Of a stretch of 64,000 nt of DNA, positions 1 to 64,000 are shown piece after piece; position 1 is the stretch's first letter, and every line of letters starts with the position of its first letter. The notes beneath the pieces were generated by a model, which had not been told where the DNA came from, ran no database searches, and saw only the letters and a program-made list of their open reading frames with translations. A program made the translations under genes and the position numbers. The DNA lies in the IMG/VR virus record IMGVR_UViG_3300045541_000131, positions 1 to 64,000 of that record; one strand, written 5' to 3'. This stretch comes from a virus.

Positions 1-2
1 CT

Positions 3-332
3 ATTCTTTATCTAAGTGCTAAAGAAACAGTCGGCGCAGCAGCATTAGGCACAGCTTGTGACTTAACTGCTAAAGCATTCGTCGAATTGATTTGGATGTC
101 TAAGGATATACAAAAAGCCATTGGCAACAAGAACAAGCAGATTTTAACAGATGCTATTGCCTTTACCCTAGCCAAGAGCATCGACAAGGCAGCTGGTGCT
201 ATGATTGTTCCACAAAGTTGTGCTGCGGTTGTTGCTGGTATTGTAACAACGCTGGTAGCACAGCTGGCCTGCGAACAAACATTACCAAGTGGTGCTCGCG
301 AATGGGCCACAGTAGGTGCTAGTGGACTATAA
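3..332 (+). CDS. Unknown protein, 5' end outside the window
   Basis: The reading frame is open from the first bases of the window, so the gene starts upstream. The visible 109 residues are alanine-rich with a hydrophobic stretch (about residues 70-90, including VVAGIVTTLVAQLA). A start at position 87 is possible but has no Shine-Dalgarno sequence, and the upstream residues read as normal protein. I do not recognise the family. It is followed after 9 bases by a small membrane protein gene and is probably in the same operon as the desaturase. Confidence 0.55.
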   Translation: MLYLSAKETVGAAALGTACDLTAKAFVELIWMSKDIQKAIGNKNKQILTDAIAFTLAKSIDKAAGAMIVPQSCAAVVAGIVTTLVAQLACEQTLPSGAREWATVGASGL

Positions 333-341
333 GGATAAACA

Positions 342-740
342 ATGGATAATATAGCAGATCTAATTGGTAAGTATGGTTTCCCTATCGTCAGTGCTGCTGG
401 CATGGGATACTTCATATACTATGTGTGGACTTGGGTAACTAAAGAAATTAAACCAGTTATTGGATCTGCTAACGGCACCTTAATTGCTCTTATTGACCGT
501 ATCCGTATGTTAGACAATGACCTTATTAGATTAAATCAAAAAGTCGAAACTGTTCTACAACTACGCGGTAAGACCATTGACAAAGAGCGTATTATTGCTG
601 AACAAGAAATTAATATAGATCCGTTTAAGAAGAAAAAGGAAGAAGATGCTGCTAAGAAGGCTGCTGAGGTTCCCATCGGCGGTCCTAAAGGAAGAAAGGC
701 TACAGCACAAGAAATCAAAGATGCTGCTGGCGACGATTAA
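342..740 (+). CDS. Small membrane protein with N-terminal TM segment and coiled coil
   Basis: This 132-residue protein has one N-terminal membrane segment (about residues 10-32, containing GFPIVSAAGMGYFIYYVW). A charged, probably coiled-coil region follows (residues 45-105), then a lysine/alanine-rich tail. The GFPI-plus-TM start recalls short YvrJ/BhlA-type phage membrane proteins, some of which are called holin-like, but similarity alone does not prove that role. A Shine-Dalgarno-like AAGGA lies just before the ATG. Its stop overlaps the ATG of the desaturase by one base, so the two are likely co-translated. Confidence 0.6.
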   Translation: MDNIADLIGKYGFPIVSAAGMGYFIYYVWTWVTKEIKPVIGSANGTLIALIDRIRMLDNDLIRLNQKVETVLQLRGKTIDKERIIAEQEINIDPFKKKKEEDAAKKAAEVPIGGPKGRKATAQEIKDAAGDD

Positions 741-1447
741 TGACTGAATTATTGTACACATTAATTGTCACGCATATAACTATTATTTGTGTAACAATCT
801 ACTTACATAGGGGACAGGCACACAGGGGTTTGACTTTTCATCCTGTATTAGAACATTTCTTTAGATTTTGGCTGTGGATTACTACAGGCATGGTCACTAA
901 AGAATGGGTAGCAATACATCGTAAGCATCACAGATTCTGCGAACAAGAAGAGGATCCGCATAGTCCACATCATTACGGCATTTTTAAAGTTTTATTTGGC
1001 GGAGCTTTTTTATATGCTAATGCCGGTAAAGATTCAGCAATGATCAAGGCATATGGTGTAGGCACTCCAGACGATTGGATAGAGCAAAAATTATATACTG
1101 CTCATCCATGGCTAGGTATAGTGTTAATGTTAGTTATTAACTTATTGTTATTTGGCTTCTGGGGATTTTTAATTTGGGGAATTCAAATGATTTGGATTCC
1201 ATTCTGGGCTGCTGGCGTTATCAATGGCCTAGGACATTGGTGGGGATATCGTAATGGAGAAACAAAAGACAGAAGCACAAATATTAGCCCGTGGGGTATA
1301 CTTATTGGCGGCGAGTGTCTTCATAATAACCATCATCTTGACCCTGCTAACCCCAGACTAAGCAGACGATGGTTTGAATTTGATATAGGATGGTTCTATA
1401 TCAAAGTCTTTGAATTTTTACGACTGCTAAAAATTAGAACTTTTTAA
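740..1447 (+). CDS. Membrane fatty-acid desaturase (acyl delta-9 type)
   Basis: The three histidine boxes of membrane di-iron desaturases are present: H23-x4-H28, HRKHH at 60-64 and HNNHH at 195-199. Hydrophobic membrane segments lie near residues 5-22, 40-55 and 125-160. Members of this family put a double bond into acyl-CoA or lipid-bound acyl chains, using O2 and electrons from a ferredoxin or cytochrome b5-like donor. At 235 residues it is shorter than typical bacterial homologues (around 300), but all metal ligands remain. No dedicated electron donor is visible nearby. As a phage gene it probably changes host membrane fluidity during infection. Substrate and regiospecificity cannot be told from sequence. 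Confidence 0.88.
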   Translation: MTELLYTLIVTHITIICVTIYLHRGQAHRGLTFHPVLEHFFRFWLWITTGMVTKEWVAIHRKHHRFCEQEEDPHSPHHYGIFKVLFGGAFLYANAGKDSAMIKAYGVGTPDDWIEQKLYTAHPWLGIVLMLVINLLLFGFWGFLIWGIQMIWIPFWAAGVINGLGHWWGYRNGETKDRSTNISPWGILIGGECLHNNHHLDPANPRLSRRWFEFDIGWFYIKVFEFLRLLKIRTF

Positions 1448-1450
1448 GCA

Positions 1451-3520
1451 TCATTTGCTTGTAGCTCTGAATACTCCGTCCCAATCACTAGGCAAGTTAG
1501 CGTTACTCATTTCCTCAATACGCTCTAACCATAGGTCATAGTATTGATCCATGCCGCCATCGAAGTTACCTTTTAGCTCGTTTACTAACTGAATAGCTGC
1601 ACCCCAGTTTTGTCTGCGGTATTCAATCAACATTTGATTGTGCTGTTCCTTGGCAACTTTCCATTGAACTTTCTTAACTTCAGTATCAGGATTAAAGAAC
1701 ACCGTAAAGATTGTTACACCTTCTGTTTTACCTTTAACAGCAATACAATCTAGCTCTACAGTAAAGTATTCATTGCCCAATCGTTCAGCGGTAATGGGAC
1801 CTAATACTATAAGAACTCCGTAATTTTTACTCTGTCCTTCTAAACGACTAGCCAAATTAACAGCGTCGCCAAGGCAAGTATAGTCAAAGCGTTGCTCACT
1901 ACCCATATTACCAACCACAACAACACCAGTATTAATACCAATTCCCATGCCGAACGGAGGAACCCCTTCGCCTGATATCTCTTTATTAAATCCATCTAAA
2001 TCTCCCAGCATTTCTAACGCGGCTTTAACAGCATCTTTACAATGCTTGGTTTCGTCTAATGGTGCGTTCCAGAATGCCATCTGTGCGTCACCGATATACT
2101 TGTCTAATGTTCCCGAATTCTCAAGTATCTTACGAGTCATGGCAGTCATGTAACGGTTCATGATTTTTGTAAGACCTTGAACATCTTTACCGTAATGTTC
2201 ACTAATACTTGTGAAGCCGCGAACATCAGTAAACATAATTGACAGTTCTTTTTCTTCACCGCCTAGCTTTAGTAAACTAGGATCTTTAATTAGTTTAGCA
2301 ACTAGGTCTGGACTTAGGTAACTGCTAAACTGTTTCTTAATCTGTTGCTTGAGTAAGAACTCTGTAATAAACTTGCTGACATAAGCATGGAAAGCAACGA
2401 TTAACAAGCCCACGCTAAATGCTGTAGCATCAAACAAATACTGATATTCATGGTAAGCATACATACTAGCTGCTATGCTGCCATAGATAATAACACCAGT
2501 AGTAACGACACCAATATAAGTCCAACGCATTAAGAATATCATTAACACGCCGGCAATGAAAATACTAGCAATCTCAATATGGTCGGCATAAGTGCTACGC
2601 TGAATATTATGTTGATTTAGCATTGTGCCTATTAAAGTAGCTTGCATAGCCTGCGGCCATACTTCTCCTTGTGCTGTGGCCACAGGATTGATCAAGCCAG
2701 CAGCAGCTAGACCGACTACAACAATTCCGCCTTCAAAACTTTCGGGCAATTTAGCAAGGCTATGCTCCTGTGGTTTGTTTCGCCAGTCAATCCAAACACG
2801 GCTCAAATTGTCTGTTTCGATTTTACCTAACTTAGGAATACGCATAGCATCGACTCCTAAGTCGCCCACTTTAACTTGTACCTTAGAATCTTGTAGTGCC
2901 ACTCGAACTACTTCAGCAGCCAAGGCAGGGTGTACATTCTCGCCAGCTGCAATAACTAGAGGCATACGACGAACAACACCGTCGATCTCGGGAAATGTGT
3001 TAACAACACCTATGCCTGCGGCTCTTTCATTTAGAATATCTACAGAATTTATCAAGCCAGGATATTCTACAAACTTGCCTGCAGGATCTTGCCCGACTAA
3101 TTGTACAGCACTGCCGCGGTCTGTATTTTTTCCTTTAGTGCTGCCAACAGCAGGCAGCACAACAGGGTATTGTTCCAAAGTCTTTGCCAATGTGCCGTCT
3201 TGTTTGAATCTGTCAGCTTCGGGCATCAGCACATTGAATACAACTAGGCCGGCTTCTCGCTTGTATAACTCTTTAACAATGTCTGCGTAGGTATTTCTGG
3301 GAAAAGGAAACTGGCCATATTTGTCTAGACTATCTTCGTCGATATTTACTACATGTACAGGAGCATCTGCTTTTTCTTGGCTGGTAATTAGTTGATCAAA
3401 ATAACGAAGCCTAATGCTTTCTACAAAACTAGGATCCCAGAATCTTATAGCAACTATAACTACCAGTGTCACTAGTGCTATCCATGGATTTAAGTATATT
3501 TTTTTGGCTTCGTTTTTCAT
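1451..3520 (-). CDS. CHASE2-domain class III adenylate cyclase
   Basis: The protein has an N-terminal membrane anchor (residues 12-25), an extracytoplasmic CHASE2 sensor (about 30-310), three membrane segments (about 315-385) and a class III cyclase domain (about 425-600). Metal-binding aspartates are D432 (FTDVRGFT) and D478 (DKYIGD). K474 and T548 form the adenine-selecting pair seen in cyanobacterial-type cyclases, and N555 and R559 are the transition-state residues. All key residues are present, so active conversion of ATP to cAMP is expected. A late-type TAAATA and an AAGGA Shine-Dalgarno precede the start. The C-terminal 85 residues may be a coiled-coil or TPR-like extension. A complete membrane receptor cyclase is very unusual in a phage. 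Confidence 0.92.
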   Translation of the reverse strand: MKNEAKKIYLNPWIALVTLVVIVAIRFWDPSFVESIRLRYFDQLITSQEKADAPVHVVNIDEDSLDKYGQFPFPRNTYADIVKELYKREAGLVVFNVLMPEADRFKQDGTLAKTLEQYPVVLPAVGSTKGKNTDRGSAVQLVGQDPAGKFVEYPGLINSVDILNERAAGIGVVNTFPEIDGVVRRMPLVIAAGENVHPALAAEVVRVALQDSKVQVKVGDLGVDAMRIPKLGKIETDNLSRVWIDWRNKPQEHSLAKLPESFEGGIVVVGLAAAGLINPVATAQGEVWPQAMQATLIGTMLNQHNIQRSTYADHIEIASIFIAGVLMIFLMRWTYIGVVTTGVIIYGSIAASMYAYHEYQYLFDATAFSVGLLIVAFHAYVSKFITEFLLKQQIKKQFSSYLSPDLVAKLIKDPSLLKLGGEEKELSIMFTDVRGFTSISEHYGKDVQGLTKIMNRYMTAMTRKILENSGTLDKYIGDAQMAFWNAPLDETKHCKDAVKAALEMLGDLDGFNKEISGEGVPPFGMGIGINTGVVVVGNMGSEQRFDYTCLGDAVNLASRLEGQSKNYGVLIVLGPITAERLGNEYFTVELDCIAVKGKTEGVTIFTVFFNPDTEVKKVQWKVAKEQHNQMLIEYRRQNWGAAIQLVNELKGNFDGGMDQYYDLWLERIEEMSNANLPSDWDGVFRATSK

Positions 3521-3539
3521 AACAGTTTCCTTGATAATT

Positions 3540-3545
3540 TATTTA
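3540..3545 (-). promoter_or_regulatory. T4-type late promoter for the adenylate cyclase
   Basis: TAAATA on the minus strand, with the predicted start about 14 bases before the cyclase ATG. The short leader carries AAGGA. The same hexamer recurs before many genes in the window. Confidence 0.5.
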
Positions 3546-3551
3546 TCGGCC

Positions 3552-3584
3552 AATAAAAAAGGCCATGCAGGCCTTATTTTTTAT
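3552..3584. terminator. Bidirectional intrinsic terminator
   Basis: GGCC at 3561-3564 and GGCC at 3570-3573 close a 5-base loop. The stem extends through flanking A and T runs (AAAAAA before, TTATTTTTT after), so it can act on either strand. It lies right at the stop codon of the glycosyltransferase (minus strand) and 20 bases upstream of the late promoter of the adenylate cyclase. Confidence 0.7.
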
Positions 3585-4569
3585 CCACTAAATTGTCTTT
3601 AAATATTTTCCATGCATGGTCCCAAGTCCATCGTTCGCTGCCTTGTAAAACTTGATTTCGATCCATTTGTAAACACTGATTTATAGACTCTGACAAATCT
3701 TCACTCATGTAACCGGTTATGCTTTGATCAACAACATCTATAGGACCTTGACAGGGATATGCTGCAACTGGTGTGCCGCAGGCCATGGCTTCTATCATTA
3801 CTATGCCGAATGTTTCCCAACGACTAGGGAATACAAACACTTCTGCATTGGCATAGTAACGAGCTAAATCTACGCCGGTTTTAAATCCTGTAAAGACAAC
3901 ATCAGGATATTGTTTTTTATAAGTTTCTAACATAGGACCATCGCCTACCATAATTTTTTGATAGCCTGGGTAGTCTAACTTAAAGAAGTCCTCCAAGTTT
4001 TTTTCTTTGCTGACACGACTGACGCAGAGTAAATATTTGCTGGGCAAGTTTTCTCTGAGCACAGGCGAAAAAACATCACGATCCACGCCGCGGGTCCAGG
4101 ATATAATTTCTCCGGTAAAACCATTTTCCTTTAATTGATTTACCATGCTATCAGTTGTAGTCAATACCTTGCCACTGTGTTTATGAAACCAACGGATTAC
4201 AGGCCAAGTAAAGGCTTCAGGTATTCCAAATAAAGTGCGGAGTCCTTCAGGAAACTTAGTGTGATAAGCAGTATTGTAGCGATAATTAAGTTTTGAAAGA
4301 TATTTTCTAGCAAACAAACCAACAGGACCTTCTGTGGCGATGTGGATATAATCCGGACATAACGCCTCAATCTTCTGGCCGATCTTCCGGGGATAGGCAA
4401 TCTTGACTTCGTTGTAGCCAGGACAATCAATGTAGCCGAAGTCCCTGGGAGTAATGTAAACAACGCGATAACCGTCACGAACCGCACAAGCCTCGATATT
4501 TTTGTAGGTCGTAACCACGCCATTTATTTGGTCCGGTAAATTATCTGTAATAATTAATAAGGTCTTCAC
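3574..4569 (-). CDS. GT4-family glycosyltransferase (mannosyltransferase-like)
   Basis: This 331-residue retaining GT-B glycosyltransferase has an N-terminal acceptor Rossmann domain containing YHTKFPE and GPVGLFARKYL. These patterns recall GDP-mannose-dependent alpha-mannosyltransferases. The C-terminal donor domain carries the GT4 E-x7-E signature (ETFGIVMIE) followed by ACGTPVAAY. It starts with GTG that overlaps the stop of the 43-residue gene upstream (GTGA), indicating translational coupling. Together with the LpxH-like gene upstream it forms a pair that I also associate with bacterial genomes. A role in surface glycan or lipid glycosylation is likely; the true donor and acceptor are unknown. 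Confidence 0.85.
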   Translation of the reverse strand: MKTLLIITDNLPDQINGVVTTYKNIEACAVRDGYRVVYITPRDFGYIDCPGYNEVKIAYPRKIGQKIEALCPDYIHIATEGPVGLFARKYLSKLNYRYNTAYHTKFPEGLRTLFGIPEAFTWPVIRWFHKHSGKVLTTTDSMVNQLKENGFTGEIISWTRGVDRDVFSPVLRENLPSKYLLCVSRVSKEKNLEDFFKLDYPGYQKIMVGDGPMLETYKKQYPDVVFTGFKTGVDLARYYANAEVFVFPSRWETFGIVMIEAMACGTPVAAYPCQGPIDVVDQSITGYMSEDLSESINQCLQMDRNQVLQGSERWTWDHAWKIFKDNLVDKK

Positions 4570-4697
4570 TTTACTGATTCTGTATGCTTATGCTTTAAAC
4601 TTTTCTTTAACAGTTTAAACCATGTCTTTTTTTCTTGTTCGGCGTCATGCTGGACGCAGGCCTTGTAATGTTTTTTGATCAACTTTTTTACTTTCAT
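4566..4697 (-). CDS. Small basic protein (43 aa)
   Basis: This short ORF has an excellent Shine-Dalgarno (AAGGAGG, 5 bases before ATG) and ends in a GTGA overlap with the glycosyltransferase start. The product is lysine-rich, with YKACVQHD followed by a basic helix (TWFKLLKKSLKHKH). Its first 53 bases overlap the end of the 70-residue gene upstream in a different frame. The strong ribosome site and coupling argue that it is real. Function unknown; it may be a small RNA- or protein-binding factor. Confidence 0.6.
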   Translation of the reverse strand: MKVKKLIKKHYKACVQHDAEQEKKTWFKLLKKSLKHKHTESVK

Positions 4698-4857
4698 AAC
4701 AACCTCCTTGAATCTTAAAACTATCAAACTTCAACCAGTATTCTACTGATTTCAGAGCTTGTTCACATTCCGTCTGTGTCTGAAACTTTATTACTGCTCT
4801 CCCGGGAATGTCGGCGGGATTGTTTGCGTGAACTGCTATCAGTATTAGTAACCACAT
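4645..4857 (-). CDS. Small exported protein (70 aa)
   Basis: I chose ATG at 4857 rather than GTG at 4863 because AAGGAG at 4865-4870 is 7 bases from the ATG but only 1 base from the GTG. The first residues (MWLLILIAVHA) look like a short signal peptide or membrane anchor. The rest has two cysteines (in TECEQAL and GGCYE) that could pair in the periplasm. The gene overlaps the 3' end of the LpxH-like gene by 95 bases and the next small gene by 53. No family recognised. Confidence 0.55.
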   Translation of the reverse strand: MWLLILIAVHANNPADIPGRAVIKFQTQTECEQALKSVEYWLKFDSFKIQGGCYESKKVDQKTLQGLRPA

Positions 4858-5611
4858 TGTCACTCTCCTTGGTCCAAGTTACGATTTCCCAGCGACCATC
4901 ATGATGTTCAACTAATGCTGTCATCGATTCTACCCAGTCACCGTCATTCATATAAACAACACCATCTATTTCTTTGATCTCGGCATGATGAATGTGGCCG
5001 CAGATCACGCCATCAAAGCCTCGTTTTTTACAATATGCTACTAAATTCTTTTCAAACTGAAATATAAAATCAACGGCTTTTTTTACTCGCTGTTTCAAAT
5101 ATTGACTCAAACTCCAATAGCCAAATCCAAATTTGTGACGCCACCAATTGAACTTGTTGTTTAGCCATAATACAACATCATATGCTTTGTCACCTAAGAA
5201 TGCCAGCCAAGGAGCTAATCTAGTAATACCATCAAACAAATCTCCGTGTATCACAAGATAATGTCGGCCATCTACGCCAATATGTTCAGTTTGATTGGTT
5301 ACTTCAACGTTGCCAAAGCCTATATTATAGGGCATGAGTGGTCGCAAAAATTCATCATGATTGCCTGCCACATAAATCACGCGAGTGCCACGTTTGGCAT
5401 GACCTAATATTCGTCTGACAACATTAGTATGACTTTGCTTCCAACGCCATTTATTTTGTTGTATACGCCAAACATCTAAAATATCTCCTACTAAGTACAA
5501 TGTCTCGCAAGTATTATGCTTAAGAAAATTGTTTAGTTGTTCGGCTTTACTGTCTCTGGTACCCAGGTGTACATCACTGACAAAAATAGCACGATAAGTC
5601 TTTTGGATCAT
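4763..5611 (-). CDS. LpxH-like calcineurin-fold phosphoesterase
   Basis: The metallophosphoesterase motifs are complete: SDVHLG (D13, H15), GD (42-43), GNHDE (84-86), HGD (122-124) and GHIHH (205-209). The length and the WWRHKFG/YLKQRVKKAV middle region match the UDP-2,3-diacylglucosamine diphosphatase (LpxH/YbbF) group, which makes lipid X in lipid A synthesis. That exact substrate is an inference. The last 35 or so residues are serine/arginine-rich and overlap the next gene by 95 bases, so the C-terminus looks like a late extension. A TAAATA late promoter places the predicted RNA start on the A of the ATG, implying a leaderless message. Confidence 0.82.
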   Translation of the reverse strand: MIQKTYRAIFVSDVHLGTRDSKAEQLNNFLKHNTCETLYLVGDILDVWRIQQNKWRWKQSHTNVVRRILGHAKRGTRVIYVAGNHDEFLRPLMPYNIGFGNVEVTNQTEHIGVDGRHYLVIHGDLFDGITRLAPWLAFLGDKAYDVVLWLNNKFNWWRHKFGFGYWSLSQYLKQRVKKAVDFIFQFEKNLVAYCKKRGFDGVICGHIHHAEIKEIDGVVYMNDGDWVESMTALVEHHDGRWEIVTWTKESDNVVTNTDSSSRKQSRRHSRESSNKVSDTDGM

Positions 5612-5616
5612 AGTAA

Positions 5617-5622
5617 TATTTA
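5617..5622 (-). promoter_or_regulatory. Late promoter giving a leaderless mRNA (LpxH-like gene)
   Basis: TAAATA, five bases, then ATG at 5611 on the minus strand. By T4 late-promoter spacing, transcription would start on the A of the ATG. Confidence 0.6.
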
Positions 5623-5651
5623 TCGTAGACTCGATTACAAATCAATTACAC

Positions 5652-5676
5652 AATAAAAAAGGCCCTTACGGGCCTT
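5652..5676 (-). terminator. Intrinsic terminator after the 2OG oxygenase gene
   Basis: AAGGCCC (5659-5665) pairs with GGGCCTT (5670-5676) around a 4-base loop. Read on the minus strand it is followed by a run of six T. It ends leftward transcription from the oxygenase gene, 80 bases downstream of its stop. Confidence 0.75.
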
Positions 5677-5714
5677 GCTGGTTACGGATATCCAGCACCA
5701 CCTTATCTTGTGGT
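5659..5714 (-). other. Three tandem hairpins, possible small RNA 3' region
   Basis: Three short perfect stems follow one another: GGCCC/GGGCC, GCTGG (5677-5681)/CCAGC (5692-5696) and ACCAC (5697-5701)/GTGGT (5710-5714). The last on the minus strand is a good terminator. This could be a stable 3'-UTR or a small RNA. No known family recognised. Confidence 0.3.
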
Positions 5715-5760
5715 CGGTTCTATTATTTATATAATCAAAGATTACAAAATGATTACAAAG

Positions 5761-6369
5761 TTAAACAAACTTGGGTCCATATACCCAAGATACAGCAGTA
5801 ATTCTATGTCCGGCTGTTACTGGTTCGACTTTATGTGGTATCCAGCTCGGAAATGCTATCAACTCACCTTTTTTAAATCTGATACGCTCGGGATTATCTC
5901 CGTGGGGCATTAGTAAAAAGTCGCCGCCTTCATATTCGTCGTCTTCTGTTAATGCCAGAACAAGACTCATTTTACGCATGATAGGATCATTACGAACTAC
6001 GATATCATTATGAAATTTATAATGACCACCAATGGGGTATCGTGTGTACTGTATCGATTCCATGGCATCTAAATGCATACCATAATGCCAATAATTTATT
6101 CTATCGATTTTATCAATTAAAAAATCAAAAATAGGTTTTGATTGTTCATTATGGTGAATCCAGCTCAATTTGCTTACTCGAACAGAGTCAACAACACGAC
6201 TTTCGTTTACGCCGCCGCCGACTTTTGCGTCCATTTCATCTATAGATTCGCCGAGATCAATGAATCGTTTTACCATATCGTCATCGGCGCAATCTTTCCA
6301 AAGAAAATAATTCTTTGCAAAATAATTTTCATTCCACTTGGTAGTTAATGTTCGATTAAATTTATGCAT
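5761..6369 (-). CDS. 2-oxoglutarate/Fe(II) oxygenase (prolyl-4-hydroxylase type)
   Basis: The iron-binding triad is H120-x-D122 and H179, and R189 (HRITAVSWVYGP) would bind 2-oxoglutarate. EGGDFLLMP and the FPSWIPHKVEPV block are typical of the P4Hc/PKHD hydroxylase group. Length (202 aa) is normal for phage members. Substrate is unknown; in this family it may be a protein proline or a small molecule. The gene is a single late unit: TAAATA stands five bases before its ATG, and the terminator lies 80 bases past its stop. Confidence 0.88.
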   Translation of the reverse strand: MHKFNRTLTTKWNENYFAKNYFLWKDCADDDMVKRFIDLGESIDEMDAKVGGGVNESRVVDSVRVSKLSWIHHNEQSKPIFDFLIDKIDRINYWHYGMHLDAMESIQYTRYPIGGHYKFHNDIVVRNDPIMRKMSLVLALTEDDEYEGGDFLLMPHGDNPERIRFKKGELIAFPSWIPHKVEPVTAGHRITAVSWVYGPKFV

Positions 6370-6374
6370 AAAAA

Positions 6375-6380
6375 TATTTA
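6375..6380 (-). promoter_or_regulatory. Late promoter giving a leaderless mRNA (2OG oxygenase)
   Basis: TAAATA, TTTTT, then ATG at 6369 on the minus strand. The predicted RNA start coincides with the start codon and there is no Shine-Dalgarno. Confidence 0.6.
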
Positions 6381-6398
6381 ATCGACATTGCCAATAAA

Positions 6399-6638
6399 TT
6401 ATGGTCGTTTAATCGGCAATCTGGCTCTGCTAGCAAAATTTAACTTCTTTAATTCTTCTTCTAGTCGACGCTGGTCTTCTAGTCGCTTTTCTTCTTCAGC
6501 TCGACGAGCCAAATAATCCTGATAACGCTCTTCTAATGTGCGTGACTTTATGCCCAATTCTTTTTGTAATTTTCTTGTTTGGGCTAATATCTTTTCGTAT
6601 CGTTGCTGTAACTCGTCTGGGAATAACTGTTCTGCCAT
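6399..6638 (-). CDS. Small coiled-coil protein
   Basis: The 79 residues are almost entirely charged helix, rich in Glu, Arg, Lys, Gln and Leu, with heptad-like spacing (residues 10-65). No signal peptide is present, unlike its operon neighbours, so it probably stays in the cytoplasm. It overlaps the stop of the curlin-repeat gene by one base and is the last gene of the curli-type operon. Function unknown; it could be a chaperone for an exported curlin-like protein, but nothing in the sequence proves this. Confidence 0.65.
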   Translation of the reverse strand: MAEQLFPDELQQRYEKILAQTRKLQKELGIKSRTLEERYQDYLARRAEEEKRLEDQRRLEEELKKLNFASRARLPIKRP

Positions 6639-8644
6639 TAACCCCCACCGCCTTGTGTTACACTAACGCTACAGCCCGATAAATTAGCACATTGTTGAGT
6701 AATACTGTATACTTGATTAGTGCTACCTTGTTGTAGCAATGTCAATGAACTGGCGCCACCAACATTGGCAAGATTGATAGTGGCTTTATGACTACCTGCT
6801 CCGGTTTGTGTAATATTTGCGCTATTACCATTGCCAGTCATAGTCAAATCTAAGAAGTGATTACCTGTGCCACTTTGTAAGATGGTTTCGTTGTTATTGT
6901 TACCTGTAATAGATATGAAAGCCAACTTTTCACCGTTGTTGCTTTGTGTAACTCTATGTGTACCTCCACTACCGGCCATCGTGTAATTTAAAAAATGTCC
7001 GCTGTTTGTACCACCGTCGTTGCCTTGTCGGAATATGTAAGTTCCTACATCACCGGTAATAGATACACGAGAAATATGACCGCCGCTTTCCGCACCGTCT
7101 TGTGCTCCTGTTGTAGTATTTCTAGCCTGACTTATAGTAACATTATTACCGTTGCCTTGAACTCTTAATTCAATAAGGTTTCTGCCACTAAGTGTATCGC
7201 CTTGTTTGATATCAACGGCTGTGCCAAAGCCAGCAACATGAGCATTAGTTCCTGCGCCGCCCAGACCCTGCACTCTGTTATAGTTACCTGTCTGTTCAAT
7301 TGTTACACTATTACCAGACCCGTCTGTATACAGGTCAATTCTGTTGCCTAATCCAATAGCATTTCTTCTTACACGAGCAGCATCTAATAAAGCCTGCTGA
7401 GCAGAAGTTATATTGCTACTAAAGCAATCACTACAAACGCTACCTGCTTGTCCTGGGTTAGCAGGAGTTCCACCCGATCCTGTATCAGTACTAGTGATAC
7501 CATCGTTTAAATCATAGTAATAGGTAACTTCAGCAATCTGCATACTATCGCAATTTAGACCGCATCCATCACCTGCCTTAGTTGTGGGGAATAAAATGAA
7601 GTAATAAACATAAGCTGTAGTGTTTGCTACAGTTATTTCGGGACTAGTCCAAAAACGAGTGTCACTTAATGTCAAAGTATCTTGTTTAATCAGTGTCCAG
7701 TTAACACCATCATTACTGCCATATAGTTTGTAACTGGTAGGATCACGACCAGGAAAGTCATTGGCAGTGGTAATGGTAAACTTTTGAACTACACGACCTT
7801 GACTTAACTTTACAGTAACACCTGCGTTCTTTTTATCAAAGTTCAAATACTTTGTGCTAGTGTTGCCATCAAAGGCATTGGCAGCACCTTCCCCGTTCGG
7901 ACTGTTATAAGTAGTGGGGTAGATATTGCTAATAACTACGGGGCTACTAGTTGTTCTAATAACTTGCCAATTGTTTGTTGCTGGTGGTTGAGGACAGTCA
8001 TTGGTACAACCTGTGGTAGCCGTTTGACTAGGTGCCGCCACAGTTTCGAATCCACTGCTACTAGGCAATGCACAGTTGCTGGGTGCCATAGATAAGTTTG
8101 TACATTGTCCAGCATAGACTCCTAACTGAACAGCGTTATTATCCACCACATTATTACTCATGGCGCTGAATGTTATGGTATATGTGGTGCCAGCAGTTAA
8201 TGTCACAGCTTGATAGATACTGTCAAAGCTGCCCACAGCGCCGTCGATCCATTGACCGTTACTCCACGTACCAGCAGCACTGGGATATATGCCACTTTGA
8301 TAACCTACGCCCCAAGCAGTAGGAGCATTAATATTAACTTGTCCATAATTGGCTGTGTTTACAGTTAAATTTCCGCCTGTAGTAAAATCAGGATTGGTTA
8401 ATAAGTTAGTAGTCTGCCCCTGAACAGTTAGTCGAGCATTGTCAAAGTACCAATAAGCAGGATCCTGTCTAAAGGCAAACATGATATATTGGCTACCACT
8501 AACAGTAGCAGTAAAGTTAAAACTGTATGTGGCCCACTGGTTAGCCGTATTGTTTTGAACTCTGCCAACCCAACCACTGGGCAATGTCTGTGCATGTGCA
8601 ATGGATGTTATGAACAAAAATAAAAATAAAAATATTTTTTTCAT
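6638..8644 (-). CDS. Secreted lectin-like protein with curlin repeats
   Basis: A signal peptide is clear (residues 1-18, ending AHA). Residues 20-190 form a carbohydrate-binding-like beta domain (W/Y-rich, VTLTAGTTYTITFSA). Residues 220-375 resemble an F5/8 type C (discoidin) domain, with AFDGNTSTKY and SYKLYGSNDGVNWTL. Residues 430-668 carry curlin-type repeats with recurring N-x-x-x-I-x-Q-x-G (for example NSVTIEQTGNYN, NSANITQTGAGS). It is therefore predicted to be exported through the CsgG pore and to form or cap an amyloid-like surface fibre that bears a glycan-binding head. Its ATG overlaps the FecR gene stop (ATGA). Confidence 0.8.
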   Translation of the reverse strand: MKKIFLFLFLFITSIAHAQTLPSGWVGRVQNNTANQWATYSFNFTATVSGSQYIMFAFRQDPAYWYFDNARLTVQGQTTNLLTNPDFTTGGNLTVNTANYGQVNINAPTAWGVGYQSGIYPSAAGTWSNGQWIDGAVGSFDSIYQAVTLTAGTTYTITFSAMSNNVVDNNAVQLGVYAGQCTNLSMAPSNCALPSSSGFETVAAPSQTATTGCTNDCPQPPATNNWQVIRTTSSPVVISNIYPTTYNSPNGEGAANAFDGNTSTKYLNFDKKNAGVTVKLSQGRVVQKFTITTANDFPGRDPTSYKLYGSNDGVNWTLIKQDTLTLSDTRFWTSPEITVANTTAYVYYFILFPTTKAGDGCGLNCDSMQIAEVTYYYDLNDGITSTDTGSGGTPANPGQAGSVCSDCFSSNITSAQQALLDAARVRRNAIGLGNRIDLYTDGSGNSVTIEQTGNYNRVQGLGGAGTNAHVAGFGTAVDIKQGDTLSGRNLIELRVQGNGNNVTISQARNTTTGAQDGAESGGHISRVSITGDVGTYIFRQGNDGGTNSGHFLNYTMAGSGGTHRVTQSNNGEKLAFISITGNNNNETILQSGTGNHFLDLTMTGNGNSANITQTGAGSHKATINLANVGGASSLTLLQQGSTNQVYSITQQCANLSGCSVSVTQGGGG

Positions 8645-9909
8645 CTGAATAACTGATTGATAACAATCTGTCCCTGTGGTTTGCCTGCACTAAAGTTCCA
8701 ACCATGTGTTTGCATGTCTTGTGTTATAACAATTTGAATCTGTGTATTCAAAGGCTGCACAATATTAGCATAGTTTCGGCTATTTGGGCTGAGGCTTTCG
8801 TAGCCCCATCCGGCTTGTTTTGTTTCGCTTTTATCGGTCCATATCTTTTTGAGGTATGGATTTTCTTTTTCTTTTTCAGGCTCAATGGTTGTAGTTGTGG
8901 TCGCAGTTGCAGCGGCTGTTGAAGCTGCTACTTCTTTATTTTCTACTTGTGCAATTGTGACTTCTGGTACTTTTGTAGTATCTTCTAATGCGGCAGCTAA
9001 GTCTGTTTTAACTGTAGTATCAGCTACAGCAGATTCAGTTTTTTCTTCTTGTTGTGCTTCGCCAGTTTGAGATTCTTGTGCTGCTGATTTACCAGAAGCT
9101 CGTCTAGCTACTCGCTTGTTGTCAGATGATTTTTTATCGGCAGTTTGTTTTTCTTCAGCAGGAGGATCTTTATCTTCTCGTTTATTTTCTTTTGTGGCAC
9201 CTGTAGCTGCGGCCGCTGCTCTGGCCGCTGCAACAACGCTGGCACCCGATGCTGTTCTTGGCGGTGATATCTGTAAATTGTTGCCAATGGCAGAACCGAA
9301 TAAATTTACAGTAATAGGAGGAGTCGGTGGTTGGCCAGCATTTTCAACTAGTGTAGCTTGATATGGTCTATTCATACTGACCATATTAGGACCGCTTTGT
9401 ACATCAATTGCCCCGCTACCGCAGACTAGACCTTTAACAGCACTGGTTTCCCAATCACATGTGGGCATAAGAATAACCATACTGCTGCCTATTTCATTGA
9501 CACTCATAATAAAGTCTGTGCCTCGGACGGCAATGGCCGCAGTGGGTGTATTAATTTTTACTTGCTTGGGATCTTTGGCAATAGCACCAGAAACATAACG
9601 AACTGTTCCACTGCCGGCCTTTAATCCTAAACTGCCTTTGCCGCTTTTTGGATCGTAGACGAAATCGTCAATAACTAAACTACTGTGTTCAGTGACGCTG
9701 ACTTGTGTGTCATCTTTAAAAACAATTTTTACTTTGCCGTTTTTGGTTTCTACTTTGTCGTTTTGCTCTACAACTGTACCTTTAGTAACAGCGATAGTTT
9801 CTTTGCCACGCTTAATGCTAGCTTGGCCCGATAATTCTGTTACCGAGCCAATGCTAGCAAGTGCAGGACCTGCAAGTAGACATCCCAACAACAGGGCAAT
9901 CAGCTTCAC
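8641..9909 (-). CDS. FecR-domain exported protein
   Basis: After a signal peptide (residues 1-18, ending ALA) a FecR domain spans about residues 20-140, with GSVTELSGQASIKRG, a KVETKNGKVKIVF block and PTAAIAVRGTDF. The middle third (residues 210-340) is low-complexity, rich in Ala, Lys, Glu and Thr. The last 60 residues (NPYLKKIW to the end) have alternating hydrophobic Q/I strands that may associate with curlin repeats. FecR domains are usually periplasmic ligand or scaffold domains. The position between two curlin-repeat genes suggests a role in fibre export or anchoring, which is an inference. Confidence 0.8.
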   Translation of the reverse strand: MKLIALLLGCLLAGPALASIGSVTELSGQASIKRGKETIAVTKGTVVEQNDKVETKNGKVKIVFKDDTQVSVTEHSSLVIDDFVYDPKSGKGSLGLKAGSGTVRYVSGAIAKDPKQVKINTPTAAIAVRGTDFIMSVNEIGSSMVILMPTCDWETSAVKGLVCGSGAIDVQSGPNMVSMNRPYQATLVENAGQPPTPPITVNLFGSAIGNNLQISPPRTASGASVVAAARAAAAATGATKENKREDKDPPAEEKQTADKKSSDNKRVARRASGKSAAQESQTGEAQQEEKTESAVADTTVKTDLAAALEDTTKVPEVTIAQVENKEVAASTAAATATTTTTIEPEKEKENPYLKKIWTDKSETKQAGWGYESLSPNSRNYANIVQPLNTQIQIVITQDMQTHGWNFSAGKPQGQIVINQLFR

Positions 9910-9919
9910 TGCTGACTCC

Positions 9920-10711
9920 TTAGTTCTTCTGAGTGATATTAAATGTGCCGCTGTTTGCTACACTCTTAATATTAAGAACACTGTCAACAGTACCAGTTTG
10001 ACTAACTGTAATGTTGTTATTGTTACCAGTTAGATCAATCCAAATACTAGAACCGGCTGCACCGCTGCTACGCTGATTGATGTTGAATGTGTTGGTATCA
10101 CCTAAAACTTTGATAGTTTGTGTGTGCTTGTCACCAATAACATCCATGAAGAAACTGTTGCTGTGACCTGTTACATCAACGCTGCTGGTTTGATCAGCAC
10201 CTGTACCACGATACTGTAATAGGTTGCTGTTGCCAGTGAACTTCCAGTTAGCATCAAAGCTGTTACAGCCTGTTAGAGCTGTACCACCTACGCTGGCTGT
10301 ACCATAGCCGCAAGCTGCATCAACAGTGTTGCTGTTGCCAATTTGTTGAACAGTAACAGTAGAACCCTTACCGGAACCTGTTGTGTCATTTACTACTTCT
10401 AGGTTGATTTCATTGTTGTTGCCAGTCTGTTTGGTAACAATAGTTTGATCAATACCACGAAGATAGATAGGACGAGCAGCACTACCTTGCTTGTTGCCGC
10501 TGCCTTCTTGTGTGACATTGACATTAGGGTTATTGCCGCTTTGGTCAATAAACACACGGTTGGTAGTTGTGTTAGCTAATGCTGTGGCAGCATTGGGGCT
10601 AACTGTAATCATTGTAGGAATTGTTGGCGCTGCTGGTGCAGTAACGGCGGTCTGTGCAAATGCACTTCCGTATACTCCGGCTAATGCCATTACTAATAGA
10701 ACCTTTTTCAT
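9920..10711 (-). CDS. CsgA-like curlin-repeat protein
   Basis: The 263-residue protein starts with a signal peptide (MKKVLLVMALAG ... AFA). It then has several curlin-type units with Gln/Asn-rich strands, such as NRVFIDQSGNN, NVNVTQEGSGN, QTIVTKQTGNNN, TVTVQQIGNSN and TFNINQR. These give alternate strand-turn patterns expected for a functional amyloid. One pair of cysteines is present (in DAACGYG and LTGCNS). Its start overlaps the csgG stop by four bases. It is the best candidate for the major fibre subunit. Repeat spacing is less regular than in Escherichia CsgA. Confidence 0.8.
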   Translation of the reverse strand: MKKVLLVMALAGVYGSAFAQTAVTAPAAPTIPTMITVSPNAATALANTTTNRVFIDQSGNNPNVNVTQEGSGNKQGSAARPIYLRGIDQTIVTKQTGNNNEINLEVVNDTTGSGKGSTVTVQQIGNSNTVDAACGYGTASVGGTALTGCNSFDANWKFTGNSNLLQYRGTGADQTSSVDVTGHSNSFFMDVIGDKHTQTIKVLGDTNTFNINQRSSGAAGSSIWIDLTGNNNNITVSQTGTVDSVLNIKSVANSGTFNITQKN

Positions 10712-11550
10712 TTGTCGCTCCTTTTTAAATCTGGAAGTTTAGGTGTTGCGGGATTTTCTTTAAACTTCCATAGATTCAGTCTTTCGCCTTTCTTGATCAA
10801 TTCAAGAACTGCTGTCTCAATAGCACTACGCAATGCGTAATTTCCCGGCTCGTTAAATGTTTGACTGCTGTCAAATTCAAATGCTCTAGTTGCTTGATTA
10901 AAGAATCTTAATGCAGTTACACCTTCACTAGTGCTGAGTAAATTCTTTTCAACGGTAACTGTGGTTAACACTTCACCTGTCTGAACACTGACTAGTCGAA
11001 GACTGATTACGACAATATCCTGTGTGTACTGTGTGTAAGGACCAATACCTAACCAACGAGCACCTGTGCCGCCTGTTAGTGTATTACTGTTATAGTCAAT
11101 GATACCGCCTTCTAAAATAACTCCAGCTAGAGTCATGGGAGGCAATAATTTTGCTTTGTCGCCTTCGTAGATTTCTCTAGTCTGACGAATCATTTGACGC
11201 TCTTTTAATAGATTGTCTAGACCAACACGCTCGACTACTGTGAACCATTGACGATTGCCTACTTCATTCAGGCTTTTAATCAAATATGCTTCAGCACCTT
11301 GTGTTACGGCTGTACTGAATGTGCTGAGTGTATTGCTAGGTTTGCGTTGACCGGTTAGATCCTTAAAACCATAAACTGCCACAGTAATTGGGGCGCCAGC
11401 TGGTGCCGGAGCAGATTCGAAATCTTTAACAATAGTTTTTGCTACAGTAGCTTCGTCTCCTCGGTTATAATCGCCTAGAGGTCTTACTGTACTGCATCCT
11501 GCTAGTGTTAAAGCTGCTAGTGTGATCAATGATAATTTTAATGCCTTCAT
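10708..11550 (-). CDS. csgG: CsgG-family curli secretion pore lipoprotein
   Basis: A lipoprotein signal ends in the lipobox LAGC (Cys19). The mature protein follows the CsgG pattern, with VAVYGFKDLTGQRKPS, FSTAVTQGAEAYLIKSL, WFTVVERVGLDNLLKERQMIRQ, GVILEGGIIDYNSNT and an RSAIETAVLELI C-terminal block. At 280 residues it matches bacterial CsgG, which forms a nonameric outer-membrane channel that exports curlin subunits. The gene sits directly downstream of csgF and upstream of a curlin-repeat gene. No csgE or csgB homologue is seen in the window. Confidence 0.92.
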   Translation of the reverse strand: MKALKLSLITLAALTLAGCSTVRPLGDYNRGDEATVAKTIVKDFESAPAPAGAPITVAVYGFKDLTGQRKPSNTLSTFSTAVTQGAEAYLIKSLNEVGNRQWFTVVERVGLDNLLKERQMIRQTREIYEGDKAKLLPPMTLAGVILEGGIIDYNSNTLTGGTGARWLGIGPYTQYTQDIVVISLRLVSVQTGEVLTTVTVEKNLLSTSEGVTALRFFNQATRAFEFDSSQTFNEPGNYALRSAIETAVLELIKKGERLNLWKFKENPATPKLPDLKRSDK

Positions 11551-11559
11551 AGTTTGTCC

Positions 11560-12030
11560 TTAGAATCCAAAACTTGCTATTGGTACTGTAACTGTAGTAA
11601 CAGTGCCTTTGGCATCAACTACTGTTAACACAACATGAGTTTCTGTTTTGCGCCATGTAACTGTGTTGCCATCTAATACAAATGATCCTGTGGTAGGATT
11701 AACACAGCCAGGTATTGGGCCGTCTAGGCCAGCACATCTGTTTTGGAATAGATTGTTACTTAACTGTGTGGCCAACTGGGCATATACTTGGCTTTGAAAC
11801 AGACTCATAAATCTGTTTAACGGTGTGTTTAGTATGTCTGCTTCTGCTTTAGCAATATCAGCTTTGCGCTGTGATTCGATAGCATCTCTGCGGCTCTTTT
11901 CGATACTATCAATAGTCAATGCATGACTACTCCAACCCTGGCCGCTAAAGGCTGGATTTTTAAATTGATGTACTAACTCTGCCGATGCCATGGCTGGCAC
12001 ACATAGAAGTAAACACAGAACCTTTTTCAT
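11560..12030 (-). CDS. csgF: CsgF-like curli assembly factor
   Basis: I start at ATG 12030 (MKKVLCLLL...) because a GGAG lies 6 bases before it and a signal peptide (to ASA) follows at once; the upstream ATG at 12060 adds ten non-signal residues. The mature N-terminus ELVHQFKNPAFSGQGW matches the CsgF segment that inserts in the CsgG pore. The C-terminal part with TETHVVLTVVDAKGTVTTVTV matches the CsgF beta region. It is the first gene of the operon, behind a late promoter at 12071-12076. Confidence 0.85.
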   Translation of the reverse strand: MKKVLCLLLCVPAMASAELVHQFKNPAFSGQGWSSHALTIDSIEKSRRDAIESQRKADIAKAEADILNTPLNRFMSLFQSQVYAQLATQLSNNLFQNRCAGLDGPIPGCVNPTTGSFVLDGNTVTWRKTETHVVLTVVDAKGTVTTVTVPIASFGF

Positions 12031-12070
12031 AAATGCTCCAAATAAATTGACTACTGTCATACGATAGTAG

Positions 12071-12076
12071 TATTTA
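12071..12076 (-). promoter_or_regulatory. Late promoter of the curli-type operon
   Basis: TAAATA on the minus strand, with a predicted start about 35 bases before the csgF ATG. No other clear promoter or terminator is visible down to 6399, so csgF through the coiled-coil gene are probably one late transcript. Confidence 0.6.
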
Positions 12077-12094
12077 AAGCATTTTTGGGTGGAA

Positions 12095-12466
12095 TTAAAT
12101 GGGTAGTAAAATCATTGCTATGACTAAGTAAGTGATTTGGTGCGCCAGCTGATCTTGTCCGAACTGATTCCAAAACAGTGGTTTAGTATTATCTTTACAA
12201 CCGTATCTAACTTTTACATAGTCAATAATATAGTGAAAGATACCTTCAGCAATGCCAATTGCTATGATTAAAAAGGCATTCATTGGAATTACCATGCTGC
12301 AAATCAATAGCGCAACATAAGTTCCAATCATGTGTTCACAACTGTGACTGATGCCAACAGGATGCAACCACACGCCTTTCTTAACTGTCTGCATGTAGGT
12401 CTGAATTACAAAATCAGCCACATAGTGTTTGACTTGTAACAAGAGCAATAGGAATAAAGTATCCAT
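12095..12466 (-). CDS. DUF3307-family membrane protein
   Basis: This 123-residue protein has three or four hydrophobic helices and the conserved polar positions of the DUF3307 family: KHYVADFVIQT, SHSCEHMIGTY, HYIIDYVK and DQLAHQITYL. The many conserved His and Asp residues suggest a metal or enzymatic site in the membrane, but the function of this family is not known. A full TATAAATA late element precedes the start by 12 bases. Confidence 0.75.
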   Translation of the reverse strand: MDTLFLLLLLQVKHYVADFVIQTYMQTVKKGVWLHPVGISHSCEHMIGTYVALLICSMVIPMNAFLIIAIGIAEGIFHYIIDYVKVRYGCKDNTKPLFWNQFGQDQLAHQITYLVIAMILLPI

Positions 12467-12478
12467 ATTATGTATAGG

Positions 12479-12486
12479 TATTTATA
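12479..12486 (-). promoter_or_regulatory. Full-consensus T4 late promoter (DUF3307 gene)
   Basis: TATAAATA on the minus strand is identical to the T4 late consensus. The predicted start lies about 6 bases before the ATG at 12466, so the leader is too short for a ribosome site. Confidence 0.6.
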
Positions 12487-12498
12487 GTTCGACGCCGC

Positions 12499-12504
12499 TA
12501 AATA
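12499..12504 (+). promoter_or_regulatory. Late promoter giving a leaderless mRNA (gene at 12510)
   Basis: TAAATA, five bases (CTCTT), then ATG. Together with the minus-strand element at 12479-12486 it forms a compact divergent late promoter pair. Confidence 0.6.
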
Positions 12505-12509
12505 CTCTT

Positions 12510-12824
12510 ATGAAAACTGCACTTTTAGCTGGTATATTTGCTCTTTTTTCTACAGGCGCTTTTGGGCAAATAGTTGTTCAACGACCCATAGTTTGCGGTG
12601 ATGCAACGGCAGTTTTTTCAGAAATCACTGGCAAAGATATTAAAGAATCTCCCCAATGGACTGGACTTAGTGACAGCGGCAACAGTGGTTTTGTACTTTT
12701 AGTAAATCCAAAAACTAAAACATGGACTTTTATACAATTTGAAAAGTCAACAGCCTGTATTTTGGGATTGGGCAAAGAATCCGATTTTAGGGATTTAACT
12801 GTAAATCCAAAGCCTAAAGATTAA
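12510..12824 (+). CDS. Small exported protein
   Basis: The start at 12510 places a signal peptide first (MKTALLAGIFALFSTGAFG). The upstream in-frame ATG at 12429 would overlap the divergent gene and bury the signal. The mature 85 residues contain two cysteines (VCGDA and TACILG) and a KTWTFIQFE strand, like other short periplasmic proteins of phages. A late TAAATA lies five bases before the ATG. Function unknown. Confidence 0.65.
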   Translation: MKTALLAGIFALFSTGAFGQIVVQRPIVCGDATAVFSEITGKDIKESPQWTGLSDSGNSGFVLLVNPKTKTWTFIQFEKSTACILGLGKESDFRDLTVNPKPKD

Positions 12825-12919
12825 CCAAAAACATTGACACAGCAGTCATTAACTGCTACTATTACGGATCCGTTGTTGCGGATATGTATTAATTCCAGCG
12901 TAAAAGGAGGTCATACTGA

Positions 12920-13471
12920 ATGCTACGCATATTAAAATTTGTAATTGTAGTCATTGCTGCCATAGCCGTCGGCTGGGTGGCATATTGGGCTATCAGTTAT
13001 AAACTCAAACAACTTAAGGCTGCTGAGTCTCCGGAAATGAGTCAAGTCACTGCCGAAGTAAGAAACCGTCAACTCGAATGTTTGGCTAAGAACATTTACT
13101 ATGAAGCCGGCTATGAACCATTTGAAGGCAAAGTAGCTGTGGCACAGGTTACATTAAACAGAGTCGAAAGTGGCAAGTTCCCTAACGATGTTTGCAGAGT
13201 TATCTATCAAAAGAATGTTGTATACGATAAGGTAATTTGCCAGTTTAGTTGGTACTGCGAACAAAGCGGTGGACTCAAGCCCAAGCATCCGGCTGCTTAC
13301 AAGGAAAGCATGGAAGTAGCCAAAAAGGTCCTACTGGAAGGATTCAGACTACCCAGTCTAAGCAATGCGATTTATTTTCACGCAGAGCATGTCAACCCAG
13401 GATGGAATAAAGAAAAGATTGCCAAAATTGGCCGTCATATCTTTTACAGTGATAACCCAGGAAAAAAGTAA
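12920..13471 (+). CDS. SleB/CwlJ-type cell-wall hydrolase, membrane-anchored lysin
   Basis: A hydrophobic N-terminal anchor (residues 5-28) is followed by a Hydrolase_2 (SleB/CwlJ) domain. Key blocks are NIYYEAGYEPFEGKVAVAQV, the conserved glutamate in YYEAG, NRVESGKFPNDVC, CQFSWYC and a terminal FHAEHVNPGW ... IGRHIFY block. This family cleaves peptidoglycan glycan strands. An N-terminal anchor fits signal-arrest-release export, so it is the probable phage endolysin. A strong AAAGGAGG ribosome site precedes it. It is followed by a three-helix membrane protein with no gap. Confidence 0.85.
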   Translation: MLRILKFVIVVIAAIAVGWVAYWAISYKLKQLKAAESPEMSQVTAEVRNRQLECLAKNIYYEAGYEPFEGKVAVAQVTLNRVESGKFPNDVCRVIYQKNVVYDKVICQFSWYCEQSGGLKPKHPAAYKESMEVAKKVLLEGFRLPSLSNAIYFHAEHVNPGWNKEKIAKIGRHIFYSDNPGKK

Positions 13472-13795
13472 ATGAAAAAGATTATTGAATTTTTTAACAA
13501 ATTGTTTGTTGACGCTTCGACAACCATCAAGACTCACTTAGTCACAGTCAGTGCTGAAACATTGGGATGGATTGGTGTAATTCTTATTCACCTTGCAACT
13601 ATTCCAACACTGTTGGCCATCCTTACTGGCCTAACCGAAAAGACCCCGCCAGTTGATTTGGTCTTGGCCATGTGGGCTGGTTTGTTCATGTTCTTTATCA
13701 AGGCTGCTATCAGCAAGGATCTATTGAACATTGTAACTATTGGTCTTGGCTTTGTAATTCAAGCAACACTGATGGCTCTAATCATTTTTAAATGA
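13472..13795 (+). CDS. Holin-like small membrane protein
   Basis: The 107 residues contain about three membrane helices (35-55, 65-82, 87-106) after a charged N-terminus. It starts immediately after the lysin stop and overlaps the next gene by four bases (ATGA). Position and topology fit a holin or lysis regulator, but another holin candidate of a recognised family lies at 35602. I treat the function as unproven. Confidence 0.6.
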   Translation: MKKIIEFFNKLFVDASTTIKTHLVTVSAETLGWIGVILIHLATIPTLLAILTGLTEKTPPVDLVLAMWAGLFMFFIKAAISKDLLNIVTIGLGFVIQATLMALIIFK

Positions 13796-14034
13796 TTCGA
13801 CTTTTGGTCAAAACTCTAAATGTCGGGGATGTAGAAGACCCCGACATTTATTTGGGTGCTGCTTGGTATGACTTTGAGCAGACAGAACAAGGTCAATGGA
13901 TTAAAACCCATGGCCAAGATCTAACTTATCATCGACACATGGATTACCAGACATATGGCTATAAGTATTCAATAACTGGCATGTTCACTGAAGAAGATGC
14001 CTTATACTACAAGTTAAAGTGGGGCATTAGTTAA
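13792..14034 (+). CDS. Small protein with C-terminal aromatic motif
   Basis: The 80-residue protein contains a YHRHMDYQTYGYKYSI block and ends with TEEDALYYKLKWGIS. The same type of ending, acidic-x-x-(hydrophobic)2-x-L-(K/R)-W, occurs in the next gene and near the end of the gene at 28749. It is coupled to the membrane protein by an ATGA overlap. Function unknown. Confidence 0.6.
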   Translation: MIRLLVKTLNVGDVEDPDIYLGAAWYDFEQTEQGQWIKTHGQDLTYHRHMDYQTYGYKYSITGMFTEEDALYYKLKWGIS

Positions 14035-14037
14035 ATA
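14032..14037 (+). promoter_or_regulatory. Late promoter giving a leaderless mRNA (gene at 14043)
   Basis: TAAATA, partly made from the upstream stop codon, then five bases and ATG. No Shine-Dalgarno is present. Confidence 0.55.
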
Positions 14038-14042
14038 AATCG

Positions 14043-14378
14043 ATGACTAAAAATCAGGCCTATTGGAATAGTAGTAAATTTTGTTGGGAAATAGTAGTTA
14101 CTGAACCAGCGGGAGATAGGTATGAACAAGTTATCAAACACGCCAATGCTGCTAGCCAAATGCTCAAAGACCAGGGCGTAAAATACATCGATGCTTACAT
14201 CAAAGTACAGCCAGATGTTCAGTTTATATTAATCACAGACTTTGATTGGTACATCAAAAATGAAAAAGAAATTTTTGATTGGGCTAAAGAAAGCAATATC
14301 AATGTTCGATTAAACGGAATGATATTAGAATTTTCAAGCAATGAAGACAAAATGATGTTTATGCTAAGGTGGCAATGA
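14043..14378 (+). CDS. Small protein ahead of the SUF operon
   Basis: This 111-residue protein is of mixed alpha/beta character and ends in [12 protein letters not shown], a motif shared with the preceding gene and the gene at 28749. Its stop overlaps the sufB ATG by one codon position (ATGA), so it leads the SUF operon and may share the late promoter at 14032. It has no cysteines besides one near the N-terminus, so it is unlikely to be an iron-sulfur carrier. Function unknown. Confidence 0.6.
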
Positions 14379-15790
14379 AAGAATTAGAACAAGAATACAC
14401 AGCTGGGTGGAGTTCGGACATAGATACTGAACTGCTAGGACGAGGCCTAAATGAAAACACAGTCAGACTAATCAGCAGTAAGAACAACGAACCCCAGTGG
14501 CTATTGGCATGGAGACTAGAAGCCTTAAATAAGTTAAAGGAACTCAAAGAACCCAACTGGGCGGAACTCGACTATGATAGACCCAATTACGATGAGATCT
14601 ATTATCACAGCCGTCCCAAGAAGTTGGCCGCGAGCCTTGAGGAGGTTGATCCAGAGATTCTTGCTGACTTTGAGCGTCTTGGAATACCCTTGCATGAACG
14701 AGCAACCTTGGCGGGGGTGGCAGTAGATGCTGTTTACGACAGCGTCAGTATTGGCACTACCTACAAAGAAAAACTAGCAGAAGAAGGTATTATCTTTTGT
14801 AGCTTTAGTGAAGCAGTACAAGAACATCCTGAACTAGTAAAAGAATATCTCGGCACAGTTGTTACACAAAAAGACAATTGGTTTGCCTGCATTAACTCAG
14901 CAGTATTCAGCGACGGTAGTTTTGTTTATATACCGCCAGGTAAGCGTTGTCCACTAGAACTCAGCACTTACTTTAGAATCAACAGCGCCAACAGTGGCCA
15001 GTTTGAGCGCACATTAATTATAGCAGACAAGGACAGTTATGTATCTTATTTGGAGGGATGTACGGCACCCAAACGTGACGAGAATCAACTACATGCCGCA
15101 GTCGTCGAACTTGTTGCCCTTGATAGGGCCGAAATCAAATATTCGACTGTACAAAACTGGTACCCAGGAGACGACCAAGGCCGCGGAGGTATCTACAACT
15201 TTGTTACCAAACGCGGGCGGTGTCGTGGTGAACGGAGTAGAATTAGTTGGACTCAAGTGGAAACAGGATCAGCTGTCACTTGGAAATACCCTAGTTGCAT
15301 ACTCCAAGGTCGTGAATCCGTGGGAGAGTTTTACTCAGTGGCCGTTACCAAAGGCCGCCAACAGGCCGACACTGGTACGAAAATGATTCATATTGGTGAA
15401 GGCACTCGCAGTAAGATTATCAGTAAAGGTATCAGTTTAGGTAATAGCAGCAACACCTATAGAGGTTTGGTGCGTATGGCACCTACTGCTAAAAATGCTC
15501 GCAACTTCACACAATGTGACAGCCTAATGATTGGCAACAATAGCCGTGCCAATACTATTCCCTATACTGAAATCAATAACGACTCTGCTCAAATAGAACA
15601 CGAAGCCACTACGGGTCAAGTCAGTGAAGAAGAATTATATTATTTGGCAACACGCGGCTTGTGTCCTGAACAAGCAGCCAGTATAATAGTAAATGGCTTT
15701 TGTCGCAGCGTGTTGAATACCTTGCCCTTGGAGTTTGCCGCCGAAGCCAATAAGCTACTAAGTGTACAGATGGAAGGCAGTATTGGATGA
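14375..15790 (+). CDS. sufB: SufB, iron-sulfur cluster scaffold subunit
   Basis: The 471 residues match SufB along the whole length, including [53 protein letters not shown] (Cys229), [27 protein letters not shown] and the C-terminal [17 protein letters not shown]. SufB with SufC and SufD builds [Fe-S] clusters. ATG 14375 is preferred over GTG 14369 because AAGGTGG precedes it. By eye, the Cys usually found in the G-x-x-C-G-A-H-T-x-P-Y block is Ser390 here ([12 protein letters not shown]) and the His is Asn. That Cys is important in Escherichia SufB, so the cluster-forming chemistry may differ. Confidence 0.93.
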
Positions 15791-16578
15791 TCACATTTAT
15801 TTCTTACATACCCGGAGCTCGAGGAAAGTTTGTTGCAGAATTATGTCAACTATCCATGACCACCGGAGAAGTCTACGGAAATCCAACCAGCGCCGGCGGA
15901 AACATAACATGGATCAATTTCATTCAACATGATTTAGAAAAATTAGGAATTCAATGGACTGATGTGCATCATCTCGATCCCGAGCATGAAAAGTATAAGT
16001 TTTATATTGACAGCATAAGTTCATGTTTATCTAAATTTGAGAATAACAACTTTTTCGTAGATACTCATTATCTCTTAAAAGACACACTGGAATATGCATT
16101 GAGTCAAGGTCATAAGGTCATAAGAATTGTTGTTAGTAATCATAAGCAATACGAGCAAATAAACAATCATTTTTTTTACAAAAACTTTGTTTCTACTTTA
16201 AGTGACGATCAAAAAAGATTAGACCTGGCCAAAAGAATTGTCGAGCAATCAGAGCATGGACCATATCGATTAAAGTTAAACCTAGTTCGAGATCAATTCG
16301 ATCTACCACTCAACCGCTGGAATATAGAAGCACTAACAATTTTATATAAACTTTGCGGGGAGTTTTTTAAAATTCAAAAGCCTAATATCATAACGCATGA
16401 GAATTTACTCGAAGTCGAGTACGATAGCCTCTTGAATTTTGAAAATGTTAATAGAATAATAAATTTTGTCGGTGGCGAATTTAATGATCATGTAAAAAAA
16501 CGATTCGATACCTATGTCGCAGAACAAAATAAAATACCCCCATTTGATGTTTACATAAACGAATTTACAAAATGTTGA
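15787..16578 (+). CDS. Sulfotransferase-like protein inside the SUF operon
   Basis: The 263-residue product begins [19 protein letters not shown], a P-loop-like strand-loop-helix start resembling 3'-phosphoadenosine-binding loops of phage sulfotransferase-like proteins. Related glycine-rich starts occur in the genes at 42937, 46802 and 62294. It overlaps sufB by four bases (ATGA) and sufC by seven. It has no similarity to any Suf protein, so its place in the operon is odd. The sequence is more AT-rich than its neighbours, which suggests a later insertion. Substrate unknown. Confidence 0.6.
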
Positions 16579-17234
16579 AAATTACAAACTTAACTGCCAA
16601 AATACAGGATAAAGAAATACTGCATGGCATTAACTTAGACCTGATTCCTGGTCAGTGCCTCTTAATAACAGGACACAATGGCAGTGGTAAAAGTACATTG
16701 CTACATACCATTATGGGCAGACCCGACATCGAATCCAATGGATATATCGATTATAATGGTCTAGCACTGCAAGCCATGGCTTGTCATGAACGAGCACAAA
16801 AAGGTGTGTTTATGTTTCATCAAGCACCGCCTACCATCGACGGCGTCAATACCATGACCCTGTTAAATGAAATTAACAATCTGCAAAATAATAAATTATC
16901 CCGGCGAGAGTTAATTGATAATGCTAAACGAATGTTTGCCGATGTCAATTTACCTTCAGACTGGACCAAGCGAACTTTTAATTCAGGTGCCAGTGGAGGC
17001 GAACGTAAAAAGAACGAACTAATTCAAGCTGAATTATTTGCCGGTGGCCTATTATTATTAGATGAACCTGACAGTGGCTTAGAACAGGCCAGCAGACAAC
17101 GAATTATTGATCTTATTGCTAAGAACAGCAAGCAGGGCGGGATTACTTTGTTAGTTACACATGATCGCGACTTGCAGAGTATCTACATGAAAAATCATAT
17201 TGAGCTAGAAAATGGTCAAATCGTTAGACGTTAA
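16572..17234 (+). CDS. sufC: SufC, ABC ATPase of the SUF complex
   Basis: A compact 220-residue ABC ATPase with Walker A GHNGSGKST, Q-loop FMFHQAPPTIDG, signature SGASGGERKKNEL and Walker B LLLLDEPDSGLE, followed by the H-loop VTHD. The ERKKNELIQ pattern after the signature is characteristic of SufC. It powers structural change in SufB-SufC-SufD. It is about 30 residues shorter than most bacterial SufC. It overlaps the next gene (short SufD) by 23 bases. Confidence 0.93.
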   Translation: MLKITNLTAKIQDKEILHGINLDLIPGQCLLITGHNGSGKSTLLHTIMGRPDIESNGYIDYNGLALQAMACHERAQKGVFMFHQAPPTIDGVNTMTLLNEINNLQNNKLSRRELIDNAKRMFADVNLPSDWTKRTFNSGASGGERKKNELIQAELFAGGLLLLDEPDSGLEQASRQRIIDLIAKNSKQGGITLLVTHDRDLQSIYMKNHIELENGQIVRR

Positions 17235-17682
17235 ACGACTCTGCGAAGATATGGATAAAGTGAACATGCACTTTGCCACCGTATCAACTGATCAAACTCA
17301 GACGATTGATATTTGCATAGTGCAAACTGAAGGTACATGCGACGCCAGTATTATTATTGAACCTTTGCCCTATACAAAAAGTAAGATTACCATCAACATA
17401 TTTGCCGAAGGCACTGCTCGAGTAAATTGTGTTTGTAACTTAGTAGTACCAAAAGAAGTAGAGGGTGTGGAAACAGACATACAAATGCGTAGCTGGCCTT
17501 TTGATCGAAGTAAAATTTCTTCTAGGCCTGAAATGTTTATTGCCAATAGTAATGTAAAAGCTGCACACGGCAACGCCCTGGGAACTCTTAAACCCGCCGA
17601 ACAATATTATCTAAAAACGAAAGGCATTGATAATTACAAAGATTTGATTAAACAAAGCCTAATAGAATATGCCAACTCTTAA
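17212..17682 (+). CDS. sufD: Short SufD-like protein (C-terminal half only)
   Basis: The 156 residues match only the C-terminal part of SufD: the SSRPEMFIANSNVKAAHGNALG block holds the conserved His (SufD His360-type) and is followed by AEQYYLKTKGI. Full SufD has more than 400 residues with a long beta-helix, mostly missing here. There is no room for a lost N-terminal half, because sufC lies directly upstream, so this is a true minimal form and not a frameshift. The residues needed to bind SufB and complete the Fe-S site are kept. It overlaps sufC by 23 bases and sufS by 14. Confidence 0.78.
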   Translation: MVKSLDVKRLCEDMDKVNMHFATVSTDQTQTIDICIVQTEGTCDASIIIEPLPYTKSKITINIFAEGTARVNCVCNLVVPKEVEGVETDIQMRSWPFDRSKISSRPEMFIANSNVKAAHGNALGTLKPAEQYYLKTKGIDNYKDLIKQSLIEYANS

Positions 17683-18868
17683 AAATCGTTTTCCATTCTT
17701 TACACATAATCCAGATTCGATCTATTTGGACAGTGCTGCTACCTCGCAGGTCTTGGATAGTGTAATCGAGGATCAAAGAAATTTTGATCTCTACTGTCGA
17801 GCAAACGCACATCGCAGTGGTCACAAAATGGGTGCTTTTGCTGACCATCAATATCATCTGGCTAAAAGAGTTATCGGCGAATGGCTAGGCCTCGAAGATG
17901 CCGAAGACAGCATTATATTCAATAGCGGAACCACACAGGGTTTATATGATGCTGTGGCAATGATTCAGCAAGAATTCAGCAGAGCCACAATTTATGTTGG
18001 CGCCGACAGCCATCACAGTCTTTATGTTCCTCTAAGAATGCTAGCATTCAACAGTAGTTTTTTTAAGTTAAAATTAATTGATGTCGATGACAATGGTAGA
18101 CTGGATTTAGACAAGCTAGAAGAAGAATTACACAAAAACAAAGAACCGAAAATTATTGCCTGTACTGCTGTCAGCAATGTATTGGGGATGGTCAATGATT
18201 TAGAAAGAATTAAGACTCTGGCAAAAATTCATGGCTGTACTACTATACTAGATGCCAGCCAAATAATTTCTAAAAGAAAGTTTGATCCTACAGGCTTTGA
18301 CTTTGTTGCCTGGTCATGGCATAAAATTTATGGACCAATGGGCCTAGGCTGTTTGTATTTAGGCAGCAGATGGCGTAAGAATGAACCTATCAGACCAGGC
18401 GGCGGTAGTGTCATTCAGGTTGACTATGATAACATTGTTTGGCAAACAACTGCTGGCAGATTTGAAAGTGGAACACAAAATTTAAGTGCGATTGTTAGTA
18501 TTCCCAAACTAGTCGAATGGTTAATGGCAAATGCCGATGAAATAGAACGGCACGACAGGCATTTGGCTCAATTAGTTAATCAGCATGTTTCTGCAACAAT
18601 GTTTAGAGCTGTCACTGAATCAGAGTCGGGCTTGCTTTGCTTAGAACCTGCAATTGGTGCAGTTGAAGATTACGGTCTTATGTTGGATGCTAAAAATATT
18701 ATGGTTCGTACTGGTAAACTTTGTGCTGAACCTATAGTCAGCAAGTTAACAAAAAATAAATCATTGATTAGAATTAGTTGGGCCGCCTATACTCAAAATA
18801 AAGATGTGGAGCTAGTTTTTGATGTGTTGGGACAAATTCATGAAAGACTTCAGAGAACTATTCGATGA
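17669..18868 (+). CDS. sufS: SufS-type cysteine desulfurase
   Basis: This 399-residue class V aminotransferase-fold enzyme has YLDSAATSQ at the start, the PLP lysine in WSWHKIYGPMG, and an aspartate-x-x-glutamine motif in LDASQ. The catalytic loop cysteine is in TGKLCAEP, at the place of the Escherichia SufS Cys364. It removes sulfur from cysteine as a persulfide and passes it to SufE. All catalytic residues appear intact. It is in the SUF operon and overlaps sufE by 29 bases. Confidence 0.92.
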   Translation: MPTLKNRFPFFTHNPDSIYLDSAATSQVLDSVIEDQRNFDLYCRANAHRSGHKMGAFADHQYHLAKRVIGEWLGLEDAEDSIIFNSGTTQGLYDAVAMIQQEFSRATIYVGADSHHSLYVPLRMLAFNSSFFKLKLIDVDDNGRLDLDKLEEELHKNKEPKIIACTAVSNVLGMVNDLERIKTLAKIHGCTTILDASQIISKRKFDPTGFDFVAWSWHKIYGPMGLGCLYLGSRWRKNEPIRPGGGSVIQVDYDNIVWQTTAGRFESGTQNLSAIVSIPKLVEWLMANADEIERHDRHLAQLVNQHVSATMFRAVTESESGLLCLEPAIGAVEDYGLMLDAKNIMVRTGKLCAEPIVSKLTKNKSLIRISWAAYTQNKDVELVFDVLGQIHERLQRTIR

Positions 18869-19214
18869 TTTGTTGGTGTTAGAAGATCCAATGGATAAGT
18901 ACGAGTGGATCATTGACTATGGTTTCAATACCACAGAGCTCGACATCAAATACCGTACAGATGCTAACTTGGTTCGTGGTTGTACTAGTCCTCTTTGGGT
19001 TGTCAAAGTCAATAACAGACTGCAAGCACAAGGTGACAGTAGCATAGTCAATGGTATTGCTGCAATGATCTGTGACTGGTATAACCAAGCCAACGAAGAA
19101 CAACGAAAAGAATTATCCTTGGCAATGTTAGAAAGTATCGGGCTTGCACCATTGCTAAGTATGGGTCGCCAAAATGGTGTTGCTAATCTAATTAAAACTA
19201 TTCAAACTTTATAA
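18840..19214 (+). CDS. sufE: SufE-like sulfur acceptor
   Basis: I start at ATG 18840 (MKDFRELFDDLL), as the upstream ATG at 18819 adds residues that only repeat the end of sufS in another frame. The active-site cysteine is in NLVRGCTSPLWV, matching the SufE V-x-G-C-x-S-x-x-W block. The C-terminal ending (GLAPLLSMGRQNGV) is typical of the family. It accepts persulfide sulfur from SufS and donates it to SufB. Confidence 0.9.
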   Translation: MKDFRELFDDLLVLEDPMDKYEWIIDYGFNTTELDIKYRTDANLVRGCTSPLWVVKVNNRLQAQGDSSIVNGIAAMICDWYNQANEEQRKELSLAMLESIGLAPLLSMGRQNGVANLIKTIQTL

Positions 19215-19573
19215 TGTACGACGATATTAAAGATCGAATCATTGCTAATCTAAAAGGCGTATATGATCCGGAAATTCCAGTAAACATCTACGACTTAGGG
19301 CTTATATATGACTTGTATGTTGACGATAAAGATGTTAAAATCACCATGACTTTAACTAGTGCATTTTGTCCTAGTGCTGAAGAAATTCCACAAGAGGTGC
19401 ATTGGCAAGCGGAAAATGCTGTTAAAGAGTTAAATACTACTAGAACTGTATCAGTAGATGTGGTTTTTGATCCCCCTTGGACACCCGATCGTGTCAGCGA
19501 GGAGGCTCGTTTAGAAATGGGAATGTATGATTATGATCAAGAAAATTCTAGATTGGATCCTTGGCAAGAATGA
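19214..19573 (+). CDS. sufT: SufT-like protein (MIP18/DUF59 family)
   Basis: The 119 residues carry the DUF59 pattern: GVYDPEIPVNIYDLGLIYDL, the TMTLTSAFCPSAEEIP cysteine block, and FDPPWTPDRVSEEAR. Proteins of this family help insert Fe-S clusters into target proteins. The start overlaps the sufE stop by one base (TAATG). The last part overlaps the following gene by 47 bases. Confidence 0.88.
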   Translation: MYDDIKDRIIANLKGVYDPEIPVNIYDLGLIYDLYVDDKDVKITMTLTSAFCPSAEEIPQEVHWQAENAVKELNTTRTVSVDVVFDPPWTPDRVSEEARLEMGMYDYDQENSRLDPWQE

Positions 19574-19865
19574 CTCGGGTTCGACGACAACCGCGCATCC
19601 GTTAGATGGTGCAACACGCACAGCACAAGAACGTGCCGAAGCGCCTTATAAAATTGAAACTACAACTGTAACCGTTGTTGAAACTCCAGTAGTTGAAACT
19701 CCAGTAGTTGAAACTCCAGTAGTTACCGTTAAGGCCAAATACAAGAAAGCTGATCTTAACAAAATGACTAAGAAAGAATTGCTTGACTTAGCAGCTCAGC
19801 ATGGTGTAGCAGTCAAGGCTCGTGCAGCCAAAGCTGATCTAGTAAAGACACTAAGCAAGGTATGA
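19527..19865 (+). CDS. Small protein with SAP/HeH-like C-terminal domain
   Basis: The 112-residue product has a short hydrophobic N-terminus, a Thr/Val-rich linker with a VETPV unit three times, and a C-terminal helix-extension-helix-like region (ADLNKMTKKELLDLAAQHG ... KADLVKTL). That region resembles SAP or Rho-N motifs and is often DNA- or RNA-binding. It overlaps the SufT-like gene by 47 bases and the A-type carrier by 4. An alternative ATG lies at 19533. Why it sits in the SUF operon is unclear. Confidence 0.6.
   Translation: MIMIKKILDWILGKNDSGSTTTAHPLDGATRTAQERAEAPYKIETTTVTVVETPVVETPVVETPVVTVKAKYKKADLNKMTKKELLDLAAQHGVAVKARAAKADLVKTLSKV
19677..19721 (+). repeat. Three perfect 15-bp tandem repeats
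   Basis: The unit GTTGAAACTCCAGTA occurs three times in a row and encodes the VETPV repeat in the linker of the SAP-like protein. Copy number could vary by slippage without changing the frame. Confidence 0.9.
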
Positions 19866-20194
19866 CCATATTAGATATTTCCGAAGAAGCAAAAGCTCAC
19901 ATTATATCAATGTTAGAACGTGCCGGCATGCCGGCAGTTGAGCTTAAATTAGAGCCACAGGGTTGCAATGGATATAAGTATATCTGGAATCCTGTAAGCT
20001 CCGCTTCCGGAGATAATCTAGTAAATTTACAAGATAGTTATTATGTAATTATCAGTAAGCAAGTATTGCCATTCGTCATTGACAGTCAAGTAAAATTAGA
20101 AAAATCTTCGTTAATGGGCACTCGACTAGTGTTGGTCAATCCTCATGAAGCTGGCGCTTGTGGCTGCGGTGAAAGTGTTAATTTCAAACAATGA
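19862..20194 (+). CDS. sufA: A-type iron-sulfur carrier (SufA/IscA-like)
   Basis: The 110-residue protein has the three-cysteine pattern of A-type carriers: one Cys in LEPQGCNGYKY and a C-terminal ACGCGES motif, 68 residues later. Such proteins take clusters from the SufBCD scaffold and deliver them to apo-proteins. It closes the SUF set, overlaps its upstream gene by 4 bases and its downstream gene by 4 bases. Confidence 0.9.
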   Translation: MTILDISEEAKAHIISMLERAGMPAVELKLEPQGCNGYKYIWNPVSSASGDNLVNLQDSYYVIISKQVLPFVIDSQVKLEKSSLMGTRLVLVNPHEAGACGCGESVNFKQ

Positions 20195-20409
20195 ATGAAC
20201 CTACTATAGAGCAACATTTGCAAATGCTAATGGAGCGCGAGCGTGAACTGATCAAAAAGATGAATGTAGCTATCCGTGCAGGCGCAAATCCTCAAATTTT
20301 AAGTCAATTTGATTTTTTATTAGAAGAGTGTAGATTTGCACAGCAAGAATTAAGAATCAAACAAAAATCTAATGGTAATGATTTTGACGATTATTTAAGT
20401 ATTGGTTAA
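20191..20409 (+). CDS. Small coiled-coil protein
   Basis: The 72 residues are mostly charged helix (HLQMLMERERELIKKMNVAI, then FAQQELRIKQKS) and end in an acidic FDDYLSIG tail. It is coupled to the upstream carrier gene by an ATGA overlap and abuts the next gene. Function unknown; it may be a small replication or transcription accessory, given the next genes, but this is only context. Confidence 0.6.
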   Translation: MNEPTIEQHLQMLMERERELIKKMNVAIRAGANPQILSQFDFLLEECRFAQQELRIKQKSNGNDFDDYLSIG

Positions 20410-20889
20410 ATGTTAGATCACACAGGCAAAATGTACATCGAAGACAATGATATAATTGAGTTGATGCTAGCCAACAGGCAAGCAAAAATACTGCCGAGAA
20501 ATCCCAATAGCTTTGCTGATTTTGAAAATCAGTGCAAGCTTTATGGATTCACTGTTCCGTTTAAAGTAGACACTGTTACTGATAAAATTGAATGGCTAAT
20601 GCCGGACGAATATAAAAATTTAGATATCAAAGAATACATCATCAGTAAACATACTTTAACTGAACAAGAATTACTTCGAGTCGAGCATGAACTTGAAGAA
20701 TTTGACAAACGTAACTTGATGGATCTATTGCGTTTTCTCTGTTACTTTGTTAAAGTATTAAGAACTAATAATGTTATCTATGGCGTAGGCAGAGGCAGTA
20801 GCATTGCCAGTTACGTTTTATACCTATTAGGTGTTCATAGAATTAATAGTTTTAAATTTAATTTGGATATTAAGGAATTCCTCAAATGA
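20410..20889 (+). CDS. Short protein resembling a fragment of DNA polymerase III alpha
   Basis: The C-terminal 60 residues (MDLLRFLCYFVKVLRTNN, then YGVGRGSSIASYVLYLLGV) resemble the region of bacterial Pol III alpha that carries the G-R-G-S loop, followed by the D-x-x-x-F-L block. No PHP domain or catalytic aspartates of a polymerase are present, and the protein is only 159 residues, so it cannot be a polymerase by itself. Similar short proteins are, to my recollection, found in T4-like marine phages. A role as a replisome or nucleotide-binding factor is an inference. Confidence 0.65.
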   Translation: MLDHTGKMYIEDNDIIELMLANRQAKILPRNPNSFADFENQCKLYGFTVPFKVDTVTDKIEWLMPDEYKNLDIKEYIISKHTLTEQELLRVEHELEEFDKRNLMDLLRFLCYFVKVLRTNNVIYGVGRGSSIASYVLYLLGVHRINSFKFNLDIKEFLK

Positions 20890-21239
20890 AACACAGAACA
20901 GCACGCGGCCTTGAATTTAATATGCAGTCGTTCGCTTCTTCGCAGGGAGACACTATTGCTGTTGGTAACAGTGGCAGAAATGCTCGCGGAGATTTAATCG
21001 GGCCTGGCGGAAAAATTATTGCTTCCAGCCAACAAATCGAAAAGAAATCTTCGACAAGTACAGAAAGCAAAAAGGTTAATTTAAATCTTTCGGAATATGA
21101 AGTTGGACGTAGAGAAGTTGTTGGTGCTGATGGCAGTAAACATTGGGAAGTTAAATTTGCCGATGGCAGCATCGAAGTTATTCCGCAAGAAAATCAAAAA
21201 GTTAATATTGATCGTGAACCAAACTTAGGAGATTTATAA
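20886..21239 (+). CDS. Conserved phage-type hypothetical
   Basis: The 117-residue protein has VGNSGRNARGDLIGPGGKII in its N-terminal half, a pattern I associate with small proteins of T4-like phages near replication genes. A C-terminal beta-rich part follows (REVVGADGSKHWEVKFADGS). It overlaps the Pol III-like gene by four bases (ATGA). Possible role in late transcription or replication from context only. Confidence 0.6.
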   Translation: MKHRTARGLEFNMQSFASSQGDTIAVGNSGRNARGDLIGPGGKIIASSQQIEKKSSTSTESKKVNLNLSEYEVGRREVVGADGSKHWEVKFADGSIEVIPQENQKVNIDREPNLGDL

Positions 21240-21611
21240 TTGAACGTTAGACCATTACCTGGAAATATTTTTGCTCAACTTGAAGTTGGCGAACGTGTTA
21301 CTGCATCAGGCATTGTACTTCGCGATGATAACGGCAAAGATCACGGCATTCGTCCTCGCTGGGGCCGTGTATGGCAAGTAGCTGAAGATATCGATTACAT
21401 TAAGCCTGGACAATGGATTCTCTGCGAACACGGTCGTTGGACCATGACTATTGAAGTTCGCCAGGAAGATGGATCAGTACTAAAATTCCAAAAGATTGAT
21501 CCCAATGGCATTATGGCTGTACAAGACGAAGCACCGACCGATACAATTATTGGCGAAAGTTTTGACCTTGGCGGTTCAACTCATACAGCTGAAGACTTTG
21601 GCGCTCGCTAA
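21240..21611 (+). CDS. GroES-like co-chaperonin (gp31-type role)
   Basis: The 123 residues fit the GroES fold: RPLPGNIFAQLEVGERVTASGIVL, a basic mobile-loop-like stretch (DDNGKDHGIRPRWGRVW), then IKPGQWILCEHGRWTM. T4 gp31 and GroES cap GroEL; T4 needs gp31 for capsid protein folding. The start codon is TTG, directly after the previous stop, with GGAG 8 bases upstream. The mobile loop is not obviously the canonical GroES sequence. Confidence 0.75.
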   Translation: MNVRPLPGNIFAQLEVGERVTASGIVLRDDNGKDHGIRPRWGRVWQVAEDIDYIKPGQWILCEHGRWTMTIEVRQEDGSVLKFQKIDPNGIMAVQDEAPTDTIIGESFDLGGSTHTAEDFGAR

Positions 21612-21613
21612 AG

Positions 21614-21642
21614 TTGACTTTACCGACAAAATCTTATACAAT
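21614..21642 (+). promoter_or_regulatory. Sigma70-type promoter, leaderless start at gene 44
   Basis: TTGACT (21614-21619), 17-base spacer, TACAAT (21637-21642). The ATG at 21649 lies 6 bases after the -10 box, where transcription should start, so the message would be leaderless. Confidence 0.7.
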
Positions 21643-21648
21643 CGCTAA

Positions 21649-22593
21649 ATGACTACTAGCAACTATCTCTGGATTGAGAAATATCGTCCCGCCACTGCAA
21701 AAGATTATGTTTGGATTGATCCTGCCCAAAAACTCATGGTAGAGGGTTGGATTCATGATAAAAACATTCCGCATCTATTGCTCAGCGGGCCACCCGGTAC
21801 TGGCAAGACTACACTGGCTCGTGTACTGTGCAATGAGCTAGATGTGCAAAAAGCAGACATCATGTTCATTAACGCCAGTCATGAAACTGGTGTTGAAAAC
21901 TTGCGTGACAAAGTTACTAACTTTTGTCGCAGTATGGCTTTTGGCGACTTCCGTGTTATTATCCTAGACGAAGCAGATTATCTAAGTCCTAATGCTCAGG
22001 CCGTGCTGCGCGGCATGTTAGAACAATACAGCAACGTTGCTCGTTTCATTCTAACTTGTAATATGCCACACAAAATCATGCCAGCACTGCACAGTCGCTG
22101 TCAGGGGTTTAGTTTCCATCAGCTTAGTGAAGATGAGTTTAAGATTCGTCTAGCTAGCATTCTTGCTGAAGAAGGCCGAGACTTTGAAGTTGACGACTTA
22201 ACTAACTTCGTCAAGGTCATGTATCCTGACTTGCGTAAAGCAATCAATACTGCACAACAGTACAGCAGTAGCGGCAAACTTGTTTTGCCAAGTGCGGGTC
22301 AAGGAACGGATACTAGTGAATGGAAGCTAGAAGCTATTGCTATGATACAAAATGGACGCATTCGCCAGGCTCGAGAACATATCTGTAAAAAGATTGGCAT
22401 GGAAGAATACGAGGAAGTTTACAAGTTCTTGTATCGCAACTTAGAGTTCTGGGGCGAGGATGAGGACACGCAGGATCTTGCTATTGTCGTCATTAAAGAG
22501 GGGATGGTAAATCACAGTCTTTGTTCGGACCCGGAGATTAATTTATCGGCAACAATGGTCAAACTTGACCGACTGCGCCGAGGTATTATCTAA
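21649..22593 (+). CDS. 44: Sliding-clamp loader ATPase (T4 gp44-like)
   Basis: This AAA+ protein (314 aa) has Walker A GPPGTGKTT, Walker B IILDEADYL, the sensor-1 region FILTCNMPHKI and the arginine finger in LHSRCQGF. These match T4 gp44 and RFC small subunits, which load the sliding clamp at primer ends. No clear gp62 partner or clamp (gp45) is seen in the window. It is transcribed from its own sigma70-type promoter, so it is likely an early gene. Confidence 0.93.
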   Translation: MTTSNYLWIEKYRPATAKDYVWIDPAQKLMVEGWIHDKNIPHLLLSGPPGTGKTTLARVLCNELDVQKADIMFINASHETGVENLRDKVTNFCRSMAFGDFRVIILDEADYLSPNAQAVLRGMLEQYSNVARFILTCNMPHKIMPALHSRCQGFSFHQLSEDEFKIRLASILAEEGRDFEVDDLTNFVKVMYPDLRKAINTAQQYSSSGKLVLPSAGQGTDTSEWKLEAIAMIQNGRIRQAREHICKKIGMEEYEEVYKFLYRNLEFWGEDEDTQDLAIVVIKEGMVNHSLCSDPEINLSATMVKLDRLRRGII

Positions 22594-22633
22594 ACTGTAG
22601 AACTGCAAGACCCTAGTCAAACAGTTTAGTTTT
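22590..22633. terminator. Inverted repeat between convergent genes
   Basis: CTAAACTGT (22590-22598) and ACAGTTTAG (22621-22629) can form a 9-bp stem with a 22-base loop, followed by TTTT. Both stop codons lie in the stem. It is a weak terminator candidate for convergent transcripts. Confidence 0.4.
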
Positions 22634-23348
22634 CGCCGTAAATCTTAAGAACCTCAGCAACAGCAGGGTGACGTTCTACGTCTTTCTGCTCGAATTCTAC
22701 TACACCAATCATTTTGCTAGATGTTGATTGTAACTTTGTAATAAAGTCTTTGAGGCCATTTGCTTCGTAACCACGATCATGCTGTGCAAGGTCGCCAGTT
22801 ACAAAGATTCTACTGTTATTACCAATGCGAGTTAATAACATCTTCATTTGGCTTGGTGTAGCGTTTTGCATTTCATCTGCTAAAATTATTGCGTTCTCAA
22901 ATGTGCGTCCTCTCATGTAGGCTAAAGGCGCAACCTCGATAACATTTTCTTCGATCATATTTTCAATGTATTTTGGAGCCCAATACTGCTCGAATACATC
23001 AAAAATTGGTCGTGTCCAAGGCTGCATCTTTTCGATAAGTGTGCCAGGCAGGAAACCGTGTTGTTCGTCAACACTCACTGCTGGTCTCGTAATAATCACC
23101 TTGTCAATTCTGCCTGCTTTAAGCTCGCGCACTGCTAATAGACAAGCCAATAGGGTTTTGCCTGTACCAGCTGGTCCAATAGCAAAAACAATGTGCTTTT
23201 TTTGATCTTCTAGAAGTGCCAAGTAATCTTCCTGACGCATATTTTTTGGCAGGATTTCTACTTGTCGTTGGCGTTCTTTACGATATTTTTCAATATGCAG
23301 AACTGCGGCATGCTCCTGTGGTTGAGCACGTTTATGTCGTTTTGTCAT
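22626..23348 (-). CDS. phoH: PhoH-family ATPase
   Basis: PhoH-like proteins bind ATP and often carry RNA helicase or nuclease-linked roles; they are common in marine phages. Here Walker A is GPAGTGKTLLA, Walker B is ILADEMQNATPSQMKMLLTR, and the ITRPAV and GDLAQ motifs are present. I start at ATG 23348 with GGAGGT 7 bases upstream; the longer frame to 23483 would cross a late promoter. Length is 240 residues. The minus-strand TAAATA at 23408 gives a leader of about 55 bases. Confidence 0.9.
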   Translation of the reverse strand: MTKRHKRAQPQEHAAVLHIEKYRKERQRQVEILPKNMRQEDYLALLEDQKKHIVFAIGPAGTGKTLLACLLAVRELKAGRIDKVIITRPAVSVDEQHGFLPGTLIEKMQPWTRPIFDVFEQYWAPKYIENMIEENVIEVAPLAYMRGRTFENAIILADEMQNATPSQMKMLLTRIGNNSRIFVTGDLAQHDRGYEANGLKDFITKLQSTSSKMIGVVEFEQKDVERHPAVAEVLKIYGEN

Positions 23349-23407
23349 TCTAATACCTCCATTAATGGGATGATTAGTTTGACTATGGGTCTTGCTGTCC
23401 ACAATAA

Positions 23408-23413
23408 TATTTA
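23408..23413 (-). promoter_or_regulatory. Late-type promoter for phoH
   Basis: TAAATA on the minus strand, about 60 bases upstream of the phoH ATG. The leader between them contains GGAGGT. Confidence 0.45.
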
Positions 23414-23455
23414 CCGAGAGACTATGATGCCGGTGTTGATAATGCATTTTTTTGG

Positions 23456-23461
23456 TAAATA
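23456..23461 (+). promoter_or_regulatory. Late promoter for the short fibre gene
   Basis: GGTAAATAT, with a predicted start about 16 bases before the ATG at 23483 and AAGGA in the short leader. Confidence 0.55.
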
Positions 23462-23482
23462 TTAAAAAGTAAGGATTTTTCA

Positions 23483-24130
23483 ATGTCTGTTATTTCCTAT
23501 AAAAACTATGCCTATCTAAAAGGACCCAAAGGCGACCGCGGACCCAAAGGCGACAAAGGCGACCGCGGTCCAGCCGGTGATTCTGGGGTATTATCTGCCA
23601 CCGGAAGAATTTTGTATGATTCTAGCGCCAAAGTTATTTCCTTTGATTCTACTGGCCTGGCCTCTGAAACTTATGTTAATAGTGCTATTAGTAATTTAAT
23701 TGACTCGGCGCCTACACTATTAAACACTCTAAATGAACTAGCAGCAGCATTAGGTGATGATCCTAATTTTGCCAGCTCTGTGGTCTTAAAGACTGGTTCA
23801 ACAATGACAGGTTTTTTAACACTTAGTAGCGATCCTACTAGTGCATTACACGCAGCCACTAAACAATATGTTGATAACTCAATCAACTCTTTGCCTTCAA
23901 GCACCGACGAACTAACCGAAGGATCAACAAATCTCTATTATACTACTGCCAGAGCCAGATCTGCTATTAGTGCCAGCGGATCTTTAAGTTATAACAGCAG
24001 CACTGGTGTTATCAGTTATACTGCACCCGAATTGGCTACAATAGCAACAACTGGCAGCTATAATGATTTATTAGATGTTCCTGGCGATCTATTAACTGAT
24101 TCTAGCATATTAGACGGCGGCACCTTCTAA
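23483..24130 (+). CDS. Short tail-fibre protein with collagen-like repeat
   Basis: The 215 residues begin with a collagen-like G-x-y run (GPKGDRGPKGDKGDRGPAGD, residues 14-33). The middle has LLNTLNELAAALGDDPNFAS, a block seen in many phage tail fibres, then LHAATKQYVD. The C-terminal half contains LTEGSTNLYYTTARARSAIS and YNSSTGVISYT, which recur in the large fibre at 30491. It is a late gene behind TAAATA and AAGGA. It may be a fibre subunit or an adaptor for receptor binding. Confidence 0.78.
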   Translation: MSVISYKNYAYLKGPKGDRGPKGDKGDRGPAGDSGVLSATGRILYDSSAKVISFDSTGLASETYVNSAISNLIDSAPTLLNTLNELAAALGDDPNFASSVVLKTGSTMTGFLTLSSDPTSALHAATKQYVDNSINSLPSSTDELTEGSTNLYYTTARARSAISASGSLSYNSSTGVISYTAPELATIATTGSYNDLLDVPGDLLTDSSILDGGTF

Positions 24131-24141
24131 TTTAACATGCA

Positions 24142-24147
24142 TAAATA
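24142..24147 (+). promoter_or_regulatory. Late promoter giving a leaderless mRNA (gene at 24153)
   Basis: TAAATA, five bases (AACTT), then ATG. No Shine-Dalgarno is present. Confidence 0.6.
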
Positions 24148-24152
24148 AACTT

Positions 24153-24698
24153 ATGATTGATATTGATCTAATTTATACCACCTTAGACGACGTTTATAGC
24201 AGCGAGAATATATTAGATATTCTAGTAGAATTTGAACGTGTTTTTGACGAGCTGGATATCTATGTTTATAAAAATTGGATAAAAGGCGAAATTGTCGAAG
24301 GCCCTAAGGTTGATCGTTATTGGATAACTGTAACTTTAATGTATCCTCATAAACTGATGCCCGACCCCGAAGCTGGAAAAAGATTAATTGACCATGGCTG
24401 TAAAATTTGGTGGGGCGAAGACACATTAAAACAAGTGGGTAAAATCAAAGGCGAAGAAAGTTACGAAGTTGACGAAAAAGGCAGGTTAAACGCCAAAATC
24501 GTCGAAAGTCCAGTGTGGCTTGTTAAAATTAGTATGCCCAGACACTTTGTCGATGAAAAGAAAACAGAAAAAGTTCAAACAGGAAACACCAGCATCGATT
24601 TAGATGATGTAACTGACGCATACGATGAAAATCTCAACAGCGACGAAGTAGCAAAAGGTAATGCAGCCGATGAAACAACACAACAACAAAACACTTAA
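24153..24698 (+). CDS. Conserved phage-type hypothetical
   Basis: The 181-residue acidic protein has ILVEFERVFDELDIYVYKNW, IVEGPKVDRYWITVTLMYPH, MPDPEAGKRL and SPVWLVKISMPRHF. I believe similar proteins occur in T4-like phages of aquatic bacteria, always followed by a partner like the next gene, but the function is not known. The C-terminal 40 residues are Asp/Asn/Thr-rich and disordered. It overlaps the next gene by 38 bases. Confidence 0.65.
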   Translation: MIDIDLIYTTLDDVYSSENILDILVEFERVFDELDIYVYKNWIKGEIVEGPKVDRYWITVTLMYPHKLMPDPEAGKRLIDHGCKIWWGEDTLKQVGKIKGEESYEVDEKGRLNAKIVESPVWLVKISMPRHFVDEKKTEKVQTGNTSIDLDDVTDAYDENLNSDEVAKGNAADETTQQQNT

Positions 24699-25191
24699 CG
24701 AACATCTTAGTGAAAATGATTTAAAGTGGCTAGTCAATGACTGTGTGTTAATTGACATGCACAAAACTAAGCTAGGGGAAGACAAAGACTACATTGTTGT
24801 CAGTGTGGCATTAAATGACAGAACTCCAGCGCATGACATGGCAAGGTTTTTAGAAAACAGTGTTCATGACTTTGAAGACATTGAAGTAAGTCCGGCCACC
24901 GATGCCAAGGGAAGATATTTGGTCTACATTGAAATTAAGCGTAACCCAGAAGCGTTTTCTACAATATCAGGCCTGCTCGACGACGGCGGTAAATTAAGTG
25001 GAATTACAGAATGGAAATTTCGAACATTGGGAAATGACAGCGAAGTTCCGTTTGATGAACAAACATTTAATCAATATGTAATTACCGACCCTGTGGCCTA
25101 TGAACAACGGCATCCTAAACAAGATAAAGACGAAGAAGGTTCTTTGGCCGAATCAATAAAAAATCGTCTTAAATTTTTACTTAATTATTAA
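24661..25191 (+). CDS. Conserved phage-type hypothetical, partner of the preceding gene
   Basis: The 176-residue protein holds [41 protein letters not shown] and [10 protein letters not shown] blocks, of alternating beta/alpha type. A second ATG at 24670 is equally possible; neither has a Shine-Dalgarno. The stop overlaps the IF-1 ATG by one base. Function unknown; I place it in the structural or morphogenesis class only from context. Confidence 0.62.
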
Positions 25192-25415
25192 TGAGCAAAG
25201 AAGATTTAATACAAGTAAAAGGTCGTGTTATCGAATGTTTGCCAAATGCAACTTTTCGAGTGGAACTAGAAGGCATAGAAAAAATTATCATTGCGACTAT
25301 TTCTGGAAAAATTAGAAAACACAACATAAACATATTAAGATACGACGTCGTTGATGTCGAACTTAGCACTTATGACCTTACGAAAGGCCGCATTATATTT
25401 AGGTACAAATCATGA
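25191..25415 (+). CDS. infA: Translation initiation factor IF-1
   Basis: The 74 residues align along their full length with bacterial IF-1: [52 protein letters not shown] and [11 protein letters not shown]. It is an S1-fold protein that binds the ribosomal A site and stimulates 30S initiation. As a phage gene it may favour translation of phage messages. It overlaps both neighbours by 1 and 4 bases. Confidence 0.92.
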
Positions 25416-25921
25416 GTCAGTTAATTTGGATGATAGACCTAATACCAAATTGGTTTTGGACATTAGTTTTATGGGCCGGCATCTTGGCTCTTACTGCTTC
25501 GTACATTCTAGGTAAAATTCCTGTTGTCAAGCAATACAAAATACCATTACGTGTTGGCGGTGTGACTGCTATAATCGTCGGAGTTTATTTCTATGGAGTA
25601 ATTGCTAATGAAGAAAAATGGCAAGCAAGAGTAGAAGAATTGCAACGACAAGTTAAAGAAGCCGAAGTCGAAGGCGAAGCAGCCAACGAAAAGTTGGGAC
25701 AAGCATTACAAGACAAGAAAACAGTTATTGTTGAAAAGGGAAAAGAAGTTATCAAATATGTGGATAAGTTTCGAGACCGCGAAGTATTAAAAACCGTCGA
25801 AGGTCCTGAACGAATTCGTGTTGAAGAAGTTATCAAATATGTAGAACGCTGCCCAGTGCCTAAGGAATTGGTTGATGCACACAACATGGCAGCTGAATTG
25901 CCAAAAGGAGACAAGAAATGA
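25412..25921 (+). CDS. Rz-like inner-membrane spanin
   Basis: Two hydrophobic segments (residues 15-33 and 47-65) are followed by a long periplasmic coiled coil (residues 68-150) that ends in [19 protein letters not shown], a terminal pattern typical of i-spanins. It partners the lipoprotein gene that overlaps its end by 4 bases. Together they would join inner and outer membranes in the last step of lysis. Confidence 0.75.
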
Positions 25922-26196
25922 GATTAATAGTAATTGCCTTGTCTGCTGCACTTCTTTCAGGCTGTGCCATGTTTACTAAATTTTTGCCGGCTAAACCAAA
26001 ATTTCCAGAACCCATTAAAGAACTAACTGAACCTTGTCCCAGTTTAGAAACTATTAAAGGTGATCAAGTGGCTATCACTGACTTGCTCAAGGCAGTGGTA
26101 AACAATTATAATCTATATCATCAGTGCAGTCTTAAAAATGATGGTTGGAATGAATGGTATAAAAACCAAAAAGAGATATACGACAAAATTAAATAA
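25918..26196 (+). CDS. Rz1-like outer-membrane spanin lipoprotein
   Basis: A signal peptide ends in the lipobox LLSGC (Cys16). The mature part is proline-rich at first (AKPKFPEPIKELTEPCPS), as in o-spanins, then helical. It overlaps the i-spanin gene by four bases, the usual arrangement for a two-component spanin. Confidence 0.75.
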   Translation: MRLIVIALSAALLSGCAMFTKFLPAKPKFPEPIKELTEPCPSLETIKGDQVAITDLLKAVVNNYNLYHQCSLKNDGWNEWYKNQKEIYDKIK

Positions 26197-26213
26197 TGTC
26201 TGAGGAGACAAAA

Positions 26214-26474
26214 ATGAAAGCTTTATTATCAATTGTTGCCGCGCTCGTAACCACAGGTTGCGCCACAAATAAAGATTACCAAATCTACGCCGAAAATACT
26301 AGCAAAATTGTTGCGGCTGTTAATGCTAGCGAAGCTGCTTGTTTTTTGGTAGTTGCCGAAGGTGTTAAAGGTGGCGACAATTCTACCAAAACTGCTATTA
26401 CTTCACAAGTAGAAAAGTGTAAGAAGCAGACACCAAAAATTGAACCACCAAAGAAAAATTGGCTTGGCTTCTAA
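26214..26474 (+). CDS. Small lipoprotein
   Basis: I choose ATG 26214 since AGGAG lies 8 bases upstream and a lipoprotein signal (ending TTGC) follows directly. The mature 70 residues contain a helix (residues 25-60) and a proline/lysine-rich end. It lies right after the spanin pair, so it may take part in lysis. No family recognised. Confidence 0.6.
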   Translation: MKALLSIVAALVTTGCATNKDYQIYAENTSKIVAAVNASEAACFLVVAEGVKGGDNSTKTAITSQVEKCKKQTPKIEPPKKNWLGF

Positions 26475-26503
26475 TTGACTACTATTGGCTCATGTTGTAA
26501 AAT
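26475..26503 (+). promoter_or_regulatory. Sigma70-type promoter upstream of clpA-like gene
   Basis: TTGACT (26475-26480), 17-base spacer, TAAAAT (26498-26503). The predicted start gives a leader of about 65 bases before the ATG at 26576, with AAAGGA 8 bases upstream of the ATG. Confidence 0.65.
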
Positions 26504-26575
26504 AAGAACTGTAAACATCAGCAGACTCAATTCAAAATTTTTTGAACCATAGTCTATGTAAGCAAAGGAAATAAC

Positions 26576-28774
26576 ATGGCTACCGAAGAAAATAGTGCAA
26601 TCAATGAAATTCTAGAAAAAGCATTCAGATTGGCACTAAACAAAGAACACGAGTATGTTACGTTAGAACATCTAACTCTGATTCTATTAGAAAATAGTGA
26701 AATCCAAGAATATCTCAGTTTGATGGGAATTAGTGCTAGCCCTGTTATGGAGGATTTGATTAATTTTCTAAATGGGCAAGAATATCTCATTGTTCAAGGC
26801 CTCACTAAGCCCCGAAAAACTCAAACTTTAGAAAGAGCTTTTAATCGAGCATTTACTCAGGCTATTTTCAATGGCCGTGGCGGTATTGCTCCACAGGACA
26901 TGATGCTGAGTATTCTCAGTGAGCGAAATAGCCATGCCTGTTTCTATTTGGCTGAACATGGTATTACCAAAGAATTGTTCTTGGAAGTGTTGTCTAAACA
27001 CACAAAACAAACTAGTAAAAATAATCGCATGGCCGAAAAAATTCTCATTGAATACTGCGTCAATCTAAACGAAGAAGCCAAACAACAAAGAATTGATCCG
27101 CTGATTGGTCGAAACAAAGAAGTTGGTGTATTGGCACAAATTCTAGCTCGACGTAAAAAGCGTAATGCTATTTTGGTTGGCGAGCCGGGCGTAGGTAAGA
27201 CTGCCATTGTTGAAGGTCTTGCTCGTAAAATTGTCGAAGGCAATGTCAGTCATACACTTGCAAACTCTGTTATCTATAGCTTGGATATGGGTGCGCTTAT
27301 GGCTGGCACAAAATATCGAGGTGACTTCGAAGAGCGCATCAAGCAAGTTATTGATGTGCTAGAACAAATGCCAGAAGCTGTGTTGTTTATTGATGAAATT
27401 CACACAGTAGTTGGTGCGGGCGCAGCAGGTTCTAATAGCATGGACATGGCCAATTTGATTAAACCTGCACTAACTCGTGGTCGAGTACAAATTATTGGCA
27501 GTACAACCTGGGAAGAATATCGCGAAACCATTGAACCTGAACGTGCCTTAGCACGCCGCTTTACCAAGTTGGAAGTGGAAGAAATGGATCCCGAAGATTG
27601 TAAAGCAATGCTTCATGAAATTATGCCTGAATATGAAAAGTATCACGATATTCAGGTTCAAAAGAATGCCATTGACGCTGTTGTTGACTTAACGGCCACT
27701 CATATGCATGACAAGTATTTGCCAGACAAAGCCATTGACGTTTTAGATAGTGCCATGGCGTTACTAAAAGTCAGTCAACGTGACAAGCTTCTGACACTAG
27801 AAGATATCAAACTAGAAGTTAGCAAACAAGCTCGCATTCCCGTTGAGCAATTGAATACCGGCGAGAACATTAGCGAAAATGTTGATTACGAATTTAAGAT
27901 CAAGTCCAAAGTCTATGGCCAAAACAAAGCTGTAGAAAAATTACTTGATAGCGTTTACATTGCCAAAGCAGGTCTCAAGGATCTCGATAAGCCAATGGGC
28001 AGTTATTTGTTTGTTGGACCAACTGGCGTAGGTAAAACCGAATTGGCACAACAATTGTCTGAATCCCTAGGCATGAAATTACTGCGCTATGATATGAGCG
28101 AGTACATGGAAAGCCATAAAGTAGCCAGTTTGATTGGTGCCCCTCCGGGCTATGTTGGCTACGGAGAAGGTGGGGCCGGTGCTGGAAAGTTGATCAACGA
28201 TCTCGAAGAAACTCCCAACGCTGTTCTACTATTGGACGAAATCGAAAAAGCACACCCAGACATTTTGAATATCTTGTTGGGTGTTATGGACAATGGCATG
28301 TTGACCAGCAGCGGCGGCAAAGCCGTAAGCTGTCGCAATATCATTCTTATTATGACGTCTAACCTAGGTGCAAGGGACGGCGAACGCAATAAGATTGGTT
28401 TCGATAACAGTCCTAATAAAAGTGCCAGTACTGATGCCGTTAACAAGCATTTTACACCAGAATTTAGAAATCGATTGGATGCCGTAATTGAATTTGATCG
28501 TCTAGATAAGACTCAAGTTCGACGAATTGCAATGAAGTTTATCGGCGAACTAAATGAACTGCTATCTAACAAAAATATCCATATTGATCTCAGCCCCGAG
28601 GCACTAAACAAACTAACCGAAGAGGGATTTGACGAAAAAATGGGCGCCAGACCCATGAAGCGATTGATCGCTGAAAAAATCAAGAAACCTCTAAGTAAGA
28701 AAATTGTTTTCGAAAATCTTCGAAATTGTAACATGATGGTACTTCACAATGGATCAGAATACGAGCTTAGATAA
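26576..28774 (+). CDS. clpA: ClpA-like AAA+ unfoldase
   Basis: The 732 residues contain a Clp N-domain (residues 1-145), a first AAA+ module ([10 protein letters not shown] ... [13 protein letters not shown] ... [13 protein letters not shown]) and a second one ([14 protein letters not shown] ... [13 protein letters not shown] ... [13 protein letters not shown]). An IGF tripeptide in NKIGFDNS matches the loop by which ClpA and ClpX dock ClpP. No clpP is seen here, so it could use host ClpP to redirect proteolysis. It is a complete protein, close to Escherichia ClpA (758 aa). Substrates and adaptors are unknown. Confidence 0.93.
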
Positions 28775-29441
28775 TTGTAAATTACCTACCCATGTTAAGG
28801 TAAAACATATTCCCAAGAAATTTTATAGCAAATATGTATATAAAATTGTTTTGCAAATTGATAAAACGCAGCTAAAAGAAGATGGCCGGTTTCGGTCATG
28901 GCGTTCAAGTTATGCAACTTTTACGAATCGTTTGTCATTGTTAAATGATTTAATTAGATTGGTAAAATCAAAAATTACCGACGATGATTATCGTTTTCGC
29001 AGTGAAAGTCTAACTGTTAGTTATTTTACTAATAGTGAAAACGACATTGTATCTGTAATGAATTTTCTAGGACACAGAGTTATTGAATTTTACAGACCAG
29101 TGAGTGTGGCTCATGTTGATCTTTTAGACGAGCATACTAAAGTTGTTGTTAGATCTAGTTTGTTCGAAAAGAAATATCGATTTAAAGTATATCTAAAACC
29201 CAGTTGGGTTGATAGAGAAGCTCGATTTAAGGAAACTAAAGATTGGCTGGAAAGTTCGGCTACTGAATTTGGACTTAATAATTCACTACAGAATTTCTTT
29301 TATACCAATAAAAGTCCACGTGGCATGGGTTATACTGTAGCTGTTTATTTCAATGACCCGCAAGATCTCATGATGTTTCAACTGCGATTTAATGAAAAAA
29401 TTCAGAAAATCGAAGAAGCAGTATTAGTATCGGATCTTTGA
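28749..29441 (+). CDS. Hypothetical protein overlapping the clpA end
   Basis: The 230-residue protein is basic and mixed alpha/beta; KVKHIPKKFYSKYVYKIVLQ and RFKVYLKPSWVDREARF look like repeated beta modules. It ends with DPQDLMMFQLRFNE, like the endings of the small proteins at 13792 and 14043. It overlaps clpA by 26 bases, which suggests coupling. It might be a ClpA adaptor, but only position supports this. Confidence 0.62.
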   Translation: MDQNTSLDNCKLPTHVKVKHIPKKFYSKYVYKIVLQIDKTQLKEDGRFRSWRSSYATFTNRLSLLNDLIRLVKSKITDDDYRFRSESLTVSYFTNSENDIVSVMNFLGHRVIEFYRPVSVAHVDLLDEHTKVVVRSSLFEKKYRFKVYLKPSWVDREARFKETKDWLESSATEFGLNNSLQNFFYTNKSPRGMGYTVAVYFNDPQDLMMFQLRFNEKIQKIEEAVLVSDL

Positions 29442-29446
29442 TTCGT

Positions 29447-29454
29447 TATAAATA
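29447..29454 (+). promoter_or_regulatory. Full-consensus T4 late promoter
   Basis: TATAAATA, with a predicted start about 24 bases before the ATG at 29484. The leader contains AAAGGA. Confidence 0.65.
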
Positions 29455-29483
29455 CGATATCAAACTTTTGAAAGGATTTTATT

Positions 29484-29864
29484 ATGGCAATTAGCGACAA
29501 TTGGCAAAAAGCAACAAAAACAAGTACATTAGGTACACCTCAATTGACTTATCTTGTGGTAGAGCACAATGACGGTTCATGGGATGACGGTTCAGGCAAT
29601 CATGCTGAGTCAAACAGCGAATTCGCTCAAGCAATATTACTGCTACAAAGCAGAGGTATTGACATGTACGATATCGGCGAGGTCAATGATACTAGTCGTT
29701 TTACTGCGGCTGTTCGTGCTAGTTCTGTACCATTTGCAGCTGGCGAATCTGCAGGTAACGGCGCTCAAAATTCAATATTAACAACTTTCCTCAGCGACGA
29801 GCTAGGTTTTAGTGTTACTGTTTGGAACGCAAAGTTAGGTTCTGACGATATTCGCTACGATTAA
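29484..29864 (+). CDS. Late protein, probably virion-associated
   Basis: The 126-residue acidic protein starts AISDNWQKATKTSTLGTPQL and has a DNGSWDDGSG-like acidic loop (HNDGSWDDGSGNHAE). It stands alone between a full late promoter and a strong terminator, so it is expected to be made in quantity late. That suits a structural or decoration protein. No family recognised. Confidence 0.62.
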   Translation: MAISDNWQKATKTSTLGTPQLTYLVVEHNDGSWDDGSGNHAESNSEFAQAILLLQSRGIDMYDIGEVNDTSRFTAAVRASSVPFAAGESAGNGAQNSILTTFLSDELGFSVTVWNAKLGSDDIRYD

Positions 29865-29887
29865 TCAGCGAATTTAACTACTCACAC

Positions 29888-29917
29888 AAAGGCGCAATTC
29901 ACCTTGCGCCTTTTGTT
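29888..29917 (+). terminator. Strong intrinsic terminator
   Basis: AAAGGCGCAA (29888-29897) pairs perfectly with TTGCGCCTTT (29904-29913) over a 6-base loop, followed by TGTTTTG. It ends the unit at 29484-29864; a late promoter for the next unit begins 6 bases later. Confidence 0.82.
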
Positions 29918-29922
29918 TTGGC

Positions 29923-29928
29923 TAAATA
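29923..29928 (+). promoter_or_regulatory. Late promoter of the tail-fibre unit
   Basis: TAAATA directly after the terminator. The predicted start is near 29934, leaving a 14-base leader that includes GGAGAG before the ATG at 29948. Confidence 0.6.
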
Positions 29929-29947
29929 TTACTAATGGAGAGTTATC

Positions 29948-30127
29948 ATGGCAAAGATACATGAAGAAATAATAGTAATCAAATTAAGCAAACTAGTGAA
30001 AGATTCGCAGGCCGTTGACGCAGGTTCTATAGCCAACGACGAAGTAGCAGCAGGACTAGAAGCAGTAGTACAAGAGCTAGTAGGTTCTGATGTAATTGTA
30101 GAGGTAGCAACAGAAAATGGCAACTAA
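29948..30127 (+). CDS. Small acidic protein (59 aa)
   Basis: The ORF has GGAGAG 6 bases upstream of the ATG and is the first gene behind the late promoter. The 59 residues are helical and acidic (KIHEEIIVIKLSKLVKDSQA, then DEVAAGLEAVVQELVG). It overlaps the next ATG by 11 bases. Function unknown; it heads the fibre operon and may be an assembly helper. Confidence 0.62.
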   Translation: MAKIHEEIIVIKLSKLVKDSQAVDAGSIANDEVAAGLEAVVQELVGSDVIVEVATENGN

Positions 30128-30488
30128 TTTAAGCACTGTTACTATGATGATTGGTAACGGTCAAAACGATCAACTTAGCGACCCTGCTCGCGGCGACGGT
30201 TATTATGGCTATAGAGAAGGCTATCAAACAATGGCAGTACAGTTTGATAACTTTGTTGGCAGAATACAAATCGAAGCTACTTTAGAGCTAGAACCCACAA
30301 GTGCTGACTGGTTTCCCATTTGGTTAACACCTAGTCATTCATATAAAGAATATAATACTGCAAAAACAGGCACAGAAGCTTTTACTTTTAGAGGCAATTT
30401 CGTTTTACTAAGATTTAGAAAAGAACGCAGTTATTTGAACACAACATCGCCAGTAGGTGATATTACCAAAGTTATGTTGAGTGTATAA
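30117..30488 (+). CDS. Probable virion protein of the fibre operon
   Basis: The 123-residue protein is beta-rich and has GYYGYREGYQTMAVQFDNF, RIQIEATLELEPTSADWFPIW and FTFRGNFVLLRFR. This pattern looks like a small beta-sandwich found before fibre genes in T4-like phages of aquatic hosts. It is followed after 2 bases by the large fibre gene. Exact role unknown. Confidence 0.62.
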   Translation: MATNLSTVTMMIGNGQNDQLSDPARGDGYYGYREGYQTMAVQFDNFVGRIQIEATLELEPTSADWFPIWLTPSHSYKEYNTAKTGTEAFTFRGNFVLLRFRKERSYLNTTSPVGDITKVMLSV

Positions 30489-30490
30489 AC

Positions 30491-33400
30491 ATGGCAATTT
30501 ACGTAGATAATTTGGGTGATAGCAATCTCCCAGTAACACTAAACAATCCACAAGAAGGCGAAAGCCTTGTATGGGATGAAACTGCTGGCGCATTTGTTAA
30601 TGCTCCAAGTAGTGCCAGTCCTGAAGTCATACAAGACACAGTAGCTGACATGCTGGAAGTTGATCCTGATGGCACACAAGTTGCCCTAAGATTGGTCAGC
30701 ACCTATGACGACGTAACTGGTAAGCTAACTTTTAATGTAGTAGCTGATCCTGGATCAACTGGTGGCAGCGGTACTGGCGGCGTAGTAGTTAAAGAAAATG
30801 GTGCTACTCGTGGCACAGCAACTACGCTAGACTTCAATGGTGCTAGTGTAAGTTTTGCTGGCGGCACAGCAACAATAACAGGCCTTTTAGATAGCATTGG
30901 TATTAAAGACACTGGCGTAAACGTTGGTGATGTTCAAAATTTCGACTTCCGTGGATTTGACCTAAGCGTCAGTGGAGATACTGTTACTGTTAATGCTCCA
31001 GACCTAACTGGTATTATCAGCAGCATCGAAGTTCAGCAAGGCGGCGTTGTTAAAGGCGATGTAACTAAACTTAACTTCAGTGGTGCTACAGTTGGAGTAG
31101 CAGGTGACACAGCAACTATTACAATTACAGGCGGCGGAAGTGGCGGTGGCGCTACTACTCTAGACGAGCTAACTGATGTTGTACTAAGCAGTGTTACTAC
31201 TGGTCAAGTTCTTAAATTCAATGGTACCAATTGGGTCAATGCTGCTGATAACGCAGGTTCAACAATTACCAGCTTAGATGATATTGGAGATGTCGATCTA
31301 ACTGGCATTACTTCAGGTAAAATATTAGGATGGGACGGTGCCAAATGGGTTCCCGTTAGTAATTCCGGCTCAACAGGTCCACAAGGTCCAGCTGGTGCTC
31401 AAGGTCCAGCTGGTGCAACAGTAAGTTCTGCCAGCGTTAGCGGCGGCACATTGACATTAACTCTTAGCGATGGATCTAGTGTTACTGTTAGCGGAAGTGT
31501 AGCAGGACCACAAGGCCCGCAAGGTATTCAAGGTGCTACCGGTGCTACTGGTGCGGCAGGTGTTAGTGTTACTTCTGCCACTGTAAGTGTCACTGGAAGA
31601 TTATTAATTACACTAAGCAGTGGCTCGGTTGTAGACGCAGGAAGTGTTGCAGGTATCAGCAGCGCCACTGTAAATGGCAGCGGTGATTTAATATTAACCA
31701 AGCAAGATGGCACAACAATCAACGCAGGCAGTGTAATTGGTCCTCAGGGCCCGCAGGGTATTCAGGGTGCTACTGGCGCCACTGGTGCAGCAGGTCCGCA
31801 AGGTATTAGTGTTAACAATGCTATTGTTGATGGCAGTGGTAACCTAGTAATTTATACAGATGACGGCAATAGCTTTAATGCTGGCAGCGTAGTTGGTCCA
31901 CAAGGTCCAACAGGTGCTACTGGTGCTACTGGTGAATATATCACTGGTGCTACAGTTAACGGCAGCGGTCAATTAGTAATCACAACTAATGCCAGCAATA
32001 CTATTACTGCTGGCAGTGTTATTGGACCAGCTGGTCCGACTGGTCCAACAGGTGCTACTGGTGCTGCTGCTACTATTACAGTTGGCACAGTTACAACTGG
32101 CGCGGAAGGTTCCAGTGTTATTGTTACAAACAGCGGAACAAGTGGCGCTGCGGTTTTAGACTTTACAATCCCCAAAGGCGACACAGGTCCAGCATTCAGT
32201 TTAAACAGCAAAACCAGTAGTGTAAATGTATTAGGTATTGGCAATACTACAGTTGCCGGTTACGATTTAGAAGTTGATACTGCTAATAAATGGCGTACTG
32301 CTCGCAGTTTAAGTTTAACAGGTAAAGTTACTGGTCTTGCTACTGGTATCGATGGTAGCGGAAATATCAGCTTAACTACAAGCCTAAGCGGTGTTACTAC
32401 TGACGATGTAACCGAAGGTACAAATCAATATCATACAACTGCAAGAGCCCGTGCTAGTGTTAGTGCTAATACATTAAGTGGTATTACATATAACAGCACC
32501 ACTGGTGTGTTTAGTTTAAGCAGTATTCCTACAGGTAGTTTGGCCGCAAGCTCAATAACTATTAACGGTACAAGTATTACACTAGGTGGCAGTGGTACAC
32601 TTACTACCAGCAACATCACCGAAGGTTCAAATCAATATTTTACCAATGCTAGAGCAGATGCTCGTGCTGATGTAAGAATTGCTGCCAGCAGCATTAATGC
32701 ATTGCAAGACGTCGACACAGCAACTACATTACCTACATCAGGACAGGCACTTGTTTGGGACGGTACTGTTTGGAAACCAGGTACAGTTGCAGGCGGTGGC
32801 AGTAGCGGTATTAGCAATATCAACGGTTATAGTACTAGCACAGTAACTTTAGTAACAGATGATATTGCCGAAGATGGCAGTCCAAATAACAAATGGTTTA
32901 CAGATGCTCGCGCTCGTGCTGCTATAAGTGCAGGCGGAAACCTAAGCTACAACAGTACAACTGGTGTAATGAGTTACACTACACCAACAACCGATGGAGT
33001 AAGTGAAGGTAGCACAAACTTATACTATACCACAGCACGCTTCGATACTCGCTTAGGTCAAAGTAATCTAAGTCAATTGGCTGATGTGGCTGACACTGCT
33101 GCAACAGCAGGACAAGTTCTTGCTTGGAATGCCAGCACCAGTCGTTGGACACCAAGTTCTACAGCAGGCGGTGGTGGTACAACACTAGAGCGTTTAGCAG
33201 TTCAGGTAGATTATGATGCCAGCGGTAACTTAACTAGTGTTACTGTGTTAAATGGCAGCGGTAGTGCTACAATTACTGCTGCCACTGCTGCTACTGCCGA
33301 AGTTGAATTTACCTTAACAGGATTTAGTGCGCCACCTATGTCTACAGTAGTTTATGGTTATCAGCGGGCCAGCAACGTTTATGCGATGCGACATGTTGAC

Positions 33401-33583
33401 AATGCAACATGGACAACAAAACGATTTGCAGCTGGCGGCACTTCGGGTAGCCCTACAATGTGGAGCAGTTGGGATCCGACTGTACATAAGCTAACATTAA
33501 CTTTAACTAGATCGGTTACATTAGCCAGCGCAGGTGTTGGTCAAACAACTCATTGTGTGGTACAAATTACTGGGGTTGCTTAA
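30491..33583 (+). CDS. Large collagen-like tail-fibre protein (1030 aa)
   Basis: The N-terminal 290 residues are beta-rich repeats (VVVKENGATRG, DFNGASVSFAGGTATITG and variants). Residues 295-535 hold collagen-like G-x-y blocks (GPQGPQGIQGATGATGAAG and variants) separated by short beta modules. Residues 630-880 contain three or four TEG-type modules (GVSEGSTNLYYTTARF, VTEGTNQYHTTARARAS, ITEGSNQYFTNARAD) plus STTGVMSYT units. The C-terminal 130 residues form a tip-like beta domain. Low-complexity repeats favour recombination and length change. It is a probable long tail fibre. Confidence 0.85.
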   Translation: MAIYVDNLGDSNLPVTLNNPQEGESLVWDETAGAFVNAPSSASPEVIQDTVADMLEVDPDGTQVALRLVSTYDDVTGKLTFNVVADPGSTGGSGTGGVVVKENGATRGTATTLDFNGASVSFAGGTATITGLLDSIGIKDTGVNVGDVQNFDFRGFDLSVSGDTVTVNAPDLTGIISSIEVQQGGVVKGDVTKLNFSGATVGVAGDTATITITGGGSGGGATTLDELTDVVLSSVTTGQVLKFNGTNWVNAADNAGSTITSLDDIGDVDLTGITSGKILGWDGAKWVPVSNSGSTGPQGPAGAQGPAGATVSSASVSGGTLTLTLSDGSSVTVSGSVAGPQGPQGIQGATGATGAAGVSVTSATVSVTGRLLITLSSGSVVDAGSVAGISSATVNGSGDLILTKQDGTTINAGSVIGPQGPQGIQGATGATGAAGPQGISVNNAIVDGSGNLVIYTDDGNSFNAGSVVGPQGPTGATGATGEYITGATVNGSGQLVITTNASNTITAGSVIGPAGPTGPTGATGAAATITVGTVTTGAEGSSVIVTNSGTSGAAVLDFTIPKGDTGPAFSLNSKTSSVNVLGIGNTTVAGYDLEVDTANKWRTARSLSLTGKVTGLATGIDGSGNISLTTSLSGVTTDDVTEGTNQYHTTARARASVSANTLSGITYNSTTGVFSLSSIPTGSLAASSITINGTSITLGGSGTLTTSNITEGSNQYFTNARADARADVRIAASSINALQDVDTATTLPTSGQALVWDGTVWKPGTVAGGGSSGISNINGYSTSTVTLVTDDIAEDGSPNNKWFTDARARAAISAGGNLSYNSTTGVMSYTTPTTDGVSEGSTNLYYTTARFDTRLGQSNLSQLADVADTAATAGQVLAWNASTSRWTPSSTAGGGGTTLERLAVQVDYDASGNLTSVTVLNGSGSATITAATAATAEVEFTLTGFSAPPMSTVVYGYQRASNVYAMRHVDNATWTTKRFAAGGTSGSPTMWSSWDPTVHKLTLTLTRSVTLASAGVGQTTHCVVQITGVA
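31373..32076 (+). repeat. Collagen-like coding repeats in the fibre gene
   Basis: Imperfect DNA repeats built on GGTCCACAAGGTCC and GGTGCTACTGG occur in at least five blocks (near 31375, 31505, 31740, 31900 and 32030), each coding G-P-Q-G-P or G-A-T-G-A units. Neighbouring blocks are similar enough to recombine in frame. Confidence 0.75.
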
Positions 33584-35589
33584 TGACTATTAGTGCGTGG
33601 AAGACCAGTTTTATAGGACTTAGCAAGCCACCTAAGGTACTTGGTGCCACAGTATCTGCTAGTGAAAACTTAGAACTGTGGCCTTACGCCCTGGGAACAG
33701 ATGATCCTTATTGGTCTGGCGGTGTTAACCCGCTGCCTTATAGATATAAAATGACTTTTTCTTTTATTGATCAAGGTCATGGTAGTCATTTAACTAGAAC
33801 ACCTTTTTTATACAACGCTCAAGATATCGAAGTAGGCGACTTTGTTGCTGGTGCCGACGATGGTAAAGTGTTGCAAGTAATGAGTATAATCAGTAAGGAT
33901 GATTATAATCTAGTGGCCATAGTCGAAGACCGACTTCGTTATAATGTATACAAAACTGGTTCTAGTATTTTTAACGTTCCAGGTAACGTAATCTTTTTCC
34001 AAATTAACGAACTAGGTGTCCCGATGTTGGACCCATTGCCAGGAACGGCCGGCTCGACTTTTTATGCTAACGTAATGAGCAGATTTCAGTACATGAATCC
34101 GTTAACAAATTATGTACTAGAAAAAACAGCACATGGTTTTGAAAAAGGCGATGCTATTTGTATAGAAGGCGGAGAGTTTGTTCTCAGTGATCCCGACAAT
34201 ATTACAAAATTTATTGGTACAGTAGTCGAGCCCGGCCCAGGTCCAGATCAATTTATTCTAAGACCTGCCAATGGTATCATCGACTTTGTACCAGGCTTAC
34301 CAGGTAATGTAGGCGACTACATATATCCAAAGATTGATGGTTCTGGTGATTTGACTACCAACGATGAAAGTCAGCGACCAATTTTTATGAAAGTCGCTGA
34401 TGCTATTTCCACATATACTATCGGCAGTAACCTAGACCCCACTGGCATAGACGGGGATGTAGTTGAGATAAATAAAATTCAAGTTACATTAAGCAGCGGC
34501 AGCGGAACTTACACGTTAACAGATGCTATCACAGACATTAACGCATTAACTTCCGATCATAAATTAACTGCTGACGCTGTTAACGGAGCTACGAGTGTAA
34601 TCAGTGACTTTATTGGTGTTGGAAGTGCGTATGGTGTGGTCGCTGGTTACACTCCCTTTTCTGCTAGTATCAACGGCGTAACAATAAACTTTACAACAAC
34701 TACCAGCGGTAGTGTAGCCTTCGGTGATCCCGCTGTAGCCAATGCTAGCGACATGGCTGAAGACATTAATGCTGCCAAGATTCCCAACATAAATGCCAGT
34801 GTATCAGGCGCAGGAGAACTTGTTCTTATTAACTCAATAGGAACTGCCATAACTATTGTTAATATCACTAACGATGCTAACGGAACTCCATGGGCTGGCG
34901 CGAACAGTTTATCAAGTTTAGCATTGAATACCGCCGCTAACACAACTAACTTTGTTTTACGCCTACAGCGATTAGACGGTGGGCCAATGACATTGCGTGA
35001 CGTACAAGGACAATTCTTTACCACCGCCGGTGTAATCAGCGGTCAGAATGGTCGTTATGCTCTTGGACTTTACATTGAACAAGGTCTTCGCAGTAGTAAA
35101 ACAACAATGGTAGCTAATATTGCTGCCAGAAATGCCTTATATCCTTTGCCTGGAGATCAAGCGTATGTGATTGATGATGGCAATGGCGAATGGGCAGTAT
35201 TTTTATATGACGGAGCATCTTGGCAGCGTGTATCTAATCAGCGCAGCGACGCTACAGATGCCAGAACTTATACTACTGAATTTGATTTGAGTAGTATAAC
35301 ATCAACTGGCATTGTTCGACAAAGCCTAGGTCATATAAGTGCTGGCCGAACAGTTATTAGCGCAAAAGTTCTAGTCACTGGTGTATGTCCTGCAGGAACA
35401 ACAATTACAGTTGGAACTGATACATCTCCAAATGAATTTTTTGAAGAAAATGATGCTATCTTAACTCAATCTGGACAATATAACACTACGCCAGATTATC
35501 GAACAAACACATACACAGAGGTTGTAGCCGAATTAAATCTGCCCACACTGGGCATCGGCTATGTAACAGTTATATTAACTTATGTTTAA
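33583..35589 (+). CDS. Large virion protein downstream of the fibre
   Basis: The start is ATG 33583 in a TAATG overlap with the fibre stop. The 668 residues begin TISAWKTSFIGLSKPPKVLGA and have a beta-rich body (GTDDPYWSGGVNPLPYRYKMTF, VGDFVAGADDGKVLQV), an Ala/Thr/Asn-rich middle with alternating strands, and NALYPLPGDQAYVIDDGNGEW near the end. Size and place suggest a baseplate- or fibre-associated protein. No enzyme motif was seen. Confidence 0.65.
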   Translation: MTISAWKTSFIGLSKPPKVLGATVSASENLELWPYALGTDDPYWSGGVNPLPYRYKMTFSFIDQGHGSHLTRTPFLYNAQDIEVGDFVAGADDGKVLQVMSIISKDDYNLVAIVEDRLRYNVYKTGSSIFNVPGNVIFFQINELGVPMLDPLPGTAGSTFYANVMSRFQYMNPLTNYVLEKTAHGFEKGDAICIEGGEFVLSDPDNITKFIGTVVEPGPGPDQFILRPANGIIDFVPGLPGNVGDYIYPKIDGSGDLTTNDESQRPIFMKVADAISTYTIGSNLDPTGIDGDVVEINKIQVTLSSGSGTYTLTDAITDINALTSDHKLTADAVNGATSVISDFIGVGSAYGVVAGYTPFSASINGVTINFTTTTSGSVAFGDPAVANASDMAEDINAAKIPNINASVSGAGELVLINSIGTAITIVNITNDANGTPWAGANSLSSLALNTAANTTNFVLRLQRLDGGPMTLRDVQGQFFTTAGVISGQNGRYALGLYIEQGLRSSKTTMVANIAARNALYPLPGDQAYVIDDGNGEWAVFLYDGASWQRVSNQRSDATDARTYTTEFDLSSITSTGIVRQSLGHISAGRTVISAKVLVTGVCPAGTTITVGTDTSPNEFFEENDAILTQSGQYNTTPDYRTNTYTEVVAELNLPTLGIGYVTVILTYV

Positions 35590-35601
35590 GGAAGAATAAA
35601 A

Positions 35602-36102
35602 ATGCCTAAATTAGATGAAGACGATTTCGTAGACCCAGGTAATTTACCTCCTATTGCAGGACCAAAAAATCCTCCTCCAGCCGGACTTGCTAGTCCTAGT
35701 GGTATGGGCGGTGGTATGAGCATGGGCGGTGGTTTTGGTAGTGGCACAACAAACATTGGCCAACAATTTAACGCTGCACCACAAATGGATCGCAATGCTG
35801 GTGGTGCTAACGCTGCACAAGGTGCTGATGTTTTAGTTAAACACAGCAAAGAAAGCGAAGACTGGATTAACAAAAAATGGCGTCCAGTAATGGGTTGGGT
35901 ATATATGGCTACATGTACCGCCGACTTTGTGTTATTCCCTGTTCTATGGAGTGCATTACAGGCACTTAGCCATGGTTCAGTAAATACACAATGGAATCCA
36001 ATTACGCTACAAGGTGCTGGACTTTACCATATTGCCATGGGTGCCGTACTTGGTATTGCAGCCTACGGTCGTACTAAAGAGAAACTTGAAAGCAAGCAAT
36101 AA
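35602..36102 (+). CDS. Holin of the 3TM type
   Basis: A proline/glycine-rich N-terminus (residues 1-55) precedes a membrane part with KKWRPVMGWVYMATCTADFV, FPVLWSALQAL and TLQGAGLYHIAMGAVLGIAAY. This matches the 3TM holin family first described for gene transfer agent release. An AAGGAAG ribosome site precedes the ATG. It is the best holin candidate in the window. Confidence 0.8.
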   Translation: MPKLDEDDFVDPGNLPPIAGPKNPPPAGLASPSGMGGGMSMGGGFGSGTTNIGQQFNAAPQMDRNAGGANAAQGADVLVKHSKESEDWINKKWRPVMGWVYMATCTADFVLFPVLWSALQALSHGSVNTQWNPITLQGAGLYHIAMGAVLGIAAYGRTKEKLESKQ

Positions 36103-36110
36103 CTACTATT

Positions 36111-36458
36111 ATGATTATAGAAGAATTTCAACACTATTTTAGAATTTGCATGGGTCGAACCATTACTGGCGAAGAGGCTAGGTTATACCTCTTCGCTGTC
36201 AATGACCACGCAGATGTCGAAGCAGACGCAGAAGATGTCGTCATGGTTTATCATTTGGACGAAGAAACAGGTGCTCATTGTTACGATGTTCGTTTATCCA
36301 AAGATATTACTGGCGAACAAGGCGATCAAATTATCGCAGGCCTGGAAGAAATTTTCCCAACCGATGATTTCACCGCAGAAAGTAGTATGGATTCTGTCAG
36401 CGAAAACCAATATTTGAACCAAGCCATTTTAGTTAAACTTGGGGAAAAATTGGTTTAA
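36111..36458 (+). CDS. Acidic hypothetical protein
   Basis: This acidic 115-residue protein (Asp/Glu rich, predicted pI below 4.5) has alternating strands and helices (RLYLFAVNDHADVEADAE, then GEQGDQIIAGLEEIFPTDDF). No motif recognised. It follows the holin gene after 8 bases and ends before a strong sigma70-type promoter. An acidic small protein could act as a DNA mimic, but no direct evidence exists. Confidence 0.58.
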   Translation: MIIEEFQHYFRICMGRTITGEEARLYLFAVNDHADVEADAEDVVMVYHLDEETGAHCYDVRLSKDITGEQGDQIIAGLEEIFPTDDFTAESSMDSVSENQYLNQAILVKLGEKLV

Positions 36459-36464
36459 GTTAAA

Positions 36465-36493
36465 TTGACTGTATTTGTTTAGTCATGTATAAT
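36465..36493 (+). promoter_or_regulatory. Near-consensus sigma70 promoter, leaderless start for uvsE
   Basis: TTGACT (36465-36470), 17-base spacer, TATAAT (36488-36493). The ATG of the UvsE gene is 6 bases after the -10 box, on the predicted start of transcription. Confidence 0.8.
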
Positions 36494-36499
36494 AAGTGC

Positions 36500-37516
36500 A
36501 TGACTAAACGAATTGGTTTTGCTTGCAAGTGGATTGACCACCCACATCAAGTTAATGGTATCAAGCCTAAAGATGATTGCAAGCGGTACAACACTGGTAC
36601 TACAACAATCACCTGGCTAAATAGACAAAGCCGGGAAGTTGCTGAACAAAAACTGTGGGACTTAATGAAGTCCAACATCGAAGCAACAAGGCTTTTGGTA
36701 GAACGAGTAGGTAGTTTAGATGAAAATCTTCGCATGGTGCGTATTAGCAGTGATCTTCTTCCTGCTTATACTGAGCCCAAATGGAGTTACTTCTGGCGTC
36801 AGCCTGATGTTGTCCGCTATTGTGAGCATCATTTTCATCGCATTGGGACTTGGGCTCGGAGTAATAATACTAGGCTTAGTTTTCATCCTGGCCAGTTTTG
36901 TGTACTTGCTAGTGAAAATCCTGATATCGTTAATCGTTCAATAGAGGAGTTTGAATATCATGTGGATATGGCCCGTTGGATGGGATACGGCAAGGAATTT
37001 CAGGACTTTAAAATCAACGTCCATATCTCGGGTAGAGCCGGTCCAGCGGGTATCCGACAAGCCCTACAACGCATGTCCCCCGAAGCAAGAAACTGCATCA
37101 CAATCGAAAACGAAGAAATGGCCTGGGGACTCGACAGCACGCTCGAGCTCGCCGGGGATCTCGCTTTGGTGCTAGACATCCACCATCATTGGATTAAAAC
37201 CGGAGAATACATTGAAGCTAGCGATGATCGTATTAAAAGGATTATTGATAGTTGGCGCGGCGTTCGTCCTGTTATACATTACAGCGTTAGTCGTGAAGAT
37301 GTACTCGAAAGCCATGACGCCTCTAATCTTCCACTCATGGAGTCTCTGCTAAAGTCAGGTTACAAAAAAGCCAAACTGCGAGCACACAGCGACTTCTATT
37401 GGAACGATGCTGTCAATCAGTGGGCATTGACACACAATGACTGGGCAGATATAATGTGCGAAAGCAAGGGAAAGAATCTAGCTAGTTTTGAACTGGCTAA
37501 AATGTTAAATGACTGA
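36500..37516 (+). CDS. uvsE: UV damage endonuclease UvsE/UVDE
   Basis: The 338 residues have the TIM-barrel UVDE pattern: RIGFACKWIDH, RLSFHPGQFCVLAS (metal-binding His), INVHISGRAG, ITIENEEMAWG, LVLDIHHHW and IHYSVSRED. It nicks DNA 5' to UV photoproducts. I begin at ATG 36500, since the ATG at 36485 lies inside the -10 region. Leaderless translation is implied. A sigma70-type promoter points to early expression. Confidence 0.92.
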   Translation: MTKRIGFACKWIDHPHQVNGIKPKDDCKRYNTGTTTITWLNRQSREVAEQKLWDLMKSNIEATRLLVERVGSLDENLRMVRISSDLLPAYTEPKWSYFWRQPDVVRYCEHHFHRIGTWARSNNTRLSFHPGQFCVLASENPDIVNRSIEEFEYHVDMARWMGYGKEFQDFKINVHISGRAGPAGIRQALQRMSPEARNCITIENEEMAWGLDSTLELAGDLALVLDIHHHWIKTGEYIEASDDRIKRIIDSWRGVRPVIHYSVSREDVLESHDASNLPLMESLLKSGYKKAKLRAHSDFYWNDAVNQWALTHNDWADIMCESKGKNLASFELAKMLND

Positions 37517-37649
37517 TCAAGAGCTGATACAGTTGTACGAAGAAATGAAACAAGTGTTCGGAGACAAACTGCCCAACCCCGAGCACCATCCACTTGTCTT
37601 TGCATATTATCTCAGGCTTTATCTTTACACCAAAACACACGGCTATTAA
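37509..37649 (+). CDS. Small conserved-looking protein (46 aa)
   Basis: The ORF overlaps the uvsE stop by 8 bases. The 46 residues (LYEEMKQVFGDKLPNPEHHP, then LVFAYYLRLYLYTKTHGY) have a composition expected for a real small helical protein. The PNPEHHPLVFAYYLRLY pattern seems familiar from T4-like phages. No function known. Confidence 0.6.
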   Translation: MTDQELIQLYEEMKQVFGDKLPNPEHHPLVFAYYLRLYLYTKTHGY

Positions 37650-37651
37650 CA

Positions 37652-38260
37652 ATGAGTATTTTTAAAAATTTGACTTTTTCTTTTGATGATTTAGATCGAC
37701 CCTCGTTTTCAAAAATAAGTTCACCAATAACCCTTCAAGACATTGTTAATACAATCTACAATGGCATCGACGGCGGGCCATGGATCGCAGGCGGCATGGG
37801 TCGTCAGATGGTATTGGGAGAAACAGATTTCAATGACATCGATGTATGGTTTAAAAATCCCATTCAATTCGAGCAATTAAAAGCAAGATTGCAGGAAAAG
37901 TATGGAAACACAATGTATGAAACTTATGCCAGCGACAATGCCATTACCTACAACATCGGCGATGTTAAAGTTCAATTGATTAGACGCAAGTGGTATAATA
38001 GCCTAGAGGATGTGTTTAAGGATTTTGATTTTACCTGCTGTCAGGTTGCTGTTGACCAAAACATGCAACCTTATGGGCCGGGTATCGAAGATGCTAAAAA
38101 TTACAAGTTAGTTGTTAATCGGTTAGACACTAAAGGATTTTTAGCTCGTTACAGCAAATATGTCAGTTATGGATATGTTATGAATCCTGAGGACTTTGTC
38201 AAAGTTCTAGAACAAGAGGAAATCAATTATGAATTCGATGGCTCAGTTTTCGGATACTGA
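37652..38260 (+). CDS. Nucleotidyltransferase-fold protein
   Basis: The 202-residue protein has the nucleotidyltransferase active-site pattern: WIAGGMGRQMVLG followed by DFNDIDVWF (Asp-x-Asp), then a third acidic strand near VKVQLIRRKW and FDFTCCQVAVDQ. The fold resembles the head of poly(A) polymerases and related phage proteins. Substrate is unknown. It overlaps the next gene by 32 bases. Confidence 0.72.
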   Translation: MSIFKNLTFSFDDLDRPSFSKISSPITLQDIVNTIYNGIDGGPWIAGGMGRQMVLGETDFNDIDVWFKNPIQFEQLKARLQEKYGNTMYETYASDNAITYNIGDVKVQLIRRKWYNSLEDVFKDFDFTCCQVAVDQNMQPYGPGIEDAKNYKLVVNRLDTKGFLARYSKYVSYGYVMNPEDFVKVLEQEEINYEFDGSVFGY

Positions 38261-38609
38261 TTATAATCAAGCATTACTGGTTAGTCGACTCAGTGGGTTG
38301 CCAGTAAATGTTTCTGACGATGTATTTGTATGGAATGATAAAATCATCGACAGAGCCACTGCTATTGTGGCTTTGTTAAAAGTTTATAATCAAGTACCTG
38401 TCGGCGACAATGCTAAACGGCGTCTTTATAAACAATATCAAAAAAAGTTTAAAGCAGTTTGTAAAGAAAAAACATTTTTAGTTGCTAATGAAGAGCATGC
38501 AGACTCTGGAAATATTTGGTTCTATCAAGTTTGCAAACGCATTCAAAAGTCTGCCGCTACAAGAACTAATGAAGAGATTAAAAATATTCTCATCAGCTTA
38601 CACAGGTAA
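38229..38609 (+). CDS. Hypothetical protein
   Basis: The 126-residue protein is helical with a basic middle (KRRLYKQYQKKFKAVCKEK). It has no recognised motif. It overlaps the nucleotidyltransferase-like gene by 32 bases and the convergent glycosyltransferase gene by 12, so it may work with the former. An internal ATG at 38238 is an alternative start. Confidence 0.58.
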   Translation: MNSMAQFSDTDYNQALLVSRLSGLPVNVSDDVFVWNDKIIDRATAIVALLKVYNQVPVGDNAKRRLYKQYQKKFKAVCKEKTFLVANEEHADSGNIWFYQVCKRIQKSAATRTNEEIKNILISLHR

Positions 38610-39545
38610 TGGATCAGAGTAAGGTGTTTCAAAAATTACCATACGAAGTTTAAAATCATAATTATAAAAATCCAAGCCTGAATATTTCATGTAGTCGTCA
38701 ATGGAGCGAACGGTTCCTAGTCCATACGGAGCAGCTAGTTGATTTCGAACTAACTTGCTGATATGTTCCTTAGCTTCTTGTTGAATTTTTTCAGTGTGGC
38801 CTGGAGCATAGTCTCTTTGAACTACGCCGCCGTATGATTTGTCCCAGCAATGATTTAAGGGAATTTTGGACAAGTGAAAGATATTATATCCGCTTGTCCA
38901 TGCCCGCATGCTGATTATAATTTCTTCGCCCCCAAAAAACACTGCGTCATCGTAGGGAACTTCTTTGACTAAACTTGCATCGGAAAACATAAAACATGCA
39001 CCAATGTGGTAACCATGTACTATATTATGAATTGTGGGTGTAAAGTTTCCTACTGGGGGATGAAAACCATTTAACGAAAATAAATGATTTCGTTCTTCTA
39101 AATTTAAAATCGAACAGATAGTATTTGGCACAAGCGGCTGTTTTACAAAAGTTTCAGGGTTAAAGCTGTTTGGGTATCCAGTTAATATTGGCTTGGAATG
39201 ATACTTCTTTATTTCATTCAAATGATTTATCAAAGTTTGATCCCACGCATCATCAAACAGTGTATGAGCGTCGATCTGCAAAAAATAGCTTTCGTCGCTG
39301 ACCATTTTTTGAATATTTTTTCTTGCCCAGCAAACTCCTTTGGTTGATTTTGGGTCGACGTTGGCATAAATTATTTGCTTTCGAAAATCAAATTGATTTA
39401 GATTTAATTTTTCGTTGTCATTGGCTTGCTCAAATACACCAAAAACTAAACTATCTTTGAATTTGGCTTTATTATAAGCGTCATTGATTGTTGTTGCTAA
39501 TAATTTGTCTCGATATGATGCAATGCTAATGAAGATTTTATCCAT
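38598..39545 (-). CDS. GlcNAc-transferase-family glycosyltransferase
   Basis: Starting at ATG 39545 gives DKIFISIASYRDKLLATTI, the hallmark start of the Glycosyltransferase (GlcNAc) family. It is followed by STKGVCWARKNIQ, a DAHT metal-binding motif (QIDAHTLFDDAW), the FSLNGFHPPVGN region and FFGGEEIIISMRAW. The family transfers GlcNAc or related sugars to proteins or glycans. TAAATA lies five bases before this ATG, so the longer ORF start at 39569 is rejected. It may modify the host surface or the virion. Confidence 0.85.
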   Translation of the reverse strand: MDKIFISIASYRDKLLATTINDAYNKAKFKDSLVFGVFEQANDNEKLNLNQFDFRKQIIYANVDPKSTKGVCWARKNIQKMVSDESYFLQIDAHTLFDDAWDQTLINHLNEIKKYHSKPILTGYPNSFNPETFVKQPLVPNTICSILNLEERNHLFSLNGFHPPVGNFTPTIHNIVHGYHIGACFMFSDASLVKEVPYDDAVFFGGEEIIISMRAWTSGYNIFHLSKIPLNHCWDKSYGGVVQRDYAPGHTEKIQQEAKEHISKLVRNQLAAPYGLGTVRSIDDYMKYSGLDFYNYDFKLRMVIFETPYSDPLPV

Positions 39546-39550
39546 GTTGA

Positions 39551-39556
39551 TATTTA
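39551..39556 (-). promoter_or_regulatory. Late promoter giving a leaderless mRNA (glycosyltransferase)
   Basis: TAAATA, five bases (TCAAC), then ATG at 39545 on the minus strand. Confidence 0.6.
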
Positions 39557-39618
39557 TGAGGTTTTCCAAAACTCAGAAAAAACTGCGGAAAAATGCTGCG
39601 GTGCCACATAATTTCTGT

Positions 39619-39633
39619 TATAATCGCTAAATA
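39619..39633 (+). promoter_or_regulatory. Overlapping sigma70 -10 and late promoter elements
   Basis: An extended -10 (TGTTATAAT; TATAAT at 39619-39624) is followed four bases later by TAAATA (39628-39633). The phasin-like gene starts at 39692 with AAAGGAG upstream, so it may be expressed both early and late. Confidence 0.55.
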
Positions 39634-39691
39634 GTAATATGCGATGCTCCAAAGAGGTCGCCAGTAAACTTGCTTATTAAAGGAGAAAACT

Positions 39692-39961
39692 ATGTTTACA
39701 TTTGACGCTATGATTGACGCTGTACAAACCAGCAAGAAGACTTTTGTTAATACTTTCGTTACCAACGAAAAGGTTAAGTCTGCACTAATCGAATTTGTCG
39801 ATGCACAGACAGAATACACAAAGAATGCCAGCAAAGTTGGCATGAACACATTTTCAACTGTGGCCAAGGAAACAGTTAGTGCTGTTCAAAATGCTGCCAA
39901 GTTCGACTACAGCAAGTTCGGCGAAGGCATCATGAAGGCTTATCAAGCACAAACTAAGTAA
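39692..39961 (+). CDS. Phasin-like helical protein
   Basis: The 89-residue protein is all-helical and lacks charges at regular positions, with FDAMIDAVQTSKKTFVNTF, NEKVKSALIEFVDAQTEY and FSTVAKETVSAVQNAAKF. This is similar in type to phasins, which coat polyhydroxyalkanoate granules. It has its own promoter region, a good ribosome site (AAAGGAG) and a strong terminator, which point to high expression. The phasin assignment is tentative. Confidence 0.6.
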   Translation: MFTFDAMIDAVQTSKKTFVNTFVTNEKVKSALIEFVDAQTEYTKNASKVGMNTFSTVAKETVSAVQNAAKFDYSKFGEGIMKAYQAQTK

Positions 39962-39978
39962 TTAAACTTAGCTCCAAA

Positions 39979-40017
39979 TAAAAACCCCGACTAAATATAA
40001 GATTAGCGGGGTTTTTT
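39979..40017 (+). terminator. Intrinsic terminator with embedded TAAATA
   Basis: AAAACCCCG and CTAA pair with TTAG and CGGGGTTTT (one bulged base), followed by T6. The hairpin loop contains TAAATATAA (39992-40000), which is also a late-promoter match for the gene at 40021. Confidence 0.75.
39992..39997 (+). promoter_or_regulatory. Possible late promoter in the terminator loop
   Basis: TAAATA, about 24 bases before the ATG at 40021. No Shine-Dalgarno lies between. It may be chance. Confidence 0.3.
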
Positions 40018-40020
40018 ACT

Positions 40021-40431
40021 ATGCGATTTAACGAACTTGACCAGCCTACAGTAGGCGATATATTAGAAATTGAAATTGGCGACGAAATCGTCGAAGCTGT
40101 TATTGCTGAAATCGACGGTGATGAAATCATCAGTGAAACAGACAATGTTGAAGGCGGCAATTTACTATTAGAAAACATTCAATTAGACGAAGCTGAATAT
40201 CAAGGTCGTGAAGTTAAACTAGGCAAACCAATGGCTGGTGATGTTAAGAAATTTAAAGTCTATGTTCGCAATCCTGCTACAGGCAAAACTATCAAAGTAA
40301 ACTTTGGTGATCCCAACATGCGTATTAAGAAAAGCAATCCTGCAAGACGCCGCAGTTTCCGTGCAAGACATAATTGCAAGAATCCAGGACCAAGAACAAA
40401 AGCTCGCTACTGGAGTTGTAGAAAATGGTGA
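40021..40431 (+). CDS. Tag-like start plus conserved basic C-terminal module
   Basis: The 136-residue protein begins MRFNELDQP, similar to the tags at 49.4-62.2 kb. An acidic part (residues 12-60) follows. The C-terminal 60 residues are basic, with [34 protein letters not shown] and [12 protein letters not shown] recall this C-terminal module from T4-like phages, usually as a separate unit in capsid-region proteins. It could bind DNA inside the head. The stop overlaps the next ATG. Confidence 0.65.
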
Positions 40432-40446
40432 TGAGATCTCATCACC
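40427..40446. repeat. Perfect 20-bp palindrome over the AOX start codon
   Basis: GGTGATGAGATCTCATCACC reads the same on both strands and contains the ATG at 40431 of the alternative oxidase gene. In RNA it can form a stem that hides the start. In DNA it can bind a dimeric regulator. Confidence 0.8.
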
Positions 40447-41039
40447 CTATTACTTTTTCAGATCATTTTGCTTATGCGTTTACTAAAAGTCTGCGTTTCC
40501 TAGCAGATACATTTTTTAAGAAACGCTATGGCCATCGTGCTGTAATATTAGAAACTGTTGCTGGTGTGCCAGGAATGGTGGCTGGTATGTGGACGCATCT
40601 TAAAAGCCTGCGACAAATGCGGACAGGCTACGGTCCTAAAATTCGCACTCTATTAGGTGAGGCGGAAAATGAACGAATGCATCTAATGACATTTATTGAA
40701 ATAGCCAAGCCCACTTGGTTTGAAAGACTAATTGTTCTTTTAGCACAAGGAATATTTTGGCATATTTACTTTTTTATCTATGTGTTCTTTCCAAGGACAG
40801 CACATAGAATTGTAGGATACTTTGAAGAAGAAGCAGTTTATAGTTACACTGAATTCCTTAAAGAAATTGACGAAGGCAGGATTGAAAATGTTGCTGCTCC
40901 TCAAATAGCCATAGACTATTGGAAATTGGCCCGGGATGCCAGATTGCGCGATGTAGTGATAGCCGTAAGGGCCGATGAAGCTGGTCACAGAGATGTTAAT
41001 CATGAGTTCGCAGATCAAATTGACAAAGGACAGTGGTAA
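40431..41039 (+). CDS. aox: Alternative oxidase (ubiquinol oxidase)
   Basis: AOX passes electrons from ubiquinol to O2 without proton pumping. All di-iron ligands are present: E41 ([10 protein letters not shown]), E81 and H84 (NERMH), E133/E134 region (FEEEAVYSY) and E183 with H186 ([14 protein letters not shown]). Two helical segments (residues 40-60 and 100-125) match the membrane-bound hairpin. At 202 residues it lacks the N-terminal plant regulatory region, as do bacterial forms. Cyanophages are known to carry the related plastoquinol oxidase PTOX. An upstream ATG at 40425 is a possible start. Confidence 0.93.
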
Positions 41040-41659
41040 TATTGGACAACATTGAAGATCGGGATGTTTGGCCTAAATTAGATCCTGAAGATTTATGGAT
41101 CTATGATAAACTAATTGTAGCAAAAAAACTAGGACATCTTGCCGGGCCTGCAGGTGTGCCAGTGCCAAAACCAGACTGGTACATTGTTCGTCCTATTACT
41201 AATATCAGAATGATGAGCCGAGGCGCGGCAAGAGTATGGCTAACACCTGAAACTACCGATTCGGTTCCTGATGGATATTTCTGGAGTGAAATATTTACAG
41301 GGGACCATATTTCAGTCGACTATCGTTATGGTCAACAGGATCTTACTGTACAAGGCATTAAAAATAATAATAGGCTAGATAGATTTTATTGTTGGTATAA
41401 AGTTAATGCCAAACTTCCGCTGCCGGATATTTTGTTAGATCTGTCTAAAAAATATGAGTGGATAAATGTCGAATACATAGGTGGTCACGCAATAGAATTT
41501 CACCTAAGGTACAATGACGATTTTAGAAATCACGACGCAGATTTTATCTATCCTGTTTGGAAAGACGAACCTACTGCCCAGCCTGCAAACTCTAGCTGGT
41601 ATGAAAGCCCCGCTGGTGATAGATTAGGTTTCTGGGTCATAAATAAAAACACTTGTTAA
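41033..41659 (+). CDS. Phage hypothetical protein
   Basis: The 208-residue protein has [41 protein letters not shown] and [11 protein letters not shown] think related proteins occur in T4-like phages, but no function is known to me. Start is uncertain: GTG 41033 overlaps the AOX stop, and TTG 41042 has better spacing from AAAGGA. Confidence 0.6.
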
Positions 41660-41670
41660 AGAGGTGTTAA

Positions 41671-42114
41671 ATGAAAAAGCTATTAACTTTATTAGCATTT
41701 GCTGTATTCTCGACCGCAGCAGTTGCACAAAAACAACCCCCGATGGTCTGCTATGATTGGAAGCTAAATCGTGTAGTCGATGGCGACACTATTGAAGTTG
41801 CCACTCCATGGGTTCCTGATCCTATGCCTAAAAAGATGAGCGTTCGTGTGTTTGGTGTCGACACTCCTGAAAAAGGATTCCGTGCCAAGTGCGATAGCGA
41901 AGCCAAACGCGGCCAAGCTGCTACAGAATTTACCAAAAAGGTAATTACTGCCAGCAACACAGCTAAGGTCTGTGTCGTCGATTGGGACAAGTTCGGTGGT
42001 CGTATGTTGGGCGACATTGTATTAGATAACAATGTTAGCCTACGTGGTCTACTAATACAAAACGGCTTTGCTCGAGAATATTACGGCGAAGCAAAACAAA
42101 GTTGGTGTAATTAA
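41671..42114 (+). CDS. Secreted thermonuclease-family nuclease
   Basis: A signal peptide (to VAQ, residue 20) is followed by a staphylococcal-nuclease fold: NRVVDGDTIEVATP, VRVFGVDTPEKGF, AKRGQAATEF, DWDKFGGRMLGDIVL and LLIQNGFAREYYG. The family cuts DNA and RNA with Ca2+. Export suggests action in the periplasm or after lysis, where it could degrade host DNA or free nucleic acid. A GAGGTG ribosome site precedes it. Confidence 0.9.
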   Translation: MKKLLTLLAFAVFSTAAVAQKQPPMVCYDWKLNRVVDGDTIEVATPWVPDPMPKKMSVRVFGVDTPEKGFRAKCDSEAKRGQAATEFTKKVITASNTAKVCVVDWDKFGGRMLGDIVLDNNVSLRGLLIQNGFAREYYGEAKQSWCN

Positions 42115-42143
42115 AAATGGCCCCTAGGGGCCATTTTATTTTT
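42114..42143. terminator. Bidirectional terminator between convergent genes
   Basis: The 24-base palindrome AAAATGGCCCC-TA-GGGGCCATTTT gives an 11-bp stem, followed by ATTTTTT on the plus strand and by a run of A's in the upstream part. It separates the nuclease gene from the methyltransferase. Confidence 0.85.
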
Positions 42144-42867
42144 TCTCATAGACAAAATATAATCTGTCATTGTCTTTCTTAAACTCTAGCAGTTTAAGAT
42201 TATATTTTTCCGCAAACTCATTTACAATTTCAAAGCTCCAAGGGAAGATATCGACATAGGGACCTGTCTTGTGGGGAATACCTGGATTTGCTCGCATATA
42301 CATGCGACCTCCCTGAGCTAATAATTCTATACAACGGCCAAATCGCTGTTCAATTTCTTCTCTGCTATTAAAATTGATACTGCCTAAGGCCATAATAACA
42401 TCATGTGATCCGGACTTAACTTTATAGTCCAGAATGTCCACCATGTAGTCAGCGCAGTTATTATAAGGGTCAATGCCCACAATGTTTTGTATGCGTTCTT
42501 TAAATGGATGATAACCGCAGCCTACATCTAGAACAGAGTTGGGATTTAATTTATTAATTTCGTCAACTAGTTGCCAACCCGTATAATCGTATTCCCCGGT
42601 TCTGGGTTTCCATATTTCACCAAAAAATCTGTTGATATAGCGCTCACTGAGATCCGCAGTAATACTGCGAACAGTGCCGATATAATCACAAGGTAAATGC
42701 AATTCTGCTTCAACAGCATCTTTAAATTTACGATAGCGAGCAGGCGTCCACGGCAAATCTTGCACTACAGTATTTTCGTCTAGGCCGTCAGAAATTTTTT
42801 GATATTTGGGCAAATTAAAGGCTTGCTTTAAATTTTTTATTAAAAGTGCAAAAATTTTAGTATTCAT
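42136..42867 (-). CDS. Class I SAM-dependent methyltransferase
   Basis: The 243-residue protein has the SAM-binding strand SVLDVGCGYHPF, the acidic residue after strand 2 (IVGIDPYNNCADYM), and the motif SHDVIMALGSINFN. FGEIWKPRTGEYDYTGWQL is a likely substrate-side region. The gene stands alone, opposite to its neighbours. The substrate is unknown; it may be a small molecule, protein or glycan rather than DNA because no DNA methyltransferase motif (DPPY/PCQ) is present. Confidence 0.8.
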   Translation of the reverse strand: MNTKIFALLIKNLKQAFNLPKYQKISDGLDENTVVQDLPWTPARYRKFKDAVEAELHLPCDYIGTVRSITADLSERYINRFFGEIWKPRTGEYDYTGWQLVDEINKLNPNSVLDVGCGYHPFKERIQNIVGIDPYNNCADYMVDILDYKVKSGSHDVIMALGSINFNSREEIEQRFGRCIELLAQGGRMYMRANPGIPHKTGPYVDIFPWSFEIVNEFAEKYNLKLLEFKKDNDRLYFVYEKK

Positions 42868-42890
42868 ATTAAAAAAATTGGATTAAGAAC

Positions 42891-42896
42891 TAAATA
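42891..42896 (+). promoter_or_regulatory. Late promoter for the gene at 42937 and TctA/TctC
   Basis: TAAATAT, about 35 bases before the ATG. No Shine-Dalgarno is clear in the AT-rich leader. Confidence 0.5.
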
Positions 42897-42936
42897 TTCC
42901 AACATATTAATTATATATTCTTTTTAACCTTATTTT

Positions 42937-43569
42937 ATGCGATACATATTCATGGCCGGAGTTCCTGGCAGCAAATGGAGCAGCGTTAGTAAAAACATCT
43001 ACTATAGCTCTAATATTGACCGTAGCGACTATACTGATGAGCGTACATATTATCACGATGCGTCAGGTAAATTAGAATTGATGCACACGGGTGCTTACTT
43101 TGACCCTGGCATGGAATTTGGCAGCTTTTTTGACAGATTAAATCAAGCAACTAAAAGTCAATGTGAATACGAATTCAATCGTGCATTTAACAAACCGTTT
43201 CAAAAAGAACACTATCGTATTATCAAAAGCCACGTGTTCTGCAATCACATTGACTACTTGAAAGCCACATGGCCAGAAAGCCCTGTTATTTTAGTTCATC
43301 GAACAGATGACGCTAGCTTAGGATGGTGGGTCAAGTGCGGTCACTTTAACATCACTTATCCCTTGTACAATGACTATTACAAAGACCTTGCCACAATGGC
43401 TAAAATTATTAAAAGCCAAAATCAAAACTTACTAACAGCCTGGGAAAAGTATTCTGGAATTGAAGTTAAAAACAATACTGAATTGGCCGACAGCTTGGGT
43501 ATTCGTAGACCTCCGCAAGAATACAAACAAGATTATATAAAATCTGACATACGAGTAAAAGTTATCTAA
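42937..43569 (+). CDS. Sulfotransferase-like protein
   Basis: The 210-residue product begins YIFMAGVPGSKWSSVSKNIY, a P-loop-like strand-loop-helix. It has a second block with HYRIIKSHVFCNHIDYLK and SPVILVHRTDDASLGWW, like the 3'-phosphate-binding region (R-x-P/R-x-D) of sulfotransferases. It lies immediately upstream of tctA. Related but divergent proteins are at 15787, 46802 and 62294. Substrate unknown. Confidence 0.65.
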   Translation: MRYIFMAGVPGSKWSSVSKNIYYSSNIDRSDYTDERTYYHDASGKLELMHTGAYFDPGMEFGSFFDRLNQATKSQCEYEFNRAFNKPFQKEHYRIIKSHVFCNHIDYLKATWPESPVILVHRTDDASLGWWVKCGHFNITYPLYNDYYKDLATMAKIIKSQNQNLLTAWEKYSGIEVKNNTELADSLGIRRPPQEYKQDYIKSDIRVKVI

Positions 43570-45009
43570 ATGGAATACGCACTTTGGTTAGTACTGGGTA
43601 CTGTTTATGGATTGCTTATTGGCATTATACCCATGGCTGGTGCTACTACAGGCTTGCTGACTGTGTTTGCACTCAGTGACCAGTTTCTTGCTAATCCATA
43701 TCTTGGCATTATCTTTTTAACTAGCCTAGTGGCAGCGTCCAGTACTGGCGACAGTTTTACCAGTATCTTAACTGGCATACCTGGCAGCAATACTACCGCG
43801 GCTAGTATCATTGACGGATACAAAATGGCACAACAAGGGCAAGCTGCCAGAGCATTAGGCATTGCTATTATGGACAGCACTATCAACGGCATTATTTGGG
43901 GTTTGATTGCTTTTGCTCTGATGCCATTGTACGCAAAACTAATTTTAATATTTGGTATACCCGAGTTCCTTGCCTTTATGATTATAGCACTGGCTTGTGT
44001 GGGATTTATTGCCAGCAGAAATGTTTGGCTTAGTTTAACAGGTATCGGACTGGGAATATTTTTAGGATTCATCGGGCAAAACCCTGCCACAGGTGTTGCT
44101 AGATTTACTGGCGGCTGGGAATACTTAGAAGCCGGCATACAGATCATTCCTTTGATAGCAGGCCTATTTGGCATACCAGAAATAGTTGAAGGATTTAGAA
44201 ATAAAAGTCCCAGGGCTGCTGCAATTACTAATTACTGGAATCAACTGTTCCAAGGATTCAAAGACTGCGTTATACACTGGCGCGATATGATGCGTGGCGG
44301 CGTTATTGGGTTCTTTACTGGATTGTTACCAGGCATTGGCGGGACAATTGGCGACATCATGGCCTATGGTGCTACTGTGGCCAAATATCCCAATGAAAAG
44401 TTTGGCAACGGGAATGTCAAAGGGCTGTTGGGCTGTGAAGGTGCTAATAATGCACAAAAAGCGGGGAGTCTGGTTCCGACAGTTTTATTTGGCATTCCCG
44501 CTGCACCTTTCGCTGCGGTGCTGATGGCCATCTGTGTTTACTTTGGCATGGAGCTAGGCAGTCCGCAACTACCACAAGATGAAAAGTTTTTATGGAGTCT
44601 CGGCGGTGCGTTTATAGCCAGCACAATTTTAGTGCTGTTTATATCTGTGTTTACAGTTAGACTGGTAGTAAAGCTATTAGAAATACCTTATTGGATTTAT
44701 GCCACACTGATATTGTCAGTAATAGTTTGGAGTTCCATGGAATATACAGGAACAATTAATGACTTGTATATTTTGATATTGTGCAGTATATTAGGGTTGA
44801 TTTGTAAGTATGCAAAGATCAGCAGACCAGCAGTTATGGTTTCCTTTATTCTAGCAGAGCGTCTAGAAAAATACAGCCTGCAGACATTTACCTTATATCA
44901 ACCCGAAGATTTATTACATCGTCCACTGTTTATGATTTTAATAGCAGTAGCTATTGTAGTCATTGTTTACAGTTTAACAAAGAAAAATCGTGGTATTGAT
45001 TATCACTAA
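43570..45009 (+). CDS. tctA: TctA-family tripartite tricarboxylate transporter permease
   Basis: The 479-residue protein has about 10-12 membrane helices and the TctA signatures PMAGATTGLLT, GDSFTSILTGIPGSNTTAAS and FTGLLPGIGGTIGDIMAYG. TctA is the large subunit of a Na+-driven uptake system with TctB (small membrane part) and TctC (binding protein). No TctB is present between this gene and tctC. The permease may pair with host TctB or work without it. Confidence 0.92.
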   Translation: MEYALWLVLGTVYGLLIGIIPMAGATTGLLTVFALSDQFLANPYLGIIFLTSLVAASSTGDSFTSILTGIPGSNTTAASIIDGYKMAQQGQAARALGIAIMDSTINGIIWGLIAFALMPLYAKLILIFGIPEFLAFMIIALACVGFIASRNVWLSLTGIGLGIFLGFIGQNPATGVARFTGGWEYLEAGIQIIPLIAGLFGIPEIVEGFRNKSPRAAAITNYWNQLFQGFKDCVIHWRDMMRGGVIGFFTGLLPGIGGTIGDIMAYGATVAKYPNEKFGNGNVKGLLGCEGANNAQKAGSLVPTVLFGIPAAPFAAVLMAICVYFGMELGSPQLPQDEKFLWSLGGAFIASTILVLFISVFTVRLVVKLLEIPYWIYATLILSVIVWSSMEYTGTINDLYILILCSILGLICKYAKISRPAVMVSFILAERLEKYSLQTFTLYQPEDLLHRPLFMILIAVAIVVIVYSLTKKNRGIDYH

Positions 45010-45018
45010 GGAGAAAAA

Positions 45019-46092
45019 ATGAAACTTAAGACTATTTTTAAAACTCTTGTTGCTGCTGCCGTGCTGGCCGCATCCACTGCTCATGCAGAATTTAGAATGA
45101 TTGTTCCGCAGGGCCCGGGTCAAGGAACTAGTGTTTGGGCAGGTATCATTGCCAAGCACTTGGAAAAGCAACTGGGAGAAAAGGTTGTTATTCAACATAT
45201 TCCAGGTGCCAAAGACATTCCAGGCTTTAACGAATTCCACAATAAACTACGCATGGATAACAATACCATTATGGTCAGCCATGGTGGTAATGGTGTTAGT
45301 TTCTTAGTTGACAAGGTAGACTATGACTACAGTCAATATGAAAGCATTGGTATGCAGAACCTAAACATTGTGTTAGGTCGTAAAGAATCAATGGATCCAA
45401 AAAACCCTGCCAGTGTAGCCAGACTAGCTGGTGGCAGTGGCTTAGAGCCTGATGGCATGGCAGTGGCTATGTTGATGTGCGGCAACTTGCCTAAGAAGGA
45501 AGACTATCTTGCCTGCTTTAAAAAGCGTGTAATTTGGGTCAACGGTATTCCAGGAGCCGAACGTAGACTAGGATTTATGCGCGGCGAATTGAATACTACT
45601 CGTGAAACTACTGTTGCTTGGTTTAAGTTCTATACCAGTGTAGCAGAAAACAAACTATGGTTCCATCATGGCATTTATGATCTTAAGACAGGACGAGTAG
45701 GAGACGATCCTAACTTTCCCAAGGGCTATAAGTTTGAAGATGTGTTCAAGAGTATCCATGGCGTTGCACCCAAGGGCGAATTCTTTGAAGCTTATCAACT
45801 AAGCAGAACATTCCGTGATGTACTACAAAAGGCCTTATGGGTCAACAAAGGCAATCCTAATACACAAAGACTTCGTGCTGCTGTTCAGCGTATGATTACT
45901 GATCCAGAAGCTGCTGCTGCTCTAGAAGCAGACACTGGTAAATATGAATGGATTACAGGCGACGAAGGCAATAGAGTTGTAGATCGTCTACGCAGAAATG
46001 TCACTGAAAAGAAACTACAAGATCTAGTATGGTGGCACGATAATGCTTATGGATTCAAGAGTGAATTCAAACCACAATTGGTAATAAAATAA
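45019..46092 (+). CDS. tctC: TctC-like periplasmic binding protein (Bug family)
   Basis: The 357 residues have a signal peptide (to AHA, residue 23), then FRMIVPQGPGQGTSVWAGII, a motif typical of TctC/Bug receptors, and GKDIPG-like PGAKDIPGFNEF. Such proteins bind carboxylates such as citrate or other small anions in the periplasm. A GGAGAAAAA ribosome site precedes it. It forms an operon with tctA. Confidence 0.85.
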   Translation: MKLKTIFKTLVAAAVLAASTAHAEFRMIVPQGPGQGTSVWAGIIAKHLEKQLGEKVVIQHIPGAKDIPGFNEFHNKLRMDNNTIMVSHGGNGVSFLVDKVDYDYSQYESIGMQNLNIVLGRKESMDPKNPASVARLAGGSGLEPDGMAVAMLMCGNLPKKEDYLACFKKRVIWVNGIPGAERRLGFMRGELNTTRETTVAWFKFYTSVAENKLWFHHGIYDLKTGRVGDDPNFPKGYKFEDVFKSIHGVAPKGEFFEAYQLSRTFRDVLQKALWVNKGNPNTQRLRAAVQRMITDPEAAAALEADTGKYEWITGDEGNRVVDRLRRNVTEKKLQDLVWWHDNAYGFKSEFKPQLVIK

Positions 46093-46805
46093 TGGCATAT
46101 AAAGATCAGGGTCAATACGAAAGTTCATGGGAATGGACTCGTGCAAACAGCCGGTATCACTTTGACTACACTCGCAGAGATCAGCCCGGGGAATATTATT
46201 TCCCCTTGGGTAGATTTGAAGGTGATTGGTCCGCAGAGCTTGCTGACACTATGGAACGCATGACCAGTCCTATAACATGGGCTACAAGAAAATACAGTCC
46301 CTACTACAACAAAGAAGACGGTACTAAGATTCAAAGCACTATGATCGAACAAGAAGAAAATGATCTTAAACGATCAGGCTTTGATGTTAATCTACAGCTA
46401 ACTGATGTGTTGGAAAAAGACGACATTGGTCCTATGATCTCGAAGATGTATGAATTTTTTGCCATAGATAATCCATGGGTGAGATTGCACATACAAAAGC
46501 CCGGGCAGATGTTTAATCTGCACATAGACAAATTGTATGAGCGTTCAGATGATCCCATGGATACTGTGAGAATAATTGTGCATTTGGCAGATTGGGAACC
46601 CGGACAGTTTTATCAGTATGGCACTTACACTCTAAGTCATTGGCGTGCTGGTGATATTCATACTTTTGATTGGCCCAATGTTCCCCATGCCACTGCTAAT
46701 GCTAGCCACAGTCTACGACCAACTTTAATGATGACTGGTCTTAAAACTGCAAGAACTAGAGAAATTCTAGCGGCTGCAACAGCTGATTCAATATATCGTA
46801 TATGA
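46092..46805 (+). CDS. Fe(II)/2OG-dependent oxygenase (aspartyl hydroxylase-like)
   Basis: The jelly-roll motif HID (in GQMFNLHIDKLYER), WEPGQFYQYGTYTLSHWRAGDIHTF (in two parts) and PHATANASHSLRPTLMM suggest a H-x-D ... H triad plus an arginine for 2OG. The pattern recalls the aspartyl/asparaginyl beta-hydroxylase type. The stop overlaps the start of the next gene by four bases (ATGA). The target is unknown. Confidence 0.7.
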   Translation: MAYKDQGQYESSWEWTRANSRYHFDYTRRDQPGEYYFPLGRFEGDWSAELADTMERMTSPITWATRKYSPYYNKEDGTKIQSTMIEQEENDLKRSGFDVNLQLTDVLEKDDIGPMISKMYEFFAIDNPWVRLHIQKPGQMFNLHIDKLYERSDDPMDTVRIIVHLADWEPGQFYQYGTYTLSHWRAGDIHTFDWPNVPHATANASHSLRPTLMMTGLKTARTREILAAATADSIYRI

Positions 46806-47431
46806 AACATTTTATAGTGCTTACCGGGCCGCAAGGCTCGGGTAATCACATGTGGAGTAAAATCTTTAGCTTACATAAAGACGTCTATGGCTGGAGTGAC
46901 CTAAACAACGAATTCTGGATAGGTCACGACAGAGAACCATTTAATACTTATTGGAAAAACATTAGTGCATTAAAAGATTTTGATTGGCAGCAAAGTGATT
47001 ACTATGTTTCCAGCATCAGTGTTCCCTACATGGAAAACGGTATGGCTACTGTACCAAAGATTAATGAATTTGTCGAATGTCTAGAATCTCTGGATATCAA
47101 AGCCACTGTCTGTGTTATTGGGCGTGATAAAAATATATTGTCCATGCAAGAACAACGACTCAGACTAGCAGAAACTTATCATCAAGCTCTCGAAGTATAC
47201 CAAAACTTGCCCATGGACAAAACTTACTTTTTAAGTCACGAGTTGTTGATTTTATATAGGCATCAATACTTAAATAAAATAAGCAAAGATTTAAATTTTC
47301 CCGTCGATGTTAGTAATTCCAAAGTCGAAGACATTCTCGGCGAAAATGCAAACAAAAAATATCTAAGACCCATCGACGATCATTGGGTTGATGATTTAGC
47401 AAGAAATAGTTCAAGGAAATGGCATGACTAA
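46802..47431 (+). CDS. Sulfotransferase-like P-loop protein
   Basis: It begins HFIVLTGPQGSGNHMWSKIF, a PAPS-type P-loop. VYGWSDLNNEFWIGH and VCVIGRDKNILSMQEQR follow; the latter fits the second phosphate-binding motif. It is coupled to the upstream oxygenase by ATGA and to the downstream APS kinase fusion by an 8-base overlap. The APS kinase could make PAPS for such an enzyme. Confidence 0.62.
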   Translation: MKHFIVLTGPQGSGNHMWSKIFSLHKDVYGWSDLNNEFWIGHDREPFNTYWKNISALKDFDWQQSDYYVSSISVPYMENGMATVPKINEFVECLESLDIKATVCVIGRDKNILSMQEQRLRLAETYHQALEVYQNLPMDKTYFLSHELLILYRHQYLNKISKDLNFPVDVSNSKVEDILGENANKKYLRPIDDHWVDDLARNSSRKWHD

Positions 47432-48275
47432 AAAGATTTTGATTATGGGTTTACCCGGTGCCGGCAAGACTTATTTTGCTGAGCGTCTCAAAGCTTGGCT
47501 CGAACGCAACGGCGAAGCATCTGCAGAGCGTTTAAGTCAATACGAGATGTTACCCAGTGCTATGGAACTACGAGCAAAAGTAGATTGGTTCAATGCCGAT
47601 GATGTTCGCAGAAAATACAACGACTGGGACTTTAGTAAGGAAGGTCGTATTCGTCAAAGTTTACGTATGTTTGAATTTGCGCTTCGTTGTAGCGGCGAAT
47701 ATGTAATCTGTGACTTTGTTGCACCTTTGCCCGAAATGCGAGCAAACTTCAAAGCAGACTGGACAATTTGGATTGACACTATTGATGCAGGTCGTTATGA
47801 AGACACTAACAAAGCATTCGTAGCACCAGATGTCTATGACTTCCGCATCACTGAACAAAACGCAGAGAAGTGGGTAGAGTTTGTGGGTCAACATATCATT
47901 GAAGATCGCCGTAGACCAGTATTTGACTGGCGCAAAGAAACTGTACAGATGTTGGGTCGCTGGCAACCATGGCATCCAGGTCATCGTGCTTTGTTTGAGC
48001 GTAGTATTGCTAAAACAGGACAGGTTTGCATCATGATTCGCGATTGTCAAGGTTGGAATGGATCAAATCCTTTTGACTTTGAACAAGTAAAGAATTTTAT
48101 CAAGCGTGATTTAGATCCATTATATCAAGGCCAATATACTATTCAACTGGTGCCTAATATTGTAAACATCACTTATGGCAGAGATGTTGGCTATAAGATT
48201 GAACAAGAAGTGTTCGATGATGCCACACATGCTATCAGTGCTACAAAAATTCGTAAACAAATGGGCATAGAGTGA
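47424..48275 (+). CDS. Fusion: APS kinase-like plus nucleotidylyltransferase
   Basis: Residues 1-165 form an APS kinase-like P-loop domain (GLPGAGKT at 9-16, then FNADDVRRKYNDWDFSKEGR). Residues 166-283 form a nucleotidylyltransferase with LGRWQPWHPGHRALF (HPGH at 184-187) and ISATKIR (271-277), as in NMN or cytidylyl transferases. Known relatives make PAPS from APS and join a nucleotide to a phosphate group, respectively. Whether the first domain uses APS or another substrate is uncertain. It overlaps both neighbours by 8 and 4 bases. Confidence 0.82.
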   Translation: MTKKILIMGLPGAGKTYFAERLKAWLERNGEASAERLSQYEMLPSAMELRAKVDWFNADDVRRKYNDWDFSKEGRIRQSLRMFEFALRCSGEYVICDFVAPLPEMRANFKADWTIWIDTIDAGRYEDTNKAFVAPDVYDFRITEQNAEKWVEFVGQHIIEDRRRPVFDWRKETVQMLGRWQPWHPGHRALFERSIAKTGQVCIMIRDCQGWNGSNPFDFEQVKNFIKRDLDPLYQGQYTIQLVPNIVNITYGRDVGYKIEQEVFDDATHAISATKIRKQMGIE

Positions 48276-48496
48276 ACAAGTATCACATTCGGTTTAATAC
48301 CAAACACGACGGCAGTGATTTAGTTTGGCGTATCTTTGAAAATGGTGTAGAACATCTAGCAACAGATGTTCGCATCATCGGCGAAACTTATACTGAATGC
48401 ACCGAAGAGCATGGCGAAACTAAGTGGAATATAGCCTGCAAAGGTCGTTTGGTATGGGTGGATAAGGTCGCTGTGATCGTTACCGGAAAAGATTAA
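48272..48496 (+). CDS. Small phage hypothetical
   Basis: This 74-residue beta-rich protein uses GTG as start within a GTGA overlap. It contains NTKHDGSDLVWRIFENGVEHLA, split by a turn, and WNIACKGRLVWVDK. I believe it is a widespread small protein in T4-like phages next to APS kinase genes. No function known. Confidence 0.65.
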   Translation: MNKYHIRFNTKHDGSDLVWRIFENGVEHLATDVRIIGETYTECTEEHGETKWNIACKGRLVWVDKVAVIVTGKD

Positions 48497-48699
48497 TGAA
48501 TGAATCTAATACTCGTAGTCTTGTAAAAACCGTAAGTTGGCGCTTGACTGGTTCGGGCGCCACTTTTTTGATTGCTTATCTTATATCAGGCAACTTAACT
48601 GTGGGCGGAACTATTGCTGTTATTCAGTTAGTGTCTAATACTATTTTATATTATATACACGAAAGAATTTGGAATCGTATTAATTGGGGTAAAAAATAA
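48496..48699 (+). CDS. DUF2061 membrane protein
   Basis: The 67 residues match DUF2061: RSLVKTVSWRLTGSGATFLI, then YYIHERIWNRI, with two membrane helices. Members often accompany APS kinase genes, as here. The stop codon TAA is also the first part of the late promoter for the RNA at 48708. The start overlaps the previous stop by one base. Confidence 0.82.
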   Translation: MNESNTRSLVKTVSWRLTGSGATFLIAYLISGNLTVGGTIAVIQLVSNTILYYIHERIWNRINWGKK

Positions 48700-48702
48700 A
48701 TA
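48697..48702 (+). promoter_or_regulatory. Late promoter of the 48708 RNA
   Basis: TAAATA. The predicted start (about five bases downstream) is at 48708, exactly at the 5' strand of the RNA's closing stem. Confidence 0.65.
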
Positions 48703-48707
48703 GTTTA

Positions 48708-48815
48708 ACACCTTAGGACCGTTACTCAGTTATCTGAGCCTAAGGCGTCCGGCGGCTGCTGCCGGTGTTGCCCGGATTCGCTACCCTGAGGCGCACGAAG
48801 TGAGCATTTATTTTT
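48708..48815 (+). ncRNA. Structured non-coding RNA, type unknown
   Basis: The 108 bases between DUF2061 and the nucleosidase contain no ORF and are GC-rich compared with the rest. Stems: CCTTAGG (48711-48717) with CCTAAGG (48739-48745), enclosing CTCAG (48725-48729)/CTGAG (48734-48738) with a TTAT loop and a 7-base bulge; CCGGC (48749-48753)/GCCGG (48761-48765); and alternative outer pairing of AACACC (48707-48712) with GGTGTT (48764-48769). A third small stem (CAC/GTG, 48794-48802) precedes a U-rich end. Transcription from the late promoter would begin at the first stem. It could be a leader of the nucleosidase gene or a free RNA. I recognise no Rfam family. Confidence 0.7.
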
Positions 48816-48819
48816 GACT

Positions 48820-49374
48820 ATGAAAACAATTATACTTGTAGCATTACCCGAAGAACTAGACAGCAGTCTAGTTGATGTGCCCGTTGTTTATACAGGAGTG
48901 GGCATCAGCAATGCTGCTATGATGACCTATGATGCTATAATAGAGCATAGTCCAGACTTAGTCATCAACTATGGTAGCGCAGGTAGTTTGAAAAACTACA
49001 AAGGATTATTGCCTGTTAATCGTGTTTGCCAGCGTGATGCAGATTGTAGCCCGTTACGTGATCGTGGCTACATGTTAGGTGAAAATGTGTTATACTATCA
49101 TAGCGGCGAAGATGGTGTTTATTGCGGCAGTGGCAATAACTTTGTTACAAAGCCCGATACTTGGACGCTAAATCATTGCGATATTGTCGATATGGAACTT
49201 TGGAGCATAGCTAAAGTTTGCGAATACCACAATGTTCGGTGGATCAGCCGCAAATGGATCAGCGATAATGCTGATAGCGAAGCGGGAAACACATGGGAAA
49301 CAGCACTAGCAGCAGGTCAGCAAGAATTCATCAAATGGTTTAAGTCAGGTAAATATACTAATATCTGCCCTTAA
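48820..49374 (+). CDS. MTAN/PNP-family nucleosidase-like protein
   Basis: The start ATG 48820 gives TIILVALPEELDSSL, then VVYTGVGISNAAMMTYDAII and LVINYGSAGSLKNYKG, as in the 5'-methylthioadenosine/nucleoside phosphorylase family. The catalytic VDMELWSIAKVCEYHNVRW block is also present, with the conserved glutamate (IVDMELW). The 184-residue length is shorter than usual (about 230). No Shine-Dalgarno is visible; AAGTGAG lies too far upstream, in the RNA structure, so translation may be regulated by folding. Confidence 0.78.
   Translation: MKTIILVALPEELDSSLVDVPVVYTGVGISNAAMMTYDAIIEHSPDLVINYGSAGSLKNYKGLLPVNRVCQRDADCSPLRDRGYMLGENVLYYHSGEDGVYCGSGNNFVTKPDTWTLNHCDIVDMELWSIAKVCEYHNVRWISRKWISDNADSEAGNTWETALAAGQQEFIKWFKSGKYTNICP
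49350..49355 (+). promoter_or_regulatory. Possible late promoter for the tagged-protein operon
   Basis: GGTAAATATAC lies in the end of the nucleosidase gene, with a predicted start about 17 bases before the ATG at 49378. The surrounding bases are coding. Confidence 0.4.
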
Positions 49375-49377
49375 ACT

Positions 49378-50658
49378 ATGAAAATCCAGCAATTAATCAC
49401 AGAAACAGTCGACGGTAAAAATCTCCATCTCGAGCATCTGGATGATGAGATTTGGAATCGTGGACATCAAGGTGCCGTTGAAGCACTACAATACTTAGAA
49501 GGTGCTGCTGGCTTATTGCTTGGATCTAGCGATCAAAAGTATTTTGCTACTAAAAAGTGGGATGGTAGCCCAGCATTGCTAGTAGGCACAGATCCCGAAA
49601 CTGGCGCTTTTGTTATGGGCGACAAAGGCATTTTTAGTGCAACAAAAGAAAACAGAATATACAAGGCCGGCGATGTAGATCGTGTAAAGCCTGACAAAGA
49701 AGTTAAAGGCCAGAAAGTAGATCGTAGTGATCTTAGAACTAAACTCAAAACAGCCTTTAACTACTTAAAAGACTTAAACTACGGCGACAAGATTTTACAA
49801 GGCGATTTGCTTTGGACACAAGGCGACGGTCAAAGCGGATTCCAAATGATCGACGGCGTTAACTATTGGACATTTACTCCTAACTTGTTAACTTATGCTG
49901 TTCCAGCCGACACACCTCTGGCACAGCGCATGAGCAAGGCTAAGGTGGGTATTGTGTTTCATACAACCTATGAAGGTGGTCCTACTCTTAAAAACATGTC
50001 GGCGAGATTTGGTGCTGACATCGGTGAAATAGGCAGCACACCTTATATCTATGTTCGTGATGCTACAATTAAAGATGTTAGCGGCAGCGTAACACTAACA
50101 CAACGCGAAAGCAACATGTTGGAAATGGCCGTTGCTGAATTATGGAACTACTTGTCGGCAATCGGTGAAGAAACATTTAAATGGTTAGAAAGTTCAGTGG
50201 CCGGGCATAGCCTACGAGACTTAATCAAGATAGACATTAACAAAATGGTTCGTGCTGGTGCCATGGATCAGCCAGAAGCGTATGTTCAGCAGTTCCTTAA
50301 GAGATTAGCTGAAAGATTGACTGCTGACATTGAAAAACTAAAGACACAAGCTGGTCAGGATCGCAAGCGTGCCGCACAAGAAGAAGCATTAAAATATATT
50401 CAGCAGCACACTGAAAGCATTGAAAATGTTTACTTGTTGTTCATTGGTATTCAGCGTGTTAAAGATGTTTTACAGAAACACTACGCAGCTATTCGTCAAA
50501 TAGATACATTTATTGCCAGACCAGATGGCAGCTTTGATGTTAAACCCGAAGAAGGTGTAGTCATTGTTGACCATTTAGGCAAAGGCGGCAAGGAAGCAGT
50601 TAAGATTGTAGACAGATTAGATTTCAGTCGCGAAAACTTTGAAAAGGCTCGAGGATGA
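49378..50658 (+). CDS. Tagged nucleotidyltransferase/ligase-like protein
   Basis: The tag is MKIQQLITETVD with a candidate cleavage after ITE. Then residues 58-66 hold KKWDGSPAL (K60, motif I-like lysine of ATP-dependent ligases). GDKGIF, LQGDLLWTQGD (141-150, motif III-like), EGVVIVD (392-398, motif IV-like) and VKIV (K409, motif V-like) follow in order. The region 280-390 is helical and separates the last motifs. This looks like an RNA/DNA ligase fold with a long insert. It is the first gene of the tagged set. Confidence 0.7.
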   Translation: MKIQQLITETVDGKNLHLEHLDDEIWNRGHQGAVEALQYLEGAAGLLLGSSDQKYFATKKWDGSPALLVGTDPETGAFVMGDKGIFSATKENRIYKAGDVDRVKPDKEVKGQKVDRSDLRTKLKTAFNYLKDLNYGDKILQGDLLWTQGDGQSGFQMIDGVNYWTFTPNLLTYAVPADTPLAQRMSKAKVGIVFHTTYEGGPTLKNMSARFGADIGEIGSTPYIYVRDATIKDVSGSVTLTQRESNMLEMAVAELWNYLSAIGEETFKWLESSVAGHSLRDLIKIDINKMVRAGAMDQPEAYVQQFLKRLAERLTADIEKLKTQAGQDRKRAAQEEALKYIQQHTESIENVYLLFIGIQRVKDVLQKHYAAIRQIDTFIARPDGSFDVKPEEGVVIVDHLGKGGKEAVKIVDRLDFSRENFEKARG

Positions 50659-51284
50659 GATTACTAGAATTAAAAGGCGGGCGTAGACTTATAGTCGTAT
50701 ACGGTGGCGGCTTTCAGCCTTTTCATGTGGGACACATGAGCAGTTACTTACAAGGCAAGGCAGCATTTCCTGATGCTGACTTTTATGTTGCTGCCAGTAA
50801 TGTAACCAGCGAGCGTCCAATACCTTTTACTGAAAAGAAATTTTTAGCACAACAAGCTGGTGTTAGTGATCCTGTTGTTCAAGTGGGCACTATGAGTTAT
50901 ACAAATGATGCTGGCCGTAAAGTAACCAGCACTCCATTGAATCCTTTAGAAGTTTTACAAAAATACGATCCAAACAAAGATGTCCTAGTTATTCTACGCA
51001 GCGAGCGTGATCCAATGAAGACCACAGCCACTAGTTATTATCAGCCATGGCAAGGTATGGAAGCAGCAGAACCATTCGGCGAGCATGCTTATATTTTTGT
51101 AACTAAGAAACATGACTTTACTCTCTGCGGCAAAGATGTATGTAGCGGCACACAAGTTCGTAACATGTATCAAGAAGCCAATGACAAAGAAAGATTAAAT
51201 TTAATCAAACAACTATATCCCAGTGCTACTAATGAAGTAAAAATAAAGAAAATATTAGACAGCAGATTAGGTTCAGCAACATGA
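50655..51284 (+). CDS. Tagged nucleotidylyltransferase (NMNAT-like)
   Basis: After MRLLELKGG (LLE motif), a Rossmann-like nucleotidylyltransferase begins: LIVVYGGGFQPFHVGHMSSY with H-x-G-H. SERPIPFTEKKF and GTQVRNMYQEAND, a variant of the ISSTxxR motif, follow. Family members transfer AMP or CMP to a phosphorylated substrate such as NMN. Size (209 aa) is typical. ATGA overlaps join it to both neighbours. Confidence 0.8.
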   Translation: MRLLELKGGRRLIVVYGGGFQPFHVGHMSSYLQGKAAFPDADFYVAASNVTSERPIPFTEKKFLAQQAGVSDPVVQVGTMSYTNDAGRKVTSTPLNPLEVLQKYDPNKDVLVILRSERDPMKTTATSYYQPWQGMEAAEPFGEHAYIFVTKKHDFTLCGKDVCSGTQVRNMYQEANDKERLNLIKQLYPSATNEVKIKKILDSRLGSAT

Positions 51285-52999
51285 AATACTTAGAAATATT
51301 CGAGCAAATGCTCAGTGAAATCAACATGAGCCCCAGCAGCCTAAGAACACTGGCCAGCCAGATTGATGCTCGTGCTGGCATGGAGTTCGAAATGTTAGTG
51401 CCAGGTGTTGGTGGTGCAGATGAAGAAGGCGACATGGAACCCGACTACGGTGCCGACGAGCGTATTCGTAGATTTGGTGATATTAGAGACTTTTTCTATG
51501 ATGGTAACTTCAATAGTCGTCGCGATGTAGAGAGTTTAATGGATGAAATCTGGAACGATTACGCGGACAGCGATTGGCTCAGCGAAAAGAAACAATCAGC
51601 ATGGGATGAAGTTGCCGAAGATCATATCCGTGATTTAGTAGAGCGTGACTATGGTGATGAATATTTAGAACAAGCTGAGGAAGAAGCCAAAGATCAAGCA
51701 CCGGAATTCGGCATGAACGCTGAAGAACTACAACAAGCTGTACAGGTTCGTTATAAAGAATTATTCCTAGACAAAGTCAACGAAATCCTCAGCGACATGG
51801 GCGACGACTACGACAAGGCCTTTGAAGAATGGCAAGACGAAGTTTGGCCTGAAATTTGGAACGACGATGACATGTTCACCGACTGGGCCGAGGAAGAAGG
51901 CATGAGAATGATGAGTGACATAACAAGAGGTTATGAAATCACATGGCCACATTGGGAATCGCCTGAAACCGAAGGTGAAATAGACATTGAACAAGTTGCT
52001 GATGAATTCGGCGATGCTATAGGCAGACCAGTTAATTGGAGCCGCAATTATCATGGCGGCAAGCGAGCAGCCAACACTTATGTGGTCGAACCCGACGGCA
52101 GTTTAGATGGCGATGATCCTGGTGATGCTGGCTTAGAATTTGTTAGCCCACCATTACCCATACAAGAACTATTAAGTGATTTGGTTAAAGTTAAAAAATG
52201 GGCCGAAAGAGCAGGTGCTTATACAAATTCCAGTACTGGCTTACATATCAATGTCAGCGTACCTGGTTGGCAAGGCAATTTACAAGACTTAGATTATGTT
52301 AAACTAGCTGTATTGTTAGGCGATGAATATATTCTAGCTCAGTTTGGTCGCAGCAGTAACACTTATACCAAGAGTGCTTTAGGCATAGTTAAAAAGCATA
52401 TTCAACAGAGACCGCAAGACGCCGAGGCTCTGCTCAAGCAAATGAAGGATCACTTAAATGCTGCTGCCAGTAAATTAATACACAGCGGCGTTACTGAAAA
52501 GTATACCAGTATCAATGTTAAGGGTGGCTATATAGAATTTCGTAGTCCTGGCGGCGACTGGTTAAATGAAGATTTGGCTACGATTGAAGCAACCTTATTA
52601 CGATTTGTAGTGGCCATGGATGCGGCAGTGGATCCCAACAAGTACAAAGAAGAATACGCAAAGAAGCTTTATAAGTTATTAGCCCCTAGCAATGACACAA
52701 CAGATACGCTACAATACTTTGCTAGATTCAGTGCTGGCACACTACCTCGCAGTGCGTTGACTAGTTTTGTTAAACAAGCACAACTACAGCGTACAATGAA
52801 GAAAACAGGTCCTCAAGCGGGCAAGCGTTATTGGTGGGATGTATCTAAGCCGGACTCAGCAGCTGGCATTAGAGTAGTAGCTGCCACGAAAGAAGAAGCC
52901 ATTGCCAAGGCACAGGGAGAATACCCAGAATGGCGATATGCTAGAAACATTGTAGCTACGCCTTCGGAAGAATACAAAGAACAGGGAGCAGGCTCATGA
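51281..52999 (+). CDS. Tagged amidoligase-like protein
   Basis: The start MKYLEIFEQMLSEIN includes IFE and LSE. AGMEFEMLVPG begins an amidoligase (COOH-NH2 ligase superfamily) core; VEPDGSLDGDDPGDAGLEFV, STGLHINVSVPGW and INVKGGYIEFRSPGGDW follow. Residues 45-225 are a long acidic insert rich in Asp, Glu and Trp. A short C-terminal module (residues 500-572, with RYWWDVSK) is attached. Members of the family make amide or peptide bonds. Catalytic residues appear present. Confidence 0.72.
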   Translation: MKYLEIFEQMLSEINMSPSSLRTLASQIDARAGMEFEMLVPGVGGADEEGDMEPDYGADERIRRFGDIRDFFYDGNFNSRRDVESLMDEIWNDYADSDWLSEKKQSAWDEVAEDHIRDLVERDYGDEYLEQAEEEAKDQAPEFGMNAEELQQAVQVRYKELFLDKVNEILSDMGDDYDKAFEEWQDEVWPEIWNDDDMFTDWAEEEGMRMMSDITRGYEITWPHWESPETEGEIDIEQVADEFGDAIGRPVNWSRNYHGGKRAANTYVVEPDGSLDGDDPGDAGLEFVSPPLPIQELLSDLVKVKKWAERAGAYTNSSTGLHINVSVPGWQGNLQDLDYVKLAVLLGDEYILAQFGRSSNTYTKSALGIVKKHIQQRPQDAEALLKQMKDHLNAAASKLIHSGVTEKYTSINVKGGYIEFRSPGGDWLNEDLATIEATLLRFVVAMDAAVDPNKYKEEYAKKLYKLLAPSNDTTDTLQYFARFSAGTLPRSALTSFVKQAQLQRTMKKTGPQAGKRYWWDVSKPDSAAGIRVVAATKEEAIAKAQGEYPEWRYARNIVATPSEEYKEQGAGS

Positions 53000-54342
53000 G
53001 ATTAAGCGATTTACAAGAAAGTCAAACTGTCGTCGAAGACGCAAATCCTGTACAAAAGGCAGCAGTACATTTCTTTAACAGTAAAGTTGGCGATGTAGAC
53101 AAAGAAGCCGTTGATAACTATGTAGACGCTGCTAACAGTCTTTATAAAAAAGCACAGCAACAGGGTTTTGGCGATCAAGTAAAGCAAGCATTAGTTAAAG
53201 CCAAGAAAAGTCCTTATTTACAAGGTGGTGTTGTTACTACCATTGGTGCTGTACTTACTGGCGGATTATTAGCATCAGCACAGAGATTTGGCTTAACTCC
53301 TGGTCAAACAAATATGTTATTACAAGCAGTATTGAATACAGTTATTCCTACTGTAGTTAGTCGCATTAATGGTCGCAGTTGGGATGAAACTATTAAGTAT
53401 ACATTGGCCAGTGCCGCTACTGGCATAGGTGCCGCAGCAGCCATGGGCGAATCAGACTACAGTCCAATGACCAAAGACGCAATGAAAGCAGACAAGATCC
53501 GCAGTCTAGAGAATCTTATTGCCAAGTACAAAGAACAAGGTCGCCAATTAAAAGTTCAAGAACTTGAATTAGAACTAAAGAAACTACAAGGTGTGGCAGA
53601 AGGCCCATTGAATGAATCCGATAAATTTACTAGTTGGTATGATTGGAAAGATCAGGCTATAAGTAGTGGGTATACTATTACAAAAAAAGATGATAAAATT
53701 GTAGCATTGAACAAACAAGGCCAAATAGTCGGTCATTGGTCTGATGTTGGTAGGTTTCTAAGTGGTAAGGCACCGCGCCCAAATTTCAATGCCGCAATGC
53801 GGGCAAAAAAAAATCTAGATAATGAGCAAGGTGTGGCGGAAGAAATCAATCCCGAAGTTAAACAACCTGGGTTTAAGCATCGAATCGTAATAGGCGATTA
53901 CATCTATAGTGCCAAAGGCTCTCCCAGTGGCCTAAGGATAGAATGCCACGATAGTGAAGGTACACTTTTAGGCTACGCTCAGTTTATGTTTTACCGAGAC
54001 CACCTTGAAAGTCAGTATACTAAAGTTCGTAGTCAATACCAAGGCCAAGGTATAGCCAGCAATATGTATGCTTACGCACACATGCTAGGCAATGATATTC
54101 AGCCAAGTCCTTATTTAGAGCCTGACGGTAAAAAAATGTGGCGAGCATTCAAAAAATCCGGGGCGGCAAAAATTATGGCCGGTGATACAGTTAAGGAAGC
54201 CAAAATGAGTGCTGCTGTTAGATTTCAGCGTGCCATGGATCGCGAGCGTGCCAAAACTGATGCCCATTATCGAGCAGGCAAAGAAGTAATGGCTCGTGCT
54301 CGTGCCGAACAAGACAAGAAAAAAGAACAAGAGAAAAAATGA
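52996..54342 (+). CDS. Tagged modular protein with GNAT-like end
   Basis: The tag MRLSDLQESQ holds LQE. Residues 70-150 have two hydrophobic helices (GGVVTTIGAVLTGGLLASA and AATGIGAAAAMGE). Two QGVAE motifs, at 198-202 and 278-282, border an 80-residue module. After the second a GNAT-like acetyltransferase domain begins (residues 290-395, with TKVRSQYQGQGIASNMYAYA, the acetyl-CoA loop). The end is a charged helix. If QGVAE are processing sites, this is a polyprotein of at least three parts. Confidence 0.68.
   Translation: MRLSDLQESQTVVEDANPVQKAAVHFFNSKVGDVDKEAVDNYVDAANSLYKKAQQQGFGDQVKQALVKAKKSPYLQGGVVTTIGAVLTGGLLASAQRFGLTPGQTNMLLQAVLNTVIPTVVSRINGRSWDETIKYTLASAATGIGAAAAMGESDYSPMTKDAMKADKIRSLENLIAKYKEQGRQLKVQELELELKKLQGVAEGPLNESDKFTSWYDWKDQAISSGYTITKKDDKIVALNKQGQIVGHWSDVGRFLSGKAPRPNFNAAMRAKKNLDNEQGVAEEINPEVKQPGFKHRIVIGDYIYSAKGSPSGLRIECHDSEGTLLGYAQFMFYRDHLESQYTKVRSQYQGQGIASNMYAYAHMLGNDIQPSPYLEPDGKKMWRAFKKSGAAKIMAGDTVKEAKMSAAVRFQRAMDRERAKTDAHYRAGKEVMARARAEQDKKKEQEKK
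53587..53842 (+). repeat. Pair of near-identical QGVAE-coding repeats
   Basis: CAAGGTGTGGCAGAAG (53587-53602) and CAAGGTGTGGCGGAAG (53827-53842) differ at one base and flank an 80-residue module. Another such repeat is at 58447-58462 (CAGGGTGTGGCGGAAG), and degenerate forms occur at 58935 and 61506. Confidence 0.8.
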
Positions 54343-54527
54343 AAACAATACACTGGTTCTATTTTGTATCAGCTCTTTGCGTAACATTTTTCGCAGGCTT
54401 AGTCTTAGGCATGATTGCCATGCGAGATTTTATGGCCGAAGAATTTATTGTTATAGATCCTGAAAAACTTCAGCACTATCGTCAGATTCATGAACCTGTA
54501 AAAAAATCTCAAGGAATGACAGCATGA
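54339..54527 (+). CDS. Small single-pass membrane protein
   Basis: The 62 residues have one membrane helix (residues 5-27, WFYFVSALCVTFFAGLVLGM) and a short polar end. It is coupled to both neighbours by ATGA overlaps. Unlike its neighbours it has no tag. It could anchor a partner in the host membrane, but no proof exists. Confidence 0.62.
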   Translation: MKTIHWFYFVSALCVTFFAGLVLGMIAMRDFMAEEFIVIDPEKLQHYRQIHEPVKKSQGMTA

Positions 54528-55771
54528 GATTACTTGAATTAAAGCAAGGTCTGGGACTAACTATCTTCGACATCGACGATACGCTGTTTCACACCACCGC
54601 CGAAATTAAAGTAATTAAGAACGGGCAAATTGTTCGCAGTCTAAATAATCAAGAATTCAACAACTACGAATTACAACCCGGCGAGTCATTTGACTTTGGT
54701 GAATTCCGCAGTGCCGAAAAGTTTAATCGTGAAAGTAAACCTATTAGACCAATGATTGCCAAATTAAAAGCCATGCTAAAGAACGCCGGAGACAGCACAG
54801 TTATCATGCTGACTGCTCGTGCCGACTTTGACGATAAAGAAAAGTTTTTAAGCACATTTGAAAAGTATGGCATTGATATGAGTCGTGTTCATGTACATCG
54901 TGCTGGCAACTTGCCTGGAGATGATATACCTGCTGAAAAGAAAGCCGTATGGGTTCGTCGCTACTTAGACACTGGCAAGTATGGTCGTGTAAGATTATAT
55001 GATGACAGCAGAACAAACTTAAAGGTATTTAAAGCATTGGCGGCAGAATACCCCAATGTTGAGTTCGAAGCCTACTATGTTGATCCTAATGGTCAAGCCA
55101 TAGTTCATGAACAAGAAGTATTTGAAGATTACAGCACTATAGTTCAAACACTTAGAAAAGCTGGCTATCAAGAACTTGGATCAGGTGCTGATGCTACTGT
55201 ATGGACCAAAGATGCAGGAACTGTAATTAAAATTATTGTACCCGAAGACGAAGAATCTGAGTCGGATCAAGCAGTTGCTACATTTAAAAAGTTCTACGAG
55301 TTCTGTATGGCACACCAGGACATAGAATGTTTGCCTAAGTTTATTAAAATACAAGGTAGCCATTACGCAGAGTTTGAAATAAAAGGTCGAACATTTTTAC
55401 AAATTGCCATGGAACAATTATATCCCATAAAGAAGAATAGCTTCGAACAAGGTATAGTTTATGTATTCAGCGATTATGCTACTAAACGAATACCATGGCA
55501 ACGAGTTAAACAAGAACTCACTCTGCCAAAAACATGGCATGATACTGAATTCTTTGAAAGAAAAGCTAATGAATTCGCATTGAAAATATCCCAGTTGAAT
55601 GAATTAGATGAAGCAAAATTATCAGTGCTATACAATGTAATGGTATTGTTATATCACACTGGTAGAATAAACAAGATGGGTTGGGATTTACACACAGAAA
55701 ATGCCATGCTAAGACGAGATGGCACTATAGTTATTATTGATCCGTGGTTCAATATAGAGGATGGTGTATGA
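54524..55771 (+). CDS. Tagged HAD phosphatase fused to a kinase-like domain
   Basis: After MRLLELKQG, a HAD-type phosphatase has DIDDTLF (D16, D18), MLTARADF and LYDDSRTN. From residue 205 a protein-kinase-like domain follows: LGSGADATVW (glycine-rich loop, 218-227), VIKIIV with K236, then WDLHTENAM (D388, N393) and IIDPW (D406). This is the order of a kinase ATP site, catalytic loop and metal loop. Neither domain shows loss of a key residue. The predicted chemistry (phosphate removal plus transfer) on one tagged chain is unusual. Confidence 0.75.
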   Translation: MRLLELKQGLGLTIFDIDDTLFHTTAEIKVIKNGQIVRSLNNQEFNNYELQPGESFDFGEFRSAEKFNRESKPIRPMIAKLKAMLKNAGDSTVIMLTARADFDDKEKFLSTFEKYGIDMSRVHVHRAGNLPGDDIPAEKKAVWVRRYLDTGKYGRVRLYDDSRTNLKVFKALAAEYPNVEFEAYYVDPNGQAIVHEQEVFEDYSTIVQTLRKAGYQELGSGADATVWTKDAGTVIKIIVPEDEESESDQAVATFKKFYEFCMAHQDIECLPKFIKIQGSHYAEFEIKGRTFLQIAMEQLYPIKKNSFEQGIVYVFSDYATKRIPWQRVKQELTLPKTWHDTEFFERKANEFALKISQLNELDEAKLSVLYNVMVLLYHTGRINKMGWDLHTENAMLRRDGTIVIIDPWFNIEDGV

Positions 55772-56082
55772 ACATTGATGATTTAATGGGAAAGAGTCGT
55801 CCTAAAAAAGTCCAGCGTGAATATACTGACATGGAAAGAGCCATCATGGAAGGCGGCGGGGAAATATTATCAGACGATGTTTATTACCTACAAAAGGAAT
55901 TAGAACAACAGTTTGAAAACTTTGCCGACGGAAAGAAACCTGGACGCAAAGGACTAGCAAAACGCATGGGTGTAGATTGTAGCAAAAGCGAAACTGCACT
56001 ACGCAAGATTGCTAAAAATTCATCAGGCGAGCGTCAGCGTATGGCACATTGGTGTGCTAACATGAAGGGTGGCCGCAAGTGA
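55768..56082 (+). CDS. Small protein with conserved C-terminal module
   Basis: The start at 55768 forms an ATGA overlap. It begins MNIDDLMGKSR (no clear cleavage motif). The C-terminal 45 residues, with KPGRKGLAKRMGVDC and IAKNSSGERQRMAHWCANMK, form a module I recall from T4-like phages. Basic residues and two cysteines suggest metal or nucleic-acid binding. Function unknown. Confidence 0.62.
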   Translation: MNIDDLMGKSRPKKVQREYTDMERAIMEGGGEILSDDVYYLQKELEQQFENFADGKKPGRKGLAKRMGVDCSKSETALRKIAKNSSGERQRMAHWCANMKGGRK

Positions 56083-56639
56083 AAGTTGCAGACATTATCA
56101 CCGAAGCCAAAGTCAGTGTCCGTGATCAAATCATTGCGGCTGTTAAAAAAGATGGCGGCAAGTTAAATGACTATTTTGTTAGATTTACAGATGTTGACCA
56201 GTTGGGATATTCAGCACGACAAAAGTTTGGTCGTACACCCGATGTCGGCGCTCCTGATTTTGATGTTGATTACATAGGAACAAACAAAGGTAGTCCAGCA
56301 CTTTGGTTTTACCCTTTAAAATATTATCTCAGTCAAAAAGAATCCTATGCTACTGATAAACCTTATGTATGGGTAGTCAAATTAAAACCTACAGCATGGC
56401 TACAGCCCGTTAGCAGTTCAACTAAAGAAAAACAGCCTGCACCTGCAGGACTTGAGCGAGTGGGATTTTTACGCAAATCTACTGTGCCTGCTGCTATATT
56501 TTTTAAACCTGGCTATGAACTTGTGGCTAAAATCTATGACTATGGCGGGCAGCATCAAAGACATGGTGAAGTCAAGGGTGCTCCTAAAAAACCTGGTTTA
56601 CTGTCAAAGGTATTAGGTATGTTTGGTAAAGGTAAATAA
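56079..56639 (+). CDS. Tagged protein, possible ART-like fold
   Basis: The start is GTG (MKVADIITEAKV, ITE). The 186 residues include DYIGTNKGSPALWFYPLKYY and YVWVVKLKPTAW, a strand-turn pattern vaguely like ADP-ribosyltransferase cores (STS/YFT blocks), then ERVGFLRKSTVPAAIFFKPG. T4 Alt is a packaged ADP-ribosyltransferase, so this parallel is attractive, but the catalytic residues cannot be identified with certainty. ATGA overlap with the previous gene. Confidence 0.58.
   Translation: MKVADIITEAKVSVRDQIIAAVKKDGGKLNDYFVRFTDVDQLGYSARQKFGRTPDVGAPDFDVDYIGTNKGSPALWFYPLKYYLSQKESYATDKPYVWVVKLKPTAWLQPVSSSTKEKQPAPAGLERVGFLRKSTVPAAIFFKPGYELVAKIYDYGGQHQRHGEVKGAPKKPGLLSKVLGMFGKGK
56633..56638 (+). promoter_or_regulatory. 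Late promoter inside the tagged operon
   Basis: TAAATA, seven bases, then ATG at 56646. The predicted start is 1-2 bases upstream of the start codon. Confidence 0.5.
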
Positions 56640-56645
56640 TATATT

Positions 56646-57983
56646 ATGCGATTACTAGAAATTAAATCACTATTAGAAGCTACAACACTTACCGCCAAGG
56701 AAATGTCCAAATACCCTTTCCGCCAAGAAGTGTTTTTACAAAAAGTTAAAAATCAAAGTCCTTTTGAACTAGATGACGGAACCAGCGGTGTAGTTGATAA
56801 AAAAGAACTACCTAGACTAAAGCAATTATTTGCAGCTGGTAACTTTGCTGCTGTTGGCAAAATCAAGCTAGCAGATGGCAGAATGGTTGCCATGGGCAAG
56901 TTTAAAAAGACTGGTGAGTTTGGCGGCAAGACTGGTGGCGAAGAAGGTAAAGTAAGTAATCGCGGTGAAGTTGCTGAAGGCATTATGGGTGCAGGTTTAT
57001 TTGCTAAACTAGCTGCTCGTGCCGGCGGAAAAATTAATGCTATTGGCCCAGATGATATTTGGCGTGTTATTGACCAACTAAAAAGCTCCGGTGCCGACGA
57101 ATACTCGATGAAGATTCGTGATGCTGGTAAGGTAGTCGTCAATGACAGCATTGTGTTTACATTAAGGCTAAAAGAAGGTCCTTATAAGGATTTGCTAAAT
57201 CCAGCCAAGCGTAGTTTATTAACTGACTTAGTGGGTAGCGTAGTTGAGTTTTCTAACAGTAAGGATGCTGAAGAATACAGTAAGTATTTCTACTTAAATG
57301 GCAAGCCTGATATTATCAATGTTATTGCCGACGGGGTTACTGAAGAGAAAAGCAGTAAAGTTGACGTTAAGGTCGTAGTAACTGATCCTAAGACTGGTCA
57401 ACAAAGCGAGCGTGTATTGAATCTAAGCCTAAAAGCTGGAGCCGATCAGTTCGGTCAAGTTGGCGGTGGCAAGGCCGCTGTTGCCGGCAGTCAGTTTGAA
57501 AGCCAAAAAACACTATGGAGTCGTTTTGGTATAGATGTAGAAAGTCTACGTGCTGACTTTGAGCGTTTACTCAAGGATAAAGGCCTATTGGAGGCCATTG
57601 CCATGATGTATACTAACGCTGACAGCATGTTTAGAGAACTATTAAGCGGTGACTACGACGAAGAAGAATATTTGTATCTAAAGGACTTTGTCAAAGCCAT
57701 TAATTATTTTGCTACATTAAACATGCCTAATATCTTATTAGTCAGCATGGAAGGCGGCACTTATGATGTGTTGAACTTTGACTTGCTAGAAGGCAAGCTA
57801 AAAGACATCAATCTCAGCAGTAGATTTAGCGAAACAACCAAGAATCCTCAAGTTGAAATTTACGACGAAGCTACAGGACAATGGCTGCTTAGAGTTCGTG
57901 CTAAAGTAGAGGGCGGTAGTTATTTGCGTAACTACATCGAAAAAGGCCCGCTAATGTCTAAGCTAATTAGCGTCAAACGCTAA
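56646..57983 (+). CDS. Tagged protein, possible PD-(D/E)XK nuclease
   Basis: The tag MRLLEIKSLLEAT ends in LLE. Residues 75-145 include a glutamate-rich helix (NRGEVAEGIMGAGLFAKLAA). SSKVDVKVVVTDPKTG and LNLSLKAGADQFGQVG form a D ... S-x-K pattern resembling PD-(D/E)XK nuclease cores. The C-terminal half (residues 290-445) is helical. The nuclease idea needs structural support. It has its own late promoter. Confidence 0.6.
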   Translation: MRLLEIKSLLEATTLTAKEMSKYPFRQEVFLQKVKNQSPFELDDGTSGVVDKKELPRLKQLFAAGNFAAVGKIKLADGRMVAMGKFKKTGEFGGKTGGEEGKVSNRGEVAEGIMGAGLFAKLAARAGGKINAIGPDDIWRVIDQLKSSGADEYSMKIRDAGKVVVNDSIVFTLRLKEGPYKDLLNPAKRSLLTDLVGSVVEFSNSKDAEEYSKYFYLNGKPDIINVIADGVTEEKSSKVDVKVVVTDPKTGQQSERVLNLSLKAGADQFGQVGGGKAAVAGSQFESQKTLWSRFGIDVESLRADFERLLKDKGLLEAIAMMYTNADSMFRELLSGDYDEEEYLYLKDFVKAINYFATLNMPNILLVSMEGGTYDVLNFDLLEGKLKDINLSSRFSETTKNPQVEIYDEATGQWLLRVRAKVEGGSYLRNYIEKGPLMSKLISVKR

Positions 57984-58014
57984 TTTCAATTTAAAATAAT
58001 CGAACAAAATTGAC

Positions 58015-58020
58015 TAAATA
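58015..58020 (+). promoter_or_regulatory. Late promoter giving a leaderless mRNA (gene at 58026)
   Basis: TAAATA, five bases (ATACT), then ATG. Confidence 0.6.
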
Positions 58021-58025
58021 ATACT

Positions 58026-58313
58026 ATGAAAATAGTAGAACTTATCGCGGAAGATGCAGGCGGCATGGGAGCAGGCAGCGTTGCTGCTGTAGCTATGCCT
58101 TTTATGCGTCCTCATCGCAAACGCAAAACACGCACAATGCGTCGGGAAAGCGGCAACGAAATCCTACGCAGAATGCCTTATAATAATATTGCCGAAGAAT
58201 TAATGGCTTCACTGGAAGAAAAGTGGAGCGAAAAATACAAGCGTAGTATTAACTGCGATAACCCTAAAGGTTTTAGTCAAAAAGCACATTGCCAAGGAAG
58301 AAAAAATGGATAA
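58026..58313 (+). CDS. Tagged small basic protein with CNNPKG-like module
   Basis: The tag MKIVELIAEDAG holds IAE. An Ala/Gly-rich segment and a basic stretch (RPHRKRKTRTMRR) follow. The C-terminus has RSINCDNPKGFSQKAHCQGR, a short two-cysteine module that I recall from many aquatic T4-like phage proteins. After tag removal the product would be very basic, suiting DNA binding in the capsid. It overlaps the next gene by 8 bases. Confidence 0.65.
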   Translation: MKIVELIAEDAGGMGAGSVAAVAMPFMRPHRKRKTRTMRRESGNEILRRMPYNNIAEELMASLEEKWSEKYKRSINCDNPKGFSQKAHCQGRKNG

Positions 58314-59385
58314 AGCAAAAGCCCGTAAAATGTATGAACTTGCTGATCGTTTAAGCAAAGTTGATACAAGTAGCCTAAATGAACAGCAACTAGCAGAGCG
58401 TAGTGCTATGATTCAACGCCTTGGCGAAGAACTAAAAGCTATGAAGCAGGGTGTGGCGGAAGCCAGAGGTTTTACTGATCAAGACCTTGAATATTATGAT
58501 AGAGTGGCACGAGAAGCAATTGAGCTAAGTCGACAGTGGCAGAAGAAACCATTGGATACTATGATAGGCGGTAAGGCTATGATAAGGATTACTCAACTTT
58601 TAGGTCCAAGAGGTCTATTGCCAGAATTTTTTAAGGTAGACATTACAGCGGTCGCTGGCGATACTAACCATTATAAAGATCAGTATGCGAAGGCTATATC
58701 TGGTTACAATCCAGCCTATAAACCAACACAACTTATGCAACGGGTAAAGGAGCTCAATGAGCTGTTCGTTATAAGTAAGGATCCCAACGAAGTTGCAAAA
58801 CTAGACGCACAAAGATTGTCAATGGAAATATTTACGTTTGCTGGAATTATTCAAGATTTTGTGATACGACAACTTAACCAGATGGACATGCATAACCGTA
58901 ATAAATCGCTCCGATTCGGTCCAAACACCCAGCGCGAAGGTATGGCAGAAGACGAAGAAGACTTGCACACAAGTTTTAATGTTGTTAAACTTGGTGGTGC
59001 TTTAAATGCTGATCCTCGAACACTTCGTGCTGCTATTGCAAGACACATGCAGGGCAACCCCACAAGAACAGATATAATGGTATTAGCTAATGCGTTCATG
59101 GGAATGTTAAAGAACAGCGACGATCAAGAAATACAAAGAATTGCTAACTTAATCAAGTCTGGCAATCCTCGCGAAGTTCCGCAGGAAAGCACTGCTGCTA
59201 TAGCCGAACGCAATGCTTTCGTTGATGCAATGCGTCAAGTTAAAAAAGGTGAAAAGTTTACAGTAGGTGGCAAGGAGTTTACAAAGACTACAAGCCACGG
59301 TGAAGATGAAGTTAAAGAAGCCGTTGACACAGAAGCCTACGACAGACTCAAGAAGGCATTTGATTTCAGCGATTACAAAGGTTAA
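58306..59385 (+). CDS. Modular protein with QGVAE and EGMAE linkers
   Basis: The 359 residues start without the tag (MDKAKARKMYELADRL). QGVAE at 48-52 and EGMAE at about residues 211-215 divide it in three. The middle module (residues 53-210) is helical. The last module holds GGALNADPRTLRAAIARHMQ, RTDIMVLANAFMGML and NAFVDAMRQVKKGEKFTVGG. I do not know the function of any part. The similarity of the linkers to those in the gene at 52996 suggests shared processing or module exchange. Confidence 0.62.
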   Translation: MDKAKARKMYELADRLSKVDTSSLNEQQLAERSAMIQRLGEELKAMKQGVAEARGFTDQDLEYYDRVAREAIELSRQWQKKPLDTMIGGKAMIRITQLLGPRGLLPEFFKVDITAVAGDTNHYKDQYAKAISGYNPAYKPTQLMQRVKELNELFVISKDPNEVAKLDAQRLSMEIFTFAGIIQDFVIRQLNQMDMHNRNKSLRFGPNTQREGMAEDEEDLHTSFNVVKLGGALNADPRTLRAAIARHMQGNPTRTDIMVLANAFMGMLKNSDDQEIQRIANLIKSGNPREVPQESTAAIAERNAFVDAMRQVKKGEKFTVGGKEFTKTTSHGEDEVKEAVDTEAYDRLKKAFDFSDYKG

Positions 59386-59388
59386 ATT

Positions 59389-60783
59389 ATGAAACTATTT
59401 GAATTATTCGAAAGCCCAATGATGACTGGGGCCAGCAATCTAAAAGTTATTGCCGACGCAGTCAGAAGCAGTACCAGTGCTGAAATCAGCTTGGGCGGTG
59501 AACCAGTAACACTAGAGCCACAAGAAGCAAACTATGTTTATAGTTTGTACAAGAGCGCATTAGAGAATGGTCGTCAAGAACAGTTTATGCAAATGCTCAG
59601 TGATCCACAAAGTTTTGATCGCATCATGGGCGGCATGCGTACTCGCATGGATACCATTCAACAAAAGATGTCAGGTACACACCCTAGCATGACAGGTGCT
59701 GCGGCAACTCGTATCGGTCAGCCTGGCGTGCAAGAAGATGCTCCTTTGGCAACTCCAGATCAACCTGCTGAAAACACACATACATTAAAGTATATTGTCA
59801 AGCGTTTTCCTAAAGAAGTTAAAGAGTTTTTCGGTACAGGCGAACTAGATGAGCATTTATACGATGCGTTATTTGATTACTACAACATGCATGGCGAAAT
59901 GCCATATGGCGTTGCTAAGGCTCGCACAGCCGATCCGATTCAGTGGATTGGTGACAGATTCGAAAAAGACGCACAACCATATCTTCACTTACATGAAAGT
60001 CTAACCGAAGCTAAGAAGGCAGTTTCTGAGCGTTGGGATGATGACGATGATGATTGGTGGGGTCTAAAAGACAAAAAGACTAGTAAGACCAGCGCAGGCG
60101 GTACAGTTACACAAACCGGCACCGGTGTTGTTCACAAAGGCAAATATGGCAGTGAATACCAAGGTGATGATGGCGACGACGATGACTACGATGAGTGGGG
60201 CAAGAAAAAACCCGAAGCTAAGGCCAAGGCTGCTGCTAAAAAGGCAGCTGATAAAGCAGCTGAAACAAAACGCAGTCGTGGACGCCCAAGTGCTGCTATC
60301 AAATCAGCCGACGGCAGTGAAACAATCAGTGACTACAGTACATGGTATCGTAAGAGCAAGCGCAGCCACCCTGAGCGTAAGATTGCTGGCAGTGCTAACA
60401 AAGCTGTGGCAGTTATTCCTAAGGGTAAGAAGTTTGCTGTAGTTGGTTCATGGGATGGCAGCAAAGGTAGTATTATGGCTAAAGCAGGAGAACTAATGAC
60501 TGCCGACCAATTAAGTAGCTTTAAGAGTGCCAAAGGTCGTCCTAAGAAAGTTCGTGAGTTCATCGAAAATCTACGCTATGTCGTAGAAGCTAAAAATGAC
60601 ATGGGCGAAACAGAATACACTACTTACAGCGGTTGGAAGGCTGCTTGTAAAAAGGCCGGGGCCGACAAGTTTGACGGTGACCGCGATATTTGCCAAGCTA
60701 TGAAAGATGGCAAGGGCGTAGGCGAGTGGGACGGTGCTGTGGGCACAGTTTATGATGACGCACATAAGAAAGCAGCAAAATGA
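59389..60783 (+). CDS. Tagged large low-complexity protein
   Basis: MKLFELFESPM (LFE twice) is the tag. Residues 130-200 form a helical module (YIVKRFPKEVKEFFGTGELDE). Residues 215-285 are Asp/Lys/Ala-rich low complexity (WDDDDDDWWG, then a basic AKAKAAAKKAADKAA stretch and RGRPSAAIKS). The C-terminal parts contain YSTWYRKSKRSHPERKIAG and YTTYSGWKAACKKAGADKFD. The mix of acidic and basic segments recalls histone-like or capsid-internal proteins. Function unknown. Confidence 0.65.
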   Translation: MKLFELFESPMMTGASNLKVIADAVRSSTSAEISLGGEPVTLEPQEANYVYSLYKSALENGRQEQFMQMLSDPQSFDRIMGGMRTRMDTIQQKMSGTHPSMTGAAATRIGQPGVQEDAPLATPDQPAENTHTLKYIVKRFPKEVKEFFGTGELDEHLYDALFDYYNMHGEMPYGVAKARTADPIQWIGDRFEKDAQPYLHLHESLTEAKKAVSERWDDDDDDWWGLKDKKTSKTSAGGTVTQTGTGVVHKGKYGSEYQGDDGDDDDYDEWGKKKPEAKAKAAAKKAADKAAETKRSRGRPSAAIKSADGSETISDYSTWYRKSKRSHPERKIAGSANKAVAVIPKGKKFAVVGSWDGSKGSIMAKAGELMTADQLSSFKSAKGRPKKVREFIENLRYVVEAKNDMGETEYTTYSGWKAACKKAGADKFDGDRDICQAMKDGKGVGEWDGAVGTVYDDAHKKAAK

Positions 60784-61748
60784 GACTAAATGACATCAGC
60801 GAAGGCGTAGCAGGTCCTAAGAATTGTTGGCCTGGTTATCGTAAAGTAGGCACTAAGCCAGGTACAGGCAAGAACGCCGGTAAGCGTGTCAACGACTGCG
60901 AAAAGATCAAAGAGAGCGTTGATATAGAAGACACATATAAAGGTTGGAAGTTTGAAGTTGAATTTCAAAAAGAAGATGACCGTAATGTAACATTTTATAG
61001 TGCTGTTAGTCCTGAAGGCAAAACTCATATGTTGCCCAAGCGAGCAACCAAAGAACAGTTTAGACAGTTTGTTGACAGCAAAACTGTCAAAGAAGGCCAA
61101 GTAACTAAAACTAAAACTGGCATTATTCATCGAGCCACAGACAAGTATGGAGCAGGAGAAACCGGTTTTGGTGACTACGGCTTAGAAAAAACTGCCATGG
61201 ACTTAACAGCCTTAAACAAGGATCTAACTAGTCGACTAGACAAAAGCATGGGTGTTAAGCACGACCATGGTAATAAAAAGAAAACAAAAGAAGGCTTAGG
61301 TGATGAAATCAATCCTGCTGATCGTGGCGAATATGATCGCGAAGGTGACATGGCCATTAATCAACTAAAGACTATCGAAGACGCTGCCACAGAATTACGC
61401 AGTATCTTAGACGCAGAAGATAACTTGCCTGAGTGGGTTCAAGCAAAAATTACTAAGGCTGTAGACTATATTGATACTGCTCGCGATTATATGAAGTCTA
61501 AAGAGCAGGGTGTAACTGAAAGAGTTAGAGATCCCGAAGATTGGGACGAAGGCACTGATAAAATACCTAATAATATTGAAGTTAGTATCAATGGTCGTTC
61601 ATGGAAAGTTTTTGCTGGACGCGGCTTGCCCGACAGTCGAGAAGAACGCAATCATTTAACTAAAATGAAACAGTGGGCAGCAAGCAAGAGTGCTGCTACT
61701 GGTAAGCAATGGGAAGTGCGTCTAACTGGTGCACCAGTTAGTCGTTAA
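60780..61748 (+). CDS. Tagged modular protein
   Basis: The start is MRLNDISEGVAG (ISE). A module with CWPGYRKVGTKPGTGKNAGK and RVNDCEKIKE follows. Residues 60-100 are a small beta module; 105-170 carry KTKTGIIHRATDKYGAGETG. Residues 185-240 form a helical module (REGDMAINQLKTIEDAATEL and LPEWVQAKITKAVDYIDTA). After EQGVTE a last 75-residue beta module follows. Each module looks familiar from T4-like phages, but in changing order. No enzyme motif found. Confidence 0.65.
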   Translation: MRLNDISEGVAGPKNCWPGYRKVGTKPGTGKNAGKRVNDCEKIKESVDIEDTYKGWKFEVEFQKEDDRNVTFYSAVSPEGKTHMLPKRATKEQFRQFVDSKTVKEGQVTKTKTGIIHRATDKYGAGETGFGDYGLEKTAMDLTALNKDLTSRLDKSMGVKHDHGNKKKTKEGLGDEINPADRGEYDREGDMAINQLKTIEDAATELRSILDAEDNLPEWVQAKITKAVDYIDTARDYMKSKEQGVTERVRDPEDWDEGTDKIPNNIEVSINGRSWKVFAGRGLPDSREERNHLTKMKQWAASKSAATGKQWEVRLTGAPVSR

Positions 61749-61760
61749 AGCGAGCCAGCA

Positions 61761-62246
61761 ATGAGATTATACGAACTACTAGAAAGCCTAGACAAAAACC
61801 AAAAGCGTGTGGGTCAAGTTGCCGGTGAAGAACCAGCTCGTAAGATTGGGCCAGTATTAGGTAAGGCTCCTAAACAGCATCCTTATAAAGGTCGCCTAGT
61901 AGGTGAAGAAGTCGAAGACATTGACGAAGCTAGTTTAGCTACAATGAGATCGTATTTTGACGGCGACGAAGACGCAGAAGATCCTAGCAAGTCAACTATG
62001 ATGCGTAAGTATTATGCTGCCCTGGACCAAAAGCTCAAAGATAAAAATAAAAAGAAGCCCGAAGATATTAACAAGCTAGACAAAAGCAATTATGTAGTAA
62101 TCAACAAACGAGTTAGCGAAGTTGCACCTCCTGGCATGGAAGATTGGATCAAAGATCGTAAAGCAGATTTCAAAAAGCGTTATGGTGATCGTTGGGAAGA
62201 AGTACTCTATGCAACTGCATGGAAACGCAAGAACGCTGGAAAATAA
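61761..62246 (+). CDS. Tagged small protein with conserved C-terminal module
   Basis: The tag is MRLYELLESLD (LLE). The middle is acidic. The C-terminal 45 residues, with APPGMEDWIKDRKADFKKRY and WEEVLYATAWKRKN, form a basic helical module I recall from capsid-region proteins of aquatic T4-like phages. It is the last tagged gene; a terminator follows. Confidence 0.65.
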   Translation: MRLYELLESLDKNQKRVGQVAGEEPARKIGPVLGKAPKQHPYKGRLVGEEVEDIDEASLATMRSYFDGDEDAEDPSKSTMMRKYYAALDQKLKDKNKKKPEDINKLDKSNYVVINKRVSEVAPPGMEDWIKDRKADFKKRYGDRWEEVLYATAWKRKNAGK

Positions 62247-62261
62247 TATAGAAATATCAAG

Positions 62262-62267
62262 TAAATA
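62262..62267 (+). promoter_or_regulatory. Late promoter overlapping the terminator
   Basis: TAAATA, sharing bases with the 5' arm of the terminator hairpin. The predicted start would be inside the hairpin, upstream of the ATG at 62294. Confidence 0.4.
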
Positions 62268-62293
62268 AATGCAGGCTTAGTCCTGCATTTTTT
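62267..62293 (+). terminator. Intrinsic terminator of the tagged operon
   Basis: AAATGCAGG (62267-62275) pairs with CCTGCATTT (62282-62290) around CTTAGT, followed by T's that run directly into the next ATG. Confidence 0.78.
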
Positions 62294-63184
62294 ATGGCCG
62301 AACACAATATATCAATTGACAATTTTAGTGATGCTTACTTGCTGGGCTATGGTGCTGGCAGTATGGGAGACTTTTTAGCCAGTTTAATGATCTATTCGTT
62401 TTATAAAAAATTCAACCAACCTCACCGCAGAGAAATAGCAGACTCTTTTTATTATGAGCCATGGTCCAAAAAATGGCTAGTCAATGACTCTACAACAGGA
62501 AAATTTAGAACGTATTTAGAAGAACGAAAGAATATCATTCATTCATCGGATCCTACAAATACCACTAATCTTCGAAAATTTCATATAACTGAGGAAATGA
62601 TCAACTCATCCGATGAGCTAGCACATTTTTTTGTTCGTAACTCCGGTCCAAATAAACTAAAAAAAATTCCTTATTTTTTTGTCAGCGAAAACATTACTTT
62701 TTATAGCAGAACAGAAGTATCTGGCCAACGCCTAAAGAATATTAATTTTATATATTCCAGGTTCAAAGACACAGCACTGTATCCTTTGTATTTTTTATTA
62801 CCCTTGTATAAAAATACAATATCTGCAAAAAGGTATTCTGCTTCTATATTTCAAACCAGAGACGAATTTATCAGCGACACTGAAAAAATTTTAACTGCCG
62901 CAAAAAATAATAGACCAATAGTAAGAGGACAGTCTGAAGTACAAGACAAGATATTAGAAAAGAAAAATCATTACGACTTTGATATAATGAAATTACTTTT
63001 AGAGTATGATCCTCAGGGATTGGAATTTTTAATTACTGATGACGCTGAAAGTAAAAATATGATAGATTTGGCCAGACGAGACATGTTCGACATATTAGAT
63101 TTTTTCAATCTAGATCTAGGTGATTTAACTGTATCTGATACTGATCATCTGCACAAAATTTATGATCGTATCGAACGTTTATAG
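62294..63184 (+). CDS. Sulfotransferase-like protein
   Basis: This AT-rich 296-residue gene begins with DAYLLGYGAGSMGDFLASLM, a loop-helix resembling the PAPS-binding loop of the other sulfotransferase-like proteins here. NITFYSRTEVSGQRLKNINFIY may be the second phosphate-binding part. The rest is aromatic and basic. Shine-Dalgarno is absent; the T-tract of the terminator lies directly before the ATG. Assignment is weak. Confidence 0.55.
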   Translation: MAEHNISIDNFSDAYLLGYGAGSMGDFLASLMIYSFYKKFNQPHRREIADSFYYEPWSKKWLVNDSTTGKFRTYLEERKNIIHSSDPTNTTNLRKFHITEEMINSSDELAHFFVRNSGPNKLKKIPYFFVSENITFYSRTEVSGQRLKNINFIYSRFKDTALYPLYFLLPLYKNTISAKRYSASIFQTRDEFISDTEKILTAAKNNRPIVRGQSEVQDKILEKKNHYDFDIMKLLLEYDPQGLEFLITDDAESKNMIDLARRDMFDILDFFNLDLGDLTVSDTDHLHKIYDRIERL

Positions 63185-63185
63185 G

Positions 63186-63191
63186 TAAATA
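63186..63191 (+). promoter_or_regulatory. Late promoter giving a leaderless mRNA (small ORF at 63196)
   Basis: TAAATA, four bases (CTTG), then ATG. Confidence 0.5.
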
Positions 63192-63195
63192 CTTG

Positions 63196-63327
63196 ATGTT
63201 AAACAAAGTCTTTGAAATCTATTTCGATAGCTTGGTACAATTCTATCTGGGCATGTATTACATGCCTTATTTTTTGGCTGGGGCACAGACACCAAATGAA
63301 ATACTGGCAGGAATATGTAAGAAGTAG
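63196..63327 (+). CDS. Tiny hydrophobic protein (43 aa)
   Basis: The ORF begins at the predicted late transcription start and codes an aromatic, hydrophobic peptide (FEIYFDSLVQFYLGMYYMPY). It overlaps the next ATG by 32 bases. It may be a leader peptide that couples translation of the next gene or a small membrane protein. Confidence 0.45.
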   Translation: MLNKVFEIYFDSLVQFYLGMYYMPYFLAGAQTPNEILAGICKK

Positions 63328-63706
63328 TTACGAACTTGTTCTGGAAGCAGAAGGTAAAACAGCAGTATATCTCAATGATGATATAGAAAGTTATCTCGTG
63401 AGATTACTAGCTCGTTGGTTTGACCGTGCCGATATACCGCCCGAAACACCAGTGGCAATATTGCTAATGACTGCCATGCAAAAGCCACGGGAACATGAAC
63501 TAGCCCAAGTTGCTGACATTTGTTTATTTTATGACAGCTTTAAAATTAAACACCAACGTTGGCCTAATGCTAATTACTATAAAGACATGGGACAAATTGC
63601 CTACGGCATGGCCTATGTTGCCAGCAACGATAAACTATATAACCAGCTTGAAACAAAATTTTCTAGTTGCAGTAAAATACTGTCTAACTTAAAAATACAA
63701 CTTTAG
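63296..63706 (+). CDS. Hypothetical protein
   Basis: I start at ATG 63296 (MKYWQEYVRSSYELVLEAEG), as the upstream ATG at 63212 adds a stretch that overlaps the tiny ORF. The 136-residue protein is helical (IESYLVRLLARWFDRADIP, PREHELAQVADICLFYDSF). No known motif. The short N-terminal region IESYLVRLLARWF is amphipathic. Function unknown. Confidence 0.6.
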   Translation: MKYWQEYVRSSYELVLEAEGKTAVYLNDDIESYLVRLLARWFDRADIPPETPVAILLMTAMQKPREHELAQVADICLFYDSFKIKHQRWPNANYYKDMGQIAYGMAYVASNDKLYNQLETKFSSCSKILSNLKIQL

Positions 63707-63731
63707 TATTAGCTGTAATTTATTAAAATGA

Positions 63732-63737
63732 TAAATA
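63732..63737 (+). promoter_or_regulatory. Late promoter for dps
   Basis: TAAATA, with a predicted start about 14 bases before the ATG at 63757; the leader contains AGGA. Confidence 0.6.
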
Positions 63738-63756
63738 ATAAAACAGGAATATAATT

Positions 63757-64000
63757 ATGGACGAACTAGTTCAAGCACTTAAAAAAGTTTTAGCCAATCA
63801 CTATGCCTTTAGTCTTAAGGCACAAAATTTCCATTGGAACGTGGAAGGTGCTGACTTCAGTCAATACCATGCGCTATTTGGACAGATTTATGACGAAGTT
63901 TATGGCGCAGTAGATGTTATTGCCGAACGTATTCGTACATTAGATGCTTATGCTCCTGGAAGTTTTCGTAGATTTGCTGATCTATCTGATATCGAAGATC
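63757..64000 (+). CDS. dps: Dps-like ferritin protein, 3' end outside the window
   Basis: The 81 visible residues hold NFHWNVEGADFSQYHALFGQ and IYDEVYGAVDVIAERIRTL, the ferroxidase-site helices of Dps (conserved His and Asp/Glu). Dps-type dodecamers bind DNA and oxidise and store iron, guarding against peroxide. In this phage it may protect DNA or supply iron to the SUF system. It continues past the window. Confidence 0.88.
   Translation, partial: MDELVQALKKVLANHYAFSLKAQNFHWNVEGADFSQYHALFGQIYDEVYGAVDVIAERIRTLDAYAPGSFRRFADLSDIED

What the first reader, a model, noticed from the sequence alone, without database searches (positions are those of the whole stretch)
6399..12076. A late curli-type secretion operon in a phage
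csgF, csgG, a CsgA-like protein, a FecR-domain protein and a 668-residue protein with lectin-like domains and curlin repeats form one minus-strand unit behind a late TAAATA. csgGF genes are, as I recall, known in a few phages, but a set that also holds its own curlin-like subunit with carbohydrate-binding and discoidin-like domains appears new. Possible roles: coat infected cells, make dying cells clump or trap hosts, glue virions to cell debris, or open a pore at lysis. csgE and csgB are missing.
Basis: partly seen in the sequence, partly recalled or inferred. Interest (0 to 1): 0.78.

Follow-up and report, generated by a model that had tools for sequence, protein, structure and literature searches.

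The report
Phage curli with swappable adhesin heads
A large T4-like phage carries a late-expressed curli (amyloid secretion) gene set, a kind already reported in marine phages, in which one amyloid protein bears a sugar-binding-type head that related phages swap like a tool bit, so infected cells probably display sticky fibres on their surface.

Summary
In detail: csgF, csgG, a CsgA-like curlin, a FecR-domain protein, a 668-aa curlin with an F5/8C domain and a small coiled-coil ORF form one minus-strand unit behind a T4-type late TAAATA. The claim that the set is new is mostly wrong. The same order csgF-csgG-curlin-FecR-curlin2-adenylate cyclase was described in pelagiphages (PMC9599517), lies in the HTVC008M and Melnitz records, and occurs in 51 of 54 distinct IMG/VR loci. 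The cyclase is here too (1451-3520).

What appears new is the second curlin ('CurB'). Its C-terminal curlin part is a fixed anchor. Its N-terminal heads (F5/8C, PA14 and at least five unnamed modules) are shuffled between phages: heads 91-93% identical sit on cassettes whose other proteins are 27-51% identical. In one phage the heads sit on an autotransporter-type barrel in the same cassette instead. Even HTVC008M's 'hypothetical' gp018 is PA14 plus curlin. Anchor swapping argues that the heads act on the surface of the infected cell.

Best explanation: a late surface-adhesion system (capture of neighbours or particles, or masking of receptors), not a lysis pore. Fibre formation, binding and benefit are untested. 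The structure predictor was closed, so no fold was obtained.

The parts
11560..12030 (-). csgF (listed ORF runs to 12060; start at 12030 preferred): signal peptide, then ELVHQFKNPAFSG.., like the N-terminal peptide of CsgF
   Evidence: Pfam CsgF 1.3e-11; PHROG 35372 2e-34; RBS read from sequence
12070..12076 (-). T4-type late promoter motif TTAAATA upstream of csgF
   Evidence: 19 of 81 window genes against 3.0 expected; 85 of 130 relatives
10708..11550 (-). csgG, outer-membrane lipoprotein pore (lipobox LAGC)
   Evidence: Pfam CsgG 5.9e-49; solved CsgG chains, best E 8.8e-44 over residues 9-265
9920..10711 (-). CsgA1: secreted 263-aa curlin subunit
   Evidence: Curlin_rpt 6.2e-7, two stretches; present in 54 of 54 distinct loci
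8641..9909 (-). FecR-domain protein with signal peptide, variable linker and a C-terminal [IV]x[IV]xQ strand
   Evidence: FecR 4.9e-10; C-terminal Gln419 kept in at least 90% of 25 diverse phages
6638..8644 (-). CurB: 668-aa adhesin-curlin fusion; head 1 'JR1' 19-205, F5/8C head 219-385, curlin anchor 406-668
   Evidence: Pfam; module map; family profile matches GH92 enzyme 7nsn 1.1e-25 (F5/8C-type region) and curlin 8c50 4.3e-7
6399..6638 (-). 79-aa charged coiled-coil ORF overlapping the CurB stop; homologues only in a few relatives (L008, L033)
1451..3520 (-). CHASE2-class III adenylate cyclase, usual sixth member of the cassette, with its own TAAATA
   Evidence: Pfam CHASE2 2e-36 and Guanylate_cyc 3.9e-20; near the cassette in 53 of 54 distinct loci
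12920..13471 (+). SleB-type cell-wall hydrolase next to the cassette (in some relatives between CurB and the cyclase); possible partner for pore insertion or lysis
   Evidence: Pfam Hydrolase_2 9.2e-25; positions in relatives

Best explanation
A late-expressed, phage-encoded surface-adhesion system built on type VIII (curli) secretion. [quoted passage not shown] CsgA1 is secreted and polymerises into a cross-beta fibre. CurB joins the fibre through its C-terminal curlin part and presents an N-terminal glycan-binding-type head outside the cell. The FecR protein is a secreted or periplasmic partner whose C-terminal strand may dock on the curlin stack; it is not a classical ferric-citrate regulator. 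Heads are exchanged between phages as ligands change, as with tail fibres. The likely pay-off is holding neighbouring hosts or particles close at the time of lysis, or covering receptors against competitors. Shown by sequence: gene content, order, late promoter, signal peptides, homology of the two curlins, modularity and horizontal transfer of heads, and an autotransporter-type barrel as an alternative anchor. Inferred: secretion, fibre formation, ligand binding, benefit, and the roles of FecR and the cyclase.
For: Cassette conserved: among 54 distinct CsgG loci all have CsgF, CsgA1 and FecR, 52 CurB, 53 the cyclase, 51 in the same order and strand. CurB and CsgA1 C-tails are homologous (hhalign E 4.4e-9). 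CurB architectures combine ITDL, FTDI, JR1, FESG, YNAI, PAMN or PA14 modules with optional F5/8C and a curlin anchor; 18 of 85 are anchor only. Pairs with CsgG about 85-92% and anchor about 79-91% identical can have unrelated heads (about 23-34%); L034/L035 have identical CsgG, 99% anchor, but differ by one F5/8C module. L013 against L136/L152: head 91-93%, F5/8C 70-72%, but CsgG 51%, CsgA1 27-30%, FecR 34%, anchor 33-37%. In phage contig L240 CurB is anchor only and the same heads sit on a 787-aa barrel protein between CurB and the cyclase; its barrel matches that of L241 (E 6e-49), which is a Pfam Autotransporter (9.6e-15); the contig has phage structural genes. HTVC008M gp018 is PA14 plus curlin.
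Against: Buchholz et al. saw no clumping of OM43 cells infected with Melnitz, which has this cassette (PMC9004378). CurB has ten cysteines and folded-type heads that CsgG must pass unfolded, and no E. coli-type N-terminal secretion signal was recognised. CsgE was not found. Three of the four head-bearing barrel proteins are on contigs where no CsgG was found. FecR-tail similarity to curlin is not significant (E 0.06). Loci come from searches seeded with this cassette, so frequencies are biased.
Confidence: 0.55

Rival explanations
1. Lysis or permeability device: CsgGF is a pore opened late to depolarise the membrane or release contents (proposed for Melnitz, PMC9004378).
For: Late promoter; SleB-type hydrolase beside the cassette; no CsgE gate found.
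Against: CsgG sits in the outer membrane; the window has a separate predicted holin at 35602-36102; this does not explain conserved curlins, FecR or swapped adhesin heads.
Confidence: 0.1
2. Superinfection exclusion or coat: the fibres hide receptors or trap competing phages on the infected cell, and the heads bind the cell's own or rival surface glycans (a possibility raised in PMC9599517).
For: Same surface-display evidence as the best explanation; a coat could be made before lysis.
Against: Exclusion is usually most useful early, whereas the promoter is late-type; head swapping is expected under both readings.
Confidence: 0.2
3. Uptake or nutrient channel (cofactors, iron), with FecR and the cyclase as regulators (raised in PMC7029224 and PMC9599517).
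For: CsgG-type pore without CsgE; FecR domain present.
Against: FecR here begins with a signal peptide and shows no N-terminal anti-sigma region (sequence); no TonB-dependent receptor was noticed beside it; does not explain curlins or heads.
Confidence: 0.05
4. Virion or debris glue: CurB and CsgA1 coat released virions or lysis debris, as an extracellular version of adhesive tail or head fibres.
For: Late expression; a weak match of the F5/8C region to a phage tail-protein family (7.9e-5).
Against: The curlins, CsgF and FecR have signal peptides; the same heads sit on an outer-membrane-type barrel in L240, which points to the cell surface.
Confidence: 0.1

Closest known systems
Pelagiphage type VIII secretion cassette (Wittmers et al. 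2022, PMC9599517; HTVC008M, Melnitz)
   Same: Same gene order csgF-csgG-curlin-FecR-curlin-adenylate cyclase, no csgE; homologous proteins.
   Different: Here in a T4-like phage whose clamp loader is nearest PA5oct-like jumbo Pseudomonas phages (54%); the second curlin carries F5/8C and another large head. The paper's main text does not contain lectin, carbohydrate or adhesin.
Bacterial curli operons (E. coli csgBAC/csgDEFG; Erythrobacter-type)
   Same: CsgG, CsgF and curlin-repeat subunits.
   Different: No csgE found; FecR and CHASE2 cyclase added. Bacterial operons with the nearest CsgG (L082-L110, excluding phage-like contigs) lack FecR and cyclase, and seven large curlins from them have repeats only.
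Type V autotransporter adhesins
   Same: The same head modules occur on autotransporter-type barrels in related viral contigs.
   Different: In the window the anchor is curlin, not a barrel.

Membership tests
Type VIII secretion (curli) system | CsgG lipoprotein pore | tested here: met
   Pfam 5.9e-49; solved CsgG over residues 9-265, lipobox Cys19; the alignment keeps the Phe of the constriction loop but not the Tyr
Type VIII secretion (curli) system | CsgF with conserved N-terminal peptide | tested here: met
   Pfam 1.3e-11 over 15-160
Type VIII secretion (curli) system | Secreted curlin-repeat subunit(s) | tested here: met
   Curlin_rpt in both proteins; CurB profile matches curlin structure 8c50, 4.3e-7
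Type VIII secretion (curli) system | CsgE secretion factor (absent from Alphaproteobacteria too, PMC3521004) | tested here: not met
   No match in the 138,652-base record, E. coli control positive; the record may be a fragment
Type VIII secretion (curli) system | Amyloid fibre formation | not testable with these tools
Pelagiphage T8SS cassette | Order csgF-csgG-curlin-FecR-curlin-(cyclase) | tested here: met
FecR ferric-citrate regulator | Inner-membrane anti-sigma architecture with FecI and FecA partners | tested here: not met
   Signal peptide at the N terminus and FecR domain at 51-144; no partner genes seen beside it
Class III adenylate cyclase | Catalytic metal-binding and transition-state motifs | tested here: met
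   Motifs FTDVRGFT, DKYIGD and NLASRLEG align with 6fht; activity untested

The most novel reading that the evidence does not exclude
Lytic phages run an exchangeable adhesin-display platform on dying hosts: interchangeable sugar-binding heads mounted on amyloid curlin or on autotransporter anchors from the same cassette, traded between distant phages, to hold the next host close at lysis.
Probability: 0.35. Interest if true: 0.82.

Novelty: new variant of a known kind. Interest (0 to 1): 0.6.

Why it matters
The role of phage curli genes is an open puzzle, with pore, uptake and 'sibling capture' ideas unresolved in the papers read here. Finding that one subunit is a head-swapping adhesin, also in cultured HTVC008M, and that the heads can move to an autotransporter-type anchor, points to infected-cell adhesion and gives a single gene to test in an existing phage-host pair.

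Tried and rejected
Novelty of the whole cassette: rejected, already published. Bacterial origin of a FecR-cyclase pair: among 35 bacterial cyclase loci two had a FecR-type ORF and only one of these was directly upstream; flanks were short, so left open. FecR tail as a curlin repeat: same register as curlin but E 0.06, so only a suggestion. A simple strand-pattern count for curlin rungs was not informative for CsgA1. Host: TctC best plasmid matches only 25-28%, host undetermined. Head JR1 alone found no further viral contig; heads were not found in other window genes. Contigs labelled Flavobacteriaceae, Flavobacteriales, Sphingobacteriales and Rhodobacteraceae (L085, L103, L105, L107) carry phage-type cassettes or genes and were judged misbinned phage.

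Full report
Observation. Pfam confirms CsgF, CsgG, FecR, curlin repeats in two proteins and an F5/8C domain in the 668-aa protein. Neighbouring genes overlap by 4 bp or are a few bp apart. The TAAATA motif is enriched upstream of window genes (19 of 81 against 3.0 expected) and precedes csgF in 85 of 130 relatives. The record is a 138,652-base viral contig with a T4-type DNA polymerase and a predicted holin; its clamp loader is closest to PA5oct-like jumbo Pseudomonas phages, 54%. The contig may be a fragment and the host is unknown.

Known or new. CsgG has relatives at 46-50% identity in Pelagibacter phage HTVC008M and Methylophilales phage Melnitz. Both records hold csgF, csgG, a curlin, a FecR protein, a second protein with curlin repeats and an adenylate cyclase in that order. 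Wittmers et al. (PMC9599517) described this set in pelagic podo- and myoviruses; Zaragoza-Solas et al. (PMC7029224) and Buchholz et al. (PMC9004378) described csgGF. Buchholz et al. stated that csgA and csgB are lacking in Melnitz, although its record annotates two curlin-repeat proteins. The cassette as such is therefore known. In the window its sixth member, a CHASE2 cyclase, lies at 1451-3520, separated by a 2OG-Fe(II) oxygenase, an LpxH-like phosphoesterase and a glycosyltransferase.

Conservation. Two IMG/VR scans gave, after removal of identical CsgG, 54 loci with enough flank: CsgF, CsgG, CsgA1 and FecR in all, CurB in 52, cyclase in 53, and 51 with the same order and strand. Bacterial operons with the nearest CsgG, mostly Erythrobacter and relatives, lack FecR and cyclase, in agreement with PMC9599517.

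The second curlin is a modular adhesin. The window protein has a signal peptide, an unnamed head (19-205), an F5/8C head (219-385) and a curlin anchor (406-668). A profile of its family matches a GH92 mannosidase (7nsn, 1.1e-25) and a domain of an alpha-N-acetylglucosaminidase family protein (4a42, 3.1e-4) over the F5/8C part, and the curlin 8c50 (4.3e-7) over the anchor. Across 85 distinct CurB proteins the anchor is combined with at least seven alternative N-terminal modules with or without F5/8C, or stands alone (18 cases); one module is PA14, and HTVC008M gp018 also has PA14 plus curlin. Relatives with CsgG at 85-92% identity can have unrelated heads on similar anchors. Conversely L013 and L136/L152 share a head at 91-93% identity while the remaining cassette proteins are 27-51% identical. 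This is module transfer between distant phages.

Second anchor. A scan with the commonest head (ITDL) gave 28 loci: 24 are CurB-type proteins of the cassette and four are larger proteins ending in a beta-barrel-like tail. One of these (L241) matches Pfam Autotransporter at 9.6e-15, and the barrel of L240 is 35% identical to it, E 6e-49. L240 lies inside a phage curli cassette whose own CurB has no head; the ITDL and F5/8C heads sit on the barrel protein in the same slot before the cyclase. Its contig encodes CsgG, ribonucleotide reductase, a tail-spike-like protein and a virion structural protein. A barrel anchor makes sense only in the outer membrane of the infected cell, which is the main reason to prefer surface display over virion or lysis roles. 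This step is an inference from domain context.

FecR. The protein has a signal peptide, a FecR domain near the N terminus, an unalignable linker and a short conserved C-terminal strand with Gln419 kept in at least 90% of 25 divergent phages. In register it resembles the end of CsgA1, but the profile comparison is not significant (E 0.06). I read it as a periplasmic or secreted partner; its function is open.

Mechanism and rivals are stated in their sections. The adhesion reading is held at 0.55, of which neighbour capture is only part; Melnitz cultures showed no clumping.

Noticed in passing
14369-20194, + strand: A near-complete SUF iron-sulphur cluster operon in a phage: SufB, SufC-type ATPase, SufS-type aminotransferase and further SufE/SufT/SufA-like ORFs (by eye).
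   Followed up: partly
49378-62246, + strand: At least eight genes in this stretch share an N-terminal tag like M[KR]LxELxE (8 of 87 genes, 0 of 391 internal Met). It looks like the T4 capsid-targeting sequence of injected head proteins; the same tag was seen in small ORFs between CurB and the cyclase in L004, L034 and L035.
   Followed up: partly
43570-46092, + strand: TctA-type tripartite tricarboxylate transporter (Pfam 3e-90) followed by a TctC-like binding protein in a phage.
   Followed up: partly
L211-L213 (G000 84001-138652): Many radical SAM-like proteins clustered in the rest of the record; three of three tested match Pfam Radical_SAM, others by eye.
   Followed up: partly
L025 14065-16890: The cyclase gene is split by a 251-aa ORF that looks like a GIY-YIG homing endonuclease.
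   Followed up: no
740-1447 and 23483-24130: Fatty-acid desaturase (Pfam 9.2e-16) and a collagen-like repeat protein in the phage.
   Followed up: no
L040 13486-16365: A 959-aa secreted protein ending in a barrel-like tail lies between CurB (PA14 head) and the cyclase, so that this phage may carry both anchors; no Pfam match.
   Followed up: partly

What the first reader, a model, noticed from the sequence alone, without database searches (positions are those of the whole stretch)
49378..62246. An operon of proteins with a shared N-terminal tag: candidate packaged and injected cargo
Twelve of the fourteen proteins here start with a similar short amphipathic tag: MKIQQLITE, MRLLELK (twice), MKYLEIFE, MRLSDLQE, MNIDDLM, MKVADIITE, MRLLEIKSLLE, MKIVELIAE, MKLFELFE, MRLNDISE and MRLYELLE. 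The proteins behind the tag are unrelated. All but MNIDDLM contain (L/I)-x-E within about 14 residues. T4 internal proteins and Alt carry a short N-terminal capsid-targeting sequence that prohead protease gp21 cuts after (L/I)-x-E (established knowledge). I infer that these proteins go into the head, are trimmed, and are injected. The cargo would include a ligase-like protein, nucleotidylyltransferase, amidoligase, GNAT-like module, HAD-kinase fusion and a possible nuclease. Such a large cargo set has not, to my knowledge, been described.
Basis: partly seen in the sequence, partly recalled or inferred. Interest (0 to 1): 0.9.

Follow-up and report, generated by a model that had tools for sequence, protein, structure and literature searches.

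The report
Tagged, cleavable phage head cargo operon
This aquatic T4-like phage has a late operon of enzymes that carry the short 'pack me into the head, then cut me' tag known from phage T4, and in its relatives these cargo proteins are strung into polyproteins joined at a repeated cut-site cassette, so the virus probably injects a swappable toolkit with its DNA.

Summary
In 49378-62246, 11 of 14 proteins start M[KR] with (L/I)-x-E in residues 2-15, against 1 of 170 ORFs elsewhere (p=3e-14); the nearest relative G001 repeats this. The tag behaves like T4's capsid-targeting sequence (CTS). A matrix trained only on tags of environmental DUF6267 orthologs ranks T4 ipII and ipIII first and second of 245 T4 ORFs; 71 of 79 such orthologs have the tag; in cyanophage S-CREM2 the window's tag rule predicts virion detection (7/10 vs 45/209). 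A late promoter-like site leads the operon. G001 encodes the gp21-type protease, a capsid protein with an LxE site, and a tagged Alt-like protein. Constraint falls on P3 hydrophobic (365/366) and P1 Glu (360/366). Homology blocks break there. The same module occurs after a CTS in one phage and after GVAE in another, with the Glu aligned. I conclude these are packaged polyproteins, probably cut at each site and shuffled at the repeat. Packaging, cutting and injection remain unproven for this phage.

The parts
48696..48702 (+). ATAAATA, T4-type late-promoter-like site leading the operon
   Evidence: 15 of 19 ATAAATA in this genome lie within 130 bp upstream of a gene, against about 7-11% for four scrambled 7-mers (one control, TAAATAA, which contains a stop codon, gives 40%)
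48814..49374 (+). untagged first gene of the operon, nucleoside phosphorylase-like (PF01048, E=3e-13)
49378..50658 (+). tagged (MKIQQLITE|T) DUF6267 protein, KxDG nucleotidyltransferase/ligase-like by motif only
   Evidence: PF19782 E=4e-76; tag disordered in the model, residues 1-17 pLDDT<50; orthologs tagged
50655..51284 (+). tagged (MRLLE|LK) cytidylyltransferase/NMNAT-like protein; cytidylyltransferase/NMNAT-like proteins are repeatedly detected in cyanophage virions
   Evidence: PF01467; virion detections in PMC10665884, PMC9602691, PMC9146016, PMC3037559
51281..52999 (+). tagged (MKYLEIFE, then MLSE) amidoligase-like protein
   Evidence: PF12224 E=5e-7
52996..54342 (+). tagged (MRLSDLQE) three-module protein with GNAT-like C-terminal module, two QGVAE junctions
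   Evidence: (GNAT below Pfam cut-off)
53587..53604 (+). QGVAEG repeat copy (CAAGGTGTGGCAGAAGGC), in frame
53827..53844 (+). QGVAEE repeat copy (CAAGGTGTGGCGGAAGAA), in frame
54339..54527 (+). 62-aa untagged, probably membrane protein inside the operon
54524..55771 (+). tagged (MRLLE|LK) HAD phosphatase + kinase fusion; its HAD domain is an internal module of the G001 polyprotein
   Evidence: phrog_415 and phrog_15752; 78% identical block, residues 8-205
55768..56082 (+). MNIDDLM protein with the FADGKxP module that follows GVAE in relatives
56079..56639 (+). tagged (MKVADIITE|A) protein, N-terminal module of the G001 polyprotein
   Evidence: 56% identity over full length
56646..57983 (+). tagged (MRLLEIKSLLE|A) protein, phrog_3560
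   Evidence: phrog_3560 E=7e-30
58026..58313 (+). tagged (MKIVELIAE|D) small basic protein
58306..59385 (+). untagged modular protein whose middle differs from its G001 ortholog, starting at KQG|VAE
58447..58464 (+). QGVAEA repeat copy (CAGGGTGTGGCGGAAGCC), in frame; left boundary of the exchanged middle
58939..58950 (+). GMAE, degenerate junction near the right boundary of the exchanged middle
59389..60783 (+). tagged (MKLFELFE|S) protein
60780..61748 (+). tagged (MRLNDISE|G) modular protein with one QGVTE junction (61509-61520)
61761..62246 (+). tagged (MRLYELLE|S) protein, last gene of the operon

Best explanation
The operon encodes head cargo of a T4-like (Kyanoviridae-like) phage. Each protein is made late and enters the prohead core through an N-terminal capsid-targeting sequence ending in hydrophobic-x-Glu. 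The gp21-type prohead protease then cuts after the Glu, and the mature enzymes stay in the head and are injected with the DNA to act at once in the next host. In this lineage the cargo is also built as polyproteins. Small modules are joined by an in-frame 18-bp cassette encoding Q-G-V-A-E|G, a second form of the same cut site, so one tag can bring in several modules that are released by the same protease. Because the cassette is nearly identical in DNA, it also serves as a patch at which modules are swapped between phages. Shown by sequence: tag, its likeness to T4 CTS, cut-site-like constraint, module boundaries at the cassette, interchange of CTS and GVAE. Inferred: packaging, cutting, injection, recombination at the cassette.
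For: Tag enrichment p=3e-14 here and 1e-11 in G001. 71/79 DUF6267 orthologs tagged vs 9% control. Marine-tag matrix puts T4 ipII and ipIII at ranks 1-2 of 245, gp22 9, Alt 10, ipI 15. S-CREM2: 7/10 tagged vs 45/209 untagged proteins in the virion by MS, p=0.002, including SAM hydrolase, APH/ChoK-like kinase and cytidylyltransferase. G001 gp21 = Peptidase_S77 E=2.5e-24 and gp23 = PF07068, with an LxE site before A(T/S)AGAT-like sequence shared by relatives. Late promoter at 48696. Tagged NUDIX + Alt-like ADP-ribosyltransferase in G001. Cassette: 366 DNA-selected in-frame copies keep P3 in V/M/L/I in 365 and P1 E in 360, versus Q 285, G 322, A 333, P1' G 288. GCG 92% vs 11% and GTG 90% vs 23% background codon use. 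Homology blocks end or start at the cassette 31% vs 6.5% random. Same module after CTS in one phage and after GVAE in another with the Glu aligned, 12/35 vs 2.0 expected. GVAE ORFs tagged 39/85 vs 105/835. Middle-module difference in the window's own gene 58306.
Against: The window's contig has no detectable gp21, probably because it is a fragment. V at P3 is not the textbook L/I. The marine matrix scores this clade's short tags only moderately. Genes 58306, 54339 and 55768 lack the motif. The S-CREM2 authors themselves note that late proteins could contaminate CsCl preparations. No mature N-termini have been measured. The 31% boundary figure leaves most homology ends elsewhere.
Confidence: 0.75

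Rival explanations
1. The tag is a true CTS, but the QGVAEG cassette is only a DNA-level recombination patch or neutral linker; the polyproteins are packaged and injected uncut.
For: Silent sites of the cassette are far more conserved than codon use predicts, and modules break there.
Against: Among copies chosen by DNA alone, substitutions avoid exactly P3 hydrophobic and P1 Glu, and GVAE takes the place of the CTS cut site at the same module start. A pure DNA patch predicts no such pattern and no strict frame (of 170 exact copies 160 are open only in the QGVAEG frame, 7 also in another, 3 in none).
Confidence: 0.17
2. The N-terminal motif is a different localisation or regulatory leader (membrane-binding amphipathic helix, degron, or translation-start signal) and the proteins act only inside the producing cell.
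For: Short amphipathic N-termini can have such roles (general knowledge); no packaging data exist for this phage.
Against: Conserved (L/I)-x-E at the domain border, the blind match to T4 ipII/ipIII, virion detection of tagged proteins, and late-promoter placement.
Confidence: 0.06
3. The tagged genes descend from one another by recent duplication of the 5' end, and the tag similarity is shared descent without function.
For: Several tags are nearly identical (MRLLELK twice, MRLLEIK).
Against: Orthologs in distant phages keep the Glu position while the rest of the tag diverges; the proteins behind are unrelated.
Confidence: 0.02

Closest known systems
T4 internal proteins IPI, IPII, IPIII and Alt with capsid-targeting sequences cut by gp21 (reviewed in PMC9026906)
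   Same: N-terminal ~8-20 residue tag, hydrophobic spacing, (L/I)-x-E cut motif, cargo unrelated behind the tag; an Alt-like enzyme is among the cargo in G001.
   Different: At least 11-12 tagged proteins in one late operon instead of about 4; tag one residue shorter in this clade; modules chained by repeated internal cut-site-like motifs.
Virion-associated enzymes of T4-like cyanophages (S-CREM2, S-SCSM1, S-SZBM1, S-SM1)
   Same: Kyanoviridae; cytidylyltransferase/NMNAT-like proteins and kinases seen in virions by MS; S-CREM2 ones carry FLTE-type tags.
   Different: The passages read do not connect them to a CTS or a protease, and no polyprotein design is described.
Polyvalent proteins of phages and conjugative elements (Iyer et al. 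2017, PMC5512222)
   Same: Multi-domain proteins for injection, 2-15 domains, GNAT among the shared domain types; compared there with polyproteins.
   Different: There, release is ascribed to embedded peptidases; here I found no peptidase domain and the junction is a repeated prohead-protease-like site encoded by a DNA cassette.
Ejection proteins of giant phages (SPN3US/phiKZ), cut after A-x-E (PMC10052503)
   Same: Large sets of injected head proteins, some trimmed after Glu by a prohead protease.
   Different: Mostly long propeptides; no short shared tag and no repeated inter-module site reported in the passages read.
Homology-patch module swapping in T4-type phages (promoter stem-loop cassettes; glycine-rich motifs of the tail-fibre adhesin), from general knowledge
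   Same: Short conserved DNA motifs at which modules are exchanged.
   Different: Here the motif is inside coding regions of cargo genes and doubles as a putative protease site.

Membership tests
T4-type CTS-bearing internal head proteins | Short N-terminal propeptide with conserved hydrophobic targeting positions | tested here: met
   11/14 vs 1/170; marine-tag matrix finds T4 ipII/ipIII first
T4-type CTS-bearing internal head proteins | (L/I)-x-Glu cut motif at the end of the tag | tested here: met
   All tags except MNIDDLM; position conserved in 71/79 orthologs of the first tagged gene
T4-type CTS-bearing internal head proteins | Phage encodes gp21-type prohead protease (S77) and gp23 with a matching site | tested here: inconclusive
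   Absent from the incomplete own contig; present in G001
T4-type CTS-bearing internal head proteins | Expressed with the late head genes | tested here: met
   Late-promoter motif upstream; the motif sits before gene starts genome-wide; sequence evidence only, no expression data
T4-type CTS-bearing internal head proteins | Protein present in the virion | not testable with these tools
   Only in other phages: published MS of S-CREM2, S-SCSM1, S-SZBM1, S-SM1
T4-type CTS-bearing internal head proteins | Mature N-terminus starts after the Glu; protein delivered into host | not testable with these tools
   Needs N-terminal proteomics and a delivery assay
Polyvalent proteins | Several unrelated effector-like domains in one polypeptide | tested here: met
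   G001 17734-19791 and 19664-22891; GNAT + ParB_N in L138; in the window 52996
Polyvalent proteins | Release by an embedded peptidase domain (in those that are processed) | tested here: not met
   No peptidase family above Pfam's cut-off in the proteins scanned

The most novel reading that the evidence does not exclude
A phage lineage builds injected effector polyproteins from interchangeable modules joined by one 18-bp in-frame DNA cassette that works twice: as the prohead-protease cut site that frees each module inside the head, and as the recombination patch through which phages trade modules.
Probability: 0.55. Interest if true: 0.92.

Novelty: new variant of a known kind. Interest (0 to 1): 0.82.

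Why it matters
It gives a sequence rule for predicting which proteins of T4-like environmental phages are carried in the head, a question so far answered only by virion proteomics in a few isolates. It links many 'hypothetical' proteins, such as DUF6267, to head packaging. The cassette design, if confirmed, is a polyprotein cargo system in a DNA phage, a natural recombination-based way to diversify injected effectors, and a possible tool for loading several proteins into phage heads with one tag.

Tried and rejected
Gp21 in the own contig by Pfam family and by Melnitz protein: no hit, contig judged incomplete. Phage isolates with the polyproteins: tblastn of the G001 685-aa protein and of window 52996 finds none; one module protein hits only a distant phage. 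Cellular origin of the cassette: exact 20-mer in 257 Gb of prokaryote genomes gives 2 hits, one without a long reading frame and one in a deaminase-like gene, probably chance. Long disordered linkers around the cassette: hydrophobic content drops only within about 5 residues. DUF6267 as a ligase: no significant PDB match by profile or by fold, so left as inference. Literature for GVAEG: none relevant. CTS with cyanophage: only a T4 review. Module clustering merged some multi-module segments, so boundary statistics carry the argument rather than family counts. The strict T4-like matrix on S-CREM2 gives a weaker separation (p=0.013) than the simple rule (p=0.002).

Full report
1. The observation. 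The fourteen ORFs and twelve quoted N-termini are as stated. With the rule M[KR] plus [LI]xE in residues 2-15, the cluster has 11/14 and the rest of the 138,652-base record 1/170 (p=3e-14). The closest relative found, IMGVR_UViG_3300036770_003943 (231,776 bases, here G001), has an orthologous cluster (coordinates below are on the strand oriented like the window, the reverse complement of the contig) with 11/17 against 5/232 elsewhere (p=1e-11). The proteins behind the tags are different: DUF6267, CTP_transf_like, Amidoligase_2, GNAT-like, HAD phosphatase plus kinase, and unknowns.

2. The tag looks like the T4 capsid-targeting sequence in another guise. In T4, residues 4 and 7 of the tag serve targeting and residues 8 and 10 processing, and the cut is after L/I-x-E (PMC9026906). 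DUF6267 orthologs in Melnitz, HTVC008M, DLP6 and C48C1 all start with a tag whose [LI]xE sits at the same alignment column just before the domain. Among 79 orthologs from IMG/VR, 71 have it, for example MYSFKQYLNEA and MKKFRQYITES, against 9% of internal windows of equal length. A weight matrix built only from such tags, applied blindly to 245 T4 ORFs, ranks ipII and ipIII first and second, gp22 ninth, Alt tenth and ipI fifteenth. The window's tags are a shorter subtype: MKIQQLITE, MKVADIITE and MKIVELIAE have the T4 spacing minus one residue. In the AlphaFold2 model of the window's DUF6267 protein, residues 1-17 are below pLDDT 50 and the domain starts after them.

3. Tagged proteins are in virions where this has been measured. 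Table 3 of PMC10665884 lists 52 virion proteins of Synechococcus phage S-CREM2. Using the rule fixed on the window, 7 of 10 tagged S-CREM2 proteins are on the list against 45 of 209 others (p=0.002). They include a SAM hydrolase (MKDFDSFLEE), an APH/ChoK-like kinase (MKRFDAFLTE), a cytidylyltransferase (MKNFSSFLTE) and a small protein (MKDLHSFLTE). Others outside the strict rule are also present: a Cas9-like protein with RFASFMAEA, and MQTFSMFFSE. Cytidylyltransferase/NMNAT-like proteins, the class of the window's second gene, are also reported in virions of S-SM1, S-SCSM1 and S-SZBM1. The S-CREM2 and S-SCSM1 authors warn of possible co-purification.

4. Machinery and timing. The own contig lacks gp21, but no gp23, gp20 or terminase was recognised in its ORF list either and it is probably a fragment. 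G001 encodes gp21 (Peptidase_S77, E=2.5e-24), gp22 and gp23 (PF07068, E=1e-97). Its gp23 and those of four other contigs of the clade share a putative propeptide end L-x-E before A(T/S)AGAT or a close variant, the equivalent of FLSE|AAP in Melnitz. ATAAATA, the T4-type late promoter core, lies within 130 bp upstream of a gene in 15/19 cases here and 34/49 in G001, and stands before portal, sheath and tube genes. Most scrambled 7-mers give about 7-16%; TAAATAA, which contains a stop codon, gives 37-40%. One copy at 48696 leads the operon 48814-62246, and one precedes the G001 cargo operon. Enzymes made this late are of most use to the next infection. A tagged gene of the G001 operon (15547-16857, MRLLELK) is a NUDIX plus ADP-ribosyltransferase protein whose second half matches the PHROG of Alt-like RNA polymerase ADP-ribosyltransferases (E=3e-5); Alt is the classical packaged and injected T4 enzyme.

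5. G001 gene 17734-19791 (685 aa) has seven GVAEG motifs between small modules, and gene 19664-22891 three related ones. The DNA is conserved far beyond the protein: GTG 90% (background 23%), GCG 92% (11%), GGT 96% (46%), and pairwise codon identity 0.78-0.96 against 0.57-0.71 at invariant gp23 residues of related contigs. In the own genome and G001 all copies but one lie in the cargo cluster, all in frame.

6. Why it is probably a protease site. I selected copies by DNA similarity only, blind to frame. Of 366 in-frame copies, P1 is Glu in 360 and P3 is V, M, L or I in 365, while the other positions vary (Q 285, G 322, A 333, P1' G 288). That is the hydrophobic-x-Glu rule. Moreover, the same module is found N-terminal in one phage and internal in another, with the Glu in register: MRATEFITE|SWSEKYKSSINC and GVAE|EWSQKYKNSINC; MRIKEIILE|SFDQPY and GVAE|AFDQPY; MRACEFIIE|GTLNVDVPNEEW and GVAE|GKLSVDVPNEEW; MRADEIINE|DWQKVN and GVAE|DWQKVN; also MRAQEFVAE|AFDRPY, a tag ending in VAE. 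Exact register occurs in 12 of 35 cases against 2.0 expected (some of these cases are of one module family, so they are not all independent). Proteins with GVAE carry the N-terminal tag in 39/85 cases against 105/835 of other ORFs.

7. Why it is probably also a swapping patch. Homology blocks between proteins start or end within 8 residues of the motif in 31% of cases against 6.5% for random positions, and module families occur beside many different neighbours. In the window itself, gene 58306 and its G001 ortholog share residues 1-49 and 221-359, with an unrelated middle that starts at KQG|VAE. The tagged genes 56079 and 54524 are separate here but fused in one G001 polyprotein, where the second tag is gone.

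8. Reading. Shown: the tag, its likeness to T4 CTS, its position before domains in distant orthologs, over-representation in a published virion proteome, late-promoter placement, the cassette, its constraint and its boundaries. Inferred: packaging, cutting and injection in this phage, and recombination at the cassette. The cargo types named by family models are nucleotidylyltransferase, amidoligase, HAD phosphatase, kinase and, in G001, HD phosphohydrolase, NUDIX and ADP-ribosyltransferase; GNAT is weak in the window and, with ParB-like, found in relatives. The ligase function of DUF6267 is a motif-based guess (KxDG) without fold support.

9. Novelty. CTS cargo is known in T4; several enzymes are known in cyanophage virions; polyvalent proteins are known. 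No held phage paper mentions GVAEG, and CTS together with cyanophage returns only a T4 review. The large tagged operon is a new variant of the T4 kind. The cassette-joined polyprotein would be a new design if the cutting is confirmed.

Noticed in passing
window 43570-46092: TctA-type tricarboxylate transporter gene (E=3e-90) followed by a secreted TctC/Bug-like protein (no Pfam hit), unusual auxiliary metabolic genes for a phage.
   Followed up: partly
window 16572-20194: Run of genes that look like iron-sulfur cluster assembly (ABC ATPase SufC-like, class V aminotransferase SufS-like, IscA-like; for the first two).
   Followed up: partly
window 1451-11550: CHASE2 adenylate/guanylate cyclase and FecR/curli-type secretion genes, as in Methylophilales phage Melnitz.
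   Followed up: partly
own record 94235-117970: Long array of radical-SAM-like proteins (CxxxCxxC N-termini) interleaved with SGNH-like and other proteins, outside the window.
   Followed up: no
L008:8864-9060: The DUF6267 gene of G001 has a broken reading frame in its 5' part (tag region in another frame than the domain); assembly error or decay not resolved.
   Followed up: partly
L008:15547-16857: NUDIX hydrolase fused to an Alt-like ADP-ribosyltransferase, with the cargo tag.
   Followed up: yes
G001 208793-210864 (oriented coordinates): Second small group of tagged genes (MKIKEIIKEG, MRLYELVD) with one degenerate GMAE copy, away from the main cluster.
   Followed up: partly
S-CREM2 gp12 (L147:7704-10313, - strand): A Cas9-annotated protein found in the virion carries an FMAEA site about 25 residues in, suggesting an RNA-guided nuclease as packaged cargo.
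   Followed up: no
L152:4049-4068: The only clear coding cellular-genome hit of the cassette 20-mer lies in a deaminase-like gene, KQGVAEGNKVFG, probably chance.
   Followed up: yes
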